DNA from: Paracoccus saliphilus
GTDB taxonomy: Bacteria > Pseudomonadota > Alphaproteobacteria > Rhodobacterales > Rhodobacteraceae
Length of the DNA: 64,000 bases
Assembly (NCBI GenBank): GCA_003255745.1
Contig: KZ836040.1
Coordinates: 67,748 to 131,747, forward strand
Direction of reading: 5' to 3'
Below the pieces are notes generated by a model. That model had not been told where the DNA came from and did not search any database. It saw nothing but the letters and a program-made list of their open reading frames with translations. A program made the translations under genes and the position numbers. How positions within the stretch are numbered: the stretch's first letter is position 1; every line of letters starts with the position of its first letter. Below, in pieces: positions 1 to 64,000 of the stretch.

Positions 1-141
1 CTGGTGTGCAAGCGAAATTTATGGGGACTGACCCTAGTTCGATTGGCCGGTTTCACGGAATATTCACCCGTGCTATTGTTATTTCATTAACGACGGGGTG
101 CGACAAACGACACACCCGCTTGAGGCAGAGAGACAGCGACA

Positions 142-1830
142 GTGACCCGATTCCTTACCGCTTTCCGGCTGTGGAGCCTTGCGCTGATGGCCGCGACAAT
201 CATGGGCCTGCCGGCCGCCGCGGCCCCGTTTGCGGCCTATGTCATGGACGCGCGCACCGGGCAGCCGATTTATCGACAGAATTCCGACACGCGGCTTCAC
301 CCGGCCTCCCTGACCAAGATGATGACCCTTTACATGGCGTTCAGCGCCATCGAAAGCGGCCGCGTCCGGCTGGATTCCAAATTCACCATCTCGTCCAAGG
401 CTGCGAACGAGCCCCCTTCGAAGCTGGGCCTGCGCGCGGGCCAGAAGATCGAGCTGCGCTATCTGATCCGCGCCGCCGCGATCAAGTCCGCCAACGACGC
501 CGCCACCGCCATTGGCGAGGGTCTGGCCGGGTCGGAAGAAGCGTTCACCCAGCAGATGACCCAGATGGCGCGCGCGATCGGCATGAACAACTCTCAGTTC
601 CGCAACGCGCATGGCCTGACCCGCGAGGGGCATTATTCGACCGCCCATGACATGAGCGTGCTGGGCCGGCACCTGTTCTATGATTTTCCCCAGTATTACA
701 ACCTGTTCTCGCGCCGTTCGGCTGATGCGGGCATTGCGCAGGTCGCCTCGACCAACCGCCGGTTCCTGGATGCCTATTCCGGTGCCGACGGCATCAAGAC
801 GGGCTATACCCGCGCCGCCGGCTTCAACCTGACGGCCTCGGCGCAGCGCGGAAACAAGCGGCTGATCGCCTCGGTCTTCGGCGGCACCTCCACCGCGCAC
901 CGCAATCAAGTGATGGCGGAATTGCTGGACAGCAGCTTCACCCGCATTCCCGACCGTGTCCGCGAGGTTCGTCCGCAGGCACCCCGTCTGCTGGTCCAGG
1001 CCACGACGCGGCGTGCGCAGGTGGCGGCGACCCCCGCCGCCACCCAGCCCGAACCGCAGCGGATGGTCCTGAACGCGTCCCCTGCCCCGGTTTCGCGACC
1101 GGCGGCGGCGGCCTCGATCGCGGCGGCCGCGCCCTCTACACCGCAGGTGGACTTGACCGAGGCGCTGCGCCGCGCCACCCAAAATGCGACCCCCGCTGCA
1201 CCGGCCGGCGCAGCCTTGGCCAGCAGCGCGCGTCCCAGGTCGCGCCCGGGCAGCACCGCGATGGCAGTCGAAGAGGCCATTGCCGCCGCCGTGGCATCGG
1301 ACCCCGCACCGACCACTGCGGCAGCATCCGCAAGCCTCGCCGCGCCGGTCCTGGCAGCCTCGACCCGTCCCCGCCCCTCGCCCCGCCGCAGTGCCAGCGT
1401 GGCGGCGGTCGTGACGACCGATCCCGCCCCGAACCCGGCTGTCGCGGCCGCGACCCAGGCACCGTCGGGCAGCCTGTCGCTGGTCACCTCGCCCGCCCCC
1501 AAGCCACGATCCGAAACAGTGATTCTTGCCGCCATGGGCGAAGGCGACCTGGGCGACCCGGCTGCGCTGGAAGTGGTCCGCCGCCCGACCGACAGCGGCC
1601 GCAACTGGGGCGTGTCGCTTGGCCTCTACAAGTCTCAGGCCGAGGCTGACCGCCTGCTTCTGGGCTTGGCGCTTCAGGACGGCGGCATCTTTGGAAATGC
1701 CCGTCGTCATGTGACCAACACAAGCCGCGGGTTCGAGCCGCGGTTCGTGAACCTGTCCAAGGGCCACGCCGAACTGGCCTGCGAACGAATGATCAGCCGC
1801 TCGCAGGATTGCTCCGTCATCAGCAACTGA
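142..1830 (+). CDS. D-alanyl-D-alanine carboxypeptidase (S11 penicillin-binding protein) with SPOR-like C-terminus
   Basis: Exported serine DD-peptidase that trims the terminal D-Ala of peptidoglycan stem peptides in the periplasm. A signal peptide spans about residues 1-28. The three penicillin-binding motifs are present in order: SLTK (Ser56/Lys59), SAN (116-118) and KTG (219-221). After the catalytic domain comes a long Ala/Pro/Arg-rich low-complexity linker (about 300-480). The last ~75 residues resemble a SPOR peptidoglycan-binding domain. The 562-residue length exceeds a plain DacA because of linker and SPOR region. The start is GTG, preceded by a purine-rich GAGGCAGAGAGA. A hairpin follows the stop. 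The family call is firm; the exact paralogue is not. Confidence 0.9.
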   Translation: MTRFLTAFRLWSLALMAATIMGLPAAAAPFAAYVMDARTGQPIYRQNSDTRLHPASLTKMMTLYMAFSAIESGRVRLDSKFTISSKAANEPPSKLGLRAGQKIELRYLIRAAAIKSANDAATAIGEGLAGSEEAFTQQMTQMARAIGMNNSQFRNAHGLTREGHYSTAHDMSVLGRHLFYDFPQYYNLFSRRSADAGIAQVASTNRRFLDAYSGADGIKTGYTRAAGFNLTASAQRGNKRLIASVFGGTSTAHRNQVMAELLDSSFTRIPDRVREVRPQAPRLLVQATTRRAQVAATPAATQPEPQRMVLNASPAPVSRPAAAASIAAAAPSTPQVDLTEALRRATQNATPAAPAGAALASSARPRSRPGSTAMAVEEAIAAAVASDPAPTTAAASASLAAPVLAASTRPRPSPRRSASVAAVVTTDPAPNPAVAAATQAPSGSLSLVTSPAPKPRSETVILAAMGEGDLGDPAALEVVRRPTDSGRNWGVSLGLYKSQAEADRLLLGLALQDGGIFGNARRHVTNTSRGFEPRFVNLSKGHAELACERMISRSQDCSVISN

Positions 1831-1857
1831 CACGCCCTGACTGCTCAGACGAACACT

Positions 1858-1878
1858 GCCCCGCCTGCCAGGCGGGGC
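1858..1878 (+). terminator. Hairpin downstream of the carboxypeptidase gene
   Basis: Perfect 9-bp stem GCCCCGCCT / AGGCGGGGC with a 3-nt loop, 27 nt after the stop codon. It is followed by ATTTCGCATT, so the U-tract is poor. Probable rho-independent terminator separating this gene from the regulator-cydAB unit. Confidence 0.6.
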
Positions 1879-1949
1879 ATTTCGCATTCGTGGCCTAAGG
1901 ACATGCGACATCCCGCACCATTGGGTTCCCCCATGGCTGATCTATGTCT

Positions 1950-1969
1950 GTTTCAGAAATTCCTGAAAC
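1950..1969. promoter_or_regulatory. Palindromic operator candidate upstream of the GbsR/MarR regulator
   Basis: Inverted repeat GTTTCAG-N6-CTGAAAC. With the centre included, 18 of 20 positions are symmetric. It lies 14 bp before the chosen ATG of the regulator. A weak promoter-like TTGGGT (1921-1926) and TATGTC (1943-1948) sits just upstream, so the palindrome would cover the transcription start, as expected for repression. Autoregulation is inference. Because regulator and cydAB read the same way without another obvious promoter, it could also control the oxidase. Confidence 0.5.
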
Positions 1970-1983
1970 AACGGAAACGCGCC

Positions 1984-2541
1984 ATGACCATCTCAGCCCT
2001 ACGACAAGAATTCATCCTCCACTTTGGCGAGATGGGCTCGCGGTGGGGCATCAACCGCACGGTCGGCCAGGTCTATGCCCTGCTGTTCCTGTCCGAGCAG
2101 CCGCTTTGCGCCGATGACATCGTGGGCGCCCTGGGCTTTTCCCGCTCGAACGTGTCGATGGCCCTGAAAGAGCTGCAAAGCTGGAACCTGGTCCGCCTGC
2201 GCCACCGCCCTGACGACCGCAGAGAGTTCTTCACCACCCCCGATGACCTGTGGGAAATCGTGCGCTGCCTGATTGCGGAACGCCGCAAGCGCGAGATCGA
2301 CCCGACCCTGACCAAGCTGCGCGAACTGACCATGACCGCGCCGGACCCCGCCGACGCCGGGGCCCATGCCCGAATGGCCGAACTGCGCCAGTTGATCGAG
2401 CAGATGACTCGGTTCCACGACGACCTGGCGCATATGGAGACCGAGCGCCTGGTCGCCCTGCTGAACATGGGCGCGCGCCTTGGCCGCATCGTCGACGGCG
2501 CCGGCCGGCTGATCCCGATCCGCCGCCAGAAACCCTCCTGA
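1984..2541 (+). CDS. GbsR/MarR-family transcriptional regulator
   Basis: Winged-helix DNA-binding protein of the GbsR branch of the MarR superfamily, 185 residues from this start. The helix-turn-helix region is recognisable as ADDIVGALGFSRSNVSMALKEL (broken here by the family pattern LGFSRSNVS), followed by a wing containing RHRPDDRREFF. The frame is open from 1903, but the ATG at 1984 is preferred: it has a GGAAA stretch upstream, and an earlier start would place the palindromic operator inside the coding region. cydA starts 37 bp after the stop, so the protein is probably co-transcribed with, and may control, the quinol oxidase. The ligand is unknown. Confidence 0.8.
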   Translation: MTISALRQEFILHFGEMGSRWGINRTVGQVYALLFLSEQPLCADDIVGALGFSRSNVSMALKELQSWNLVRLRHRPDDRREFFTTPDDLWEIVRCLIAERRKREIDPTLTKLRELTMTAPDPADAGAHARMAELRQLIEQMTRFHDDLAHMETERLVALLNMGARLGRIVDGAGRLIPIRRQKPS

Positions 2542-2578
2542 CCCGCACCTACCCGCCATCTTGACCGGAGATCATCTG

Positions 2579-3964
2579 ATGGACCCGCTTCTGCTGTCGC
2601 GGATACAGTTCGCGGCCAACATCTCGTTTCACATCCTGTTTCCGACCATTACCATCGCCCTGGGCTGGGTGCTGCTGTTCTTCAAGCTGCGCTTCAACGC
2701 GACGGGAGCGGAAAAATGGATGGACGCCTATCGTTTCTGGGTAAAGGTCTTTGCGCTGTCCTTTGCCCTGGGCGTGGTGTCGGGGATCACCATGTCATTT
2801 CAGTTCGGGACCAACTGGCCGGGCTTTATGGAAGCCGTGGGCAACATCGCGGGGCCGCTTCTGGCATACGAAATCCTGACCGCCTTCTTCCTGGAGGCCG
2901 CCTTCCTGGGGATCATGCTTTTCGGCTTCCGGCGGGTGCCCAGTTGGCTGCACACGACCGCGACTTTCCTGGTGGCCTTCGGCACGACATTGTCGGCCTT
3001 CTGGATTCTGGTGCTGAACAGCTGGATGCACACTCCGGCGGGATACGAGCTGCGCGACGGCGTCGTCCACGCGACCGACTGGTTCGCGATCGTCTTCAAT
3101 CCGTCGTTGCCCTATCGCCTGATCCACATGCTGCTGGCTTCAGGTCTGACGGTGGCCTTCCTGATCGCCGGCCTTTCGGCGCTGCGCTGGCTTTGGGGCG
3201 ACCGTGGTGCCGAAGTGCGGGCCACCCTGCGCTTTGGCGCCACACTTGGCGCGGTGCTGATCCCGATGCAGATCCTGGCCGGGGACATGCACGGGCTGAA
3301 CACGCTGGAACACCAGCCCGCCAAGGTCGCCGCGATGGAGGCCAACTGGGACACCCAGTCCCGCGTGCCGCTGGTGCTGTTCGCGCTGCCCGATGAGGAC
3401 GCGCGCGAGAACCGGGCCGAAATCGCGCTGCCGGGCGTCGCCTCGCTGATCCTGAAGCACGACATCGACGGGGTGGTGCCGGGGCTGAACGACTTCGTGG
3501 CCGAGGACGGCTCACCCCTGCATCCGCCCGTGGCGCCGGTCTTCTTTTCCTTCCGGGTCATGGTCGGGATCGGCATGGCGATGCTGCTGCTGTCCTGGTC
3601 CTCGGTCTGGCTGATGCGCCGCGGCCGCGGGATCGAGGGCCTGCCGCGACCCTGGATCTATGCTTTCGTCGGCATGGGCTTTTCGGGATGGGTTGCGACC
3701 TTGGCCGGCTGGTACGTGACCGAGATCGGCCGCCAGCCCTGGCTGGTGACGGGCGTGCTGACCACTGAACAGGCGGTCGGGCCGGTGACGGGCGGCATGG
3801 TCGCCTCGACGCTGGTGGCCTACCTGCTGGTCTATGCGATGCTGATGCTGGCCTATCTGGCCACCCTGACCTTCCTTGCGCGCCAGGCCGCGCGGCACCG
3901 CCCGCTGACCCCGGACGTGCCCACGCCCGATGCCGGCCTGCGCGCCCTTCAGCCTGCGGAGTGA
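2579..3964 (+). CDS. cydA: Cytochrome bd-type quinol oxidase subunit I (short Q-loop, CIO-like)
   Basis: Membrane subunit that oxidises quinol and carries the b- and d-type haems of the terminal oxidase. The sequence shows the N-terminal QFAANISFHILFPT region with the haem-ligand His18, several hydrophobic helices, the paired acidic residues in YEILTAFFLEAAF, and the signature GWxxTExGRQPW at about 378-389. At 461 residues it is shorter than E. coli CydA (522), matching the cyanide-insensitive CioA branch with a short Q-loop. The ATG at 2579 has CCGGAG 8 nt upstream, better than an in-frame TTG at 2561. cydB follows at once. No CydX-like small ORF was seen downstream. Confidence 0.92.
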   Translation: MDPLLLSRIQFAANISFHILFPTITIALGWVLLFFKLRFNATGAEKWMDAYRFWVKVFALSFALGVVSGITMSFQFGTNWPGFMEAVGNIAGPLLAYEILTAFFLEAAFLGIMLFGFRRVPSWLHTTATFLVAFGTTLSAFWILVLNSWMHTPAGYELRDGVVHATDWFAIVFNPSLPYRLIHMLLASGLTVAFLIAGLSALRWLWGDRGAEVRATLRFGATLGAVLIPMQILAGDMHGLNTLEHQPAKVAAMEANWDTQSRVPLVLFALPDEDARENRAEIALPGVASLILKHDIDGVVPGLNDFVAEDGSPLHPPVAPVFFSFRVMVGIGMAMLLLSWSSVWLMRRGRGIEGLPRPWIYAFVGMGFSGWVATLAGWYVTEIGRQPWLVTGVLTTEQAVGPVTGGMVASTLVAYLLVYAMLMLAYLATLTFLARQAARHRPLTPDVPTPDAGLRALQPAE

Positions 3965-3968
3965 TCCC

Positions 3969-4982
3969 ATGATGACGCTTTTCGGCGACCCCGCCACCTG
4001 GCTGCCCTTTGCCTTTGCCCTGCTGATGGGGGGCGCGATTCTGGTCTATGTCGTCCTCGACGGCTTCGATCTGGGGGTGGGGCTGCTCTTTCCCTTCGCC
4101 AGCCCGGACGAACGCGACCGGATGGTTGCCTCGATCGGCCCCTTCTGGGACGCGAACGAAACCTGGCTGGTGCTGGCCATCGGCATCCTTCTGGTGGCCT
4201 TTCCGGTGGCGCATGGGATCATCCTGACGGCGCTTTATCTGCCCGTCGCGGTGATGCTGGTCGGGCTGATCCTGCGCGGCGTCGCCTTTGAGTTTCGGGT
4301 CAAGGCGCCCACCCATCACCGGGGCGCCTGGAACAAGGCCTTCTTCGCGGGCAGCCTGGCCAGTTCGCTGGCGCAGGGCTTCATGCTGGGGCTCTATGTC
4401 ACGGGCCTGCAGATGACCTGGGCAAACCTGGCCTTTGCGCTGCTGACTTCGGTCTTCCTGACGGTGGGCTTCAGCTTCATCGGCGCCACTTGGCTGATCG
4501 GCAAGACCGAGGGCGTGCTGCAGGCTCGCGCGATCCTTTGGGCGCGGCGCGGCATCTGGGGGCTGGCGGCGGGGGTTGCCGCGATCTCGGCCGCATCGCC
4601 CTTGGTCAGCCCGCGCATCTGGGACAAGTGGTTCAGCTGGCCTGAAATCGCGCTGCTGTCGCCCCTACCCGTCCTGTCGGCCGTTCTGATCGTGGCGCTG
4701 TGGCGCGTTCTGCACCGTTTGCCGATGGAAGGGGACCGCATGGCCTGGGCGCCCTTCTGGCTGGCTTCGACCCTGTTCGTGCTGGCCTTCGGAGGGCTGG
4801 CCTACAGCTTCTATCCCTATGTCGTCCCCGAGCAGATGACCATCTACGAGGCCGCTGCCGCGCCCGAAAGCCTGATCATCATCCTGGTGGGGGCGCTGGT
4901 CGTGCTGCCGATCATCATCGGTTATTCGGTTCTGGCCTATACGGTCTTTCGCGGCAAGGCGACCGAGCTGACCTATTACTGA
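3969..4982 (+). CDS. cydB: Cytochrome bd-type quinol oxidase subunit II
   Basis: Second integral membrane subunit of the bd/CIO quinol oxidase, 337 residues, partner of the preceding gene. The N-terminal YVVLDGFDLGVGLLFPF segment is the typical subunit II motif, and the rest is a series of hydrophobic helices. The start codon lies 4 nt after the cydA stop, with GCGGAG overlapping that stop as ribosome-binding site, so the two subunits are made together. A strong bidirectional hairpin ends the unit. Function by family is secure; affinity and cyanide sensitivity are inferred from the subunit I type only. Confidence 0.92.
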   Translation: MMTLFGDPATWLPFAFALLMGGAILVYVVLDGFDLGVGLLFPFASPDERDRMVASIGPFWDANETWLVLAIGILLVAFPVAHGIILTALYLPVAVMLVGLILRGVAFEFRVKAPTHHRGAWNKAFFAGSLASSLAQGFMLGLYVTGLQMTWANLAFALLTSVFLTVGFSFIGATWLIGKTEGVLQARAILWARRGIWGLAAGVAAISAASPLVSPRIWDKWFSWPEIALLSPLPVLSAVLIVALWRVLHRLPMEGDRMAWAPFWLASTLFVLAFGGLAYSFYPYVVPEQMTIYEAAAAPESLIIILVGALVVLPIIIGYSVLAYTVFRGKATELTYY

Positions 4983-4987
4983 ACGAA

Positions 4988-5015
4988 AAAGGGCGGGCCA
5001 CATGGCCCGCCCTTT
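4988..5015. terminator. Bidirectional terminator between cydB and ychF
   Basis: Perfect 12-bp stem AAAGGGCGGGCC / GGCCCGCCCTTT with a 4-nt loop, between the convergent 3' ends of cydB (stop 4982) and ychF (stop 5035). A-run on one side and T-run on the other let it act in both directions. Confidence 0.85.
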
Positions 5016-5034
5016 GTCCGGATGGCCGTGCCGA

Positions 5035-6132
5035 TCAGCCGTTGAACAGGAAATGCAGCACGTCGCCGTCCTTGACCTCATAGGTCTTGCCCTCGACGCG
5101 CAGCTTGCCCGCCTCGCGCGCGCCGGCCTCGCCCTTGCCGGCAATATAGTCGTCATAGGCGATCGTCTCGGCCCGGATAAAGCCCTTTTCGAAATCGCCG
5201 TGGATCACGCCCGCCGCCTGCGGGGCCAGCGTTCCCTTGGTGATCGTCCAGGCGCGGGCCTCCTTGGGACCGACGGTGAAATAGGTCTGCAGGCCCAGCA
5301 GCGCATAGCCGGCGCGGATCAGGCGATCCAGGCCCGGCTCCTCCAGCCCCATCTCGCCCAGGAACAGCTCGGCCTCCTCGGCGTCCAGCTGGCTGATCTC
5401 CTCTTCGATGCGGGCCGAGATCACCACATGGCCCGCACCCTGCGCCTCGGCCATCTCGCGGACCTTGTCGGACAGGGCATTACCCTTGGCGGCCTCGTCC
5501 TCGGCCACGTTGCAGACGAACAGCACGGGCTTGGCGGTCAACAGCTGCAGCATGTCCCAGGCCCGGCGGTCGTCATCGGACACCGCGATGGTGCGCGCCG
5601 GGCGGCCCGCCTCCAGCGCCTCCAGCGCCTGCTTCAGCAGCCGCTGCTGGTCGGCCGCATCCTTGTCGCCGCCCTTCAGCCTGCGCGCCAGGTTCACCAG
5701 CCGCCGCTCGATCGACTCCATGTCGGCGATCATCAGCTCGGTTTCGATCACCTCGGCATCGGCCAGCGGATCGACGCGCCCCTCGACATGGGTGATGTCG
5801 CCATCCTCGAAGCAGCGCAGCACATGGGCGATGGCGTCCACCTCACGGATGGTGGCCAGGAACTGATTGCCCAGGCCCTCTCCCTTGGACGCGCCTTTTA
5901 CCAAGCCCGCAATGTCCACGAAGGTGATGCGGGTCGGGATGATCTGCTTGCTGCCCGCGATCTGCGCCAGGCTGTCCAGCCGCGGGTCGGGGACCGCGAC
6001 CTCGCCCACGTTGGGCTCGATCGTGCAAAAGGGAAAGTTTGCGGCCTGCGCGGCGGCCGTCTTTGTCAGCGCGTTGAACAGCGTGGACTTGCCGACATTC
6101 GGCAGCCCGACGATCCCCATGCGAAAGCCCAT
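5035..6132 (-). CDS. ychF: Redox-regulated ATPase YchF (Obg family)
   Basis: Cytosolic translation-associated P-loop NTPase of the Obg group, 365 residues, the usual length. The P-loop GLPNVGKST is near the N-terminus, followed by the switch region [10 protein letters not shown]. The guanine-specificity NKxD motif is replaced by NVAE, typical of the ATP-preferring YchF clade. A C-terminal TGS domain ends in DVLHFLFNG. It is transcribed away from trpA across a 130-bp gap and converges on cydB. Single-gene unit closed by the shared hairpin. Confidence 0.95.
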
Positions 6133-6262
6133 GACAGCACCCTTTTCCCGTCTGAATTACCGGCGTCTGTTACGCGCGCCAGACGGCCAAGTCCAGCCTG
6201 CGCCGCATTGCACACGGGTCCTTTCGCCGCTAGTGCTGGGCGCAAAGGATACGGGGACGGAC

Positions 6263-7060
6263 ATGACCAGGATCGACGACCGCTTTGCACAGCTGAAGGC
6301 CCAGGGGAAGAAGGCATTCGTGGCCTACATGATGGCATCTGACCCCGACGAAGCGACGGCATTGGAAATCATGCGTGGCCTGCCGGATGCGGGGGTCGAC
6401 ATCATCGAACTGGGCATGCCCTTCACCGATCCGATGGCCGACGGCCCGACCATCCAGGCTGCGGGCCAGCGTGCCCTGGCCCAGGGCGGCAGCGTGACCC
6501 GCACGCTGGAGATGCTGCGCGCCTTCCGGGAACAGGACACGACCACGCCGGTCGTGCTGATGGGATATTACAACCCGATCTATGCCCGGGTCGGCGGTGT
6601 CGAGAAATTCCTGGCCGACGCGGTCGAGGCGGGCGTGGACGGGCTGATCGTGGTGGACCTGCCCCCCGAGGAGGACGACGAGCTGTGCCTGCCGGCCGCC
6701 CGCGCGGGGCTGAACTTCATCCGGCTGGCGACGCCCACGACCGACGAACGGCGCCTGCCGGCCGTGATCAAGAACACGTCGGGATTTGTCTATTACGTCA
6801 GCGTCACGGGCATCACCGGCGGCCCCTCGGCCAACGCGGCCGAAATCGCACCCGAGGTTGCGCGCATCCGCGCCTCGGCCGGGCTGCCCGTGGTGGTGGG
6901 CTTCGGCATCTCGACGCCCGACGCGGCCCAGCAGATCGCCGGGATCGCTGACGGATGCGTTGTAGGCAGCGCCATCGTCAAGCAGATCGGCGAAGGCCGC
7001 CCGGTCGCCGAGATCCTGGAGTTCGTGCGTGACCTGGCTGCGGGCGCGCATCGCGGGTGA
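6263..7060 (+). CDS. trpA: Tryptophan synthase alpha chain
   Basis: Cleaves indole-3-glycerol phosphate to indole and glyceraldehyde 3-phosphate, the alpha half-reaction of tryptophan synthase. TIM-barrel protein of 265 residues with the catalytic Glu in [16 protein letters not shown] and the second catalytic Asp in the same segment. The ATG is preceded by ACGGGGACGG. Its stop overlaps the GTG start of the VOC-family gene. No trpB is adjacent, so the beta subunit must be encoded elsewhere; trpF lies about 37 kb away in this window. Confidence 0.95.
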
Positions 7061-7626
7061 GCCTGACCTTTGACCATGTGGCCATCGCGGCACGGACCCT
7101 GGCCGAGGGGGCCGAATGGCTGCACGACCGGCTTGGCATCGCGCCCGATCCGGGGGGAAAGCACCCCGCGCTTGGCACCCACAACATGCTGCTGTCGCTT
7201 GGTCCGGGCGAATACCTGGAACTGATCGCGGTGGACCCCGAGGCGCCGCCCCCCGGCCGGCCCCGCTGGTTCGGCTTGGACGGCTTCGACGGGCCGCCGC
7301 GGATCGCGGGCTGGGTCGCGCGCACGACCTGCATGATCGCACCGGCCGGAACCGCGATTGCCGAGGCCAGCCGGGGTGACCTGCGCTGGCGCATCACCCT
7401 GCCCCAAAAGGGGCAGATGCCGCGGGACGGGGCAGAGCCGATGCTGATCGACTGGGGCACGGGCGCCCACCCGTCGGACATGCTGCCCGACCGGGGCCTG
7501 CGGCTCAAGCGCCTCAGCCTGCCGTTGGAGCGACTGGATCTGGGCGACCGGCGGTTGATGCTGGCCGGGGCGCGCACGACGATGACCCTGACCTTGACCA
7601 CCCCAAACGGGGAGGTCAGCCTGTGA
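7057..7626 (+). CDS. VOC-superfamily (glyoxalase-like) protein
   Basis: A 189-residue protein of the vicinal-oxygen-chelate fold, opening with [20 protein letters not shown] and later [14 protein letters not shown], the pattern of the Glyoxalase_3-like family. Substrate unknown. It starts at GTG overlapping the trpA stop (GTGA) and itself overlaps the next gene by another GTGA, so the three genes are translationally coupled. No signal peptide. Nothing in the sequence ties it to tryptophan synthesis except position. Confidence 0.75.
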
Positions 7627-8117
7627 TCCTGCGCGAAGCCACGCCCGATGACGCGCCCGCCATCGCAGCCGTCTGGAACCCGATCGTGCGCGACACGGTC
7701 ATCACCTTCTGGCCGACCGAGCGCAGCGAAGCCGAGATCACCGCCTTGGTCCGGGACCGCCAGGCGGCCGGCCACGCCTTTCTTGTGGCCGAAACAGGCG
7801 GTCAGGTCGCGGGCTTTGCCACCTACAGCCAGTTCCGGGCCGGGGGTGGTTACGCCCACAGCATGGAACACACGATCCATGCGGCACCAGACCATCGCGG
7901 CCGGGGTCTGGGTCGGCTGCTGCTGGGCGCGGTGGAGGGTCATGCCCGCGCCCGCGGCCACCGCCTGATGATCGGCGCGATCACCGGCTCGAATGCTGCC
8001 TCGATCGCTTTCCATTCGGCGATGGGCTATGCCGAATGGGGTCGAGTCCCAGCAGTCGGTTGGAAGTTCGACCGTTTTCACGATCTTGTCCTGATGGGCA
8101 AGGATCTGCGGGCCTGA
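7623..8117 (+). CDS. GNAT-family N-acetyltransferase
   Basis: A 164-residue acetyl-CoA-dependent acyltransferase related to the phosphinothricin/methionine-sulfone acetyltransferase group. The acetyl-CoA pyrophosphate loop is visible as RGRGLGRLLL, and the C-terminal half has NAASIAFHSAMGYAEWG, typical of that group. The GTG start overlaps the previous stop (GTGA). Last gene of the trpA unit. The true substrate, probably an amino acid or amine, cannot be read from sequence. Confidence 0.8.
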   Translation: MILREATPDDAPAIAAVWNPIVRDTVITFWPTERSEAEITALVRDRQAAGHAFLVAETGGQVAGFATYSQFRAGGGYAHSMEHTIHAAPDHRGRGLGRLLLGAVEGHARARGHRLMIGAITGSNAASIAFHSAMGYAEWGRVPAVGWKFDRFHDLVLMGKDLRA

Positions 8118-8178
8118 TCGCCGCCAACGCGTCAAAGCGCCCCTATCGCTGCGATGCAGAAGGCGGTAACGTCATGAC

Positions 8179-8922
8179 ATGGAATGCTGCGAAACCCCTG
8201 AAAACTGCACAAGCCTGTGTCCCGCCTTGCCCAAGCCCCGCAGCTTCTGGCAGCGGATGGCCGACAGGGTGGTGGCGTTTTTGTGGACAAACCGCCCGGC
8301 CACGCCGCCCGAACGATCGGTGGCCTTTACCATCGCGGTGATCGCGCTTGGTGCCAAGCTGGCCAAAGTGGACGGCACCGTTGCCCGGTCCGAAGTCGCG
8401 GCATTCCGCCGTGTCTTCATCATTCCCCGGTCCGAAGAAAAGAACGCCGCACGCGTCTTTGATCTGGCGCGGCAGGACGTGGCAGGCTTCGATGCCTGGG
8501 CACGACGCATGGCCGGCATGTTCAAGCCCGGCGATCCGGTCCTGATCGACGTCCTGGAGGGGCTGTTCGTCATCGCCGTGTCCGACGGCGATCTGCAAGA
8601 AGCCGAGATCGTCTTTCTGGACGAGGTTGGCCGCATCTTTGGCCTCAGCCCGGTCCAGATCGCCGAGATCCGCCGCCGGCAGGACCCCGGCGCCGGCTGC
8701 CCTCCCTGCGAGATCCTGGGCGTGACGCCCGAGACGCCGCTGCCCGAAGCGCGAAAGCGATGGCGCCAGCTGGTGCGCGAAAGCCATCCCGACCATGCCA
8801 TCGGCCGGGGCCTTCCCGCCGAGGCGGTTCGTCTGGCCGAAGCACGGACCCGTCGTCTGAACGAAGCTTGGGACAAGTTTCGGGCGATGCACCAACGCGA
8901 GGCCAGTCCCGGAACCGCCTGA
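8179..8922 (+). CDS. TerB-domain plus J-domain protein (DjlA/DjiA-like)
   Basis: Co-chaperone-like protein of 247 residues. The central part (about 45-150) is an all-helical TerB-like domain with the acidic signatures AKVDGTVARSE and VSDGDLQEAE. The C-terminal ~70 residues form a J domain carrying the HPD tripeptide in RESHPDHAIG, needed for stimulating DnaK. E. coli DjlA has an N-terminal membrane anchor; here no clear transmembrane helix is seen, so the protein may be cytosolic. The ATG at 8179 was used; an internal ATG 26 codons later is possible. Sits between the trpA unit and a small exported protein. Confidence 0.75.
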   Translation: MECCETPENCTSLCPALPKPRSFWQRMADRVVAFLWTNRPATPPERSVAFTIAVIALGAKLAKVDGTVARSEVAAFRRVFIIPRSEEKNAARVFDLARQDVAGFDAWARRMAGMFKPGDPVLIDVLEGLFVIAVSDGDLQEAEIVFLDEVGRIFGLSPVQIAEIRRRQDPGAGCPPCEILGVTPETPLPEARKRWRQLVRESHPDHAIGRGLPAEAVRLAEARTRRLNEAWDKFRAMHQREASPGTA

Positions 8923-8964
8923 GGGGCCTTGCAGCATCGCCCCGCGTGGCCCATCTTTGGATGC

Positions 8965-9372
8965 ATGAGACATCGCATCCTGCCCATCGCGCTGTTGGCC
9001 GCCCTTGCGGCCGGTCCTGCCCCCGCCCAACCGGCGGATGAGGCCGACGAAGGCCTGAGCCTGATCGAGCGGGGGATCGGCATGATCTTTCGCCAGTTCT
9101 GGCAGGATGCCGCCCCCGAGGTCGAGGGCCTGACCCGCGACCTGTCCGGCACGATGACCCGCTTGGCGCCTGCGCTGCAGGATCTGGCGGTTCTGGTTGA
9201 CGACATCCGCAACTATGACCCGCCCGAGCGGCTTGAGAACGGCGACATCCTCATCCGCCGCCGCGCCGGCGCCCCGCCGCCCCCGCCCATCGGCGATGAC
9301 CTGAAAGACCTGACCGAACCCGCGCCCGAGGCTGTGCCGATCGACCCTGACGCGCCCCAGATCTCGCTCTAG
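8965..9372 (+). CDS. Small exported protein of unknown function
   Basis: A 135-residue protein with a clear N-terminal signal peptide (hydrophobic IALLAALAAGPAPAQ). The mature part is acidic, with a helical segment LIERGIGMIFRQFWQDAAPEVEGL and a conserved-looking stretch DIRNYDPPERLENGDILIRRR, then a Pro-rich tail. I do not recognise a function. The frame is open from an upstream TTG at 8929, but the ATG at 8965 starts directly at the signal peptide. The 3' end overlaps the convergent exonuclease gene by 4 bp. Confidence 0.6.
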   Translation: MRHRILPIALLAALAAGPAPAQPADEADEGLSLIERGIGMIFRQFWQDAAPEVEGLTRDLSGTMTRLAPALQDLAVLVDDIRNYDPPERLENGDILIRRRAGAPPPPPIGDDLKDLTEPAPEAVPIDPDAPQISL

Positions 9373-11273
9373 GGCGTCAGGTTCGCGTCCTTGATCAGGC
9401 TGCGGTGGCGGCGGGCCGCGTCGACGGCCTGCTCGAACCGCTCAATGCCCTTGGCCTCCAACGCGGGGATCAGGCGCAGGAATGCCTCGGCCGTGGCGAT
9501 CGTGTCGCCCATCGCCGTGTGGCGGGCTTCGGGCGGGATGACGATGCCAAGCCGTTCAGTCAGCGCGTCCAACGTGTGGACCGCCGATTGTCCCCAGACC
9601 ATGGCCGACAGCAGCACCGTATCCAGCACGCGATTGTTGAAATGCGCGCCGGTTTCGGCGCTGGCGCGGCGCAGGAAGCCCATGTCGAAGGGCGCGTTAT
9701 GGGCGATCAGCACGCTGTCGTCGCAGAAATGGTGGAACGCGTTCAGCGCGGCCGTCAGGTCCGGCGCGGCGGCCACCATCTCATCCGTGATGCCGTGAAT
9801 GGCGGTCGAACCGGGTGGGATCCGGCGCCCGGGATTGACCAGGGTTTCAAACCGCTCGCCCGTCAGGCGGCCGCGGGCCAGCCGCAGTCCTGCAATCTGG
9901 ACAATGCTGTCACCGGGCGTCAGGCCGGTTGTTTCGGTGTCAAAGACCACGCAGGTCAGGTCCGCCAGACGTGACGAGGCAATCCCCCGCCGCGCCAGCG
10001 CAAAATCATAGGTGACTCCTGCGGCGTCGGCTTCGGATGCGACGACCCGCAGCGGCATGACCAGCCGCGCGGCGTCGCCCTCGGCCTCGGGCCAGATGCC
10101 GGTGCCCTGGGCGGCCAGAATGTCGGCCCCCGATAGTTCCGGCTGGTCAGGATCGGGCGCCTGCGTCAGCCATTCTTCCAGCTGGTCGATGGGAACGGCG
10201 GGTCCGGTCCAGCCCAGCATCAGGCGCATCTCGTCTCCCTGGTCCGCCACGACCGAAACGGTGGGCCCATGGCCCAAGGTGCGAAGATGCCGGTCCAGCA
10301 GCACCAGAAGCGCGTTCAGCGGTCCGGCCTGGACCTGGAACAGCAGACCGGGAGGTGTCGGGACCAACTGAAGGCCGGTCGTCACCTCCTCCAGCGTGGC
10401 GGTGCCGGTGGGCGCCTCGCTGGCCAGCAGTTGCGACAGTTCCCGCGTGGTGGCGGCCAAGCCTTGTCCTTCGGCGCGGATGGCCTGCGCCAGGGCGGGC
10501 GGCATCGGGCCGTCCAGGGCGTCCAGCATCGGCACCAACGTTGCCGCATGGCGACGCAGCGCCTCCAGCGTCGCGCGGGGTGCCGGACGCTCGACCGCGC
10601 GGTCGCGCAGGATCAGCAGCAGCCCGCCCTCCAGGTTGCGCAGCCGCCCCGACAGCCTCGCCCCTTGGGCGGTCAGGCAGACCAGGTCGGTGGCCGCCAC
10701 GCCCGTTGCCAACCGCGCCTGCGCCGCACGCAGCGCGCCGGGCCGCAGATAGCGGTCCAGCTGGTGATCCAGCGCCAGTCCCGGCAGCAGCCGCGCCGCA
10801 CTGGCATTGTAAAAGATCACCCGGTGGCGCGCGTCGAACATCACCGCCCCGGCCCCGAAATCCGCCAGAATTGCCTCCAGGCTGGCCTTTTCGCGCGCCA
10901 GTTCGGCGGCGTGGTCCTGCACCGCTTCGGCCAGCGCCTCGGCGGTGCGGGCCCGCGCCTCGGCGGCATCGCGGGCGGCGGAACCCAGGTCGGCCAGATA
11001 GCGGGCCTCATCGGGGTCGGGCGCCTGTCCGGTGCGAAGGCCGCCCGCCAGGCGTTCGATCGGGCGCGCCAGGTGAAGGTCGAACAGGTACCACAGCGCG
11101 ATCACCGCACCCAGCAGTCCAAAGCCCGCGACCATCGCGCCCTGCACAAGCGCGTCCGTGCCCTGTCCTCGCCCCGCGATCCACAGCGCCGCCCCCGAAA
11201 TGGCCAGCGAAACCCCCGCCAATCCTGCGAACATCAGCAGGACGCGCAGTCGCAAGGACAGCTGCGTCAGCAT
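9369..11273 (-). CDS. Membrane sensor-like protein fused to a DEDDh 3'-5' exonuclease domain
   Basis: A 634-residue composite protein. Two N-terminal transmembrane helices (within about residues 8-65) are followed by a HAMP-like helix (LARPIERLAGGL), a coiled coil, and a PAS-like domain (about 135-220). A region resembling a histidine-kinase core follows, but I see no phospho-acceptor His motif or ATP-binding N/G boxes. Residues about 440-600 form a DnaQ-type exonuclease with all five acidic/His residues: Asp445 and Glu447 in DTETTG, Asp530 in AHNAPFD, His585 and Asp590. It overlaps the receiver gene upstream by 7 bp and is the last gene of the acs/symporter cluster. The nucleic-acid target is unknown. 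Confidence 0.8.
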   Translation of the reverse strand: MLTQLSLRLRVLLMFAGLAGVSLAISGAALWIAGRGQGTDALVQGAMVAGFGLLGAVIALWYLFDLHLARPIERLAGGLRTGQAPDPDEARYLADLGSAARDAAEARARTAEALAEAVQDHAAELAREKASLEAILADFGAGAVMFDARHRVIFYNASAARLLPGLALDHQLDRYLRPGALRAAQARLATGVAATDLVCLTAQGARLSGRLRNLEGGLLLILRDRAVERPAPRATLEALRRHAATLVPMLDALDGPMPPALAQAIRAEGQGLAATTRELSQLLASEAPTGTATLEEVTTGLQLVPTPPGLLFQVQAGPLNALLVLLDRHLRTLGHGPTVSVVADQGDEMRLMLGWTGPAVPIDQLEEWLTQAPDPDQPELSGADILAAQGTGIWPEAEGDAARLVMPLRVVASEADAAGVTYDFALARRGIASSRLADLTCVVFDTETTGLTPGDSIVQIAGLRLARGRLTGERFETLVNPGRRIPPGSTAIHGITDEMVAAAPDLTAALNAFHHFCDDSVLIAHNAPFDMGFLRRASAETGAHFNNRVLDTVLLSAMVWGQSAVHTLDALTERLGIVIPPEARHTAMGDTIATAEAFLRLIPALEAKGIERFEQAVDAARRHRSLIKDANLTP

Positions 11274-11638
11274 GGCCCGGCAAGCAGGCGGGCCATCTCG
11301 GCCCGCAGCTCGGCCAGCTCGAAGGGCTTGGCGATGAAGCCGTCGGCTCCAAGCGCCAGGCCCTTGCGCCGTTCGACCACCGATCCACGCGCCGTCATCA
11401 TCAGCACACGCACATCGGCCAGCGCGGGATCGGCGCGCACATCCTGCACGATCTGGTAGCCCGAGACATCGGGCAGCATGACGTCCAGCAGCACAAGATC
11501 GGGGCGGGTGTCGCGGATGCGTTCCACCGCGCCCTTGCCGGTGGCCATCCGGTCATGGCTGTGGCCGTCGCGCGTCAGCAGGAAATCCAGCGCCACAGCG
11601 ATGTTGTCTTCGTCCTCGATGACCAGGATGTCAGCCAT
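11267..11638 (-). CDS. Single-domain response regulator
   Basis: A 123-residue CheY-like receiver without an output domain. The acidic pocket is ILVIEDED at the N-terminus, the phospho-acceptor Asp lies in LVLLDVMLPD, and the conserved Lys in FIAKPFEL. Its start overlaps the membrane-protein gene by 8 bp and its stop overlaps the exonuclease gene by 7 bp, so it is made with both. The phosphodonor is not obvious, since the neighbouring sensor-like protein has lost the kinase motifs. Confidence 0.88.
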   Translation of the reverse strand: MADILVIEDEDNIAVALDFLLTRDGHSHDRMATGKGAVERIRDTRPDLVLLDVMLPDVSGYQIVQDVRADPALADVRVLMMTARGSVVERRKGLALGADGFIAKPFELAELRAEMARLLAGPC

Positions 11639-12143
11639 GATCCGCCTCCGATTGCCGGGGACAGACGGCCGCGAAAGCAGGGTCGCCCTCGGCCGCAGGG
11701 GTCCAGTCGCCGCGCGCGGGCCGGACGCGGCCGCCTGCGCAGTCGAAGTCCTGCGGCACAAGGACGGTCTGGCCGCGACGCTCGACCAGCATGATCGGGA
11801 CCCGGCGCGTGCCGTCCGACTCCTGGACGATCTGGGCCGGGTCAAGAGCGGCGAAGCGGACCTCGACGGGGGCAAGATAGGTCCAGGGTGCCCAGGGCTG
11901 GCTGTCGCGCCCGACCAGCAGAACCTCCGCCCCCTGCGGCAGGCGGTCCACGGCGCGGGGATACCACGCATAGTCGTTCCAGACGGAATAGGCGACCATG
12001 GACAGGCCGATCCCCGCCGGCAGCAGCCAGGGCGCAAGGGTCAGCCCGGCCTTGCGGGCGGCGTGAAGCAGCGCATACAGCAGCGCGGCCATGCCGACCC
12101 CCACGGCGACGACCCCCAGCAGTTCGGTTCCGATCCCGGTCAT
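11631..12143 (-). CDS. Membrane-anchored protein of unknown function
   Basis: A 170-residue protein with two hydrophobic helices in the first ~55 residues (GVVAVGVGMAALLYALL and APWLLPAGIGLSMVAYSVW) and a soluble remainder containing PWAPWTYLAPVEVRF and QDFDCAGG. I do not recognise a family with a known role. It overlaps the DUF294 gene by 4 bp and the receiver gene by 8 bp, which places it firmly in the acetate/symporter signalling operon. Confidence 0.6.
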   Translation of the reverse strand: MTGIGTELLGVVAVGVGMAALLYALLHAARKAGLTLAPWLLPAGIGLSMVAYSVWNDYAWYPRAVDRLPQGAEVLLVGRDSQPWAPWTYLAPVEVRFAALDPAQIVQESDGTRRVPIMLVERRGQTVLVPQDFDCAGGRVRPARGDWTPAAEGDPAFAAVCPRQSEADHG

Positions 12144-13954
12144 CCCAGCATTCCCTTTCCATGTCCGACGGCCGACTGCATGCTGCGCACCACGACAAAG
12201 GCGTCGCGAAGGTGGCTGCGTTCGAAATCGGACAAGTCGGAAGGTGACAGATAGTTGTCGGGCTTGCGGCCCGCCTTGACCAGATGCGCCTGATTGTCCA
12301 GCCGGACGGTCTGGATCATGTCATAAGCCGCGATCAGGTCGCGCGCCCCGCCGGCCGAGATCACGCCGCGCGTTTCGGCATCCTCCAGCCGGGCGCGGGT
12401 GTTCACGGCGCCGATCCGGCCCTGCAGCGCATAGACGCGGGCCAGGTCGGTCACCGGCACCACGCCGTTGTGCTTCATGTCGATATGATGGCGGTATTCG
12501 CCCGACCGGATCGTGGCAAAGCCCCCGATCAGCCCCAGGGGCGGCCGATGCTTGAGCGAGTTGGCGATCATGTGAGCCACGAAGATCGAGTTTCGGGACG
12601 CCATGTCCAGCGTTTCGCGTTGCAGCCCGTCCAGCAGCCCGGCATCGCCGCCGATCGCGCGCAGGTCGAACATGACGGAGGCCAGCATCTGCGCCTCGGG
12701 GCTGGGGCGGGTGATCCAATCAAAAAAATAGTCGCGCCAGACTGGGACCGGCTGGCGCCAGCGCGGGTTGGTGGCCATCATGTCGCCGGGGCAGAACACA
12801 TAGCCGCAGGCGTCCAGCCCCGCGCAGACGCGCGCCGCCAGTTCGCGGAACCACGGGTGGTCCGGATCGGCGCCGGGGGTCAGGATCAGGCAGTTGTCCT
12901 GGTCGCTGACGCCGGTCTGTTCCTGCCGCCCCTGGCTGCCGCAGGCCGCCCAGAGCCAGGGCGCCGGCGCGGGACCCAGGTCCCGCGCCACGATGTCCAG
13001 AAGGCGGCGGGTCACGGCATCTGCGATGTCGGTAATCATGCGGGTCGTGATTTCGTGTCGCTGGCGTCCGCGGACCAACTGCACCAGCAGTTCGGGAATG
13101 CGGGCGGTGACGGCGGCCATCTGGGCAACGGTGTCGGACTGGGCCACCTCGCGGATCAGGCCCGAGGCGGACACCGCCTGCACCCGCGTCAGGTCCGTTT
13201 GGCTGATCATGCCGACGAACCGGCTGTCCGACACAACCGGAAGATGGCTGATCCGCCGCTCCAGCATGATGTTCAGCACATCATAACCAAGCGCCGTCGG
13301 CGCCAGCGTAATCGGGTCGGGTGTCATCACCTCGGCCACGGGGCGGCGCATGTCGCGGCCCTCGGCCACGACGCGGTTCGACATGTCACGGATGGTTGCA
13401 AGGCCGATCAGCCGGCCGCCTTCGGTGATGCCGATGCTGCTTGCGCCGGCGTCACGCATCAGACGCGCGGCCTCGATGATGGGGGTGCCGGGGGGGCAGC
13501 CCAAGGGCTTGCCCGACAGCAGCTCACCCACCTTCAGCATGGCCACATCGGCACCGCGATCCACCGGCCCGCGCCCGCGGTCGAAAAATCGTGCCACGGC
13601 CCGGTTCTCGGCGATCAGCCGCGTCACCTCGGCCCGGGGCAGCATCAGGACGACTGCCCCCTCCAGCGCCCGTGCCGAGGTGACGGCCACCCCGTCGCGC
13701 AGCAGGCCGCGCTCTCCGAAGGAATTGCGCGGTCCCAGCTGAGAGACGCTGTCGCCGTTCCGGTCGGTAACGGTGATCTGGCCGCTTTCGATCAGGTAGA
13801 GCCCCGGCAGGCGGTCGCCAAACTGATAGATCAGCTCGCCGGGGGCGAATTCCCTGCGGCTGAAGGAACCGGCGACCCGCGCCAGCTCGTCCCGCTTCAG
13901 GCTGTCATAGGGATGCACGGTGGCGATGAAGTCGACGATGCTTTGCGCCATCAC
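12140..13954 (-). CDS. cNMP-binding / CBS-pair / DUF294 putative nucleotidyltransferase
   Basis: Cytosolic signalling protein of 604 residues with three parts. Residues about 15-130 are a cyclic-nucleotide-binding (cupin-like) domain, seen as PGELIYQFGDRLPGLYLIESGQI. About 155-280 are two CBS motifs that normally bind adenosyl nucleotides. About 320-450 are a GlnD/GlnE-type nucleotidyltransferase core with the motif GSQGRQEQTGVSDQDN, followed by a helical substrate-binding domain. Such proteins accompany VC_2705-type symporters in many proteobacteria and are thought to modify or regulate transport; that role is inferred here. An ATG doublet at 13954/13951 leaves the start uncertain by one codon. 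Confidence 0.85.
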   Translation of the reverse strand: MMAQSIVDFIATVHPYDSLKRDELARVAGSFSRREFAPGELIYQFGDRLPGLYLIESGQITVTDRNGDSVSQLGPRNSFGERGLLRDGVAVTSARALEGAVVLMLPRAEVTRLIAENRAVARFFDRGRGPVDRGADVAMLKVGELLSGKPLGCPPGTPIIEAARLMRDAGASSIGITEGGRLIGLATIRDMSNRVVAEGRDMRRPVAEVMTPDPITLAPTALGYDVLNIMLERRISHLPVVSDSRFVGMISQTDLTRVQAVSASGLIREVAQSDTVAQMAAVTARIPELLVQLVRGRQRHEITTRMITDIADAVTRRLLDIVARDLGPAPAPWLWAACGSQGRQEQTGVSDQDNCLILTPGADPDHPWFRELAARVCAGLDACGYVFCPGDMMATNPRWRQPVPVWRDYFFDWITRPSPEAQMLASVMFDLRAIGGDAGLLDGLQRETLDMASRNSIFVAHMIANSLKHRPPLGLIGGFATIRSGEYRHHIDMKHNGVVPVTDLARVYALQGRIGAVNTRARLEDAETRGVISAGGARDLIAAYDMIQTVRLDNQAHLVKAGRKPDNYLSPSDLSDFERSHLRDAFVVVRSMQSAVGHGKGMLG

Positions 13955-13976
13955 CCGCTGACCTTTGCATGAGGGG

Positions 13977-14003
13977 TGCCGCGCCCCGGAACAGGGCGCG
14001 GCA
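13977..14003 (-). terminator. Intercistronic stem-loop between symporter and DUF294 genes
   Basis: Perfect 10-bp stem TGCCGCGCCC / GGGCGCGGCA with a 7-nt loop in the 60-nt gap between the symporter stop and the DUF294 start. On the coding strand no U-run follows, so it may be a partial terminator or an RNA-stability element that lowers expression of the signalling genes relative to the transporter. Confidence 0.45.
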
Positions 14004-14014
14004 GGTTTTCAGGA

Positions 14015-15823
14015 TCAGTGCGCGACAGCACTTCCGGCGCCGCGCGGGACGCGGATCGATTCGACCAGCTCCTGCACATGGGCTGGCGGGCGCTGCGTCA
14101 TTGCCGAGACGGCGAAAGCCACGGCAAAGTTGATCAGCGCACCGATGGTCCCGAACGAGGCCGGCGAGATGCCGAACAACCAGGCGTCGGGCGTATCGGG
14201 CAGCATGTTGGTCCCCGCGATGAAGAACCAGCCCTTGTAGGCGAAGATGTACAGGATCGTGGACACCATGCCCGCGATCATGCCGGCGATCGCGCCTTCC
14301 TTGCCGACCCGCTTCGAGAAGATGCCCATCATCAGCACCGGGAAGATCGAGCTGGCTGCCAGGCCAAAGGCCAGGGCCACGGTCTGGGCCGCGAAGCCGG
14401 GCGGGTTGAGGCCCAGCAGCGTCGCCACCAGAATCGAGGCCGCCATCGAGACGCGGGCGGCCATGAGTTCGCCCTTTTCGCTGATGTTGGGGCGCAGCGT
14501 GCCCTTGATCAGGTCGTGGCTGACAGCACCCGAGATTGCCAGCAGCAGGCCCGCGGCGGTGGAAAGGGCGGCTGCCAGGCCGCCGGCGGCGACGATGGCG
14601 ATGACCCAACCCGGCAGGTTGGCGATTTCGGGGTTGGCCAGCACCATGATGTCGTTGTTCACGGTGGTCAGCTCGTTCCCGGCAAGTCCTTGGGCTGCGG
14701 CCATCTCCACGGCCGGGCCTGCGGTTGCGGCATCATTGTAGTACTGGATCAGGCCGTCGCCGTTCTTGTCTTCCCAGGTCAGCAGGCCGGTGACCTGCCA
14801 GTTGCGCATCCACCCCAGTTCGGGGCTGGTCTGGATCTCCTCCAGCGAGACGGCCGGCTGGCTGTAGGTATCGCCGGTCCGCGCGCCCGGCCACATCGTG
14901 GCGGTCAGGTTGAACCGCGCCATCGCGCCGACGGCGGGTGCAACGGTATAAAGCAGCGCGATGAAGACCAGTGCCCAGCCTGCCGACTTGCGCGCATCCG
15001 ACACCTTGGGAACAGTGAAGAAGCGGATGATGACATGCGGCAGGCCCGCGGTGCCGATCATCAGCGCCATGGTGAACAGCACCATGTCCAGGGTCGAGCG
15101 GTGATGCTCGGTATAGGAACTGAAGCCCAGATCAGTGACCAGCATGTTCAGCTTGGTCAGGAACGCCACGCCTGACGCGTCATGCGTGCCAAACAGACCC
15201 AACTGCGGCAGGAAGTTGCCCGTCAGCTGCAGCGAGATGAAGATCGCCGGAATGGTATAGGCGATGATCAGCACGATGTATTGCGCGACCTGCGTGTAGG
15301 TGATGCCCTTCATGCCGCCAAGCACGGCATAGCAGAAGACCAGTGCCGCGCCGATCCACAGACCGGTGGAATTCGACACTTCAAGATAGCGCGAGAAGGT
15401 GACGCCCACGCCGGTCATCTGGCCGATCACATAGGTGATCGAGACGATCAGCAGGCAGATCACGCCGATGATGCGCGCGGTCGGCGAATAGAAGCGGTCG
15501 CCGATGAATTCCGGCACGGTGAACTTGCCGAACTTGCGCAGGTAAGGCGCCAGCAGCAGCGCCAGCAGCACATAGCCACCCGTCCAGCCCATCAGGTAGG
15601 TCGAGTTGTCATAGCCGGTGAAGGCGATCAGGCCTGCCATCGAGATGAACGAGGCCGCCGACATCCAGTCAGCCGCCGTGGCCATGCCGTTCGTGATCGG
15701 ACCGACGCCACGGTTGGCGGCATAGAATTCAGCCGTCGACTTGGCCCGGCAATAGATGGCGATGCCGATATACAGCGCGAAAGACGCGCCGATGAACAAA
15801 AGGTTCAGGGTAAATTGGCTCAT
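14015..15823 (-). CDS. Sodium:solute symporter, VC_2705 subfamily (ActP-like)
   Basis: Integral membrane carrier of the SSS family, 602 residues with about 13 hydrophobic helices, starting in LNLLFIGASFALYIGIAIY. The RAKSTAEFYAANRGV segment and GMATAADWMSAASFISMAGL helix are typical of the acetate-permease (ActP)-related VC_2705 group. A soluble insertion near the middle carries DKNGDGLIQ, an EF-hand-like loop. The start has GAGGAGC upstream; an earlier in-frame ATG at 15862 lies inside the small-subunit gene. Next to acs, so acetate or another short monocarboxylate is the likely substrate. Confidence 0.88.
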   Translation of the reverse strand: MSQFTLNLLFIGASFALYIGIAIYCRAKSTAEFYAANRGVGPITNGMATAADWMSAASFISMAGLIAFTGYDNSTYLMGWTGGYVLLALLLAPYLRKFGKFTVPEFIGDRFYSPTARIIGVICLLIVSITYVIGQMTGVGVTFSRYLEVSNSTGLWIGAALVFCYAVLGGMKGITYTQVAQYIVLIIAYTIPAIFISLQLTGNFLPQLGLFGTHDASGVAFLTKLNMLVTDLGFSSYTEHHRSTLDMVLFTMALMIGTAGLPHVIIRFFTVPKVSDARKSAGWALVFIALLYTVAPAVGAMARFNLTATMWPGARTGDTYSQPAVSLEEIQTSPELGWMRNWQVTGLLTWEDKNGDGLIQYYNDAATAGPAVEMAAAQGLAGNELTTVNNDIMVLANPEIANLPGWVIAIVAAGGLAAALSTAAGLLLAISGAVSHDLIKGTLRPNISEKGELMAARVSMAASILVATLLGLNPPGFAAQTVALAFGLAASSIFPVLMMGIFSKRVGKEGAIAGMIAGMVSTILYIFAYKGWFFIAGTNMLPDTPDAWLFGISPASFGTIGALINFAVAFAVSAMTQRPPAHVQELVESIRVPRGAGSAVAH

Positions 15824-15836
15824 GTCCGGATGCTCC

Positions 15837-16094
15837 TCACTCGTCCACGCCGTGTTCGGCATCCAGCTTGTTCATGCGCGCCGCATACCAGAAGATCAGC
15901 ACGATGAAGATCAGGATCGACCCTTGCTGGGCGAACCAAAAGCCCAGGTCGGCACCTCCTACCGGGATGCTCGCGATCAGCGGTCGCAGGACGATCGCAA
16001 ATCCGTACGATACCAGCGCCCAGATCGCGAGGCAGATGTAGATGATGCGAAGATTGGCCTGCCAATAGGCATTCGACGATGTTCTGTCACTCAT
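15837..16094 (-). CDS. DUF4212 small subunit of the sodium/solute symporter
   Basis: An 85-residue membrane protein with two helices (IIYICLAIWALVSYGFAIVL and GSILIFIVLIFWYAARM) and a short acidic tail. DUF4212 proteins are encoded just upstream of VC_2705-type symporters and are regarded as their small subunit. Here the gap to the symporter start is 13 nt. It starts the transporter transcript, 120 bp after acs. Confidence 0.88.
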   Translation of the reverse strand: MSDRTSSNAYWQANLRIIYICLAIWALVSYGFAIVLRPLIASIPVGGADLGFWFAQQGSILIFIVLIFWYAARMNKLDAEHGVDE

Positions 16095-16150
16095 GTCCTT
16101 GGGTCCCTCCCTGTTCAGACACGTCCCTCGTTCCGCCCTTGCGTTTGGTT

Positions 16151-16206
16151 GCGTCCCGGTGCCCGGCGGAGAGGCCGGGACGCGTTGCGGGGGATTTGCA
16201 CCCCCG
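16151..16206 (-). terminator. Tandem hairpins downstream of acs
   Basis: Two stems lie between the acs stop and the DUF4212 start: GCGTCCCGG / CCGGGACGC (16151-16159 with 16175-16183) and CGGGGG / CCCCCG (16188-16193 with 16201-16206). No long U-run follows. They probably end or attenuate the acs transcript; whether the symporter genes have their own promoter in this 120-bp gap is not clear. Confidence 0.45.
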
Positions 16207-16214
16207 TCGCATCG

Positions 16215-18170
<1,956 letters not shown>

Positions 18171-18494
18171 GACATCCCCTCCTCGCAGCCATGTTGCAGC
18201 CTTGCCGGGCTTCGCCGATCGCACCGATTCATGATGCGGCTGCCTGTGGAGGAATGTTAATCACGAATTACTAAAGAAGTTAAGTCATTTTTTATAAAAG
18301 GAAATTTTGTCAATAAATTGACTGAGTAATCACACAAATTGTAAACCGTTCACAGCATGACGATGATCGCGGCGCCGGCGGGATCCTACCATCCGCAGCG
18401 CAAGCATCACCCGCAGAATTCCGGAAGGTCGGAAGAAGGATGCGGCAGGGCGACCGGCTGCCGGTCGCCCTGTCGTCTTGTCAGTGCAGCGCTG
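18171..18494. other. 324-bp non-coding region with an AT-rich acs upstream segment
   Basis: Lies between the acs start and the 3' end of the beta-helix gene. About 18255-18350 is strikingly AT-rich compared with the rest of the window and should hold the acs promoter. A TTGACA occurs on the acs strand, but no -10 at normal spacing is convincing. It contains the palindrome GTCAAT-AA-ATTGAC (18309-18322), a possible regulator site. The 18447-18471 part is the terminator of the beta-helix gene. No gene is seen in it. Confidence 0.6.
18447..18471 (-). terminator. Terminator of the beta-helix protein gene
   Basis: Perfect 11-bp stem AGGGCGACCGG / CCGGTCGCCCT with a 3-nt loop, 24 nt after the stop on the minus strand. 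It is followed by a pyrimidine-rich, T-containing stretch (CATCCTTCTTCC). Confidence 0.7.
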
Positions 18495-20789
18495 TCACTG
18501 GGGACGATCCATGCGTGCATAGATGCAGACACGTCCGCGAAGCGGCTGCGACCAGTTGAGGCGAAGCTGTCGCTTGGTGGTGCCGATCTCGGTGGTGACG
18601 GTGGGCGCGGCATCCACCCGCGTCCCGTCCAGCGCATAAAGCGGCGTTTCGGCCACGACCGATTGCACGGATTTGGCCCAGCTGAGGAAGGGCAGTCCCA
18701 CCAAGGCCGGCGTGGTCCAGTTGGCGGAGGCCGTGTTCTGGGTCAGCTGGACCATCAGCGGGTTGGCCACATAGGTGTCGATGCCGTTGAAGGTGTTCGC
18801 CTCGAACTGCAGGTTGCGCATGTTGTTGTAGTCCAGGTCAGCGATCGAGGTATCCACGCGGTCGATCCGCCGCACGTTGCCATAAAGCGCCTTGAAGACA
18901 TTGCCGACCACGTTCAGGCCGTGGATGAAATGCCCCGACCCATGCGGCTTGACGCAGATCCAGGCAAACCATGACACCGTGTTCGAACACAGGAAGGTGT
19001 TGCCGGTGATGGTCAGTCCGCCAAAACTGTATTCGGCATTGTTGAAGGTCGGATACTCGCTGTGTTCGTTCGTCCATTCGATCGAGGCGTTGTCGATATA
19101 GTTCCCGCTGACGGTTGTCTGGACGTTCGGCTGCGTCAAGACCAGACCCGCGTAACGAAGCCCCTGCCCCGAACCGTCCCCCTGAAACCAGTGGTTTCCG
19201 GAAATGATGTGCCCGCCTCCGTTCGCCACCATGAAATGGGCAAAGCGGACAAAGCGGTTGTTGCGGATTTTGGCGTCGTTGGCGTTCACGTTGATGGCGA
19301 TCGTGGTGCGCTGCTGGGCGGGCAGATCCATGTCATTGGACAGGAACTGGCAGTTGTCGACCAGCAGATCCTGGCACCCGCGCCCGATCGAGGTGATCCC
19401 CCGGTCCAGCGGGCGGGTGACATAACAGTCGCGCATCTGGATCATTTCGCCGCGCGCGGGCAGCATGACGGCGCTGGCAATGCCGCCGCAGTTGAAGTCG
19501 AGGTCGACAAGGTTCAGCCGGTCCAGTTGGCGGATGCCCGACAGGTCCAGAAGATACCGATACCGCTCAAAAGTGTAGGTCCGCGTGGCGGATCCTCCGA
19601 ACAGCGGCTGCGACAGCGTCAGGGTGCCCGCAATTACGTTCTTGGCGTTGACATAAACCTCGCGGCCCACACCGGTGCCGATAACGCGGCTGCCGATCTC
19701 GATTTGCGCGACGTTTGCCACGTTCGAGAGGACCAAAGGGCTGCCCGGGCTGTAGGTGGCCGAGGAGGTCCAGCGGCCGGTGGTCCAGGCTGGGCCCGGA
19801 TTGGCCTGAAGACCCCCGTTCCGGATCACTCGCCGGTTCGAAAATCCGTCCAGCGTCGGGGCCAGATTTCCCACAAGCAGCGGTTCGTCCAGCAGCACTC
19901 GCCGGCCGCACAAATCCAGCGACAAATGGTCGGTATAGCCAAGCAGGGCCTGCAGGGCCTTCTTCATTCCCAAGGTATCGCCGCCAAAAGCATCAGCATA
20001 GGTGGGGAAATCGAAACTGCGCACAAAGGCGACCCGGGTTGAGGCAGGCGTGCTGATGCGCCCCTTGAACCGGATGGGGCTGTTGATCGACAAATCACCC
20101 GAGATGAAAAAATTGCCCTCGGGCACCACGATCCAGCCGCCGTTGCTGGCCTGATCGGCCGCAATGAAGGCGGCGCGGTCGTTGACGACGCCGTTGCCCA
20201 CGGCACCATAATCCCGCACATCGACCCAATCCAGCAGCGAAGGCACGAAGGCCGCCGTGATATCTTCGATGCGGATCGACTCGATGCGGAAGGCGCCACC
20301 ATTCGAACCGACCAGGTCCAGCCCGAAATGGCCATAGACCGGGCGCGTGCCCCAGGGCATGTCGACGCCTTGGCGGGTTCCGATGCCGACAATTGCGCTG
20401 ACCTCGACCACCTCGCCATAGTTGCGCAGGGCAACAGTGGAGCCCGTGTCAGTGATGCCGATGACCCGGTTGCGCGCGCCGTCTCCGGCCCAAGCCGCGA
20501 TCTGGACGCTGGCCAAGGCACCGGCCACGGCCTTGACCCGTGCCGATATGCGCAGATAGACGCCGGGGATCATCGGCGTTTCGCCCATGAAGCGCAGGCT
20601 GGTGGTGGTCTGCTGCTTCACGATTTCCAGGCAGGCGCCGAAATCCTGATCGGCGGGTACAAGCGCGGCATTATCGGCCGTGGCCCAAGTGGGACTGCCC
20701 GAGGTGCCGTCGGTCCGCGACCAGGCCCCCAAACCGGCCCGGAAGGCGGGCGGCATCAGCAGAAGCCCGTTGGTGATCGCAATGTTCAT
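18495..20789 (-). CDS. Right-handed beta-helix protein (pectate-lyase/GH28-like), spike or surface protein
   Basis: A 764-residue protein without a signal peptide. Residues about 1-190 form a beta-rich N-terminal domain (ITNGLLLMPPAF, FGACLEIVKQQTT). Then comes the GH28/pectate-lyase entry motif WVDVRDYGAVGNGVVNDRAAFIAA and a long series of short Asn-rich repeats (IRNNRFVRF, VVGNVF, ISGNHW) typical of a right-handed beta helix. Such proteins bind or cut polysaccharides, as phage tail spikes or capsule-binding fibres do. The lack of a signal peptide fits a phage- or GTA-type structural protein. It may be the counterpart of the R. capsulatus GTA head spike GhsB, but lies 8 kb from the GTA cluster; this is inference. 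GGAGGA precedes the start. Confidence 0.65.
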   Translation of the reverse strand: MNIAITNGLLLMPPAFRAGLGAWSRTDGTSGSPTWATADNAALVPADQDFGACLEIVKQQTTTSLRFMGETPMIPGVYLRISARVKAVAGALASVQIAAWAGDGARNRVIGITDTGSTVALRNYGEVVEVSAIVGIGTRQGVDMPWGTRPVYGHFGLDLVGSNGGAFRIESIRIEDITAAFVPSLLDWVDVRDYGAVGNGVVNDRAAFIAADQASNGGWIVVPEGNFFISGDLSINSPIRFKGRISTPASTRVAFVRSFDFPTYADAFGGDTLGMKKALQALLGYTDHLSLDLCGRRVLLDEPLLVGNLAPTLDGFSNRRVIRNGGLQANPGPAWTTGRWTSSATYSPGSPLVLSNVANVAQIEIGSRVIGTGVGREVYVNAKNVIAGTLTLSQPLFGGSATRTYTFERYRYLLDLSGIRQLDRLNLVDLDFNCGGIASAVMLPARGEMIQMRDCYVTRPLDRGITSIGRGCQDLLVDNCQFLSNDMDLPAQQRTTIAINVNANDAKIRNNRFVRFAHFMVANGGGHIISGNHWFQGDGSGQGLRYAGLVLTQPNVQTTVSGNYIDNASIEWTNEHSEYPTFNNAEYSFGGLTITGNTFLCSNTVSWFAWICVKPHGSGHFIHGLNVVGNVFKALYGNVRRIDRVDTSIADLDYNNMRNLQFEANTFNGIDTYVANPLMVQLTQNTASANWTTPALVGLPFLSWAKSVQSVVAETPLYALDGTRVDAAPTVTTEIGTTKRQLRLNWSQPLRGRVCIYARMDRPQ

Positions 20790-20866
20790 CGACTATCCTC
20801 CGTATCGGCATGCGCCGACGCGAATTCGCCGGCGTGATCCTCCGAGGATTAGTTGATAAAGTGTTA

Positions 20867-20886
20867 ACGGGGCCTGAAGGCCCCGT
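20867..20886 (-). terminator. Terminator of lysK
   Basis: Perfect 8-bp stem ACGGGGCC / GGCCCCGT with a 4-nt loop, 57 nt after the lysK stop. On the minus strand it is followed by TAACACTTTATC, moderately T-rich. Confidence 0.6.
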
Positions 20887-20942
20887 GCGCTGCAACTTCC
20901 CGATCGGCAACAGTCACCGGCACCGGTGGCCGCCTGGCAGGA

Positions 20943-22529
20943 TCAGGCCTCGGCCGAGACCAGTCGCCCCGCCAGAGCCGCCTCGATCAGCCGGCGCGTC
21001 TCGTCGATGCCGTAAAGGGCGATGAAGCCGCCGAAGCGCGGTCCTTGGTCTGCCCCCAGCAACACCTGGTACAGCGCGCTGAACCAGTCGCGCAGTGGCT
21101 CGAACCCGTGTTCCTTACCGATGGCAAAGACCATGGATTGCAGCGCCTCGGCATCGGCGGGCTGGTTCCAGGCCGCAAGGCGGCCGGCCAGGTCCTCCAT
21201 CGCGCTACGTTCGACCTGGGTCGGCTCGCGGAACGTGCGGGTCGGGGCTACGAAATCGTTGAAATAGCGCAGGGCAAAGCCCGCGGCGGCGTCCAGGTCA
21301 GGATGCGTCTGGGGGCTGGCTTCGGGCGCATAGCGGCGGATGAAGCCCCACAGCCCGTCCTTGCCCGTGGCACCCGCGACCGAGGCCAGGTTCAGCAGCA
21401 TCTGGAACGGCACCACCATGTCCGAGGCAGGCACGGTGCCGCCATGAATGTGCCAAACCGGGTTGGCCAGCTGCTGTTCGGGCGTCTGGTCGGGATAGGC
21501 GCGCAGTTGCTGGTGGTATTCGTCGACCGCCTTGGGGATGACATCGAAATACATCCGCTTGGCGGTCTTGGGCTTTTGATACATGAAATAGGACAAGCTC
21601 TCGGTGGCCGCATAAGTCAGCCACTCATCGATCGACAGCCCGTTGCCCTTGGACTTGCTGATCTTCTGCCCGTCCTGATCCAGGAACAGCTCATAGGTGA
21701 AATGCTCGGGCGCACGTCCGCCCAGGATGCGGCAGATGCCGTCATAAATCGGGGTGTTGGTGCTGTGATCCTTGCCGTACATCTCGAAGTCGACGTCCAG
21801 CGCGGCCCAACGCGCACCGAAATCCGGCTTCCACTGCAGCTTGACCTGCCCCCCGGTGACCGGCAACGTAAGTTCCTGCCCGTCTTCGTCAAAGGTGATC
21901 GTGCCGTTTTTCGCATCGACATGCTTGATCGGCACGTAAAGAACACGCCCCGTCGTCGGACTGATCGGTAAAAAGCAGGAATAGGTCTGCTGCCGCTCCT
22001 CGCGGAGCGAGGCCAGCATCACCTGCATGATTTCGTTGTACTTTTCGGCGGCGCACAGCAGCGTGGCGTCAAAGCGACCCGACTTGTAGAACTCGGTCGC
22101 GCTGATGAATTCGTATTCAAAGCCGAACGTGTCCAGGAAGCGGCGCAGCATGGCGTTGTTGTGCCCGCCAAAGCTGCCATGTGTGCCGAAAGGGTCGGGC
22201 ACCGAGGTCAGCGGCAGTTGCAGATGCGCATGCAGCATCTCTTGCTGGGGAACGTTTTCGGGCACCTTGCGCATGCCGTCCATGTCGTCGGAAAAGCAGA
22301 TCAGCCGGGTCGGGATGTCGCTGATCATCTCGAAGGCGCGGCGGACCATCGTGGTGCGCGCGACCTCGCCGAAGGTGCCGATATGCGGCAGGCCCGAGGG
22401 GCCATAGCCCGTCTCGAACAGCACATAGCCCTTTTCCGGGTCCTTCTTCTGATAGCGTTTCAACACCCGGCGCGCTTCTTCGAACGGCCAGGCCTTCGAT
22501 TGCATTGCGGCATCGCGCAAGGTGGTCAT
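20943..22529 (-). CDS. lysK: Lysyl-tRNA synthetase, class I
   Basis: Charges tRNA-Lys with lysine. This is the class I (Rossmann-fold) enzyme common in archaea and in many alphaproteobacteria, not the class II LysS. 528 residues with the ATP-site motifs HIGTFGE (HIGH-like) and KISKSKGN (KMSKS-like). The start ATG follows AGGAGACAGCGAC; the frame is open further upstream but without similarity to the family. It is divergent from the TerB-like gene, 89 bp away, and ends at a hairpin. Confidence 0.95.
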
Positions 22530-22618
22530 GTCGCTGTCTCCTGCTGAGGGTCCGGAACGCTTATTGAAAGCACCGGCCATCGTCAATAATCTGCGCCCGA
22601 ACCCCGTTGGAGTGTGCC

Positions 22619-23041
22619 ATGACCGTCGACCTGCCTTCCCTGTCCCCCTGCGATGCGCTGGTCGCGGTGATGGTCGCGGTTTCCGCCTCGGACAGCACCA
22701 TCCGGACGTCCGAACTGGTGGCGATCCAGCGCATGGTTGATCATGCGCCGGTCTTCGCCACATATGACGATGACCGCATTCGCGCCGTCAGCCAGACGGT
22801 GATGACCCTGTTCGAGGAGGAAGACGGGGTGGACGCGCTCTTTGGCCTCATCCGCGACGCGCTGCCCGAAAAACTGTACGAAACGGCCTATGCACTGGCC
22901 TGCGACGTGGGCGCGGCCGACGGGCGGCTTTACGAGGGAGAGGTGATGATGCTGGCCGAAATCCGCGACCAGCTGAACATCAGCCGCCTGCATGCGGCCG
23001 CGATCGAGCTGTCGGCCCGCGTCCGCCACATCACCATCTAG
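22619..23041 (+). CDS. TerB-family protein
   Basis: A 140-residue all-helical protein of the tellurite-resistance TerB fold. The two characteristic acidic turns are [11 protein letters not shown] near the N-terminus and [12 protein letters not shown] near the C-terminus, which in TerB bind metal. No signal peptide. Start ATG is preceded by TTGGAG. It stands alone and converges on dacB with a 4-bp overlap. A role in tellurite resistance should not be assumed; most TerB-domain proteins are uncharacterised. Confidence 0.8.
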
Positions 23042-24435
23042 GCATCCAGACGCGCTGCAAAGGCACCCAGCAACTCGCGCTGCAGCCCCTTTGCGGCCCG
23101 CGTCCAGGTACTGACGCCCGCGGGCAGCTCCTGACCGATGGAAGCCTGCCTTCGCGGCGGGTCGGCACAGAGGATGGTGAACACCCCTTCGGCTCCCGAA
23201 GGCGTTTTGATATAGCCCGTCAGGTTGGACACGAAGTTCAGCGTTCCCGTCTTGCCGGTGACAAGATGCCGGGCCTTCGGGTCCCTGCCCAGATCCTCGG
23301 ACAGCGGATTGACGCGAAGCAGACGGACAAGATCCAGGTCCCGCCCTGGTCCAGCCAATACACGCGTCAGTCCATAGGCTGTCACGCGGCTGTCGCTGGA
23401 CAGGCCCGAATGGTCCAAAAGCCGAAGCCCCTGCCCCAGGTCGCCCAGCCAGTCACACATGGCTTGGCCTGACGCGAGCAAGTCGGCCGCGCCGCTGGCA
23501 TGCAGCCCCAGGACCTCTGCCGTCAGGTTGGTGGAGTGGCGCAGCATGTCGCGGATCAGCACCTCCAGCGGCGGACTGTCGTGCTGTGCGACCACCTGCC
23601 CCTGCGGCAGCGCGGGGATCATCTCGGCCTGAGGCAGAACCAGGCCGCGCGCGCGGCACAACGTCTGGAAGACATCGGCGGCATAAAGCTCGGGCAGGCG
23701 CACGGGCAGCCACCTGCTTCCGTTCTGTCCCAACGCCGCACGCGACACCGTCCAGTATTCGCGCGCCTGATCGTGGCGATAGGTGAACAGGTCGGCGTGG
23801 TTCCCCGGCATGGCCGTAACCGTATAGGCGCGTGGGGATTGCGAAGCTGCCCGCGCCTCGACGCTCAGTTGATGGTCCACGCCGACCCGAGTCCAGCCCA
23901 GATGCACCCGGTTGAAGTTCAGGATCATCCCCGAGATCGAAGGGTTGTAGGCCAGGTGCCCCGCCTGCTCGGCCGTAATCTGCGGCAGATGCGGCAAGGC
24001 CCCGCCCCAGACCGCAAAGCGCCGCGGCGGCTCCTGCCCGCTTGATGCCAGGTCGGCGGCCAGCCGCGCCAGATCGTCCGTCGACAGAACGGGATCGCCG
24101 CCGCCCACCAGGATCAACATGTCGCCGGACCGGATGATCCGCGTGCTGAAGCGATGCGCCGGGCCAAGGCGGTCAAGCGCGAAAATTGCGGTAACAGCCT
24201 TGATGGTGCTGGCAGGCGCCATCGGCATCAGCGCCTTGCCAAGGGCCAATGGCTTGCGTCCGTCTGACAGCGCGAAGGACACCTGCCCCGGCAATGCTGC
24301 GCGCCCGATCAATTTCCAAGGATCCGGTACCGGACGCTGCGGCGGCCGCATATCAAGCGCCCGCCCGCCCGCCAGATCCGGCATGACGGCAGAGGCCAGA
24401 AGGGCTGACAGGAACCCCCGCCGGTCCAGCTTCAT
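23038..24435 (-). CDS. dacB: D-alanyl-D-alanine carboxypeptidase/endopeptidase (PBP4, S13 family)
   Basis: Periplasmic peptidoglycan hydrolase that cuts D-Ala-D-Ala ends and peptide crosslinks. 465 residues with a Tat-like or Sec-type N-terminus (KLDRRGFLSALLASAVMP). The three active-site motifs are present: ASTIK, STN in LRHSTNLTAEVLG, and KTG in VTGKTGTLNF. The large insertion between the first two motifs is typical of S13. Its start overlaps nadD by 4 bp, so the two are co-translated. Confidence 0.9.
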   Translation of the reverse strand: MKLDRRGFLSALLASAVMPDLAGGRALDMRPPQRPVPDPWKLIGRAALPGQVSFALSDGRKPLALGKALMPMAPASTIKAVTAIFALDRLGPAHRFSTRIIRSGDMLILVGGGDPVLSTDDLARLAADLASSGQEPPRRFAVWGGALPHLPQITAEQAGHLAYNPSISGMILNFNRVHLGWTRVGVDHQLSVEARAASQSPRAYTVTAMPGNHADLFTYRHDQAREYWTVSRAALGQNGSRWLPVRLPELYAADVFQTLCRARGLVLPQAEMIPALPQGQVVAQHDSPPLEVLIRDMLRHSTNLTAEVLGLHASGAADLLASGQAMCDWLGDLGQGLRLLDHSGLSSDSRVTAYGLTRVLAGPGRDLDLVRLLRVNPLSEDLGRDPKARHLVTGKTGTLNFVSNLTGYIKTPSGAEGVFTILCADPPRRQASIGQELPAGVSTWTRAAKGLQRELLGAFAARLDA

Positions 24436-25025
24436 GTTTTGCCCCCCCTTAGTGCGGTTGAAGACAGGCTGGACATCGGAAGGTTCAGAAGCGTCCAGGC
24501 CGGCGGACGACGATCGGCCAGGGTCAAGGCCCGGACCTCGGGAAGCCGAGCCGCGCGCATTACCTGCGCCGCCACCGAATGACGCGCCGCAAGGCGGCTT
24601 CCCGGCCGCGCCATCACCGCTATCGGCACGCTGCGGGCGATCTGCTTCCAGCGATCCCAGTGGTGGAACTGCACAAGGTTGTCCGATCCCATCAGCCAGA
24701 CAAAGCGCACGCCGGAATAGCGCTGCTGTAACGCATGAACGGTATCGGCCGTCAGGCGCAGCGCAAGCCTCGCCTCAATATCGGTAACCAAGATGCGCGG
24801 GTCCTGGGCCAGACGCCTCGCTTGCGTCATCCGCGCATCCAAGGGGGCCGGCCCGTGCGCCTTGAGGGGATTGCCCGGCGACACAAGCCACCAGACGCGG
24901 TCCAGCCCAAGCCGACGTCGCGCCACCTGGCTGATCAACAAATGCCCCGCATGAGCAGGATCAAAGGATCCGCCCAAAAGGCCGATGCGCTGACCCGGCA
25001 GCGCCAAGGGAAAACAGGTCGTCAT
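24432..25025 (-). CDS. nadD: Nicotinate-nucleotide adenylyltransferase
   Basis: Joins nicotinate mononucleotide with ATP to form deamido-NAD in NAD synthesis. 197 residues, normal for the family. The nucleotidyltransferase motif GGSFDPAHAGHL is near the N-terminus, and the C-terminal SSLSSTALR corresponds to the ISSTxIR signature. Overlaps the downstream dacB start by 4 bp. No rsfS or rlmH follows, although these often accompany nadD. Confidence 0.93.
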   Translation of the reverse strand: MTTCFPLALPGQRIGLLGGSFDPAHAGHLLISQVARRRLGLDRVWWLVSPGNPLKAHGPAPLDARMTQARRLAQDPRILVTDIEARLALRLTADTVHALQQRYSGVRFVWLMGSDNLVQFHHWDRWKQIARSVPIAVMARPGSRLAARHSVAAQVMRAARLPEVRALTLADRRPPAWTLLNLPMSSLSSTALRGGKT

Positions 25026-25075
25026 TTCGAAGACTTAGCCCAGACTTGGGGGCAAGCCAACGGCTGAAGCATGAT

Positions 25076-25105
25076 GCCCGTGCCGAAACTGCTGCCGGCA
25101 CGGGC
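25076..25105 (-). terminator. Hairpin downstream of the 5'-nucleotidase gene
   Basis: 10-bp stem GCCCGTGCCG / CGGCACGGGC with a 10-nt loop, just after the 5'-nucleotidase stop on the minus strand. The following ATCATGCTT gives only a weak U-tract. It lies before nadD, whose start is 51 nt further. Confidence 0.5.
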
Positions 25106-25111
25106 GCCAGG

Positions 25112-26713
25112 TTAGTTCACGGTGATGCGCCCATCAAGATAGGGCACATAACCTTCCGGCCGGGCACTCATGTAGGCCGCGACGACTTCGGCCAGATCGG
25201 GGCCGAAATCATAGGCGTTCTGGCCCTTTTCGGCGAAGACCGCATAGCCGTCGCCGCCGCTCCGCAGATAGTTGTTGGTTGCCACGCCATAGGTTGCGGC
25301 TTTGTCGATGGGCGCCCACGCTCCATCCTCTGCCACCATGACATCGCTGATCCGCGAGCCCGGCTCGGCCGAAGGATCAAGGATGTACTTCAGACCTGCC
25401 ACCTGTGCGAACCTGCCTCCGGCCTCGGCATGCTGACTGGCACCGTTTTCCAGCGCCGCGACAATGTCGGCGCCCTTCAACTGGAAGGTTGCAAGGGTGT
25501 TCTGGAACGGCAGAACCGTGTAGATCTCGCCCATGGTCACGGCGCCCTCGTCGATCGAGGCGCGCAGCCCGCCGCCATTCTGGATTGCGATGGTGACGCC
25601 CTGATCGCGAACACGGTCCAGCATGGCGTCGGCGACCAGGTTTCCCATCTCGCATTCACGCGCGCGGCAACTGGTGCGATCCCCGTCAACAGGCGCATCC
25701 GACTGCGCAACGACCTTCTCGCGAAGCTCGAGGATCGGTTCGGCCATCTCGGTCACACGACCGGCGATTGCCTGATCCTCGGGGACCGAGGCATCCAGCA
25801 GGATCGGCTGCCCTTCAAGCGCCGTCACCTCGCCATTGTCATCAAAAGTCAGCATCAGATGGCCAAGATACTTGCCATAGCCATATGCCTGAACGATCGG
25901 GACGTCCTTCCCCTCAGGGCCTGCCACAAGCGTCGGATAGGCGCCCTCGGCCCCTTCCATGTCCCCAAGCAGCGTGTGCGAATGTCCGCCCACAATGGCA
26001 TCCAGACCCGGAACCTCCGCAGCCAACTGCTGATCACGGAAGAAACCGACATGGGTCAGGGCGATGATCTTGTTGATGCCCTGAGCCGTCAGTTCCTCAA
26101 CCGACGCCTTGAGACTTTCCGCATCGTTCTGAAAAGCGACATTCGGCCCTGGTGACGAAGTTTCAGGCGTGTCCATAGCCAAGGCCGAGACGATGCCCAC
26201 CTTATGGTCACCCACCTCGAGAACGCTGTGCCGGTCCACCTTGCCCGCAAGGACGTTCGACTTCGACACGTCGATGTTGCCGGAAATCACGGGAAACTCG
26301 ACACCGTCCACAAGCACGGCCAGTCCTTCCGGGCCATCATCGAATTCATGGTTGCCGACCGCCATCGCATCGTAGCCGATGGCGTTCATGAACTCGACCA
26401 CCTCGGCGCCCTTGTAGGTCGTATAGAACAGCGACCCCTGATACTGGTCGCCGGCGTCCAGAACGATGACGTTCTCGCCCTCGGCCAGGATCTGGTCGCG
26501 CAGCTCCGCCACCTTGCCGGCGATCCGGGCGACGCCGCCGAAACATTCATTTGCGGCCGCCTGCTCCTCGTCGCAGGTGCTGTCCGACCCGTTGATCTGT
26601 TCGATGCGGCTGTGGACATCGTTGGTATGAAGAATATGCAGTACCATTTCGGCTTGGGCTGCACCGGCGAAAAGTGCAAGCGCCGATGCGGCCCCAAGAA
26701 GGCGATGTTTCAT
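25112..26713 (-). CDS. Periplasmic 5'-nucleotidase / UshA-family metallophosphatase
   Basis: Secreted two-domain enzyme (533 residues) that hydrolyses extracytoplasmic nucleotides to nucleosides and phosphate. A signal peptide covers residues 1-21. The N-terminal metallophosphatase domain shows HTNDVHSRIE, DAGDQYQGS, GNHEFDDGPEG and GGHSHT, which carry the dinuclear metal ligands. The C-terminal substrate-binding domain has NGGGLRAS and VLPFQNTLATF. It is divergent from the DUF952 gene; a half pho-box-like CTGTCAT lies in between but is not enough to claim Pho control. Confidence 0.9.
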   Translation of the reverse strand: MKHRLLGAASALALFAGAAQAEMVLHILHTNDVHSRIEQINGSDSTCDEEQAAANECFGGVARIAGKVAELRDQILAEGENVIVLDAGDQYQGSLFYTTYKGAEVVEFMNAIGYDAMAVGNHEFDDGPEGLAVLVDGVEFPVISGNIDVSKSNVLAGKVDRHSVLEVGDHKVGIVSALAMDTPETSSPGPNVAFQNDAESLKASVEELTAQGINKIIALTHVGFFRDQQLAAEVPGLDAIVGGHSHTLLGDMEGAEGAYPTLVAGPEGKDVPIVQAYGYGKYLGHLMLTFDDNGEVTALEGQPILLDASVPEDQAIAGRVTEMAEPILELREKVVAQSDAPVDGDRTSCRARECEMGNLVADAMLDRVRDQGVTIAIQNGGGLRASIDEGAVTMGEIYTVLPFQNTLATFQLKGADIVAALENGASQHAEAGGRFAQVAGLKYILDPSAEPGSRISDVMVAEDGAWAPIDKAATYGVATNNYLRSGGDGYAVFAEKGQNAYDFGPDLAEVVAAYMSARPEGYVPYLDGRITVN

Positions 26714-26863
26714 GCCTGATTCCCCTGTTGCTGTGCTTGGCCTTCCCGAACAGCTTGGCGCAGTGCTGTCATATGGTCAAACCGCTGCCAGAAGGATGTG
26801 GCACGAGTTCATGGCAGTGCGATGACGCCTTGACCCCGGCCCCGGGGCCGCGGCAAATGCGCC

Positions 26864-27196
26864 ATGCTGATTTACAAAGTGCTCCGCAACGCCGAATGGG
26901 CCACGATGCAACGGGATGGCGCCACAGCCGGTGCGCCCGTCGATCTTGCCGACGGCTACATCCACTTTTCGACCGCCGAACAGGTGGATGTCACGCTGCA
27001 CAAGCACTTTCGTGGGGAAGACGGCCTGACGCTCCTGGCCTGCGCCGCCGACACCTTTGGCTCCGAACTGCGGTGGGAGCCATCGCGCGGCGGCGCGCTG
27101 TTCCCGCACCTCTACCGTCCGCTGCGGATGGACGAGGTGCAGTGGTGGCGTCCCATCCTGCTGACCCCGCAAGGCCATGATACCGGAGCCCTGTGA
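26864..27196 (+). CDS. DUF952-family protein
   Basis: A 110-residue cytosolic protein opening with [13 protein letters not shown] and continuing with [12 protein letters not shown] and [10 protein letters not shown], the conserved segments of DUF952. The biochemical function is unknown. Its stop overlaps the pyrD start region (TGATG), so it is translationally coupled to pyrD, an arrangement that may point to nucleotide metabolism but does not prove it. Confidence 0.85.
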
Positions 27197-28254
27197 TGAA
27201 CCTCGTCGAGAAAATCGGGCTGGCTGCCCTGCACCGCATGGACCCCGAGGTCGCCCACGACCTGTCAATCCGTGCTCTTGAACGCGGACTGGCACCCCTC
27301 CCCGGTGGCCCGGCGACATCTGACAGACTGCGTGTTGATCTGGCAGGCATCAGCCTGCCGAACCCGATCGGACTGGCTGCCGGCTATGACAAAAACGGAA
27401 GGGTCATCGCGGCGCTGATGAAGTCGGGCTTCGGCTTTGTCGAGATCGGGGCCGCCACGCCCCGCCCTCAGCCTGGAAACCCAAAGCCGAGGCTGTTCCG
27501 CCTGACGGACCAACAGGCGATCATCAACCGCTTCGGCTTCAACAATGACGGTGCCGAAGTCATCGGTGCACGTCTGGCCGCCCGTCCTGCAGGCGTGCCG
27601 GTCGGCCTGAACCTGGGGGCCAACAAGGACAGCGTCGATCGGGCAGAGGACTTTGCCCAGGTCTTGCGGACCGCAGGGGCATCCGCCGATTTCGTGACCG
27701 TGAATGTCTCGTCACCGAACACCGAAAAGCTGCGCGACCTGCAAGGAGCCGACGCGCTGGCGGCTTTGCTGGACAAGGTTCTGGCCGCGCGCGACACCCT
27801 GGCGCGGCGGATCCCGGTTTTCGTCAAGATCGCACCAGACCTGCAGGATTTTGAGGTTGTGCAGGTCGCCTCGGTCGTGCGCGAGGCAGGCTTGGACGGA
27901 ATCATCGCAACAAACACCACCTTGTCGCGCGAGGGGATCGACGGAACGCATGCGCAAGAAGCGGGTGGCCTGTCCGGCAGACCGCTGTTCCGGCGTTCGA
28001 CCCGGGTCTTGGCGCTGCTGCACCTAGAGACGGCGGGCCGGATTCCCTTGATCGGCGTGGGGGGCATTTCCTCCCCGGAAGACGTATGGGAAAAACTGCG
28101 GGCGGGGGCAAGCGCCGTACAGGTCTACTCGGCCATGATCTACCAAGGCCTTTCGCTGGCCCCGCGGCTGGCCCAGGCACTGGATGCGCAACTGGCGCGT
28201 AACAAGATCACGCTGGCCGAACTGACGGGCAGCGGCGCCGGCGACTGGATCTAG
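27196..28254 (+). CDS. pyrD: Dihydroorotate dehydrogenase, quinone-dependent (class 2)
   Basis: Oxidises dihydroorotate to orotate in pyrimidine synthesis, passing electrons to membrane quinone. 352 residues. The N-terminal amphipathic helical segment that marks class 2 is present, then [17 protein letters not shown], and the catalytic Ser region [11 protein letters not shown]-binding [11 protein letters not shown] lies near the C-terminus. The ATG at 27196 has CCGGAG 7 nt upstream; a GTG one codon earlier is possible. The 3' end comes within 1 bp of the convergent cysE. Confidence 0.95.
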
Positions 28255-28255
28255 G

Positions 28256-29083
28256 TCAGGCGCCGTCCCCTGCACCAAGCAGCTGGTTCATGCTGTGCGA
28301 CGGTTCAGGACAACCCGCATCGCCGATCACACGCGCCGGAACGCCCGCCACGGTCTTGCAGGGAGGAACCTCCTGCAGCACCACCGAGCCGGCAGCGATG
28401 CGCGAATGGTGCCCGATGTGGATGTTGCCCAGCACTTTCGCGCCGGCTCCGATCAGGACCCCGTTTCCGATCTTCGGATGGCGATCGCCATCTTCCTTGC
28501 CGGTCCCGCCCAAGGTCACGGAATGCAGCATGGACACGTCGTTGCCGACGGTCGCCGTTTCGCCGATGACGATGGAATGCGCGTGATCGATCATGACCCC
28601 TGTGCCGATCCTGGCTGCCGGATGGATGTCCACCCCAAAGCACTCCGAGCAGCGCATCTGCACGAAATACGCCAAGTCGCGCCGGTTCTGCTGCCACAGC
28701 CAATGGGCCATGCGATAGGCCTGCAGCGCCTGGAAGCCCTTGAAGAACAGCACCGGCTGCAGCAGCCGGTGGGTGGCCGGGTCCCTGTCATAGACCGCCA
28801 TCAGATCGGCCCTTGCGGCATCGCCCAGTTCGGGGGTGGTGGCATAGGCCTGGTCTGCGATCTCCCGCAGGATCTGCTCACTCATCTCGCCCGAAGCCAG
28901 CTTCAGCGAGAACCTGAACGCAAGCGCCGCCTCCAGGCTGTGATGATGCAGAAGACCCGCATGGATCAGCGCACCCAGCAACGGCTCATCGGCCACGGCC
29001 GCACGCGCTTCATCACAAAGCTGGGCCCAGATGGCGTCCCGGTTCAGTGACAGAGATTTTTTCTTGGCATGCAGCATGTTCAT
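28256..29083 (-). CDS. cysE: Serine O-acetyltransferase
   Basis: Acetylates L-serine with acetyl-CoA, the first step to cysteine. 275 residues: an N-terminal helical domain and a C-terminal left-handed beta helix made of hexapeptide repeats (IGTGVMIDHAHSIVIGE, GNDVSMLHSVTLGG, IGAGAKVLGNI). The DHAH segment includes the catalytic His/Asp. Lies immediately beyond the 3' end of the GTA cluster on the same strand. A 13-bp inverted repeat ends at its start codon, and a short leader open to structure may affect translation. Confidence 0.94.
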   Translation of the reverse strand: MNMLHAKKKSLSLNRDAIWAQLCDEARAAVADEPLLGALIHAGLLHHHSLEAALAFRFSLKLASGEMSEQILREIADQAYATTPELGDAARADLMAVYDRDPATHRLLQPVLFFKGFQALQAYRMAHWLWQQNRRDLAYFVQMRCSECFGVDIHPAARIGTGVMIDHAHSIVIGETATVGNDVSMLHSVTLGGTGKEDGDRHPKIGNGVLIGAGAKVLGNIHIGHHSRIAAGSVVLQEVPPCKTVAGVPARVIGDAGCPEPSHSMNQLLGAGDGA

Positions 29084-29084
29084 C

Positions 29085-29154
29085 TTGGCCCGCCCGGTCG
29101 CTCAGGTCTTTCTCATAAACCAGAAATCGTCATGGGAAAAGCCGGGCGGGCCAA
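29085..29154. repeat. Long-arm inverted repeat between the GTA cluster and cysE
   Basis: Perfect 13-bp arms TTGGCCCGCCCGG (29085-29097) and CCGGGCGGGCCAA (29142-29154) with 44 nt between. It fills most of the gap between the DUF2793 stop and the cysE ATG. On the minus strand the second arm ends 1 nt before the cysE start codon, where the ribosome-binding site should be. It may be a terminator for the GTA transcript, a cysE leader structure, or both. Confidence 0.6.
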
Positions 29155-29160
29155 TTGCCG

Positions 29161-29871
29161 TCAAACCGGCAGGCGCAGTTCCAGCCAATGAACCGCAAGG
29201 CGGATGCGCCCACTGGAAAAGGTCCCGCCTTCGGCCGAAACGATCAGGGGCGCGGGCTGGTAATAGGTCATCGGGGTTCCCAGGATACCGCGCGACCACG
29301 AACCCTGCGGTTTCCCCAGTCCTTGTCCAAAACGCACAAGCGCGCCGGATGTGCCCAATTGCCAACCCGTCGCCGTGCCTGTGATTTCCTCGGTCACCCT
29401 TGCCGCAGCGCCGAATACCATCGCGCCCGCCGGAATCAGGACGCTGCTGATCACGCTCGTCTCCGAGGACAGCACCACCTCACCTTCCGCAAGCCCTGCG
29501 ACAAGGCCAGAGCCAGATGCCCCCAGGGTCAGGGCGCCGACCACCCAGGAAGCCCCGTCATGGATCGCTTCGCTTCCGCGATCGACGACGAAGGCCCGCA
29601 TCCCCCCTCCAGGCGGCACGAACACCCACCCTCCGTTCGACCCGATGGCGATGGACCCTGCCTGTCCGGCCCAGGCACCTTGAGGCGCGGATGGCACGCC
29701 CCAGCACTGCCCGTTCAAAACCGTGTCCGGGGGGATTGAAACGGAAACACTTTGAAGGACCATGTTTACCAAGCCGTCCAGCTGCATAAGCGCCTCGTTC
29801 ACCGTGACATGCTTCTGGGCTTGTGCCGGTTGCAGCAGGGACATCTGAAAGCGCGTCGTCTCATTCGGCAT
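29161..29871 (-). CDS. DUF2793 protein at the GTA 3' end (GhsA-like head-spike candidate)
   Basis: A 236-residue DUF2793 protein. The N-terminal QMSLLQPAQAQKHVTVNEAL and the segments PPDTVLNGQCWGVP and GGWVFVPPGGGMRAFV are the conserved DUF2793 core; the rest is beta-rich. In R. capsulatus the GTA head-spike protein GhsA belongs to this family but is encoded away from the main cluster; here the gene overlaps the g15 stop by 11 bp and reads as the last gene of the operon. The start has AAGGAGAG upstream; an in-frame ATG at 29898 lies deeper in g15. The head-spike role is inferred. Confidence 0.75.
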   Translation of the reverse strand: MPNETTRFQMSLLQPAQAQKHVTVNEALMQLDGLVNMVLQSVSVSIPPDTVLNGQCWGVPSAPQGAWAGQAGSIAIGSNGGWVFVPPGGGMRAFVVDRGSEAIHDGASWVVGALTLGASGSGLVAGLAEGEVVLSSETSVISSVLIPAGAMVFGAAARVTEEITGTATGWQLGTSGALVRFGQGLGKPQGSWSRGILGTPMTYYQPAPLIVSAEGGTFSSGRIRLAVHWLELRLPV

Positions 29872-32800
29872 TGAATTCTCTCCTTGCAAACGGGCCACGC
29901 CCGAAGCTCTGGGACAACTGGGCGACTTGGACGGTCAGCGGTCCGGGGGAAATCTGCGACCAATCGGAATCTGTCAGGGAATAGGACGGTTGGCTGACTT
30001 CAGCTTCCAGAAACAGCCGCCCGTTGCTGCTCAGGCGCAGCAGGTAGCATTCGTGGGTCTCACCCAAGGGAATGTCGGGCCCGTCCCAGCCATCGCCATC
30101 AATCCTGCTGCGCCTGATCCAGGTGATCCTGCGCCCGTTCATCCGCAGATGGCAGGGGGCATAGGGGCGCAACCCGATCCCTGGTGCCTCGGTCGTGCGG
30201 CTGCGATAGCTTGCATCGTCAGGTGCGCGCAGTGCCGGACCGATCCGCCAGAACCGCTCCTGTCCCCGTGCCGACGGCGCCAGGTCCACCTGACGTGCGC
30301 CGCCGTCAAGAAATACGACCAGACTTCCGGCAGGCCAGCTGGGGGGCATCACGGCATCGCTGCCAGCCTGTCCTCGCAGGCGCTGGCTGATCTGCCACTC
30401 ATTGGGGGCGACCAGCTCTGCCCTTGCGAACTGCATGACCTCCCACCCGTCGATCAAGCCGTCACCGATCGCGACGGCATTCGCTCCGGAAAGCAATGCC
30501 CGCGTGGTGACCGAGCGAAGACTGTCGTTCAGCAGCCGCAGCCGCAGCGGCACGCCCCGGTCGATCAAACCCGGCTGCGCCCGTGGCAGTGGCGTCAGGG
30601 TTCGCCCGATCAGCGCGCGGCGATCGATCAGAAGGTTCAAGTCGAATCCGCCCTCGGCTTCGGCAGAATGATAAGCGGCCACCGTGCCTGGCCAAGGATG
30701 TGCCGCAACGGCCAGATAAGGGGCATGGGGTACCTCGTCGCCCCGCAGCAGAGGCAGGTCCAAAAAGACCGGCTGAACCGGCAGCGGCGGCGTGTACCGG
30801 CGGATGCTGTTCTGGTCATGGTGGCTCAGCCGGGCGGTATACAGGCCGGGATCCACCCGAATTGCCTCGACAGTGATTGCGCCGGCACGCTCCACGCGGT
30901 CGATGCGCCACCGGCGGGTCTCCTGTCCCGGCATCTGGGAAAGGATCACATCCCCGGGCCCTAGGCTGGCTTGCGATGGGGGCAGGACAAAGCGGGCCGT
31001 ATCCCGCGCCACCTCGGCCTCGGCGATCCAGCGATCGGCGATTGCGCGACCCTCGGCCCGTGTAAGCACCATCGCGAATTCGCTGTCCGATACGGCATGA
31101 CGGGTTTCGTCGGCCAGGCTCGACTCGGCGGTGGCCACGCCATAGTCGCCACCCGACTCGACATGGCTCAGGCGCAGCCGGCCCACATTCGCCGCCTCGA
31201 CCTGACGGGTCGTCTCGAATCCCATCAGCTCGCCAGCCACCGCCAGGTCATTGAACGTGATCTGGGCCTTGGCCAAACCGTCCCGGGCCACGAACGTCAG
31301 CACCCCGTCCCGTTCCACCGCGTCGAAACCATGCGCCAGCATCAAAGGCTGCAAAGCCGCCCGGCCGGATTCGGTGCCGCTCAGGGCGTAGCCCCGCACG
31401 ACCCCCGAAATGTTGGACACGTCCACCGCCGTCACCCCTGCTGCGCGACAGATGTCGCGCACGACTGCACGCAAGGATACGGCCCCTGCCCGGCCGTTCA
31501 GCCAGTGCCCGCGCTCCCACGCGGGGCCGTCCGACCACAGGTCGCTGCGACCGGGGAATGCTGGAAAGGGCCGCGCGTCCCAGCACCAGACATGTGCCCG
31601 GTCCGTATCCAACATTGCCAAGCCATCCGCATTCCGGGGATTGTTCTGAGGGTCGCGCCAGAAGTCCATTAACGCTTCGACATATGCCGCCTGGATCGCA
31701 TCGTTGCGGGTTCCGTTCGAGTAATGGGGCAGCGTACTTTCGGAACTCATGGCGTCCAGAAACTTGTTGGGCTGGTTTGTGGCCTTGTCCAAGGCGGCAC
31801 ATCCAATCTCGGTGAACCAGATGGGTTTGGAGCCAGGCACCCATGCCGTCGCCTCGCGCTGGCGCACCCCCGCCGGTCGGTCGAAATGCTGGTTTTGCCA
31901 CCAGCTTTTCAGGTCCTTGTAACGCCAGACCCAAGCCTCGTCATAAATGCCGTCCGTGATAGGCGTGCGCGCTTGGGCGTCCCGATCTGCATCGCTGGCA
32001 TAATACCAGTCAAAGCCTTCACCCCCGGCGATGTTGGACTTGAGGTACTCGATGTTGTCGATGCGCCCCCAGTGCGCGTCCAGGTGACTGTCCCCCTCGC
32101 GCCAGTCCGACAGCGGCATGTAGTTGTCGATGCCGACAAAATCGATGTTGGGATCGGCCCACAACGGATCCAGATGAAAGAACAGCGCCCCATTCCCAGG
32201 ATGATGGCCGAAGTATTCCGACCAGTCGGCCGCATAACCAATCTTTACACCCCGTCCCACGATGGAACGCACGTCCGCCGCCAACTGGCGCAACGCCGCG
32301 ACCGCCGGATAACTGTTCGACGGGCCACGGATCTGCGTCATCGCCACCATTTCGGACCCGATCAGGAAGGCATCGATCCCACCTGCGGCGGCACACAGAT
32401 GTGCGTAATGCAGGATAAAGCGGCGATAGGACCACTCCTCCGGCCCGTGATAGGAAACCTGATCCCCGTCGCGGCTGAAATGGAAGGGTTGCGCCGTCCC
32501 GAAAAAGGCAGCCACCTGATCGACCGCTGCCGTTGTGCCGTCGGTCGTCCCGGTTCGGCCCGGCGCAACGGAGGTGGTAATCCTCCCCCGCCACGGCATG
32601 ACGGGCTGCTCGGTCGCCCCATAGGGATCCGGCTGCCCGTTCCCGGGCAACTGCTCCATGAGGATGAACGGATAGAAGATTGCCTTCCGGCCCGAGGCTG
32701 ACAGCGCGCGCAGCCCCTCGATGACCGAACGGTCCGAAGGCGTGCCCCCATAGATAGGCCGACCGTTGACTTGTGCGACCTCATCGGCCTCGACACGGGC

Positions 32801-33742
32801 AATGCCGCCTGCATACCACGGCATTTCGTCGCCTTCCGAGGCCCTGAACTCCACCTTCGGCATGACCTGGCAGTTTCCAATCCGCAGATCGCTGCCAAAC
32901 CAGGAGACGACAAGCGAGACCGAGCCGACATTAGGTAGCTCACGTCCCAGCACATCAAGCGAGGCGCTGAAATCCGTGCCCCCCATGGGCGTGTTGACGT
33001 TGAAGCTGCGCACCCCGCCCAAATCGTCGGAATGGTGGACGCGTGTCGTTGCCAGAGAGTATTCGCCCGTCCCAGGTATCAGCGCCACGGCCCGCACATC
33101 GCGCGACAGGCCGGACCCGTCCCGAGCCGGGCTGGTCACCTCGAAACTCAGCTGGGGCATGCGATTGTTCCACCGCTCCAGGCTGAGATTTTCCAGCACG
33201 ACATAGGCGGTGCCGCGATAGGCGGGAGCTTCGTCGCCCTCGTGGGCCGCGATGATCGGATCCGGCATCTGCGTTTCGGCGCCACGATAAACGCGCATGT
33301 TCAGGTCGTCGGCGGCAATCTCTTCGCCATCCGCCCATACCCTGCCCACGCTTAGGATGCCACCCTCGCACAGCGCCAGCGCCACCGAGAGGCGGTAGCT
33401 GATCTGGGTCACGCGCGGCTGCGGCGCCCCCTTGCCGCTGCCCCCGCCTTCGGTGCGGGTAACCTCCTCCAGGGGCGAGGTCCAGATGACGTGGCCCGGC
33501 ATCCGCATCTGTCCCCAGACGCGGGGAATGGCGATGCCTTCGCCGGCGGTCTGGATGCGCAGGCGGTCGATGCGCCCTGTCTCGACCGCCTTTGCGCCGC
33601 CACCCAGCAGGCGCTGGTCGATCGCCCGGCCGATGACGGCCCCCGCCGCACGTCCCAGCACGGCGCCGGACAGGCCAAGTACCGCACCGCCAAACCCCGC
33701 ACCAAGCGATGCTCCGACCGCAGACAGGACTATCGTGGCCAT
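29861..33742 (-). CDS. GTA g15: hub/megatron (host-specificity) protein with TIM-barrel-like domain
   Basis: The largest GTA gene, 1293 residues, forming the baseplate hub at the tail tip. The N-terminus is Gly/Ala-rich and hydrophobic (LGAGFGGAVLGLSGAVLG). The middle (about 420-720) is the GTA TIM-barrel-like domain, with IDAFLIGSEM, KIGYAADWSEYFGHHPG and PIWFTEIGCAALDKATNQPNKF. After it come the phage-tail hub domain and a C-terminal beta-rich part. Length and order match g15 of R. capsulatus. Whether the TIM barrel is a working glycosidase is not known. Strong GGAGG before the ATG. Confidence 0.92.
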   Translation of the reverse strand: MATIVLSAVGASLGAGFGGAVLGLSGAVLGRAAGAVIGRAIDQRLLGGGAKAVETGRIDRLRIQTAGEGIAIPRVWGQMRMPGHVIWTSPLEEVTRTEGGGSGKGAPQPRVTQISYRLSVALALCEGGILSVGRVWADGEEIAADDLNMRVYRGAETQMPDPIIAAHEGDEAPAYRGTAYVVLENLSLERWNNRMPQLSFEVTSPARDGSGLSRDVRAVALIPGTGEYSLATTRVHHSDDLGGVRSFNVNTPMGGTDFSASLDVLGRELPNVGSVSLVVSWFGSDLRIGNCQVMPKVEFRASEGDEMPWYAGGIARVEADEVAQVNGRPIYGGTPSDRSVIEGLRALSASGRKAIFYPFILMEQLPGNGQPDPYGATEQPVMPWRGRITTSVAPGRTGTTDGTTAAVDQVAAFFGTAQPFHFSRDGDQVSYHGPEEWSYRRFILHYAHLCAAAGGIDAFLIGSEMVAMTQIRGPSNSYPAVAALRQLAADVRSIVGRGVKIGYAADWSEYFGHHPGNGALFFHLDPLWADPNIDFVGIDNYMPLSDWREGDSHLDAHWGRIDNIEYLKSNIAGGEGFDWYYASDADRDAQARTPITDGIYDEAWVWRYKDLKSWWQNQHFDRPAGVRQREATAWVPGSKPIWFTEIGCAALDKATNQPNKFLDAMSSESTLPHYSNGTRNDAIQAAYVEALMDFWRDPQNNPRNADGLAMLDTDRAHVWCWDARPFPAFPGRSDLWSDGPAWERGHWLNGRAGAVSLRAVVRDICRAAGVTAVDVSNISGVVRGYALSGTESGRAALQPLMLAHGFDAVERDGVLTFVARDGLAKAQITFNDLAVAGELMGFETTRQVEAANVGRLRLSHVESGGDYGVATAESSLADETRHAVSDSEFAMVLTRAEGRAIADRWIAEAEVARDTARFVLPPSQASLGPGDVILSQMPGQETRRWRIDRVERAGAITVEAIRVDPGLYTARLSHHDQNSIRRYTPPLPVQPVFLDLPLLRGDEVPHAPYLAVAAHPWPGTVAAYHSAEAEGGFDLNLLIDRRALIGRTLTPLPRAQPGLIDRGVPLRLRLLNDSLRSVTTRALLSGANAVAIGDGLIDGWEVMQFARAELVAPNEWQISQRLRGQAGSDAVMPPSWPAGSLVVFLDGGARQVDLAPSARGQERFWRIGPALRAPDDASYRSRTTEAPGIGLRPYAPCHLRMNGRRITWIRRSRIDGDGWDGPDIPLGETHECYLLRLSSNGRLFLEAEVSQPSYSLTDSDWSQISPGPLTVQVAQLSQSFGRGPFARREFNAE

Positions 33743-33766
33743 GCTGGCCTCCTTCGTTCAAGATGG

Positions 33767-34195
33767 TCAGGGAAATCGGAACCGCGCGACGATCCGGGAC
33801 CGCCAAGGCGGTGTCAGTGGGCTCTCGATCACGCCATGATAGGTATATGCGTGCAAAAATGTGACTTCAGCGCCAGTGACCGACAGAACACCCAGATGCT
33901 TGGCGATGGCCGCTTGGCGCATCCGGAACAACAGCACTTGTCCAGCCGCCCAAGGCTCATTGATCGCAATCGGCACCAGGTGCCGGGTCGCGGCGGCCAA
34001 CAGCAGTTCCCGGCTGCCGCACTCGGCCCAGTCTGCCGTATAGGCAGGCGGAGTTTCGGGTTCATTGCCATAAATCTCGCGCCAGATCCCGCGGATCAGG
34101 CCCAGACAGTCGGCCCCGCAACCCTTGCTGCTGGCCTGATGCACATACGGTGTTCCCAGCCATCCCCGGGCCGCCTCGACCACGCGATCATCCAT
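33767..34195 (-). CDS. GTA g14: NlpC/P60-type cell-wall peptidase
   Basis: Tail-tip peptidase of 142 residues, thought to open the recipient's peptidoglycan during DNA entry. The NlpC/P60 fold shows GWLGTPYVHQASSKGCGADCLGLIRG with the nucleophilic Cys in ADCLGL and the catalytic His in AKHLGVL. No signal peptide, as expected for a particle-borne enzyme. It overlaps g13 by 8 bp. Confidence 0.9.
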   Translation of the reverse strand: MDDRVVEAARGWLGTPYVHQASSKGCGADCLGLIRGIWREIYGNEPETPPAYTADWAECGSRELLLAAATRHLVPIAINEPWAAGQVLLFRMRQAAIAKHLGVLSVTGAEVTFLHAYTYHGVIESPLTPPWRSRIVARFRFP

Positions 34196-35021
34196 TGCGC
34201 AGCCCGACCTGCGGCGCCATCAGCCAGTCTTCCGAAGGCAGATGCGGAAAGCCCCGGAAATTCATAAAATTCGCGAACTTGAACCGGCAGGTCGCAGCCG
34301 CCTTGTCGCAACCCGCAGACAGCCGGACCTGATCGCCCGCCGCAGGAATGATACCCGGCGCCGACCAAAGTTCGATTACCCGACCGCCCCCAGGAAAGGC
34401 CGTGTCGTTCTTGATCATGCCGTGCAGTCCCTCTGCAGTGCCCGTCAGCACCTCGATGCGCCCCTGCTCGAACCAGTTCGAGGCGAAGGACGGGAAATCG
34501 GTGAAGGTGAAGATCCGGCCCTGCTCCAGGCCCTCGACCTGACGCAGGACTGACAGGGTCGGGGTGGTCAGATCCACCTTGCAGGTTGCGTCGCCCAATC
34601 GGGAACTGCATCTGCGATGATACACCCGACCTTGTGGCGCATTCAGCTGCTCGGACAGCCCGCGCAGCTCGGCACGAAAGGCGCCGTTGGCCCGTGCAAC
34701 CTCGCCCAACGTGCCGCGGAACACCAGCTTGCGGCGCGTCGTGTCTGTCCAGTCGACCTCCCACATGCGCAGCTGCGCATCGTCCCATCGGCCGGCCATC
34801 AGGTCGCGTTCGGTGATGGCATCATCGCTCAGCGCGCCCGTCGCTTCCGAGTTGTCTACGGACAGCCCCGTGGCCTGGACCAGGGCCTTCGCCGTCAGAC
34901 CCTGGTCTGGGCGAAAGGTCACCCCGCCAAAGTCCAGAACGCGGTCATGATCGGTGAACCCCAAGGTCAGGCCGTCAGCCCGGCGCACCGACCAGGCGCG
35001 CGCGATCGTTGTCGTTGTCAT
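34188..35021 (-). CDS. GTA g13: DUF2163 tail hub protein
   Basis: A 277-residue baseplate protein of the DUF2163/phage BR0599 family. It begins TTTIARAWSVRRADGLTLGFTDHD and has the conserved TGLSVDNSEATGAL segment. Four Cys in CSSRLGDATC and CDKAAATC suggest a metal or cluster site: in RcGTA the hub protein of this position carries an iron-sulfur cluster. 4-bp overlap with g12 and 8-bp overlap with g14. Confidence 0.9.
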   Translation of the reverse strand: MTTTTIARAWSVRRADGLTLGFTDHDRVLDFGGVTFRPDQGLTAKALVQATGLSVDNSEATGALSDDAITERDLMAGRWDDAQLRMWEVDWTDTTRRKLVFRGTLGEVARANGAFRAELRGLSEQLNAPQGRVYHRRCSSRLGDATCKVDLTTPTLSVLRQVEGLEQGRIFTFTDFPSFASNWFEQGRIEVLTGTAEGLHGMIKNDTAFPGGGRVIELWSAPGIIPAAGDQVRLSAGCDKAAATCRFKFANFMNFRGFPHLPSEDWLMAPQVGLRNG

Positions 35022-35650
35022 ACGCGCACCTCGATCACTGGGATATCGGGAACCTGCCCGGCCTGGAATGACGAAACCGAAACTGCAATCCTGTCCGTGT
35101 CAAAGCGCACCGGCAGGTCGAATTCATAGCCTACGGTGACCTCTGCCCCGACATCCGGCGCCTCGATAAAGGTGATCAGGCCTAGGGCGTGATCGACGCT
35201 GTAGTTGATGTCGTAAAATACCTCATTGCCTCCGATACCCGCACGCACGGAGCCGCGCACCGGCTTGCTGATGGGGCGCTGATAGACGCTAGCACCCGAT
35301 CGATAGGCTTTCGTCAGGGCATAGCTGCGCGTCTGGCCGTCGCCGATGGCGATGACCTGATCCCCGAACCGGGGCACTGCGGACGGAGAGCAGCTTTTGT
35401 AATCCGACCAGTCCTTCCAGCGAAAGCCGTGCAGCTGCCCCGACCGCGCCTCGAAAAAGGCGATCACAGCCGACAGGTCATCCAGCGAACGCAGCCCCAT
35501 CCCTGCATCAAAGCGACGGCGGGAATGAATCCAAGGGGTGTTACGTTCCTCAAAGCCGCTGGCCATCGTGACGATCTCGGTCCGGCGCTCCGGTCCGCCA
35601 ATCGCGCCAAAGGACAAGTTGGCGGGAAATCTCACTTCGTGAAAGGCCAT
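35018..35650 (-). CDS. GTA g12: distal tail protein (DUF2460)
   Basis: A 210-residue DUF2460 protein that joins tail tube and baseplate. Conserved segments are FHEVRFPANLSFGAIGGPERRTEIV, GFEERNTPW and FEARSGQLHGFRWKDWSDYKS. The ATG at 35650 has an ideal AAGGAGG upstream; the frame is open beyond it without family similarity. 4-bp overlap with g13. Confidence 0.92.
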   Translation of the reverse strand: MAFHEVRFPANLSFGAIGGPERRTEIVTMASGFEERNTPWIHSRRRFDAGMGLRSLDDLSAVIAFFEARSGQLHGFRWKDWSDYKSCSPSAVPRFGDQVIAIGDGQTRSYALTKAYRSGASVYQRPISKPVRGSVRAGIGGNEVFYDINYSVDHALGLITFIEAPDVGAEVTVGYEFDLPVRFDTDRIAVSVSSFQAGQVPDIPVIEVRV

Positions 35651-35663
35651 GAAGGTCCTCCTT

Positions 35664-36326
35664 TCAGGTGTTGCGGTCGCCGCGCGACAGGACCCGCGAC
35701 ATCTGCGCCGCGATTTGCGATTGGCTGCGCTGGAAACCGGCCACGTCCGGCGTCTGAATGTTGAACGTGACGTGCACGCGGCCCCCGCCACCCGCGGCGG
35801 CAACGCCCAGCTTGCCGTCCGCGCCTCGGCGCAAGGGCATGATGGCTTCGGGTCCGGCCTCGCCCATCAGGCCGGCGCCGCCCCGCATGGGAAAACTGGT
35901 AGGACCCGAAATCACGCCGCCAGAAGCTGCCCGACCCTGCGAAAAGACGCCGCCTTTCGCAAACGGGGTAAGACCCTGATCCAAGATCCCCCCGCCGAAA
36001 AGCCCCGCTATGCCACCCGCAAGAGTCCCGGCCAGCGCGTTCTCGACCGGTTTCATCGCCATGCCATAAACTGTGTCCGCCAGGGATCTGCCGATATCCT
36101 TCAGCGCGTCGGACAGCTTGCCCCCGTCCAGCACCAGTCCGTCGATTGCACGCCCCAAGCCACGCTCCAGCCCCGATGACAACGTGCCGACCTCGCGCGC
36201 TGTCAGCGCCATGGACTGCCGAAGGCGCCCCAACTCGGCTTGGAACTCGTTTGTCATACGGCCCGTTGGCTCGGGCTCGTCCTCCAGCAGGTCCAAGATT
36301 GGACCCGAACCGTCTTGGATTGCCAT
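35664..36326 (-). CDS. GTA g11: short tail tape-measure protein
   Basis: A 220-residue protein setting tail length. It has an N-terminal helical stretch (FQAELGRLRQSMALTAREVGTLSSGLERGL), a hydrophobic Gly/Ala segment (LAGTLAGGIAGLFGGGIL), and the C-terminal GPEAIMPLRRGADGKLGV shared by lambda-type tape measures. At 220 residues it predicts a short tail, close to the known RcGTA g11. A later in-frame ATG (residue 24) is possible. AAGGAGGGG lies upstream of the chosen start. Confidence 0.9.
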   Translation of the reverse strand: MAIQDGSGPILDLLEDEPEPTGRMTNEFQAELGRLRQSMALTAREVGTLSSGLERGLGRAIDGLVLDGGKLSDALKDIGRSLADTVYGMAMKPVENALAGTLAGGIAGLFGGGILDQGLTPFAKGGVFSQGRAASGGVISGPTSFPMRGGAGLMGEAGPEAIMPLRRGADGKLGVAAAGGGGRVHVTFNIQTPDVAGFQRSQSQIAAQMSRVLSRGDRNT

Positions 36327-36330
36327 CTGA

Positions 36331-36561
36331 TCATTCCCCTCCTTGTTCGCAGCCCAAGCCCGTCAGATCGGGCAAGTCGGCATATTCGGCGGCCAATTCC
36401 TCCAGGCGGGCTCGGGTCATTCCGGGCCGGGCATGGTTCAGGCCAAGCATCAGGGCCAGTTCTGCCGGTGTCAGCGCCCAAAACTGGTCGGGATGCAGCC
36501 GCAGGTCCCGCAGGCCCGCCCGCATCAGCCCTGGCCAGTCCAGCCCGGCGGGTCGGCTCAT
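36331..36561 (-). CDS. GTA g10.1: tail assembly chaperone
   Basis: A 76-residue protein of the phage tail assembly chaperone family (rcc01693-like), with LHPDQFWALTPAELALMLG and a Leu/Glu-rich helix after it. Its ATG overlaps the g10 stop by 4 bp. In tailed phages such chaperones keep the tape measure soluble before assembly. It ends 4 bp before g11. Confidence 0.88.
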   Translation of the reverse strand: MSRPAGLDWPGLMRAGLRDLRLHPDQFWALTPAELALMLGLNHARPGMTRARLEELAAEYADLPDLTGLGCEQGGE

Positions 36562-36875
36562 GCGGCGCCCCTGAACGCCAGGGTCAGCAGCCGGGCCGCG
36601 GCGCGCGCCGCCTCCACCGGGCCACCCTGGACCTGAACCGACATCAGGTCGCCCGCATTTCCGGACCAGCCGGCGCCATGCAAACCGGCCACCAGGACCG
36701 TCAGGATGTCCCTGCTGCTGAACCGACCCTCCTCCAGGCGCCTGGCCAAGCCAACCAGACCTTGCTCGTCCAGTTCGGCCTCCAGCTCTGCCAAGGCACC
36801 AAGCGTCAGGCGCGCCAAATGTGGCTGGCCATCCAGAACCAGCTCCACCTCGCCCCGCATCGGGTTCGCCATCAC
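36558..36875 (-). CDS. GTA g10: GTA-gp10 family tail chaperone-like protein
   Basis: A 105-residue protein of the gene-transfer-agent gp10 family. It has a beta strand pair (GEVELVLDGQPHLARLTLGAL) and then helices (ELEAELDEQGLVGLARRL). Located between major tail protein and chaperone g10.1, with 4-bp overlaps on both sides. The start could be either of two consecutive ATGs. Probably works with g10.1 in tape-measure handling. Confidence 0.88.
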   Translation of the reverse strand: MMANPMRGEVELVLDGQPHLARLTLGALAELEAELDEQGLVGLARRLEEGRFSSRDILTVLVAGLHGAGWSGNAGDLMSVQVQGGPVEAARAAARLLTLAFRGAA

Positions 36876-37285
36876 AGCGCCACGAATGCCAGCGCCCCGG
36901 CCGAGGCCAGCGCGATTTCATACGTGGCTTCACCGTCATGGGTGCCTGAATATTCCAGCGACGTGATCTGGAACGGCCCTTCGACGCGGCCAAAGGACGG
37001 GATGATGACCTGAAAGCGTGGCACCTCGCCGTCGAAAAAGACCTGGCGCGCGCGCCCGTCGCTGGCCGCGTCGCGAAACACACCCGAACCCGCGATCGAG
37101 GCGCTCCGCACCCCCGCCCCACCGAGAAGCTCGCGCCAGCCGCCCTCGCTCTCCAGGCTCGTTACGTCGACCGTGTCGGCGTTGAACGACAGGCGCGACG
37201 CCCGCAACCCCGCCACCGTTTCAAACGTGCCGTCACCGATCATGTCCATTCGGATCAAAAGATCGCGTCCGCTTTGCACTGCCAT
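36872..37285 (-). CDS. GTA g9: major tail tube protein
   Basis: A 137-residue TP901-1-like major tail protein that forms the tail tube. It begins VQSGRDLLIRMDMIGDGTFETVAGL and contains NADTVDVTSLESEGGWRELL, the typical tube-protein segment, and ends in the beta-rich EGPFQITSLEYSGTHDGEATYEIA. GAGGAG upstream. Overlaps g10 by 4 bp. Confidence 0.92.
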   Translation of the reverse strand: MAVQSGRDLLIRMDMIGDGTFETVAGLRASRLSFNADTVDVTSLESEGGWRELLGGAGVRSASIAGSGVFRDAASDGRARQVFFDGEVPRFQVIIPSFGRVEGPFQITSLEYSGTHDGEATYEIALASAGALAFVAL

Positions 37286-37297
37286 TTTCTATTCTCC

Positions 37298-37717
37298 TCA
37301 GTTCAGGTCGATACGGGCGCGGAAGGTCAGATCGACCTGACGCGCCGCACCATTCTGCATCCGGCGCGCCGACGCGCGCAGAAACCACAAGCCGGCAAGC
37401 CGGCCCCTTGCCAGCACCAGGCCCTCCCGCTCCAGCGCCTCGGCCACAGCCGCCGCGGCAGCCTTGACTGCGCCAAAGCCCGCGCCCTCGTCAGTTCCCG
37501 ACATCACCGAGACGACAAAATCGTGACGTGACCCCTGCCCTGTGCCATCGCTGGCATCCCGGACCTCCTCGGGACCCAAGGCCACGTGGATGCCGCTCGG
37601 CACATCAACAGGCATCGCGTCAAAGATCGCGTCGCCCACCAGATCGGCCAGAACGGCATCGGCACGCAGCTGTTGATAAACGGCAGCTTGCAATGCTGCC
37701 CCTGCCCGATAACTCAT
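37298..37717 (-). CDS. GTA g8: DUF3168 tail terminator/completion protein
   Basis: A 139-residue DUF3168 protein. Conserved features are AALQAAVYQQLRADAVLADLVG, IFDAMP and the central HDFVVSVMS, with a C-terminal VDLTFRARI strand. Members cap the tail tube at the head-tail junction. Its ATG overlaps the g7 stop by 4 bp. Confidence 0.9.
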   Translation of the reverse strand: MSYRAGAALQAAVYQQLRADAVLADLVGDAIFDAMPVDVPSGIHVALGPEEVRDASDGTGQGSRHDFVVSVMSGTDEGAGFGAVKAAAAAVAEALEREGLVLARGRLAGLWFLRASARRMQNGAARQVDLTFRARIDLN

Positions 37718-38052
37718 GCCCCCAGCTCCTCGCGTGCAAAACAAAACAGGAAGCGGCCGCGGGGATCGGCCTCGGCAACCGCCTCGATCAGGAAAAGCCG
37801 CTGGCCCAGACGCAGACGCTGACCAGGCCGCGGGCGGCGCGGATCGCCGGATGCAGCCGCGCGCACCGCAATTCGCCACTGCGCCACGCTGATCATGCCC
37901 GGCCCGCTGCCTTTTTCTCGGGCCGACCGTGCCTCCAGGCCTGCCCACAGCCAGCCAAGCTGTCGCCATTCCTGGCGGTGACCGCCCATGCCGTCACCGG
38001 TCCGATCGGGCGTTTCCAAGGCCAAACGGACATTCAGTTCGGGAACCGGCAT
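37714..38052 (-). CDS. GTA g7: head-tail adaptor (head closure) protein
   Basis: A 112-residue head-closure protein of the SPP1 gp16-like family, seen as LNVRLALETPDRTGDGMGGHRQEW and the C-terminal GQRLRLGQRLFLIEAVAEADPRGRFL. The ATG at 38052 overlaps the g6 stop by 1 nt (TGATG); the frame runs further upstream but only through g6. Confidence 0.9.
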   Translation of the reverse strand: MPVPELNVRLALETPDRTGDGMGGHRQEWRQLGWLWAGLEARSAREKGSGPGMISVAQWRIAVRAAASGDPRRPRPGQRLRLGQRLFLIEAVAEADPRGRFLFCFAREELGA

Positions 38053-38666
38053 CAGCGAACCTCCCGGCTGCCGCGCCCGGCCAAGGTACGCACGGCCCGC
38101 CACCTTTCGATCAGCGCACTGACCCCAAAGGGCAGCGCGTGTTGCGCGCCGTCATGGCTGCGGTCATCGTAATACCGCGCCGCCAGCAGGATCACCGCCT
38201 GCGCAAGATCCGCCGGCACCCCCTCCCAGACATCGGCGAAGCCCGCGACGAAGGTGACCGTCACGCTGCCCAGGCGCGGCACATGGGGCAGCACCACCCC
38301 CGTCGGCAAAATCACTGGCCGCTGCCCGTCGGGAACAAGCCGCCATGTTTCCGGTGGAAGCGTCGTGACCGTGCCGGAACCGTCGTCGATCCGGATCGTC
38401 TCTACCGCATGGACCGGCGCCAGCGGCAGCGACTGACCCAGCCTGTCGCGCCAGTCGTCAAGCTGCATCTGAAACCGCCGCTTCAGCAGGACCTTGCCAG
38501 TCCGGCCCTCGATGGTCGCGATCGCGGCCCGAAGAAAGCCCGCCAGCGCCGCAGTTTCGGCGGCATCTTCCGGCCCGTCAAAGCCCTGGGCCAGACGCAA
38601 GTGCCCGCGCAGGGCGGCCACCGGCAGCGCCTCCGCCGCAGGCGCCGTCTCCTCTATCAGCATCAT
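38052..38666 (-). CDS. GTA g6: head-tail connector protein
   Basis: A 204-residue protein of the phage gp6-like/phiE125 gp8 head-tail connector family. Its N-terminal helices include AETAALAGFLRAAIATIEGRTGKVL, and the C-terminus has DLAQAVILLAARYYDDR. The ATG at 38666 has GGAGG 8 nt upstream and is preferred to an in-frame ATG at 38702 with no ribosome-binding site. It is separated from the capsid gene by 190 bp containing a strong stem-loop. Confidence 0.9.
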   Translation of the reverse strand: MMLIEETAPAAEALPVAALRGHLRLAQGFDGPEDAAETAALAGFLRAAIATIEGRTGKVLLKRRFQMQLDDWRDRLGQSLPLAPVHAVETIRIDDGSGTVTTLPPETWRLVPDGQRPVILPTGVVLPHVPRLGSVTVTFVAGFADVWEGVPADLAQAVILLAARYYDDRSHDGAQHALPFGVSALIERWRAVRTLAGRGSREVR

Positions 38667-38706
38667 CTCGCGAACCTCCCGTCCTGCCGTCCGCATGTCC
38701 ATCAGG

Positions 38707-38733
38707 GGCAGGGCCCCCTCATGGGGCCCTGCC
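38707..38733 (-). promoter_or_regulatory. Stem-loop between GTA capsid gene g5 and connector gene g6
   Basis: Perfect 11-bp stem GGCAGGGCCCC / GGGGCCCTGCC with a 5-nt loop. There is no U-run after it on the coding strand, so it is more likely an mRNA 3'-end stabiliser or partial terminator for the highly needed capsid message than a full stop. The 190-bp gap around it is the longest between GTA structural genes. Confidence 0.55.
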
Positions 38734-38856
38734 TGCCGTGCCAGGTCAGGGAAAAGGGCGCGCCCCCGCGCCAGCCATCAGCGCGCGCGGACAGTTGCTA
38801 AGCCGGCATGACCGACACCAAAGCGCGCCCTTCCCTTCACCTCATCCCAGGCGGGA

Positions 38857-40020
38857 TCAGGCGAAGCGCAGCAGCTTGACGGCGCGGAAGTCGGTGACGC
38901 CGCCGCCAACCCGCTTGGTCGCATAGAAAAGCACATGCGGCTTGGCGCTGAAGGGATCTCGCAGCACCCGCAGATCGGGACGCTCAACGATAGTATAGGC
39001 CGAGCGGAAATCCCCGAAGGCGACCGCAAAGGCGCTGGCCGCCACGTCCGGCATGTCCTCGCTGATGACGACCGGATAACCCAGCAGCTGCGGCACCTGG
39101 CCCACGGTCAGCGGATCGCTCCACAGGAAGCGGCCATCGGCATCCTTCATCTTGCGAACCCGCGCGGCGGTCTTGGAATTCATCAGGAAGGCCGCGTTGG
39201 CACGATATTCCGCACCCAGCGCATAGATCAGGTCGATCAGGCAATCCATCGGCGCGGTGGCCGGGAAGTTGCCCGACACGCCGGTGCCGACAAAGCCCAC
39301 CTGGCCCGCCGTCGCGGTCCCATCCGTGGCGGTGGGATAAGACAGGATGCCCCGCGGCTTGTCCACGCCATCGCCGCGGATAAAGGCGAATGCCTCGGCG
39401 CGGGCGAAACGGTCCGCAATCCGCTCGGCCAGCCAGCCTTCGACGTCAAAGGCCGCGTCGTCCAGCAGGCGCTGGCTGGCCTTAGGCATCGCTGACAATT
39501 CGTGGACCGGGATCGCGATGCGGTCCAGCTGCGAATTGGCCGTTTCCACCGTGGCCGCTTCGGTGGCCCAGCCGGCACCTGTCTCGCCCCGTTCGACCAG
39601 CACCTCATAGACGCTGCCCTCAATGGTGACCACATTCGCCATCCGGCGCAGCGAAGTGGTCGAGAACAGCGTGTTCTGCACCGTCTCCGCTACCTTGGGC
39701 GCGGCAAGGAAGCCGCCGTCGCTGACGACCGACAGTGCCTTTTCCTCGATCACCAGGCCGCGCAGCGCGTCATCGTCGCCGCTGCGCAGGTAGGCGTCAA
39801 AGGCTTTCTGATGCGGCGCTCCGGTCTCGGCGGCGGCGGACAAAGGGGCGCGGCCACGCAGGGCGGTCTTGCGGTCGATCATGGTCATACGCTCTTCCTG
39901 TGCATTGAGCTTGGATTGAATATCTTCACGGAAACCCCGAAGTTCGCTGACGAACCCCATCATGGCCCCTTTCAGATCGGCGGACATGTCCCCGCCGCCC
40001 GCGGCTTTCACCTCGGTCAT
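38857..40020 (-). CDS. GTA g5: major capsid protein (HK97 fold)
   Basis: A 387-residue HK97-type capsid protein. The first ~100 residues form the helical delta domain (DLKGAMMGFVSELRGFREDI, then a coiled coil), expected to be removed by the g4 protease. The mature shell protein has GFLAAPKVAETVQNTLFSTTSLRRMANVV, MPKASQRLLDDAAFDVEGWLAERIADRFARAE with the E-loop region around it, and the C-terminal FGDFRSAYTIVERPDLRVLRDPF. GAGGAGAAG lies upstream of the ATG at 40020; upstream open frame is not protein-like. Flanked by stem-loops on both sides. Confidence 0.95.
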   Translation of the reverse strand: MTEVKAAGGGDMSADLKGAMMGFVSELRGFREDIQSKLNAQEERMTMIDRKTALRGRAPLSAAAETGAPHQKAFDAYLRSGDDDALRGLVIEEKALSVVSDGGFLAAPKVAETVQNTLFSTTSLRRMANVVTIEGSVYEVLVERGETGAGWATEAATVETANSQLDRIAIPVHELSAMPKASQRLLDDAAFDVEGWLAERIADRFARAEAFAFIRGDGVDKPRGILSYPTATDGTATAGQVGFVGTGVSGNFPATAPMDCLIDLIYALGAEYRANAAFLMNSKTAARVRKMKDADGRFLWSDPLTVGQVPQLLGYPVVISEDMPDVAASAFAVAFGDFRSAYTIVERPDLRVLRDPFSAKPHVLFYATKRVGGGVTDFRAVKLLRFA

Positions 40021-40096
40021 GGTCTTCTCCTCGTCGGGATGAACGGGGCCGCGCCCCAGTTGCCGGATCGCCCTTGGGCCGGTCCGAACGCCTTGA

Positions 40097-40118
40097 CGGA
40101 CCGGGCGCACCCGGTCCG
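40097..40118 (-). promoter_or_regulatory. Stem-loop between GTA protease gene g4 and capsid gene g5
   Basis: Perfect 9-bp stem CGGACCGGG / CCCGGTCCG with a 4-nt loop, 5 nt after the g4 stop. The 40097-40104 arm can instead pair with CCGGTCCG at 40079-40086, giving two mutually exclusive hairpins. Suggests processing or differential stability of the capsid mRNA. Confidence 0.5.
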
Positions 40119-40123
40119 GAAAC

Positions 40124-40654
40124 TCATGCGCCCCGCAGGGCCTGCGTCGCCTGCGCGAACAGTGCTGCCATCTCGCGCAGATCGTCCGTCTCCTTGCGAT
40201 CAACCTTGGCCTGGGGCAGCATCGGGAATGTCACCAGCGACACCTCCCACAGCTCGACCTCGGCCAGGGCACGGCGGCCCTTCTGGTCGCGCTCGGCGCG
40301 GATGGTGCGGTAACCGATCGACAGCCCGTCGATGGCGCCGGCCTGGATCAGCGCGGCCGCCTCGCGCGCCTGCGCCACCTCGGGCAGCAGGCGGCCCTTG
40401 ACCCACAATCCCGTCCGGTCCTCGCGGATCTCGTCCCAGACGCCGATGGGCCGGGTCGGGTCGTGCTGCCACAGCATCCGCACCTTGTCGCCCTTGGCCG
40501 CCAGCCGCTCCAGCGACGCGGCGAAGGCCCCCGGCAGCACCGCGTCTCCGCCCTGGTCGGTCAGCCCGAACAGGCTGGCATAGCCCTCGATCACCTGGCC
40601 GTCAGACAGGGCCGGCGCCCCGCCCGCGAATTTCACCTCTAGCCCCGGAACCAT
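40124..40654 (-). CDS. GTA g4: HK97-family prohead protease
   Basis: A 176-residue S78 capsid maturation protease. It opens with the typical EGYASLFGLTDQGGDAVLPGAF, carries the catalytic His in MLWQHDPTRPIG and Ser in DGLSIGYR, and has the ELWEVSLVTFPM segment after it. It cuts the delta domain from the capsid precursor encoded next. The 103-bp gap to g5 holds a stem-loop. Confidence 0.93.
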   Translation of the reverse strand: MVPGLEVKFAGGAPALSDGQVIEGYASLFGLTDQGGDAVLPGAFAASLERLAAKGDKVRMLWQHDPTRPIGVWDEIREDRTGLWVKGRLLPEVAQAREAAALIQAGAIDGLSIGYRTIRAERDQKGRRALAEVELWEVSLVTFPMLPQAKVDRKETDDLREMAALFAQATQALRGA

Positions 40655-40657
40655 CCT

Positions 40658-40888
40658 TCAGCCTCCTTTTGGCGCATATTCCAGTATCCCCTGCACGGCC
40701 TGGGTCAGGATCACCGCGACGACGCCATAGACCGTCATCCACAGCCGCCGCTCCAGCCCCTCGATCATGGCCTCGATCCGCTCAAGCCGCTTCTCGACCT
40801 GGCCGAATTGCAGCGCCATGATCCGCTCCTGCGCCTCAAGGCGCTGGTCGTGCCACAGCCCGTCCTTGACGAAACGCGACCCCTCCAC
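40658..40888 (-). CDS. GTA g3.5: small protein with C-terminal membrane helix
   Basis: A 76-residue protein at the position of RcGTA g3.5. A charged, coiled-coil-like N-terminal half (RLEAQERIMALQFGQVEKRLERIEAMIEGLERRL) is followed by one hydrophobic helix (MTVYGVVAVILTQAVQGIL). Starts at GTG, 3 nt after the g3 stop. Function unknown; the shape is like a holin or scaffold-like helper, but nothing here proves either. Confidence 0.8.
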   Translation of the reverse strand: MEGSRFVKDGLWHDQRLEAQERIMALQFGQVEKRLERIEAMIEGLERRLWMTVYGVVAVILTQAVQGILEYAPKGG

Positions 40889-40891
40889 GGC

Positions 40892-42076
40892 TCATGCCCC
40901 GTCCAGCGGCGGCAGCCCCAGCAGGCTGCGCTTCTCGGCGTCCGTCAGGAAACCCGCCGCCGCAATCCGCGCCCATTGCTGGTTGCGCTCCTCGGCAAGC
41001 GCGGGCACCTGGTCGGGGTCGGGCCTCAGCTCGACCTCGGCCCCCAGATGCTCGGACAGCCACCACGCGACCGAGGCCGCCACCCGCGTCACCAGCGGCA
41101 GCACCGTCAGCCGGTAAAAGGCCCGGTGGGCTTCGGCGTAATTGGCATAGGTCGCATCCCCCGGGATCCCCATCAGCATGGGCGGCACGCCAAAGGCCAG
41201 CGCGATCTCGCGCGCCGCAGACAGCTTGGTCTCGTGGAACTCCATGTCCGACGGGCTGAAGCCCATCGGACGCCAGTCCAACCCGCCTTCCAGCAGCATG
41301 GGCCGCCCGGCGTTCCGCGCGCCCTGGTGGTTCATCTCGATCTCGCCCACCAGCCGGTCATACTGCTCGGCGCTCAACGTGCCCTGCCCGTCCAGCCCCT
41401 TGTAGACGATCGCCCCGCTGGGCCGCGCTGCATTGTCCAGCAGCGCCTTGGACCAGGCCGAGGCGCTGTTGTGAACATCCAGTGCCACCGCCGCCGCCTG
41501 CATCGGCGACAGACCATAGTGGTCATCCTGCGGGTGAAAGCTCTTGATGTGGCAGATCGGGTCCGGGCTGCCGGTCATGTCAAAGCGGTGCTTGCGCCCC
41601 CCCACCGCGTATTCATAGGCGACGGGCCAGCCATCCGCACCCGGCACCACGCTCATGCGGTCCGACCGCAGCACATGCAGTTCCTCCGGCAGGCCCGCCG
41701 GGTCCAGGCCCACCGCCTCCAGATAGCCGTTGCCCGACAGCATTATCTGCCCGAACAGCGCCTCGAACAATTCGGCGCGGCCCTGCCCCGGATTGGGCCG
41801 CCGCAGCAGGTCCAGCAGCGGGTGCATCTCATAGCGTCGCTCACGGTCGGCGCAGATCAGCGGCACGGCTGCGGCCGCCTCGGCGATCAGCTTGACCGAA
41901 CGAAAACCGATCGGATTGCCCACAAAGCCGCCGCGTGTCAGGCTGCCGGTGTCCCGCGCCGTCCAGACTGGCCGCCCAGACCCGCTGGCAAAGGCCACCA
42001 CACGGCCCGTCGCGCTGGCCTTCCTCTCAGGCGCGGGGGCGGATTTCTCCTCCCGCGAAAACAATCGAAACGCCAT
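40892..42076 (-). CDS. GTA g3: portal protein
   Basis: A 394-residue HK97-type portal that forms the ring for DNA entry and exit at one capsid vertex. Typical segments are NPIGFRSVKLIAEAAAAVPL, HPLLDLLRRPNPGQGRAELFEAL, MLSGNGYLEAVG and the C-terminal GDATYANYAEAHRAFYRLTVLPLV. The ATG at 42076 has GGAGG 5 nt upstream; a start at 42088 is less likely. The 113-bp gap to the terminase gene contains a terminator-like hairpin. Confidence 0.94.
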   Translation of the reverse strand: MAFRLFSREEKSAPAPERKASATGRVVAFASGSGRPVWTARDTGSLTRGGFVGNPIGFRSVKLIAEAAAAVPLICADRERRYEMHPLLDLLRRPNPGQGRAELFEALFGQIMLSGNGYLEAVGLDPAGLPEELHVLRSDRMSVVPGADGWPVAYEYAVGGRKHRFDMTGSPDPICHIKSFHPQDDHYGLSPMQAAAVALDVHNSASAWSKALLDNAARPSGAIVYKGLDGQGTLSAEQYDRLVGEIEMNHQGARNAGRPMLLEGGLDWRPMGFSPSDMEFHETKLSAAREIALAFGVPPMLMGIPGDATYANYAEAHRAFYRLTVLPLVTRVAASVAWWLSEHLGAEVELRPDPDQVPALAEERNQQWARIAAAGFLTDAEKRSLLGLPPLDGA

Positions 42077-42102
42077 GCTCGCCTCCATGCCTCATCCATG
42101 CG

Positions 42103-42131
42103 AAAGGGCCGCCCCGACAGGGCGGCCCTTT
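42103..42131 (-). terminator. Terminator-like hairpin between GTA g2 and g3
   Basis: Perfect 12-bp stem AAAGGGCCGCCC / GGGCGGCCCTTT with a 5-nt loop, in the gap between terminase and portal genes. On the minus strand TTT then CGC follows, so it is strong in structure and weak in U-tract. It could reduce transcription into the structural genes or mark an RNA-processing point. Confidence 0.55.
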
Positions 42132-42189
42132 GTTCTCATGAAAATGTTCCGCGTGTTTCCGGCGCCGCCACGCGCCGCCGGAACCATGC

Positions 42190-43605
42190 TCAAAGCCGCC
42201 GCATCTGCGGCCGCCGCCAGCCACTGGCCGGCTCGATCATCAGTTCGTGGATCGCCCAGACCATCGCATCCAGCCTGTCTGGGCTGCCCCGACCCTCAAA
42301 GCCGCGCACAGTCATCTGGCACATCTGGTCCTCAAGCGGCCCCAGTGACCCGCCGCGCAGGTGCTTGATCCGCCCCTGCTCATAAAGCGCCGCCACCGGT
42401 TCCGCCCGCAACCCCTTGCCCCGCGACGCCCTCAGCGCCCGGAACGGCACCAGGGGATCAATCTGCCGGATCACGCTTTCGACCAGATCACCGCCCTGGT
42501 TCACTTCGGCCACCAGTTTCTCGGCACCATGTCGATCCATCGCCGCGATCGCCGCCCGCGCCCAGTCCGACGGGCTGCCCCGCATGCTGGCATCCTCCAG
42601 CACATAGGCGCGCCAGTCCTTCGGCTCGCCTTGAGTGACGACACCTGCCACGATGATCCCGCATTCGTCGCTGGCGCGCCCCCCCGTCACGGCCGGATCG
42701 ACCGAAACAACGATCCGGTCCAGCTTTGGCGGCGTGTCGATCCGCGCCTCCTCCAGCATGGCCGTCGTCCACAACGCACCCTCGACATCGTCCAGCAGCA
42801 CGCCGTCCAGTTCCTGCCGCCCCAACCGCGTTCCGCCATAGCGGCTCTCGACCTCGGCCAGAAAGCTCTCGGCCAGATAGGCGCGGTTTGCATCCGTCGG
42901 CGCATGGGTCACCACCGTGCTGGCATTGCCCAGGATGCGCTTCAGCACGCCGACATTGCGCGGCGTCGTGGTGACAACCTGTTGGGGATGCTCCCCCAGG
43001 CGCAGCGCGAATTGCAGCATGTCCCAGACATCCTCGGCCTTCTTCCACTTGGCCAGTTCATCCACCCAGGCCGCATCGAACTGCGGCCCGCGCAGCGCCT
43101 CGGGCTCATGCGCGGAATAAACCGTGGCCGTCGCGCCATTGGCCCAGACCAGACGCCGCCGCCCCGCCTCCCAGACCGGTCGCCGGTCGGGCGGCGAACA
43201 GGCCAGGATGCCGCTTTCGCCGAACACCATCACCTCGCGCACCTGGTCGAAGGTCTCTCCGACCAAGGCCACGCGATGGCATTTGCCGGGCGCGGCGGCG
43301 GTCGGCCCCTCGACCATCCGCCGCACCCATTCCGACCCGGCGCGGGTCTTGCCCGCGCCGCGCCCCCCCATGATCACCCAGGACTTCCAGTCGCCCTCGG
43401 GGGGCAACTGGTGCGGCAGCGCCCAGAACTCGAACAACCAGGGCAGGCTCATCAGCGCGTTTTCCGACAGCCCGCCCAGGAATGCCTCAACCTCCTGCGG
43501 CGCGGCGGAGGCAAGCCAGGCGGCGCCCGATCTCGTCTCGTGCGGCGTCAAGGTCGAGGCTGCCTCCTCCGACCCCGCCCGCGATATCCTTGCGAAGTTT
43601 GTCAA
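42190..43605 (-). CDS. GTA g2: terminase large subunit
   Basis: DNA-packaging motor ATPase and nuclease, about 450-470 residues. Walker A is GGRGAGKTRAGSEW and Walker B is FDAAWVDEL; the C-terminal nuclease domain shows VVSVDPAVTGG and LVAEVNQGGDLVESVI. The frame begins at TTG 43605, which would overlap g1 by 119 bp. A second TTG at 43551 follows a strong GGAGGAGG and is a good alternative; homologue-like similarity begins near AAWLASAAPQEVEAFL, before the first ATG, so one of these TTGs is needed. In GTAs this enzyme packages random host DNA by headful filling. Confidence 0.92.
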   Translation of the reverse strand: MTNFARISRAGSEEAASTLTPHETRSGAAWLASAAPQEVEAFLGGLSENALMSLPWLFEFWALPHQLPPEGDWKSWVIMGGRGAGKTRAGSEWVRRMVEGPTAAAPGKCHRVALVGETFDQVREVMVFGESGILACSPPDRRPVWEAGRRRLVWANGATATVYSAHEPEALRGPQFDAAWVDELAKWKKAEDVWDMLQFALRLGEHPQQVVTTTPRNVGVLKRILGNASTVVTHAPTDANRAYLAESFLAEVESRYGGTRLGRQELDGVLLDDVEGALWTTAMLEEARIDTPPKLDRIVVSVDPAVTGGRASDECGIIVAGVVTQGEPKDWRAYVLEDASMRGSPSDWARAAIAAMDRHGAEKLVAEVNQGGDLVESVIRQIDPLVPFRALRASRGKGLRAEPVAALYEQGRIKHLRGGSLGPLEDQMCQMTVRGFEGRGSPDRLDAMVWAIHELMIEPASGWRRPQMRRL

Positions 43606-43894
43606 CCTTGTTCCTTTCCGCCATCAGCAGCTGGACCGCCTCTCGGACGGTCTTTGCGGTGTCCATCGCCTTCTTCAGCCGCGCCGGGTCCACCTCCCCC
43701 GCCTTGACCGTCTCAAGCTCGGCCTGGTGACCCCTCAGATCCTTGACATAGTCCCAGAACAGCCAGCGCAGGACGTCGATCTCGTCCTCCTCCGCACCAA
43801 TCCCGGGCAGCTGGACTCCTGCCGTATCAGGCAAGGTTCCGGCCACGAAAGGTCCTTCGGGATTCCCGACCCCGCCCCAATCCATATCGTTCAT
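43487..43894 (-). CDS. GTA g1: small terminase-like protein
   Basis: First GTA gene, 135 residues. The N-terminal half contains EEDEIDVLRWLFWDYVKDLRGHQAEL, then two charged helices with VDPARLKKAMDTAKTVREAVQLLMAERNKVDKLRKDI, the coiled-coil-like core. In R. capsulatus the g1 product acts as the small terminase TerS with the g2 motor. The ATG at 43894 overlaps the stop of a 32-codon leader frame by ATGA. GAGGCGGGG lies upstream. The 3' end overlaps the g2 frame. Confidence 0.85.
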   Translation of the reverse strand: MNDMDWGGVGNPEGPFVAGTLPDTAGVQLPGIGAEEDEIDVLRWLFWDYVKDLRGHQAELETVKAGEVDPARLKKAMDTAKTVREAVQLLMAERNKVDKLRKDIAGGVGGGSLDLDAARDEIGRRLACLRRAAGG

Positions 43895-43989
43895 GCAATC
43901 TGCCCCGCCTCGTGTCCTGTCCGCACGAGCCAAGAAACGAAAAAGCGGCCCAAGGTTTCCCCCGGCCGCTTGCCCATTTCTCCCAGCAT
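43891..43989 (-). CDS. Possible 32-codon leader peptide upstream of GTA g1
   Basis: An open frame of 32 codons starting at ATG 43989 and ending in a TGA that overlaps the g1 ATG (ATGA). The peptide is basic and amphipathic, beginning MLGEMGKRPGETLGRFFVSW and ending HEAGQIA. The ATG sits at the transcription start predicted from the -10 at 43996-44001, so the mRNA could be leaderless. An intrinsic terminator lies inside the frame. Translation of the peptide could therefore influence read-through and couple ribosomes to g1. No similarity is known to me and expression is unproven. Confidence 0.35.
   Translation of the reverse strand: MLGEMGKRPGETLGRFFVSWLVRTGHEAGQIA
43939..43971 (-). terminator. 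Intrinsic terminator in the GTA leader (possible attenuator)
   Basis: On the minus strand: 8-bp stem AAGCGGCC / GGCCGCTT with a 13-nt loop, followed directly by TTT (TTTTT in all) and CGTTTCTTG, a classic rho-independent terminator. It lies 45 nt before the g1 ATG and 18-50 nt after the predicted transcription start. It could end trpF read-through, but the promoter at 43996-44024 lies upstream of it too, so transcripts from that promoter must pass it to reach g1. Confidence 0.7.
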
Positions 43990-44024
43990 GTCCAAGTTCT
44001 ACCTTGGACCGTTCCGCAAGTCAA
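43990..44024 (-). promoter_or_regulatory. Predicted GTA promoter with a palindrome over its -10
   Basis: On the minus strand TTGACT (44019-44024) and TAGAAC (43996-44001) are spaced by exactly 17 bp, a good sigma70-like promoter reading toward g1. The -10 lies inside the inverted repeat GTCCAAG-N6-CTTGGAC (43990-44009), so a DNA-binding protein at the palindrome would compete with RNA polymerase. GTA promoters in Rhodobacterales are controlled by GafA and the CtrA pathway; whether this palindrome is a site for any of them is unknown. Confidence 0.6.
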
Positions 44025-44161
44025 CAACTAAACCAAAGGTTGCGCCGTCTGTCGCTGAATACAATCAAAATCAGCAGGTTATATGTGCAACACCCTCTGC
44101 GCACGCCAAGCAACACTTGCTGCAACACGGGCGAATCCAGCTGCCTGGGCCGTGCAGCGAC

Positions 44162-44794
44162 TCAACGCGCGGCCGCAACAAAAGCCCTGATCAGGCCCGC
44201 CTCCTTGCACCCTGGCGTCGATTCCACCCCTGAACTGACATCCACCATCGGCGCGCCGGTCAGCCGCACAGCATCGGCGACATTGTCTGGCGTCAGCCCG
44301 CCGGCCAGCATCCAGGGACGCAGCCACCGACGCCCGACAAGCAAGCGCCAGTCAAACGCCAACCCATTTCCGCCTGGAAGATCCGCCCCCTTTGGCGGCT
44401 TGGCATCGACCAGCAGCATGTCGGCCACCAATCCATGTTCGGTCAGCAGCGGCAGATCCTCGGCTCCGGAGATCCCCACCGCCTTCATGACCGGCAACCC
44501 TGTCAGCGCCTTGACTTCGGCCACCCGATCCGGCGTCTCGTGCCCGTGCAGCTGGATCACGTCCAACGGCACCTCCCCCAACACTTCATCCAGCAGCGCG
44601 TCATCGGGATCGACAAACAGCCCAACCCGCGCCACCCCTACCGCAACTGCTTGCGCCAAAGCTGCGGCTTCCGACACCGTCACCGCACGGGGAGACTTCG
44701 GAAAGAACACAAACCCCACAAAGCGCGCGCCCGCCTCGCAGGCAGCGACAACGTGGGCCGGCTCGCGCAGCCCACAGATCTTGACGTCCGCCAC
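44162..44794 (-). CDS. trpF: Phosphoribosylanthranilate isomerase
   Basis: Catalyses the Amadori rearrangement of phosphoribosylanthranilate in tryptophan synthesis. 210-residue TIM barrel. The catalytic Cys lies in VKICGLREP, and the catalytic Asp and the phosphate-binding [10 protein letters not shown] and VDVSSGVES follow. Starts with GTG 3 nt after lapA. Instead of the usual trpB, the GTA cluster follows. No terminator lies directly at its end; the next hairpin is 190 nt on. Confidence 0.94.
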
Positions 44795-44797
44795 GCC

Positions 44798-45205
44798 TCA
44801 GCGCACCGCCGGCAGCTGCGCCCGCGAAGGCGGAACGACCGTAGTGGCAGAGGGCGCCGTCGGCGCGTCCAAAATCGCCAGCACCTCGTCCTGCGGCGCT
44901 GCATGACGATCACGCAGGTGACCCACCTCGCCTTGCAGCCGCGCGACTTCGGCACCACGATAGCGGGCTTCGCGGCGGATATGGGCCTCACGCAGCCATT
45001 CCCAGACCAGCCCGGCCAGCATGCCAAGCGCGAATGCCACAAAGATCACCAGGAACAACGGCAAGGCAATCGACCAAGTCCCGCCCAGATACTGGCCGAA
45101 ATTCGCCGGAAAAGCCGACAGGGTGACCATCTCGCGGTTCGCCAGGGCCACGGCCACCAGCACCAGCGCCAGAAGCACCACGAAGATCAGACGGATGAAG
45201 CGCAT
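44798..45205 (-). CDS. LapA-domain (DUF1049) inner-membrane protein
   Basis: A 135-residue membrane protein with two hydrophobic helices (IRLIFVVLLALVLVAVALA and SIALPLFLVIFVAFALGMLAGLVW), the LapA layout, a coiled-coil stretch (RREARYRGAEVARLQGEVGHL) and a Pro/Ala-rich tail. In E. coli LapA works with LapB in regulating LPS synthesis; whether this protein does so is not known. Located between ihfB and trpF, same strand. Confidence 0.82.
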   Translation of the reverse strand: MRFIRLIFVVLLALVLVAVALANREMVTLSAFPANFGQYLGGTWSIALPLFLVIFVAFALGMLAGLVWEWLREAHIRREARYRGAEVARLQGEVGHLRDRHAAPQDEVLAILDAPTAPSATTVVPPSRAQLPAVR

Positions 45206-45258
45206 GGGGAAGTTCCTCGACTTGCACGGGCCACAGCGGGCGCCGCCTATTACACTGC

Positions 45259-45543
45259 TCAGGCGTCGCCGTTCAACCGGTCACGAAGCAGCTTGCCGGT
45301 CTTGAAAAAGGGCACGTGCTTTTCGTCAACCTCGACAGCCTCGCCGGTGCGGGGGTTGCGCCCGGTCCGCGAATCCCGCTTCTTGACGGAAAACGCACCG
45401 AAACCGCGCAATTCGACCCGGTCTCCCCGCGCCATCGCGTCGATGATCTCTTCAAAGACTGTGTTCACGATCCGCTCGACATCCCTGCGGAAAAGATGGG
45501 GATTCTCATCGGAGATCATCTGGATCAGTTCGGAGCGGATCAT
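45259..45543 (-). CDS. ihfB: Integration host factor beta subunit
   Basis: DNA-bending nucleoid protein, 94 residues as usual for IHF-beta, that pairs with IHF-alpha. The N-terminal [16 protein letters not shown] and the DNA-binding arm region [22 protein letters not shown] are present, followed by [15 protein letters not shown]. The ATG at 45543 is preferred to one 4 codons upstream. rpsA lies just upstream on the same strand with its own terminator between, so ihfB should have its own promoter in the 45544-45725 gap. Confidence 0.95.
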
Positions 45544-45725
45544 GCTTTCCCCCAAAATGGACGGGTCTTTCCTGCGTTTCGGCCCAGCCGGATCGACAGG
45601 CAGGACAGCCTCGTACCGCCCCTAGCATCCGACAACGCCCGACAGAAGTCACTGGTTTCATAGCGTTGCCAGCTTTGCCCCATCCGCGCAAGCCGGATGC
45701 GAAAGCCCAAGCCGCTGTTCGGCAA

Positions 45726-45758
45726 TAAAAAGCCCGCCCCGGCTGGACCGGGACGGGC
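45726..45758 (-). terminator. Terminator of rpsA
   Basis: 11-bp stem with one mismatch, GCCCGTCCCGG / CCGGGGCGGGC on the minus strand, 5-nt loop, followed by TTTTTATTG. A strong rho-independent terminator 24 nt after the rpsA stop. Confidence 0.85.
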
Positions 45759-45781
45759 AATGTCTGCTCCGTTGCGACGGA

Positions 45782-47461
45782 TCAGCCGTTGCGGTTCAAC
45801 GCCGCACCCAGGATGTCGCCCAGCGAGGCGCCCGAATCCGAGCTTCCGTACTGGTCGATCGCTTCCTTTTCCTCGGCGATCTCGCGGGCCTTGATCGACA
45901 GGCCCAGACGGCGGGTCTTGGTGTCCACGTTGGTCACGCGGGCATCGACCTTGTCGCCGACCTGGAAACGCTCGGGGCGCTGGTCCTGACGGTCGCGGGC
46001 CAGATCCGAACGACGGATGAAGGACTTGACGCCGTTGTACTCGACCTCGATGCCGCCTTCCTCGATCGCGGTGACCTCGGCGGTCACGATCGAGCCACGC
46101 TTCACGCCGTCAACGGCTTCGGCCATGTGCTCGTTTTCCAGCGCCTTGATCGACAGGCTGATGCGTTCCTTTTCGACGTCCACGTCCTGAACGACCGCCT
46201 TGACGACGTCGCCCTTGCGGAAGTCCTGGATCGCATCTTCGCCGCGGGCATCCCAGCTGATGTCCGACAGGTGAACCATGCCGTCGATGTCGCCTTCCAG
46301 GCCCACGAACAGACCGAATTCGGTGATGTTCTTGACTTCGCCCTCGATGACGGTGCCCGACGGATGCGTTTCTGCAAACACTTCCCACGGGTTGCGCATG
46401 GTCTGCTTCAGGCCCAGGCTGACGCGGCGCTTGGCCTCGTCGATCTCCAGGACCATCACGTCGACTTCCTGCGAGGTCGAGACGATCTTGCCCGGATGGA
46501 CGTTCTTCTTGGTCCAGCTCATTTCCGAAACGTGGACCAGACCCTCGACGCCGGCTTCCAGCTCCACGAAGGCGCCGTAGTCGGTGATGTTGGTCACGCG
46601 GCCCTGGTGGACCGAGGCGATCGGGAACTTGTCGGCAACCGTATCCCACGGATCGGCCTGAAGCTGCTTCATGCCCAGGCTGATGCGGTGGCTGTCCTTG
46701 TTGATCTTGATCACCTGGACCAGGACCGACTCGCCGATGGCAAGGATTTCGGACGGGTGGTTGACGCGGCGCCAGGCCATGTCGGTGACGTGCAGCAGGC
46801 CGTCGACGCCGCCCAGGTCAACGAATGCACCGTATTCGGTGATGTTCTTGACCACGCCATTCACCGTCTGACCTTCGGTCAGGTTGGCAATAACTTCGGC
46901 GCGCTGTTCGGCGCGGCTTTCTTCCAGGATGGCGCGGCGCGACACGACGATGTTGCCGCGGCGGCGGTCCATCTTCAGGATCTGGAACGGCTGCTTCAGA
47001 CCCATCAGCGGACCGGCATCGCGCACGGGGCGCACATCGACCTGGCTGCCCGGCAGGAAGGCAACGGCGCCGCCCAGATCAACAGTGAAGCCGCCCTTGA
47101 CGCGACCGAAGATGGCGCCTTCGACGCGCTCTTCATCGGCATAGGCACGCTCCAGGCGATCCCAAGCTTCCTCGCGGCGGGCCTTCTCGCGGCTGATGCT
47201 GGCTTCGCCACGGGCGTTCTCGACGCGGTCCAGATAGACCTCGACTTCGTCGCCGACCTTGATGTTGGCTTCTTCGCCGGGATTTGCGAATTCTTTCAGA
47301 TCGACGCGGCCTTCCATCTTGTAGCCGACGTCGATGATGGCCTGGCCCGCCTCGATGGCGATGACACGGCCCTTGACAACCGAACCCTCGTCCGGCGTGT
47401 CGATCTCGAAGCTTTCGTTCAGGAGGGCTTCGAATTCCTCCATGGTCGCTTTAGCGCACAT
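45782..47461 (-). CDS. rpsA: 30S ribosomal protein S1
   Basis: mRNA-binding protein of the small ribosomal subunit, 559 residues, with six S1 (OB-fold) repeats. Repeats 3-6 are the clearest, each with the pattern VKNITEYGAFVDLGG-VDGLLHVTDMAW or its variants (VTNITDYGAFVEL, VKNITEFGLFVGL). The N-terminal MEEFEALLNESF segment binds the ribosome. AAAGGAAAC lies upstream of the start. Neighbour of ihfB, an order common in proteobacteria. The 188-bp upstream gap should hold its promoter; I could not pick it with confidence. Confidence 0.96.
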   Translation of the reverse strand: MCAKATMEEFEALLNESFEIDTPDEGSVVKGRVIAIEAGQAIIDVGYKMEGRVDLKEFANPGEEANIKVGDEVEVYLDRVENARGEASISREKARREEAWDRLERAYADEERVEGAIFGRVKGGFTVDLGGAVAFLPGSQVDVRPVRDAGPLMGLKQPFQILKMDRRRGNIVVSRRAILEESRAEQRAEVIANLTEGQTVNGVVKNITEYGAFVDLGGVDGLLHVTDMAWRRVNHPSEILAIGESVLVQVIKINKDSHRISLGMKQLQADPWDTVADKFPIASVHQGRVTNITDYGAFVELEAGVEGLVHVSEMSWTKKNVHPGKIVSTSQEVDVMVLEIDEAKRRVSLGLKQTMRNPWEVFAETHPSGTVIEGEVKNITEFGLFVGLEGDIDGMVHLSDISWDARGEDAIQDFRKGDVVKAVVQDVDVEKERISLSIKALENEHMAEAVDGVKRGSIVTAEVTAIEEGGIEVEYNGVKSFIRRSDLARDRQDQRPERFQVGDKVDARVTNVDTKTRRLGLSIKAREIAEEKEAIDQYGSSDSGASLGDILGAALNRNG

Positions 47462-47649
47462 GCGTATTCAGTTTCCTTTGTGTCTGTTTTCTGGCCTGAC
47501 GGTTGGCTCCGCCGGTCTTTATGATGTCCTCCAGGGCAACGACAAAGGGTCGAAGCAAAGCGCCCGACCCGTCGAAATGCGGCCTGTTCTGGCCATGTCG
47601 CCCGATTGACTGAGGTCCCTTTAGCGCCAATGACGCGGAAACTCAACGT

Positions 47650-48441
47650 CTAAACGCGCGCCCAGATACCCGAGGCGCGGCTGAAGGCCGCAATTTCAGG
47701 GGCCTGAAAGCACTCCGCGTCCATGGGTGCCCGGTGTCGCTGGACTTCGACATCCGCGCCATCGATTTCAAGCAGCACGAACTCGTTCCAGCGGTCGCTG
47801 ATGCGGGCGCAAAGCGCGGTTCCCGTCTGGATCTGCAACACGCGGGGATGGCGCCCTGTCTTCAGCAGATCGTCCATGGCCCAGCGGTGCAGGTGACCCG
47901 ACAAGACAACATGAACCCCCGCCGCCTCCAGCCGATGCAGCGCCTCGGTCGCCCGCCGTGCCAGCGCCTTGTCCACGCGCGGCAACTGCTGCAGGGGGTG
48001 GTGCAGGGCCACGATGTTGGTGCCAAGGGGATCGACGCCGCCGATGATGCGGCCGATCTCGCCTTTGCGGATCTTGCCACGCTGCCAGACATAAGGGTCG
48101 GCGCTGTTGATCGACAGAACCCGCACGTCCCCGCTGCGCCCGATGGGTGTCAGCGACGGTCCGAAATACCGCCGGAACCCCGCAAACGGCCAGAACATGC
48201 GCGCCAGCGGATTCCACAGCGGCACGTCATGGTTTCCCGGCATCAGCATCAGCGGAACCTCGATCCGGTCCAGAAAATCCCGCGCCTCGGCCATCTGCAC
48301 CTCCAGCGCGCGATGGGTCAGGTCGCCCGTCACCACGATCAGGTCGGGACAAAGCTCGGCGATCCGGTCCAGCAACGGCTGGACCAGCGCCTGCCGATGA
48401 AACCCGAAATGCAGGTCGGTCAGATGCAGGATGCGCGTCAC
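47650..48441 (-). CDS. Calcineurin-like metallophosphoesterase
   Basis: A 263-residue cytosolic phosphoesterase with the full metal-binding motif set in order: LTDLHFG, VTGDLTH, MPGNHDVP, LHHPLQQ and LSGHLHRW. This resembles the class III cyclic-nucleotide phosphodiesterase group, but the substrate is not known. The GTG at 48441 is 4 bp after the lipid kinase stop, so the two are likely co-transcribed; the longer upstream frame lies inside the kinase gene. Confidence 0.85.
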   Translation of the reverse strand: MTRILHLTDLHFGFHRQALVQPLLDRIAELCPDLIVVTGDLTHRALEVQMAEARDFLDRIEVPLMLMPGNHDVPLWNPLARMFWPFAGFRRYFGPSLTPIGRSGDVRVLSINSADPYVWQRGKIRKGEIGRIIGGVDPLGTNIVALHHPLQQLPRVDKALARRATEALHRLEAAGVHVVLSGHLHRWAMDDLLKTGRHPRVLQIQTGTALCARISDRWNEFVLLEIDGADVEVQRHRAPMDAECFQAPEIAAFSRASGIWARV

Positions 48442-48445
48442 AGGC

Positions 48446-49402
48446 TCAGTTCCCGGCGCCGGCGGTCTTGCTGATCCCGTCGGCCGGCAGCAGGACCCGC
48501 AGGCCGGCACGGCGCACCTGCAGACGGAAAGGACTGGTCAGAACCGTCTTTTCTCCATCATGGGCCACCAGCTGGCGGCGCTTGGGCGTGTCGATCTGCA
48601 ATTCGCTGGTCAGGATCAGGTCGAAATCGTCGTCCTTGGCGCTGTGCCCAAACGCCAGCCGGATGGCCGACCGGATCAGCGGCAGCGGCTGACGTGCCTT
48701 GGCGATCAGGACGGCGAACTGGCCCTTGCGGATCTCGTCCGCGCCTTCCAGCCCAAAGCTTTCCAGCTGATAGGCGCTGCGGGCGACAAAAACCAACGCG
48801 CTGGTGTAACGGCGGGTTTCGCCGTCCGCGCGCGCCTCCAACTGCATGGGGCGCCGCAGACGGCGCAGCGCGACCAGCACGGACCAATAAGCCGCCAGCC
48901 GCGACCGGCCCCAGCGGCGATAGATCCCTTCGCGCGTCTTCAGGATATGGGGATAAGCGCCGAGGCTGATGTTGTTCAGAAAGATCAGCCCGTTGGCTTC
49001 GCCGACATCGACGGATTCGACCCGCGCATCCAGGATCGTGTCCAGCGCATCGTCGACCGTCTCGCCCACGCCCAGGTCGCGGGCGAAATAGTTGAAGGTG
49101 CCGCCCGGCAGAACGCCCATAATGGTCTGCGTCCCGACCAGCGCACCGGCAACCGCAGACTGCGTGCCATCCCCACCGGCCGCAATAACAAGATCGTAGC
49201 CCTCATGTGCAACCTGCCGGGCAAGGCGGGGCAGATCGCTGCCCTTGCGGCTCTGCCGCAGATGATAGGACCCGCAGGCCGGCGCCAGGCGCTCCTCCAG
49301 CATGCGAACCAGCGCCCGGTGCTTTTTCCGGCCCGAGCCGCGATTCATGATGACGCAGACCTTGGCTTGGCCAAGGTCGAAGCCGTCGGTCTGGTCCTGC
49401 AT
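48446..49402 (-). CDS. Diacylglycerol/lipid kinase family protein
   Basis: A 318-residue member of the DAGK catalytic-domain family (YegS/DgkB-like). The nucleotide-binding motif GGDGT lies in DLVIAAGGDGTQSAVAG and is followed by LPGGTFNYFARDLG. The protein phosphorylates a lipid or sphingoid-like alcohol with ATP, the exact substrate being unknown. Upstream partner of the metallophosphoesterase. 81 bp separate it from fdsD. Confidence 0.87.
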   Translation of the reverse strand: MQDQTDGFDLGQAKVCVIMNRGSGRKKHRALVRMLEERLAPACGSYHLRQSRKGSDLPRLARQVAHEGYDLVIAAGGDGTQSAVAGALVGTQTIMGVLPGGTFNYFARDLGVGETVDDALDTILDARVESVDVGEANGLIFLNNISLGAYPHILKTREGIYRRWGRSRLAAYWSVLVALRRLRRPMQLEARADGETRRYTSALVFVARSAYQLESFGLEGADEIRKGQFAVLIAKARQPLPLIRSAIRLAFGHSAKDDDFDLILTSELQIDTPKRRQLVAHDGEKTVLTSPFRLQVRRAGLRVLLPADGISKTAGAGN

Positions 49403-49483
49403 GGTTAAGTGCCTGCCCCCGGCTGTTTGGCTTGTGTTCTGGGCAACAAACCCCTGAACCCTGCCGCGGGTTGCATTGGCCCG

Positions 49484-49684
49484 CTACAGCAGGCGCGCGG
49501 CCTCCTCGACCGACGGCTTTAATCCGGTTCCACCCGCCTGCAGATAACTCAGCAGCTTGGCCCGCATCCGCGGCTCCCAGAAGTCGCGCAGGTGATCGGC
49601 GATCTGGCGGGCCGGGTCGCCCGGCTGACTGTCGAAGAAGCTGGCGATCTGGTTGGCCATCAGGACCATCTTTTCAGGCGACAT
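49484..49684 (-). CDS. fdsD: NAD-dependent formate dehydrogenase delta subunit
   Basis: A 66-residue small subunit or assembly factor of the FdsABG formate dehydrogenase. It has the typical MVLMANQIASFFDSQP and HLRDFWEPRMRAKLLSYL segments. The ATG at 49684 is preceded by GAGG and overlaps the fdhD 3' end by 11 bp. In R. capsulatus FdsD helps the enzyme and its cofactor insertion. Last gene of the operon. Confidence 0.9.
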   Translation of the reverse strand: MSPEKMVLMANQIASFFDSQPGDPARQIADHLRDFWEPRMRAKLLSYLQAGGTGLKPSVEEAARLL

Positions 49685-50498
49685 CGGATACCTCGGCATC
49701 AAGCCGTTGGGGGTGAGAGAAAAGGTCAAAACCCTCGCCGCGCGCAAACGCGGCCAAGGTGATTCCCGCGCCCTGCGCCAGGCGCAGCGCATGGACCGTT
49801 GGGGCGGATACCGCAATCAGCAGGCCCGCCCCGGCAATTGCGCATTTCTGCACCATCTCGACCGAAACGCGGCTTGTCAGAACAAAGGCGCCCTGACCGG
49901 CCTGCAGGTCCTGACGGGCCATCGCGCCGATCAGCTTGTCCAGGGCGTTGTGACGGCCCACGTCCTCGCGCGCCAGGACGATCCCCTGCCCCGGCAGCAG
50001 AAAGCCCGCGGCATGGACCGCGCGGGTCTGGTCATGCAGCGGCTGCCATGCCCGCAAATCTTCGGTGGCGGCCGCCACCTGCCCCGCATCCAGCACCGGC
50101 CCCACGCCCGACAGGTCGGGCAGCGCGCGCGTGGCCTCGTCCAAGCTGTCGATGCCGCACAAACCGCAGCCGACGGGCCCGGCCATGAAGCGCCGCCGGG
50201 CGGCCAGCGCCTCGGCCCGGTCCTCGGCCAGCCACATCTGCGCCTCGACGCCTTTGGCATGGTCCATGACCTCAAGCCGGTCGATCTGGTCCGCCGCCGT
50301 GACGATCCCCTCGGTCAGGGAAAACCCGACCGCGAAATCCTCAAGGTCGGCGGGCGTGGCCATCATCACCGCCTGCGTCGTGCCGCCATAGACCATAGCC
50401 ACCGGCGTCTCCTCGGGCAGCGCACGCGTCACCGCCAGGCGGCTGCCCGGACGGTGATGCGTGGCGTCCACGGAACGGACAGGGGGCGGCAGGGGCAC
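49674..50498 (-). CDS. fdhD: Formate dehydrogenase accessory sulfurtransferase FdhD
   Basis: A 274-residue chaperone that passes sulfur from a cysteine desulfurase to the molybdenum cofactor before insertion into the dehydrogenase. The active-site Cys pair lies in CGLCGIDSL, and the C-terminal EDVGRHNALDKLIG and TSRVSVEMVQKCAIAG are conserved. GTG start 3 nt after the fdsA stop, and overlap with fdsD. Placement in the fds operon gives its client. Confidence 0.94.
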   Translation of the reverse strand: MPLPPPVRSVDATHHRPGSRLAVTRALPEETPVAMVYGGTTQAVMMATPADLEDFAVGFSLTEGIVTAADQIDRLEVMDHAKGVEAQMWLAEDRAEALAARRRFMAGPVGCGLCGIDSLDEATRALPDLSGVGPVLDAGQVAAATEDLRAWQPLHDQTRAVHAAGFLLPGQGIVLAREDVGRHNALDKLIGAMARQDLQAGQGAFVLTSRVSVEMVQKCAIAGAGLLIAVSAPTVHALRLAQGAGITLAAFARGEGFDLFSHPQRLDAEVSDVA

Positions 50499-50501
50499 CG
50501 C

Positions 50502-53429
50502 CTACTCCGCCGCCGACAGGATCCGCCGCGACCGTTCCGCCTGCTCGTTGTAGCGCTCCTGCCAGTCCGAGGGACCGTTCGACGGGCTGACCTGCACTGC
50601 GGTGACCTTGTATTCCGGGCAGTTCGTCGCCCAGTCCGAAAAATCGGTGGTCACCACATTGGCCTGCGTCGCGGGGTGGTGGAAGGTGGTATAGACCACC
50701 CCCGGCGCCACCCGGTCGGTCAGCTGGACCATCAGCGTGGTTTCGCCCGCCCGGCTGGCCAGACGCACCCAATCCCCGTCATTGATGCCGCGAACTTCGG
50801 CGTCGTGGGGATGGATCTCCAGTACGTCCTGGTCGTGCCAGACGGTGTTCTCGGTCCGCCGGGTCTGCGCGCCCACGTTGTACTGCGACAGGATGCGCCC
50901 GGTCGTCAGCAGCAGCGGGAAACGCGGGCCGGTCCGTTCGTCGGTGGCGACATATTCGGTGATCATGAAATGACCCTTGCCCGACATGAAGCCATCGACA
51001 TGCATCAGCGGCGTGCCTTCGGGCGCGGCCTCGTTGCAGGGCCACTGGACGCTGCCCTTTTCCTCCAGCAGCTCATAGGTCACGCCGGCAAAGCTGGGCG
51101 TGGTGGCCGCGATTTCGTCCATGATCTGGGCGGGATGGGTGTAATGCCAACCGGCGCCCATCGCGTTGGCCAGCATCTGCGTGACCTCCCAGTCCTCATA
51201 GCCGTTGCGGGGCTGCATGACCTTGCGCACGCGGTTGATGCGACGCTCGGCGTTGGTGAAGGTGCCGTCCTTTTCCAGGAAACTGCTGCCCGGCAGGAAG
51301 ACATGGGCATAGTTCGCGGTTTCGTTCAGGAACAGGTCATGGACGATCACGCATTCCATCGCCTTGAGGCCCGCCGCCACGTGATGCGTGTCGGGGTCCG
51401 ACTGCAGGATGTCCTCGCCCTGACAGTAAAGGCCGCGGAAGGTGCCCTCGACAGCCGCATCCAGCATGTTGGGGATGCGCAGGCCAGGCTCCGGGTCGAT
51501 CTCGACCCCCCAGGCCTTTTCAAAGATCGCGCGCACGTCCGGCAGCTTGACATGGCGGTATCCCGGCAATTCGTGCGGGAAGGACCCCATGTCGCAGGCG
51601 CCCTGCACGTTGTTCTGGCCGCGCAGCGGGTTCACGCCAACGCCGGGACGGCCGATGTTGCCGGTCAGCATCGCAAGGTTCGCGATCGACATGACGGTGG
51701 TCGACCCCTGCGAATGCTCAGTCACGCCCAGGCCGTAATAGATCGCGCCATTGCCGCCGGTCGCGAACAGGCGTGCCGCCGCGCGCAGGTCCGACGCGGG
51801 AACGCCGGTCAGCGCCTCGGTCGCCTCGGGGGCGTGGCGGGGATCGCTGATGAACTCGGCGTAGTGCTGGAACTCGTCCCAGTCACAGCGGTCGCGGATA
51901 TAGGCCTCGTCCATCAGCCCTTCGGTGACGATCACATGCGCCATTGCGCTGACGACCGCGACGTTGGTGCCCGGCCGCAGCGGCAGGTGATACTGCGCCT
52001 CGACATGGGCACTGCGCACGATGTCGGTGCGGCGCGGATCGACCACGATCAGCTTGGCCCCGGCCCGCAGACGCTTTTTCAGGCGGCTGGCAAAGACCGG
52101 GTGGCCGTCGGTGGGGTTCGCACCGATGATCAGCACGACATCGGTATGTTCGACGCTGTCGAAATCCTGGGTGCCGGCCGAGGTGCCGAAGGTCTTGCCC
52201 AGGCCATAGCCGGTGGGCGAATGGCAGACGCGGGCGCAGGTGTCGGTGTTGTTGTTGCCGAACACCGCGCGGGTCAGCTTCTGCACCAGATAGGTTTCCT
52301 CGTTGGTGCAGCGGCTGGAGGTGATGACGCCAACCGAACGGCGGCCGTGTTTCTGCTGAATGCCCTTCATCCGGGTCGCGGCGAAGGACAGCGCCTCGTC
52401 CCAGCTGACCTCGCGCCAGGGCTCGTCGATCGTGTCGCGGATCATCGGCGACAGGATGCGGTCCTTGTGCGCGGCATAGCCATAGGCAAAGCGGCCCTTG
52501 ACGCAGCTGTGGCCGCGGTTCGCCTTGCCGTTCTTCCAGGGCACCATGCGCACCAGCGTGTCGCCGTTCATCTCGGCCTTGAAGCTGCAGCCGACGCCGC
52601 AATAAGCGCAGGTGGTGATGACCGAGCGCGTGGGCGTGCCCAGTTCGGCCACCGATTTTTCCTGCAACGTCGCCGTCGGACAGGCCTGAACGCAGGCGCC
52701 GCAGCTGACGCAGTCGCTGGTCAGGAAATTGTCCGCGGCCGCACCGGCGCTGACGCGGCTGTCGAAACCGCGCCCCTCGATGGTCAGCGCAAAGGTCCCC
52801 TGCACTTCCTCGCAGGCGCGCACGCAGCGCGAACAGACGATGCACTTGCTAGGGTCATAGGTGAAATAGGGGTTGCTGTCGTCCTTGGGGATGAACTGCG
52901 GGTTGCCCGGCCCCTCGCGCAGCCGCGCCTCGGACTGGCTGCGGGCGCCGATGCCCTTGGGATCAAAATGGTTGTCGCCGGGCGTATAGCGGACATCGCG
53001 CAGGCCGACCTGGCCCGCCGCGTCCTGCAATTCGCAATCGCCGTTGGCCGCACAGGTCAGGCAGTCCAGCGGGTGGTCGCTGACATACAGCTCCATCACG
53101 CCCTTGCGAATCTTGCGCACCTTGGCGGACTGGGTGTGGACGATCATGCCCTCGGTCACCGGCGTGGTGCAGCTGGCGGGCGTGCCGCGCCGGCCCTCGA
53201 TCTCGACCACGCACAGGCGGCAGGATCCATAGGCTTCCATATTGTCGCTGGCACACAGCTTGGGGACCTCGATCCCCGCCTCGAAGGCCGCGCGCATGAC
53301 GGACGTTCCCTCGGGCACCACGACCTCGAACCCGTCGATGGTCAGGCTGACCGGCGCGCCATTGCGGGCGGGGGTGCCCATGTCGCGCTCGTCACCCGGG
53401 GGAAATTGGGGGATAATGAAATCTTTCAT
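50502..53429 (-). CDS. fdsA: NAD-dependent formate dehydrogenase alpha (catalytic) subunit
   Basis: Molybdenum enzyme oxidising formate to CO2, 975 residues, cytosolic. In order it carries a [2Fe-2S] ferredoxin domain, a His/Cys-ligated [4Fe-4S] site (HPLDCLTCAANGDC), two [4Fe-4S] clusters (CIVCSRCVRACE, CVSCGACVQACP), a proximal [4Fe-4S] site (CAYCGVGC), and the bis-MGD domain with the Mo-ligand Cys in CARVCHSPTGYG. The ligand is Cys, with no in-frame TGA for selenocysteine. Ends overlap fdsB by 4 bp. Electrons pass to NAD through FdsB and FdsG. Confidence 0.96.
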   Translation of the reverse strand: MKDFIIPQFPPGDERDMGTPARNGAPVSLTIDGFEVVVPEGTSVMRAAFEAGIEVPKLCASDNMEAYGSCRLCVVEIEGRRGTPASCTTPVTEGMIVHTQSAKVRKIRKGVMELYVSDHPLDCLTCAANGDCELQDAAGQVGLRDVRYTPGDNHFDPKGIGARSQSEARLREGPGNPQFIPKDDSNPYFTYDPSKCIVCSRCVRACEEVQGTFALTIEGRGFDSRVSAGAAADNFLTSDCVSCGACVQACPTATLQEKSVAELGTPTRSVITTCAYCGVGCSFKAEMNGDTLVRMVPWKNGKANRGHSCVKGRFAYGYAAHKDRILSPMIRDTIDEPWREVSWDEALSFAATRMKGIQQKHGRRSVGVITSSRCTNEETYLVQKLTRAVFGNNNTDTCARVCHSPTGYGLGKTFGTSAGTQDFDSVEHTDVVLIIGANPTDGHPVFASRLKKRLRAGAKLIVVDPRRTDIVRSAHVEAQYHLPLRPGTNVAVVSAMAHVIVTEGLMDEAYIRDRCDWDEFQHYAEFISDPRHAPEATEALTGVPASDLRAAARLFATGGNGAIYYGLGVTEHSQGSTTVMSIANLAMLTGNIGRPGVGVNPLRGQNNVQGACDMGSFPHELPGYRHVKLPDVRAIFEKAWGVEIDPEPGLRIPNMLDAAVEGTFRGLYCQGEDILQSDPDTHHVAAGLKAMECVIVHDLFLNETANYAHVFLPGSSFLEKDGTFTNAERRINRVRKVMQPRNGYEDWEVTQMLANAMGAGWHYTHPAQIMDEIAATTPSFAGVTYELLEEKGSVQWPCNEAAPEGTPLMHVDGFMSGKGHFMITEYVATDERTGPRFPLLLTTGRILSQYNVGAQTRRTENTVWHDQDVLEIHPHDAEVRGINDGDWVRLASRAGETTLMVQLTDRVAPGVVYTTFHHPATQANVVTTDFSDWATNCPEYKVTAVQVSPSNGPSDWQERYNEQAERSRRILSAAE

Positions 53430-54943
53430 TCCGCTGCCTCCTTATGGGTGGCGAAATCGTCAGGGAATTGGGTCAGTGCAGACATGACCGGGTAAGGGGT
53501 AAAACCGCCAAGCGCGCAAAGCGATCCGTCCTTCATCGTCTCGCACAGGTCGGTCAGCAGGGCCGCCGCACCGGGGTCGCCCGCAGCGATCCGGTCGATC
53601 GTCTCGACGCCCCGCACCGCACCGATCCGGCAGGGCGTGCATTTGCCGCAGGATTCGACGGCGCAGAATTCCATCGCGAAACGTGCCATCTGCAGCATGT
53701 CGGCGCTGTCGTCAAAAACGACAAGGCCCGCATGGCCGATCAGCCCGCCCTTTTGGTCGAATTCCTCGTACCCCATCGGCGTGTCGAACTTGCTGACCGG
53801 CATATAGGCGCCCAAGGGCCCGCCGACCTGCACGGCCTTGACGGGACGCCCCGACAGGGTGCCGCCACCGATATCGTTCACGACCTCGCCCAGGGACATG
53901 CCGAATGCGGTTTCGAACAGCCCGCCTTGGCGCACGTTGCCTGCGATCTGCAGCGTCACCGTGCCGCGCGACCGGCCCAGGCCGAAATCGGCGTAATGCT
54001 GCGCGCCCTTTTCAAAGATCACCGGAACGGTGGCCAGGCTGATCACGTTGTTGACGACCGTGGGCTTGCCCAGGAACCCCTCCAGCGCCGGCAGCGGCGG
54101 CTTGGCACGAACCGTGCCGCGCTTGCCCTCCAGGCTGTTCAGAAGGCTGGTTTCCTCGCCGCAGACATAGGCGCCCGCGCCGGTGCGGATCTGCATGTCA
54201 AAGGCCCGGCCGCTGCCCAGCACATCCGCGCCCAGCACGCCGCGCCGGCGCGCGATGACCACCGCCGCCTCCATCACCCGGATCGCGTCGGGATATTCGC
54301 TGCGCATGTAGACATAGCCGCGCGTCGCGCCGACACCCAGGCCCGCGATCGCCATGCCCTCGATCAGGGTGAAGGGATCGCCCTCCATGATCATGCGGTC
54401 GGCGAATGTGCCGCTGTCGCCCTCGTCCGCGTTGCAGACGATGTATTTCTGGTCCGCCACCGCATCGCTGACGGTGCGCCACTTGATGCCGGTGGGAAAG
54501 CCCGCACCGCCACGGCCGCGCAGACCGCTGTCGGCGACCTCCTGCACGATTTCGACCTGGCTCATGCCGATGGCGCGGCGCAGGCCGACCAAGCCGCCAT
54601 GCGCGGCGTAATCGTCCAGATCCAGCGGGTCGATCAGGCCGCAGCGCGCAAAGGTCAGGCGCGTCTGGCGACCGAAAAAGGGGATGTTCTCGACCGGGCC
54701 GTGGCAGGGCAGCGACCCGTCCAGCAGCGCCGGCACATCGGCGGGCGTCACCGGGCCGAATGCCACGCGACCCTGGCCCGCGTCGATTTCCACCAGCGGC
54801 TCCAGCCAGACCATGCCGCGCGTGCCGTTGCGGATGATCTGCACGTCAAGCCCGCGCGCCGCGGCCTCGCGGGCGATCGCATCGGCCACCTGATCGGCAC
54901 CAAGTGCCTTGGCGGCGCTGTCGAGGGGGACCCAGATCTTCAT
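53426..54943 (-). CDS. fdsB: NAD-dependent formate dehydrogenase beta subunit (NuoF-like)
   Basis: Flavoprotein subunit reducing NAD, 505 residues. A thioredoxin-like N-terminal ~110 residues is followed by a NuoF-type FMN/NADH domain (GLRGRGGAGFPTGIKW, CNADEGDSGTFADR, GAGAYVCGEETSLLNSLEG) and a C-terminal [4Fe-4S] site ESCGKCTPCRIG. The ATG overlaps fdsG by 4 bp. Together with FdsG it forms the diaphorase part of the enzyme. Confidence 0.95.
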   Translation of the reverse strand: MKIWVPLDSAAKALGADQVADAIAREAAARGLDVQIIRNGTRGMVWLEPLVEIDAGQGRVAFGPVTPADVPALLDGSLPCHGPVENIPFFGRQTRLTFARCGLIDPLDLDDYAAHGGLVGLRRAIGMSQVEIVQEVADSGLRGRGGAGFPTGIKWRTVSDAVADQKYIVCNADEGDSGTFADRMIMEGDPFTLIEGMAIAGLGVGATRGYVYMRSEYPDAIRVMEAAVVIARRRGVLGADVLGSGRAFDMQIRTGAGAYVCGEETSLLNSLEGKRGTVRAKPPLPALEGFLGKPTVVNNVISLATVPVIFEKGAQHYADFGLGRSRGTVTLQIAGNVRQGGLFETAFGMSLGEVVNDIGGGTLSGRPVKAVQVGGPLGAYMPVSKFDTPMGYEEFDQKGGLIGHAGLVVFDDSADMLQMARFAMEFCAVESCGKCTPCRIGAVRGVETIDRIAAGDPGAAALLTDLCETMKDGSLCALGGFTPYPVMSALTQFPDDFATHKEAAE

Positions 54944-55428
54944 GCGCGCGCCTCCACGTCGCCGGTTTTCAGTTCTGCCTCGATCCGGTCGGCATCGACG
55001 CGGCCGATCACGCGGCCGTCCAGCATCGCGGCCGGCCCACAGGCGCACAGGCCCAGGCAATAGACAGGCTCGACCGTCAGCGCCCCGTCGGGCGTGGTGC
55101 CATGCCAGTCAAGCCCCAGTCGGTCCAGGACCGATTGCGCGACGGCGGCGCCGCCGACGGCCTGACAGGCCTCGGCCCGGCAAATCTTCAGCACGCGGCG
55201 CCCGGCGGGGTGATCGCGGAAATCGTGGTAAAAGCTGATGACGCCATGAACCTCGGCCCGGCCCAGGTTCAGCAGGTCGGCCAGCACCGGAACCGCAGCC
55301 TGCGGCACATGGCCCCAGACCTCCTGGATCGCGTGCAGCATGGGCAGCAGGGGACCCTCAAGCTCCGCAAGCGGGGCTACAACCTCGCGAATTTCCTCGG
55401 GCGAGGGGGCTGGCGCGTATTCAAGCAT
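54940..55428 (-). CDS. fdsG: NAD-dependent formate dehydrogenase gamma subunit (NuoE-like)
   Basis: A 162-residue [2Fe-2S] protein of the NuoE type. Cluster ligands lie in CRAEACQAVGG and CLGLCACGPAAM. The start ATG at 55428 has GAAAGG upstream; an earlier ATG in frame lies in the regulatory gap. First structural gene of the operon, transcribed from a promoter in 55429-55514 that holds two palindromes, probable sites of the LysR regulator encoded just before. Confidence 0.94.
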   Translation of the reverse strand: MLEYAPAPSPEEIREVVAPLAELEGPLLPMLHAIQEVWGHVPQAAVPVLADLLNLGRAEVHGVISFYHDFRDHPAGRRVLKICRAEACQAVGGAAVAQSVLDRLGLDWHGTTPDGALTVEPVYCLGLCACGPAAMLDGRVIGRVDADRIEAELKTGDVEARA

Positions 55429-55466
55429 GGCTGGCCTTTCAGTTCTGGCCACCCACCAAACAGCGT

Positions 55467-55484
55467 ATTGCATCGCAAATCAAT
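55467..55484. promoter_or_regulatory. Palindrome in the fdsG upstream region
   Basis: Inverted repeat TTGC-ATC-GCAA (55468-55478) within the wider ATTG-N10-CAAT (55467-55484), about 40-60 bp before the fdsG start. Possible second half-site or promoter-proximal site for the LysR regulator. Confidence 0.4.
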
Positions 55485-55501
55485 ATCGCAGTTTTGTGAC
55501 G

Positions 55502-55520
55502 CGATAGAAATCTTCTATCG
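55502..55520. promoter_or_regulatory. LysR-type operator candidate between the regulator gene and fdsG
   Basis: Perfect 19-bp palindrome CGATAGAA-ATC-TTCTATCG. It contains the T-N11-A core expected of LysR-type recognition sites (ATAG-N7-CTAT). It overlaps the stop codon of the LysR gene and lies 74 bp before the fdsG start, a suitable place for a primary binding site. Confidence 0.6.
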
Positions 55521-56396
55521 AATCATGCGCCGCGCCTCGGTCAGAAGCGCCTCCAGAACCGGAGTATGCGGCTCGCGCCAGGGCGCGATCAGGCCGACGG
55601 CGTGACCGGGTCCGCCACCCTCCAGCGGAACCAGCGACAGCGGCTTGCCCTGCGCCAGGAACCAGGCGATGTCCTGGGGCAGGATCGTCAGCCAGCCCCC
55701 GGCCAGCACCTGCGACACCAGCACAACCGTCGAATTCGACTCGACCGTCGCCGTCGGGGTTACCCCCGCCTCGGCCAGACGGCGGTTGATGATGCGGCGG
55801 TTCTGCATGTCGGGGCTCAGCAGGCACAGGCGCTGCCCCTCCAGCGCGGACCAGGCCACGGCCCGGCCGGCCGCCAGCGGATGCCCTTCGGGCGCCACCA
55901 GCGTATAACGCTCATCGTAAAGGGGGACCGAGCTGACCTTGCCCAACGGTTCGTTGTCCAGATAGGAAATGCCGGCATCCACCTCCAGGTCCTCGATCAT
56001 CTGCAGGATCTCGGCCGAACTGCGCGACAGGATGGTGAAGCCGACATTGGGATGCTTGGCGCCGTATCGCGCCGCCAGGCGCGCGGCCCAGGTCAGCGCA
56101 GTGGGCACGACCGCGATGCGCAGCCGCCCCGACAGGCCGTGGCGCACGGCACGCATCTCGTCCCGCAGCTGGCGGGTGTCACCAACGATGCGGCGCGCCC
56201 AGACCAGCGCCGCCTGCCCTTCGGGGGTCAACCCGCCATAGCGCGAGCCGCGAAAGATCAGCAACACGCCCAGCTGCTCTTCCAGCTGCTTGATGCCGGC
56301 CGACAGGGTGGGCTGGGTGATACCCAGGCTTTGCGCGGCGCGGCCGAAATGACCCTCCTTGGCAACGGCCAGGAACATTTCCAGCTTGTCGATCAT
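55515..56396 (-). CDS. LysR-family regulator of the fds operon
   Basis: A 293-residue LysR-type regulator: N-terminal helix-turn-helix (FGRAAQSLGITQPTLSAGIKQLE) and a two-lobe effector-binding domain (LRIAVVPTALTW, PLYDERYTLVAPEGHPLA). It lies directly before fdsG on the same strand, 86 bp apart. LysR regulators of fds operons are known in other proteobacteria (FdsR of Cupriavidus). The stop codon sits inside a perfect palindrome, probably its own target. Confidence 0.88.
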   Translation of the reverse strand: MIDKLEMFLAVAKEGHFGRAAQSLGITQPTLSAGIKQLEEQLGVLLIFRGSRYGGLTPEGQAALVWARRIVGDTRQLRDEMRAVRHGLSGRLRIAVVPTALTWAARLAARYGAKHPNVGFTILSRSSAEILQMIEDLEVDAGISYLDNEPLGKVSSVPLYDERYTLVAPEGHPLAAGRAVAWSALEGQRLCLLSPDMQNRRIINRRLAEAGVTPTATVESNSTVVLVSQVLAGGWLTILPQDIAWFLAQGKPLSLVPLEGGGPGHAVGLIAPWREPHTPVLEALLTEARRMIR

Positions 56397-56489
56397 CGCA
56401 CGCCCCCTTGTGACAGGGCATCAAGCCCGTCGCGCCGGGCGCGGTCAAGCCGCTTGCGGCAGCCGTGGGCGCGCGGCAGTCTGCGGGGC

Positions 56490-57149
56490 ATGACGGACAT
56501 CCTCCTGATCCACGGCGCCTGGCACGGCGGCTGGTGCTGGCAGGCAACGGCGCAGGCGCTGCGATCGGCGGGCCACGGCGTCGCCTGCCCGGACCTGCCC
56601 GACGACCCCGGCACGACGCTGGCCGACTGCGTCACCGCCCTGCCCGCTGCCGCCATCATCCTGGGCCATTCCATGGGCGGCATCCCGGCCGAGGCGCTGG
56701 CACAGCAGCGTCCGACCCGGCTGCTGATCCACCTCTGCAGCTATCTGCCGCTGCCGGGCGACAGCCTGGCGCGGCTGGACCGCCTGCACCCCGGCCCCGC
56801 CCGTGCCTGGCCCCGCGATGACGCAGGGCGGCTGGTGATGCCCGCCGAGGCCGCCCGCGACATGCTGTATCACGACGTCCCCGCGGAGGAAGTGGCCCGC
56901 GCCCTGCCCCGGCTGCGCCCCCAGCCCCTTAGCCCGATGCGCGACCCGCTGCCGGGCCCCGCGCGGGCCGACGTGACGCGGCACTATATCCTTTGCAAAC
57001 ACGACCGGGCCATCGCGCCTGCATTGCAGCGGGCGATGCTGGACCGCGCCCCGGTGGATCAGGTGCATGCGACCGAGTGGGGCCATTCGCCCTTCCTGTC
57101 GGACCCGCAGGGCCTGGCGCGGCTGATCGACCGGATCGCGGCTGGCTAA
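56490..57149 (+). CDS. Alpha/beta hydrolase
   Basis: A 219-residue hydrolase of the small esterase/methylesterase-like type. HGAWHGGWCWQ near the N-terminus forms the oxyanion hole. The nucleophile Ser is in GHSMGG and the catalytic His in EWGHSPFLS. Substrate unknown. Divergent from the LysR gene (94-bp gap), and its 3' end overlaps the convergent periplasmic-protein gene by 4 bp. The open frame upstream of this ATG is antisense to the LysR gene. Confidence 0.85.
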   Translation: MTDILLIHGAWHGGWCWQATAQALRSAGHGVACPDLPDDPGTTLADCVTALPAAAIILGHSMGGIPAEALAQQRPTRLLIHLCSYLPLPGDSLARLDRLHPGPARAWPRDDAGRLVMPAEAARDMLYHDVPAEEVARALPRLRPQPLSPMRDPLPGPARADVTRHYILCKHDRAIAPALQRAMLDRAPVDQVHATEWGHSPFLSDPQGLARLIDRIAAG

Positions 57150-58186
57150 GGGCCGGCCTGCGGCTGGACCAGCGCCGCGCGCCATTCGGCCAGCAGCCCG
57201 GCCCGGCGCAAGCGGTCATCATAGACCAGCAACCCCGCATCCAGCCGGATCGGCCGCAGCTGCGGCGAAGGCGCAGGCCCCGTCCCCGGCACCAGCGCCA
57301 CCCCGGCACTGGCCGCAATCAGCCGCTGCGCCGGGTCCGATAGCAGATAGGACAGCAGCAGCCGCGCCCCTTCGGGGTCGGGCGCATTCACCGGAACAAA
57401 GGCTGATCGAACAATGGCAAAGATATAGTCCTCGAAACCCAGCTGAACCAGGTCGGGGTCGTCGGGGCGGAACCGCGCCGCATAGCTGGCCACGACATTA
57501 TAGGCGATGGAGACCCGCCCCGACCGCAGCTCCTCGATCATCTGGCCTGAACAACAGAACAGCCGCGCGTTCAGCCGCCCCATCACCTCGGCCAGCCGCC
57601 AGAACCCGTCCGAGACCTGGTCATCCTGCGCGATCAGGAAATAACCGACGCCTGACACCTGCGGGTCATAGGCGGCAATGCGCCCCCGGAAGCGGTCCGG
57701 GTTTTCCCGCAGCAGCGCGATCAGGTCGCGCCGGGTCCGCGGCAGCGGCAGATCGCGCAGGGCCTGGCGCGAGGCCAGCGTCACCACCGGCTCCAGCGCC
57801 ATGCCCCACAGCTGCTGGCGCCAACGCGCCCAGCCGGGCAGGCCCGGAGCCTCCATCTCGACTTCGGCCGCGAAACCGTCATTGGCCAGCTTCATCTGCA
57901 GGTCCATGGCGGAACTGATGACCAGATCAAAGCGCGCGTCCTGATCGTGGATGGCCGCAAAGATTTCGGTCGAGGCCGCCTGGACATAGCGGATGCTGCG
58001 CCCCGGATGGCGCGCCACGAAATCCTCCAGCACCGGGGCAAAGGCGGCGGTGTCAGTGGTGGACAGGACCTGGATGGGCGTCCCGTCTGCCGGTCCGAAG
58101 CGGCGCTCCTGCTCGATCTCGAAGGCGCGGGCCGGCGATGCCAGCACCAGCGCGATCAGGCCAGCGGCAAGTGCAGCAAGGCGCAT
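57146..58186 (-). CDS. Periplasmic substrate-binding protein linked to TctDE
   Basis: A 346-residue exported binding protein of the ferric-ion/thiamine-like ABC periplasmic family. Signal peptide 1-21, then PIQVLSTTDTAAFAPVLEDFVARHPG and FDLVISSAMDLQMKLANDG, and later VSIAYNVVASYAARF. No ABC permease or ATPase genes are near. It overlaps the sensor kinase gene by 31 bp, so it is made with the two-component system, and may present a ligand to the kinase rather than to a transporter. That role is inference. Confidence 0.75.
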   Translation of the reverse strand: MRLAALAAGLIALVLASPARAFEIEQERRFGPADGTPIQVLSTTDTAAFAPVLEDFVARHPGRSIRYVQAASTEIFAAIHDQDARFDLVISSAMDLQMKLANDGFAAEVEMEAPGLPGWARWRQQLWGMALEPVVTLASRQALRDLPLPRTRRDLIALLRENPDRFRGRIAAYDPQVSGVGYFLIAQDDQVSDGFWRLAEVMGRLNARLFCCSGQMIEELRSGRVSIAYNVVASYAARFRPDDPDLVQLGFEDYIFAIVRSAFVPVNAPDPEGARLLLSYLLSDPAQRLIAASAGVALVPGTGPAPSPQLRPIRLDAGLLVYDDRLRRAGLLAEWRAALVQPQAGP

Positions 58187-59553
58187 GTTCCCTCCCTCTC
58201 TCCAGGCTCCAGCCGAAAGCGGCCGCGATGGGCGGCGGCCACCTCGGTCACGATGGTCAGGCCCAATCCCGAACCGCCGATGTCGCCTACATTGCCGCCG
58301 CGCCGAAAGCGCGCCATCAACTGCGCGGGATCGTCGGACAGGCCGCGGCCGTCATTCTGCACGCGCAAAACGGCCATCGGCCCTTCGCGCCGCAGCGACA
58401 CGGCGATCCGCCCCTCGGGTGCGGCGTATTTCACCGCATTGTCCAGGATGTTGCGCAACGCGATCTCCAGCATGCGCTCGTCTCCTTCGATCGGGCATGG
58501 GCTGTCCAGCCCGGCCTGCGACAGGGCGATGTCGCGCATGTCGGCCAGGGGCGCCACGGCCCGCACCACGGCGCGGGTCAGCGCCGCCAGGTCCAGGGGC
58601 GCCGCGGCGAACTGGTCGCTGCGATACATGACCATCGCATGGTCCAGGATCTGGTTGGCCGAACGGCTGCTTTCCCCGATGGCGCGCACCATGCGGCGCA
58701 GGCGGATGCGCGTGGCCTCGTCGGTGGTTTCCGACAGCGCCAGTTCGGCCTCGGTCCGCACCAGGGACAGCGGCGTGCGGATCCGGTGCGCAGCCTCGAA
58801 GATGAAGGTCTCGGCCAGGTCCAGCGCGCCGCGCAGCCGGGCGATCAGCCCGTTCAGCGCCCGCAGCAGCGGCGCCAGTTCGCGGGGCGTCGGGTGGCGC
58901 ACGGGGCGCAGGTCGCGCGGGCCGCGCCGGCCCATCACCTCGGCCAGGCTGCGGATCGGCGACAGCACTGCCTGCGCCGCCAGCAGCGCCACGGGCAGCG
59001 CCACGACCAGAAAGACCAGCGCCGCCCAGGCCGCACTGCGGGCCGTGTCACGTGCGATGGCGGCCTGCCCCAGGCGCGTTTGGCCCAAGGTGACAGTGAC
59101 GGGCCGCAGGCGGTTGTCTATCAGCATCGGGCGCGCGACGGCCGACAGGCGCAGCCGCGCCCCCCGGTAATCGGCGGTCCAGAAGATCGGCACCATGTCC
59201 AGCGCCGGTTCCGGCGGTGCAGGAAGGTCGTCATATCCCGTCACCACCCGGTCGGCCACGGCCAGCGCATAAAAGATGCGTTCGTCCCCCATCGCCCCCA
59301 GCATGGAAAAGGTCGCATAAGGCAGGTCCAGCTCCAGCCCGTCATCGACGCTGCGGATGCCCTCGGTGATCGCCGTCACGGCCGCGCCCAGAACGGCATC
59401 CTGAGAGGCACGCGACGCCCGGTCCGCCACCCAGCCCACCGTCAGGAACAGGCCCAGGACCAGCGCGGCCGACAGAACCAGGAACTGCCAGACAAGGCGG
59501 CGGCGCAGCGAGGCGATGCGCGCCGGGTCGAACAGGCGAAGCCACCCGTTCAT
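58156..59553 (-). CDS. tctE: TctE-like sensor histidine kinase
   Basis: A 465-residue membrane sensor kinase. An N-terminal transmembrane helix (LVWQFLVLSAALVLGLFLTV) and a periplasmic 2CSK_N-type sensor domain are followed by a second helix near 170-190, a HAMP-like part, the phospho-acceptor His in EAAHRIRTPLSLVRTEAEL, and ATP-binding boxes LRNILDNAVKYAAP and NDGRGL. Overlaps tctD by 4 bp. Expected to sense a tricarboxylate or related acid and drive the divergent tctCBA. Confidence 0.9.
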   Translation of the reverse strand: MNGWLRLFDPARIASLRRRLVWQFLVLSAALVLGLFLTVGWVADRASRASQDAVLGAAVTAITEGIRSVDDGLELDLPYATFSMLGAMGDERIFYALAVADRVVTGYDDLPAPPEPALDMVPIFWTADYRGARLRLSAVARPMLIDNRLRPVTVTLGQTRLGQAAIARDTARSAAWAALVFLVVALPVALLAAQAVLSPIRSLAEVMGRRGPRDLRPVRHPTPRELAPLLRALNGLIARLRGALDLAETFIFEAAHRIRTPLSLVRTEAELALSETTDEATRIRLRRMVRAIGESSRSANQILDHAMVMYRSDQFAAAPLDLAALTRAVVRAVAPLADMRDIALSQAGLDSPCPIEGDERMLEIALRNILDNAVKYAAPEGRIAVSLRREGPMAVLRVQNDGRGLSDDPAQLMARFRRGGNVGDIGGSGLGLTIVTEVAAAHRGRFRLEPGEREGTCALLHLPLA

Positions 59554-60215
59554 TCCGGGATCAGGCGATAGCCGACACCCCGCAGAGTCTCCAGCCGGGC
59601 GCCCGATCCCTCCAGCTTGCGGCGCAGGCGGCCGACATAAACCTCGATGGCATTGTCGCTGACCTCCTCGTCAAACGAAAACAGCCGGTCGATCAGATGC
59701 GCCTTGGAATATGCCTGGCCGGGCCGCGACAGCAGAATTTCAAGAAGGCGCAATTCGCGGGCGCGCAATTCGCGCGTCTCGTCCCCAATGAGGACCGTGG
59801 CGGCCAGCGCATCAAAGGTGAAGCCCGCGAAATGGCGACGGCTGTCCGCCGCCCCGTCCCGGCGTCGCAGCACGGCCCGGCAGCGGGCCTGCAGTTCTGC
59901 AAAATCGAAGGGCTTGGTGATGTAATCGTCGGCGCCCTGGTCCAGCGTGCTGACCCGGTCGCTGACCGAGGCGCTGGCCGTCATCATGATCACCGGCGTG
60001 TCCCGCCGCGCCGCCCGCTCGCTGGCCAGAAAGTCGCGGCCGTCCCCATCAGGCAATGAAATGTCCAGCAGAATCAGATCATAAGGCGCGCTTTCAAGAA
60101 AATGTCGAGCATCTTCCAGCGTCGCGGCATGATCCACGCCATGCCCCTCCATCGCCAGCCGCGAGGCGACGGCGCGGGCCAGCTCGTTGCTGTCCTCGAC
60201 CAGAAGAAAACGCAT
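59550..60215 (-). CDS. tctD: TctD-like response regulator (OmpR family)
   Basis: A 221-residue regulator: receiver with acidic pair in LLVEDS, phospho-acceptor Asp in LILLDISLPDGDG and Lys in YITKPFDF, then a winged-helix DNA-binding domain ending in YVGRLRRKLEGSGARLETLRGVGYRLIPE. Divergent from tctC; a TGACA-N6-TGTCA inverted repeat between them is a likely target. First gene of the tctD-tctE-binding-protein unit. Confidence 0.92.
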   Translation of the reverse strand: MRFLLVEDSNELARAVASRLAMEGHGVDHAATLEDARHFLESAPYDLILLDISLPDGDGRDFLASERAARRDTPVIMMTASASVSDRVSTLDQGADDYITKPFDFAELQARCRAVLRRRDGAADSRRHFAGFTFDALAATVLIGDETRELRARELRLLEILLSRPGQAYSKAHLIDRLFSFDEEVSDNAIEVYVGRLRRKLEGSGARLETLRGVGYRLIPE

Positions 60216-60238
60216 CCGCTTAACTTTTCGGCAATGGG

Positions 60239-60254
60239 TGACAGGTTGGTGTCA
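60239..60254. promoter_or_regulatory. Inverted repeat in the tctD/tctC divergent region
   Basis: TGACA-GGTTGG-TGTCA, a perfect 5-bp-arm inverted repeat in the 107-bp divergent region, 24 bp from tctD and 69 bp from tctC. Candidate TctD binding site. A GC-rich hairpin GCCCGC/GCGGGC (60283-60306) lies further on in the tctC 5' leader. Confidence 0.4.
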
Positions 60255-60322
60255 GCTTTTCATCAAAATCTGCACCCCGCAAGCCCGCCCCCCTTTTCGC
60301 GCGGGCAGTCTGGGAGGACAGC

Positions 60323-61282
60323 ATGAAGAACTGGACCCGTGCAGCCGCAGCTGCACTGATGATGAGCGTCGCCGTTCCGGCCACGGCCGCCGAATGCATC
60401 GCACCGGCCAACCCCGGCGGTGGCTGGGACTTTACCTGCCGCCAGATCGGGCGGCTGATGACCGAACTGGGGATCGTGCCGAACATGGTGCAGGTGACGA
60501 ACCTGGCCGGCGCGGGCGGCGGCGTGGCCTTTACCCAGGTTGTCAGCAAGCGCAGCAGCGACCCCGAGGTCTTTGTCGCGGCCTCGTCCGCCACGACCAC
60601 GCGCCTGGCGCAGAACGCCTTTGCCGGCGCCACCGCCGATCAGGTGCGGTGGGTCGGCTCGATCGGCGGCGATCCCGGCGTGATCGTGGTGGCCAAGGAC
60701 AGCCCCTACCAGAACCTGACCGACCTGATCGAGGCGGTGAAGGCCGATCCCTCCAGCGTGGCCTTTGCCGGCGGTTCGGCGGTGGGCGGTTTCGACCACC
60801 TCAAGGTCCTGATGATGCTGGACAAGGCCGGGTTCGAGGACATGCGCGCGGTCAAGTATATTGGCCTGGATGGCGGCGCGGATGCGATCACCCAGACCGT
60901 GGGCGGCTTTGCGCATGCGATGACGGGCGATTTGTCAGAAATCACCGGCTTTATCAAGTCGGGCGACGTGCGGCCGATCGCCGTCCTGTCGGAAGAGCGC
61001 GTCGCGGGCTTTGAGGATGTGCCGACCGCCAAGGAACAGGGCGTGGACACGGTCGCGATGAACTGGCGCGGCATCTATGTGCCCAAGGACATCAGCGACG
61101 CGGACTACCAGAAATGGGTCGACACGCTGAAGCAGGTCGGAGAATCCGAACAGTGGCAGGCGGTGATGGAAGAAAACGGCCTTGAACCCTACATGATCCT
61201 TGGCGACGACTTCCAGACCTTCGTGGATGCCAACATCGCCGAGATCCAGGAGGTCTCGCGCGAGATCGGGTTGCTGCAATGA
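60323..61282 (+). CDS. tctC: Tripartite tricarboxylate transporter substrate-binding protein
   Basis: Periplasmic receptor of a TTT-family transporter, 319 residues. Signal peptide 1-23 (ALMMSVAVPATAA), then IAPANPGGGWDFTCRQIGRL, the family's substrate-loop motif, and later AITQTVGGFAHAMTGDL. GGGAGGACAGC before the ATG. Overlaps tctB by 4 bp. The solute is not certain; the AtuA-family gene downstream suggests something other than plain citrate. Confidence 0.93.
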   Translation: MKNWTRAAAAALMMSVAVPATAAECIAPANPGGGWDFTCRQIGRLMTELGIVPNMVQVTNLAGAGGGVAFTQVVSKRSSDPEVFVAASSATTTRLAQNAFAGATADQVRWVGSIGGDPGVIVVAKDSPYQNLTDLIEAVKADPSSVAFAGGSAVGGFDHLKVLMMLDKAGFEDMRAVKYIGLDGGADAITQTVGGFAHAMTGDLSEITGFIKSGDVRPIAVLSEERVAGFEDVPTAKEQGVDTVAMNWRGIYVPKDISDADYQKWVDTLKQVGESEQWQAVMEENGLEPYMILGDDFQTFVDANIAEIQEVSREIGLLQ

Positions 61283-61722
61283 TCCGTGGCGACCGCATCT
61301 TCGGGTCGGTCATGATCGTCGTGGCGTTGGGGTATATCCTCAGCGCCCGCGGCATCCAGACCAGCTTCATGTCCGATCCTGTCGGGCCCCGCATCTTCCC
61401 CTACATGATCGCGACCGTGATCATCCTGTCGGCACTGGTGATGGTGCTGCGCCCGGATCCCGACCAGGACTGGCCCGCAGGCCCGATGGTTGCCCAGCTG
61501 GGCCTGGCACTGGTGGTGCTGGTGGCCTATGCCTATGCCATCACGCCGCTTGGTTTCCTGATCCCGACGGCCATCGCCTCGGGCATCCTCAGCTGGCAGA
61601 TCGGCGGCCACCCGATGCGCGCCGCGCTGTCGGGACTGGGCCTGTCGGTCGGCCTCTTCGTTCTTTTCCGCGTCATCCTGGGACTGGGCCTGAAGGGCCT
61701 GCCTGCAGGCATGGGGTTCTGA
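61279..61722 (+). CDS. tctB: Tripartite tricarboxylate transporter small membrane subunit
   Basis: A 147-residue protein with four hydrophobic helices (IFGSVMIVVALGYILSA, IFPYMIATVIILSALVMVL, LGLALVVLVAYAYAI, LGLSVGLFVLFRVILGLGL) and the conserved GPRIFPYM segment, the TctB layout. It starts in the tctC stop (ATGA) and ends 4 bp before tctA. Confidence 0.92.
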   Translation: MIRGDRIFGSVMIVVALGYILSARGIQTSFMSDPVGPRIFPYMIATVIILSALVMVLRPDPDQDWPAGPMVAQLGLALVVLVAYAYAITPLGFLIPTAIASGILSWQIGGHPMRAALSGLGLSVGLFVLFRVILGLGLKGLPAGMGF

Positions 61723-61726
61723 ATTC

Positions 61727-63253
61727 ATGGACACGCTTGCCAACCTTGCGATGGGGTTCTCCATCGCCATAACGCCCTTTACGCTGATGCTGGCCGTGAT
61801 CGGCTGCTTTGTCGGCACGATTATCGGGGCGCTGCCGGGCCTGGGTCCGTCCAACGGCGTGGCGCTCTTGATCCCGATCTCGTTTTCGATGGGCCTTGAC
61901 GCGATTTCGGCCTTGGTGCTGCTGACCTCGGTCTATTACGGCGCCATGTATGGCGGCCGCATCAGCTCGATCCTTTTGAACATTCCGGGCGACGAACCCG
62001 CGATGATGACGACGCTGGACGGCTATCCCATGGCCCGGCAGGGCATGGCGGCCGAGGCGCTGGTCGTGTCGGGCGTGGCCTCGTTCGTGGGCGCCTTGCT
62101 GGCGACGATCGGCCTGATGATCTTTGCGCCCTACCTGGCGCGGGTGGCCTATCAGTTCGGCCCGGCCGAATACTTTGCGCTCTACGTGCTGGCCTTCTGC
62201 ACGCTTGGCGGGATCGGCTCGTCGAACCAGGCCAAGGCGGCGATGGCCGCGGCGATCGGCCTGGGCATCGCGATGATCGGCATGGACAAGACCACCGGCA
62301 TGCCGCGCTTTACCTTTGGCGAACTGCACCTGATGGACGGCGTGGACTTCCTGGTCGCCATCGTCGGCCTGTTCGCGGTGGCCGAGGTGTTCCACTTCAT
62401 CGAAAGCCACGGCAAGGACAGCGCCATCGGCGTCAAGCTGGGCAAGATCCTGGTCCCCTGGCGGATGCTGCGCCAAACCTCGGGCGCGATGCTGCGCGGC
62501 ACCGGGATCGGCTTTGTCGCGGGCGTGCTGCCCGGCGCGGGCGCGTCCTTGGGGTCCTTCCTGGCTTATATGGCGGAAAAATCCGTGGCCAAGGACAAGC
62601 ACAGCTTCGGAAAGGGCAACCCGAAGGGCGTCGCCGCCCCCGAGGCCGGCAACAACGCCGCCGCCGGTGGCGCGCTGGTGCCGATGCTGACGCTTGGCGT
62701 GCCGGGCTCGGGCACCACGGCCGTGCTGCTGGCGCTGCTTCTGACGCTGAACATCACCCCCGGCCCGCTGCTGTTCACCGAACGCCCCGAGGTCGTCTGG
62801 TCGCTGATCGCGTCGCTGCTGATCGCCAACGTCGTGCTGCTGTTGATGAACGTCCCGATGGTCAAGGTCTTCGTCAAGATCCTGTCGGTGCCGGCCTGGG
62901 TGCTGCTGCCGGGCGTGACGATGATCGCCTTTGTGGGGATCTATTCGCTGACCGGCTCCAGCTTCGACATGCTGATGATGGTCGGTTTCGGCGTCCTGGG
63001 CTATGTCATGCGCAAGCTGGACATGCCGACGGTCCCGGTGATCCTGGGCATCCTTCTGGGCAACGCGATGGAGGACAACCTGCGCCGCGCGATGGTCCTG
63101 TCGAACGGCGACTGGTGGTATCTGCTCTCCTCGCCCATCGCGGTGGGGTTGTGGATCGCGGCGATCCTTGGTTTCGTGGCGCCGATCTTCCTGCGGCGCC
63201 TGCTGAAGAAGCCCGCGCTGCCTGCCACCGATCCCACATTGAACGAGGACTGA
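61727..63253 (+). CDS. tctA: Tripartite tricarboxylate transporter large membrane subunit
   Basis: The 508-residue permease of the TTT transporter, with about 11-12 helices. Family signatures are GTIIGALPGLGPSNGVALLIPI near the N-terminus and the related second copy AGVLPGAGASLGSFLAY in the middle, plus ALTLGVPGSGTTAV-like LTLGVPGSGTTAVLLALLL. Uses the ion gradient to import the acid delivered by TctC. The AtuA-family gene starts 1 nt after the stop. Confidence 0.94.
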   Translation: MDTLANLAMGFSIAITPFTLMLAVIGCFVGTIIGALPGLGPSNGVALLIPISFSMGLDAISALVLLTSVYYGAMYGGRISSILLNIPGDEPAMMTTLDGYPMARQGMAAEALVVSGVASFVGALLATIGLMIFAPYLARVAYQFGPAEYFALYVLAFCTLGGIGSSNQAKAAMAAAIGLGIAMIGMDKTTGMPRFTFGELHLMDGVDFLVAIVGLFAVAEVFHFIESHGKDSAIGVKLGKILVPWRMLRQTSGAMLRGTGIGFVAGVLPGAGASLGSFLAYMAEKSVAKDKHSFGKGNPKGVAAPEAGNNAAAGGALVPMLTLGVPGSGTTAVLLALLLTLNITPGPLLFTERPEVVWSLIASLLIANVVLLLMNVPMVKVFVKILSVPAWVLLPGVTMIAFVGIYSLTGSSFDMLMMVGFGVLGYVMRKLDMPTVPVILGILLGNAMEDNLRRAMVLSNGDWWYLLSSPIAVGLWIAAILGFVAPIFLRRLLKKPALPATDPTLNED

Positions 63254-63254
63254 C

Positions 63255-64000
63255 ATGCCGACACGCGTTCTGGTGCCTTCGGGCGTTCTTGGCCTCGGCT
63301 TCGACCGAAAGGCGCTGGACCGCGGCGTCGCCGCCCGGCCCGACATCATCTGCATTGACGGGGGGTCCACGGACAGTGGGCCCTTCAGCCTGGGCGCGGG
63401 CCAGTCGAAATACTCCCGCGCCGCTACCAAGTCCGAATGGCGCGCGCTGATGCAGGCCCGCGCGCAGGCAGGCGTTCCGCTGGTCATCGGCACGGCCGGC
63501 ACCTGCGGCACCGACAGCACCGTGGACTGGATGCATGACATCACGGTCGAACTGGCCCGCGAACTGGGCCAGGACCTGCGCATCGCGCGGCTTTATTCCA
63601 GCCAGCCCGTGTCGCGGGTGGCGCAGGCGGTGGCGCAGGGCCGCGTGACGCCCCTGTCCCCCGCGCCCGACCTGCGGCTGGACGACCTGACCAATATCGT
63701 GGCTTTGGCCGGGGCCGAACAGATCCAAGCCGCGCTGGCCACGGGCGCCGATATCGTCATCGCCGGCCGCACCACCGACACGGCGACCATCGCGGCCCTG
63801 CCGCTGCTGCGCGGGGATGCGGCGGGCGGCGTCTGGCACGGGGCCAAGATCGCGGAATGCGGGGCGCTGTGTTCGACGAACCCGACCTCGGGTGTGATCC
63901 TGGTCGATTTCGACGGGACCGGCTTCACGGTCGAGCCGCTGGCGGAGGGCGCGCGCTGCACGCCGCATTCAGTGTCGGCGCATATGCTTTACGAAAACTC
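63255..64000 (+). CDS. AtuA-family (DUF1446) protein, 3' end beyond the window
   Basis: First 248 codons of a protein of the acyclic-terpene-utilisation AtuA/DUF1446 family. It begins RVLVPSGVLGLGFDRKAL, followed by CIDGGSTDSGPFSLG, VIGTAGTCGTDSTVDWMHDI, ADIVIAGRTTDTATIAAL and AKIAECGALCSTNPTSGVIL, all typical. The gene continues past the window end. Placed 1 nt after tctA, it is co-transcribed with the transporter and probably acts on the imported acid. The biochemical reaction of this family is not well established. Confidence 0.85.
   Translation, partial: MPTRVLVPSGVLGLGFDRKALDRGVAARPDIICIDGGSTDSGPFSLGAGQSKYSRAATKSEWRALMQARAQAGVPLVIGTAGTCGTDSTVDWMHDITVELARELGQDLRIARLYSSQPVSRVAQAVAQGRVTPLSPAPDLRLDDLTNIVALAGAEQIQAALATGADIVIAGRTTDTATIAALPLLRGDAAGGVWHGAKIAECGALCSTNPTSGVILVDFDGTGFTVEPLAEGARCTPHSVSAHMLYEN

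Follow-up and report, generated by a model that had tools for sequence, protein, structure and literature searches.

How a lethal domesticated-phage operon is silenced in nearly all cells is a central question for GTAs, and in the GTA locus of Paracoccus saliphilus a predicted terminator hairpin lies between the predicted promoter and the first gene, g1, of the structural cluster carried by the window (the whole stretch of 64,000 nucleotides that was analysed). According to the original prediction, every GTA transcript would have to pass this hairpin if the predicted promoter is the real one, so that expression would be governed by attenuation or antitermination in addition to activators such as GafA; termination of read-through from the upstream gene trpF was given as the alternative. 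The cluster is of the RcGTA type, with terL, portal, protease, capsid and tail genes in order together with a GTA_TIM protein (Pfam), whilst g1 has no Pfam match and is named by its place ahead of terL.

Architecture of the GTA leader

44162–44794, minus strand: trpF, the upstream gene, outside the module (PRAI, NF002295)
44019–44024, minus strand: −35 element TTGACT, with TTGAC invariant in 65/65 aligned leaders
44006–44016, minus strand: spacer motif CGGAACGGTCC (consensus GCGAACGgTCC), conserved; candidate site for the GafA C-terminal domain (by analogy with PMC11150451, PMC9638019)
43996–44001, minus strand: −10 element TAGAAC, with TA at 44001–44000 reaching 1.89–2.0 bits
43971–43990, minus strand: initially transcribed segment CATGCTGGGAGAAATGGGCA, conserved at 1.46 bits per column on average over 65 leaders
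43943–43971, minus strand: T1, the leader intrinsic terminator hairpin (fold energy; covariation in 9/10 pairs)
43940–43944, minus strand: U-tract of T1, 1.65 bits per column
43909–43929, minus strand: H2, a second conserved hairpin between T1 and g1, CTCGTG/CACGAG (3′ arm also as CATGAG) with a GCGGA loop
43487–43894, minus strand: g1, small terminase-like first gene (open reading frame, position before terL)
42190–43605, minus strand: g2, terL (Terminase_6N and 6C; bounds of the open reading frame, the true start not being settled)
42103–42131, minus strand: T2, a hairpin separating g2 from g3; its U-tract is short in the window but complete in most Paracoccus/Thioclava-group relatives
29861–42088, minus strand: rest of the GTA structural cluster, comprising portal, protease, capsid, tail and GTA_TIM protein genes (Pfam)

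T1 is composed of a 5′ arm AAGCGGCC (43971–43964, minus strand), a 13-nt interior GGGGGAAACCTTG with an extra 4-bp helix inside it, and a 3′ arm GGCCGCTT (43950–43943, minus strand) that runs into a T-run at 43944–43940; its minimum free energy of −20.8 kcal/mol (z = −4.56) was equalled by 0 of 200 dinucleotide shuffles. The stem starts ∼18 nt after the predicted GTA start and ends ∼46 nt before the ATG of g1, in agreement with the coordinates and distances first proposed for it. A stable GC-rich stem with a U-tract directly after it is the sequence criterion for an intrinsic terminator, and this is the structure found, confirming T1 as a real intrinsic-terminator sequence; on the plus strand no T-run follows the stem, leaving the GTA direction as the only terminator orientation. 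Under a strict rule (≤ −12 kcal/mol and 5/6 T), T1 is one of five such sites on both strands of the 64-kb window. A simple scan tool alone returned an unimpressive two terminator-like sites against a chance expectation of 1.7 in 2 kb, and the weight of the case therefore rests on comparison across genomes.

The promoter upstream of T1 has TTGACT (44024–44019) and TAGAAC (44001–43996) separated by a 17-nt spacer on the minus strand. A conserved spacer is not a general feature of sigma-70 promoters; here the spacer motif averages 1.12 bits per column, compared with 0.33 for the flank ahead of the promoter, with columns of up to 2.0 bits and with G44014 and C44011 invariant across 65 aligned leaders, and the 20-nt initially transcribed segment (1.46 bits mean) is better conserved than the −10 element. 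The conserved spacer position matches both the place where Caulobacter GafZ needs its element (PMC11150451) and that bound by the C-terminal domain of Rhodobacter capsulatus GafA (PMC9638019); no Caulobacter-like palindrome is conserved across the aligned leaders, although GAACG in the spacer is. The GTA transcription start is predicted, from the −10 element, to lie near 43989, 95 nt upstream of g1. In R. capsulatus RcGTA, which belongs to the same GTA family and has a homologous GafA, the −10/−35 elements, the GafA binding and a start confirmed by RNA-seq coverage lie ∼76–125 nt upstream of g1 (PMC6363796, PMC9638019), arguing for a start ahead of the hairpin rather than downstream of 43939.

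Two further elements near the promoter were considered. A palindrome over the −10 element (GTCCAAG-N6-CTTGGAC, 44011–43992; −11.5 kcal/mol) was dropped as an operator because it is absent in other Paracoccus. Several Paracoccus leaders (the window and L002–L007) share the sequence GGGTGTTGC (∼44085–44093 in the window), which lies ∼95–105 nt ahead of the predicted start and is a candidate site for the GafA N-terminal domain.

Conservation of the promoter and terminator module

Of 25 genomes of the genus that were searched (that of the window included), 24 have the leader, with the stem, U-tract, promoter and initially transcribed segment preserved and the loop variable. A terminator occupies the T1 place in 76 of 78 named loci with enough flank, drawn mostly from Paracoccus but also from Thioclava, Rhodobacter, Actibacterium and others; the hairpin is therefore present in close and distant relatives, the opposite of the outcome that the original prediction had named as adverse to it.

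In a family alignment of 71 diverse leaders (per-column bits being taken from 65 leaders), 87.8% of cells in the 10-pair T1 stem pair, compared with 75.4% in shuffled and ≤56.5% in slid alignments, and covariation scores 0.338, shuffled alignments giving 0.140 (0/500 as high) and slid ones ≤0.104, although relatedness and the reading of structure off the same sequences inflate these comparisons. Both sides have changed in 9/10 pairs, and rewritten stems include GCGGCC/GGCCGC, GCCGCC/GGCGGC, GCGCCG/CGGCGC, ACGGCC/GGCCGT and GGCACC/GGTGCC, a pattern in which the T1 stem is replaced by compensatory changes while stem and U-tract persist.

The order of the module, namely TTGAC, a 17-nt spacer with conserved GAACG, the −10 element, the 20-nt initially transcribed segment, the intrinsic terminator and then g1, is kept across the family, and the supposition that this promoter belongs with this terminator is upheld by their conservation together. 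Strict terminators in 160 terL-upstream regions fall at the target position in 120, in the upstream-gene window in 3, in the g1 coding region in 0 and on the antisense strand in 5; some loci that fail the anchor search (L149, L152, L154 and L169) have unrelated strong terminators.

The variety of upstream genes bears on a reading of T1 as mainly an insulator against upstream read-through, its place downstream of the promoter being secondary. Upstream genes such as trpF and mltG do lie on the same strand, and between trpF and g1 the window has no other strong terminator; an insulator would, however, be expected upstream of the promoter, where Thioclava has one and yet keeps T1, and the spacing between the −10 element and the beginning of the T1 stem hardly varies across leaders, irrespective of the upstream gene, making an insulator distinctly improbable as the main explanation. 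The gene preceding the leader is mltG in 80 of 161 loci and trpF in 13, with much of the rest phasin-like, hydrolase-like or other, and because these genes differ, T1 is not a trpF terminator in its main role.

A covariance model built from promoter, segment and terminator yields one strong match in the window's genome, at the GTA locus (96.6 bits), with the next at 15.7 bits; the other matches are at chance level, and in L196, which was inspected, no GTA context was seen. The module is thus specific to the GTA locus of its own genome. Among 159 family genomes, nearly all of different genera, 141 have a terL match, and in 106 of these 141 Rhodobacteraceae genomes the module lies on the terL strand, within 1 kb ahead of that gene (median 359 nt); since the model was partly built from these genomes, this prevalence is not an independent test, whereas placement and genome-wide uniqueness are. 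Rfam 15 gave no match to the T1 leader above the gathering score (best 15.8 bits, cut-off 50), and phage RDJL Phi 1, which encodes the GafA-like gp38, has no module in its first 50 kb (10.5 bits).

The module is missing beside terL in 35 of the 141 genomes. One of these, G101, carries it on a different contig from terL; the remaining 34 have no module near terL on the same contig, though most carry GafA. Absence is associated with damage to terL (5/7 damaged-terL genomes versus 30/134 others; Fisher p = 0.01, from small numbers).

Readings in which the RNA itself acts

The high conservation of the initially transcribed segment would suit a cis-acting RNA attenuator, in which a leader peptide, ligand or RNA-binding protein switches terminator and antiterminator folds, as would an ATG at the predicted start (43989), from which a frame of 33 codons runs to the g1 ATGA and terminates there. 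That ATG is missing in 29/71 leaders and the frame stops within the loop in several, so that the 33-codon frame was rejected as a leader peptide; the Rfam search likewise found no known element, and with T1 arms rewritten while the segment stays fixed, the two share no conserved competing helix. Pairing of GGTCCAAGG (44010–44002) with CCTTGGGCC of the hairpin was also rejected as an antiterminator, GGTCCAAGG being upstream of the start and the loop being variable. An attenuator of this kind is accordingly very unlikely, and of the two forms of control originally offered, the promoter–terminator pair on which both depend stands, whereas the evidence speaks against attenuation of the classical kind, through a leader peptide or a competing RNA helix.

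The segment can also pair with the region after the U-tract, lengthening the stem (86% of cells paired, with weak covariation), which may be just the usual A-tract/U-tract extension, and H2 follows with its GCGGA loop kept across the family and its 3′ arm overlapping a possible ribosome-binding GAG(A)GG; H2 might govern translation of g1 or serve an antitermination complex as its RNA site. Both features would be compatible with a hairpin that acts at the RNA level, either in a regulatory RNA only ∼50 nt long or by stabilising the 5′ end of the operon mRNA. Stabilisation would not require a U-tract, yet the U-tract is among the most conserved parts, and the lack of conservation in the stem sequence argues against base-pairing targets, leaving only a slender chance for such a role.

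A second terminator in one group

In one group of relatives a terminator follows g2 as well, so that most of the operon lies behind two of them, T1 ahead of g1 being the first. In the window this hairpin, T2, has arms AAAGGGCCGCC...GGCGGCCCTTT (42131–42103) between g2 (terL) and g3 (portal); 61 of the 78 named loci have a terminator within 200 nt after terL, compared with 17/78 on the antisense strand, and there are few further downstream. T2 with its U-tract is conserved in Paracoccus, Thioclava and Rhodobacter relatives (L029–L108) and absent in 19/20 distant genera, so that the family-wide feature which had been expected is ruled out and T2 is a feature of the clade. Where it is present, transcripts must cross two terminators, as processive antitermination would expect.

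GafA and its proposed role in passage through T1

An intact GafA homologue of 379 aa is encoded in the window's genome (G000:C125:22929–24065, minus strand), combining a helix-turn-helix at its N terminus with a DUF6456 domain at its C terminus (PF20057, 190 bits); its gene is not adjacent to lipA, lying ∼17 kb from it on the same contig. Among 14 control genomes DUF6456 was found in Caulobacter only. GafA is near universal in the family (146/159 genomes), and for that reason its presence fails to separate module-bearing from module-less genomes.

Caulobacter GafZ, homologous to the GafA C-terminus, associates with elongating RNA polymerase and Nus factors, needs an element between −35 and −10, and has been demonstrated experimentally to allow read-through of terGTA and rrnB T1, leading Tran and Le to suggest that GafA might have previously unrecognised antitermination activity (PMC11150451); a conserved terminator 18 nt after the start would be an exact substrate for the suggested activity. 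R. capsulatus GafA, by comparison, binds with its C-terminal domain in the promoter spacer region and acts via the omega subunit (PMC9638019). Recruitment of RNA polymerase through omega, together with the restriction of direct antitermination evidence to Caulobacter, would favour a leaky T1 that only lowers basal expression, GafA raising initiation while a constant fraction reads through and no antitermination takes place. T1 is nevertheless strong by its predicted fold (−20.8 kcal/mol), and is kept strong with its U-tract across the family, and losing most transcripts would be an odd design where a weaker promoter would do; this explanation is considered unlikely.

The T1 module is instead probably a promoter-proximal termination gate, passed only by GafA-modified RNA polymerase. 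RNA polymerase would start near 43989 at the sigma-70-like promoter and normally stop at T1 after ∼50 nt. By analogy with the binding of Caulobacter GafZ and R. capsulatus GafA, the C-terminal domain of GafA, once the protein is made, would bind the promoter between −35 and −10, and GafA would join the polymerase in the region of the conserved initially transcribed segment; polymerase so loaded would continue past T1 into the structural genes, and in the Paracoccus/Thioclava group past T2 as well. As T1 lies downstream of the promoter, it would also halt polymerases arriving from trpF or other upstream genes, reserving entry for polymerase equipped at the GTA promoter. What is observed is the module with its order, conservation, compensatory evolution and GTA specificity, together with an intact GafA gene; antitermination by GafA at T1, and any part in bistable expression or in confining GTA expression to a few cells, are inferred.

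A gate is favoured by the module upstream of terL, found blind in whole genomes and unique in its own; by stem covariation alongside a conserved U-tract, the unrelated upstream genes and the Thioclava terminator upstream of the promoter; and by the conserved spacer where GafZ and the GafA C-terminal domain act, the intact DUF6456 protein, GafZ antitermination and T2 in one group. Counted against it are the 34 module-less terL genomes, the lack of a conserved Caulobacter-like spacer palindrome, and the demonstration of R. capsulatus GafA action only via the omega subunit and promoter binding.

Relation to known systems

The closest parallels differ from this leader in instructive ways. Caulobacter crescentus GafYZ similarly combines a GTA promoter under a DUF6456/GafA-family regulator, an early operon terminator and an element between −35 and −10, but there terGTA follows the first gene and consists of three repeats of 150 bp, the leader measures ∼250 nt, the element is palindromic and GafY and GafZ are separate (PMC11150451). 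The present leader has one hairpin, 18 nt past the start, and its GafA unites both parts in a single fused protein. R. capsulatus RcGTA has been described as being under initiation control only, a terminator being unmentioned in the main texts (PMC6363796, PMC9638019). Lambdoid late promoters (lambda Q, Q21) share the succession of promoter, spacer element and terminator soon after the start, and their operons are opened by a promoter-loaded antiterminator, which for GafA is here proposed only; GafZ is unlike Q in sequence and predicted structure (PMC11150451). Q-type antiterminators are loaded at a promoter-proximal pause, and the feature of the present leader that might correspond to it is the conserved initially transcribed segment. 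Bartonella BaGTA, a separate chimeric GTA, is expressed through antitermination according to the title of Korotaev et al. (eLife 2025, cited in PMC13236601), and its likeness to the RcGTA-type leader is taken from that title. GTA antitermination is thus already known in Caulobacter and, by title, in Bartonella; for RcGTA-type clusters, searches of open-access papers (subscription papers being outside the scope) found no report of a leader terminator close behind the promoter. The module also provides a sequence signature marking GTA promoters in whole genomes.

Leaders beyond the module and other observations

Outside the family, G235, from another family of the same class, is matched at 35.8 bits upstream of its terL. 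In 20 terL-upstream regions from other families inspected by eye, promoter-like sequence runs directly into an intrinsic terminator in L222, L227, L232 and L236, the stems being unrelated, and L220 and L230 resemble the module in their initially transcribed segment but show no clear terminator. A broader proposal, held tentatively and at slightly less than even chances, is that promoter-proximal antitermination is the ancestral switch of alphaproteobacterial RcGTA-type clusters, with GafA working as a processive antiterminator that is Q-like though structurally unrelated to Q and is loaded at an element made up of conserved promoter and initially transcribed segment, and with T1 a near-universal lock in the Rhodobacteraceae.

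Several loci depart from the common plan. L155, L157, L160, L161, L163 and L174, with intact terL and GafA and no module, have in common the pre-g1 sequence ACAGGCAAnAAAGGTrTCGAGCATG, a putative alternative GTA leader in at least six module-less genera. Conversely, G135, G148, G151 and G181 have the module at 42–97 bits and no terL match at E 1e-60, and may represent GTA remnants, contig breaks or divergent terminases. In the terL of G110, G119, G180, G083, G144, G184, G177 and G132, only residues 1–150 match, within open frames of ∼830–880 aa, as if the GTA large terminase of these genera carried an intein-like insertion.
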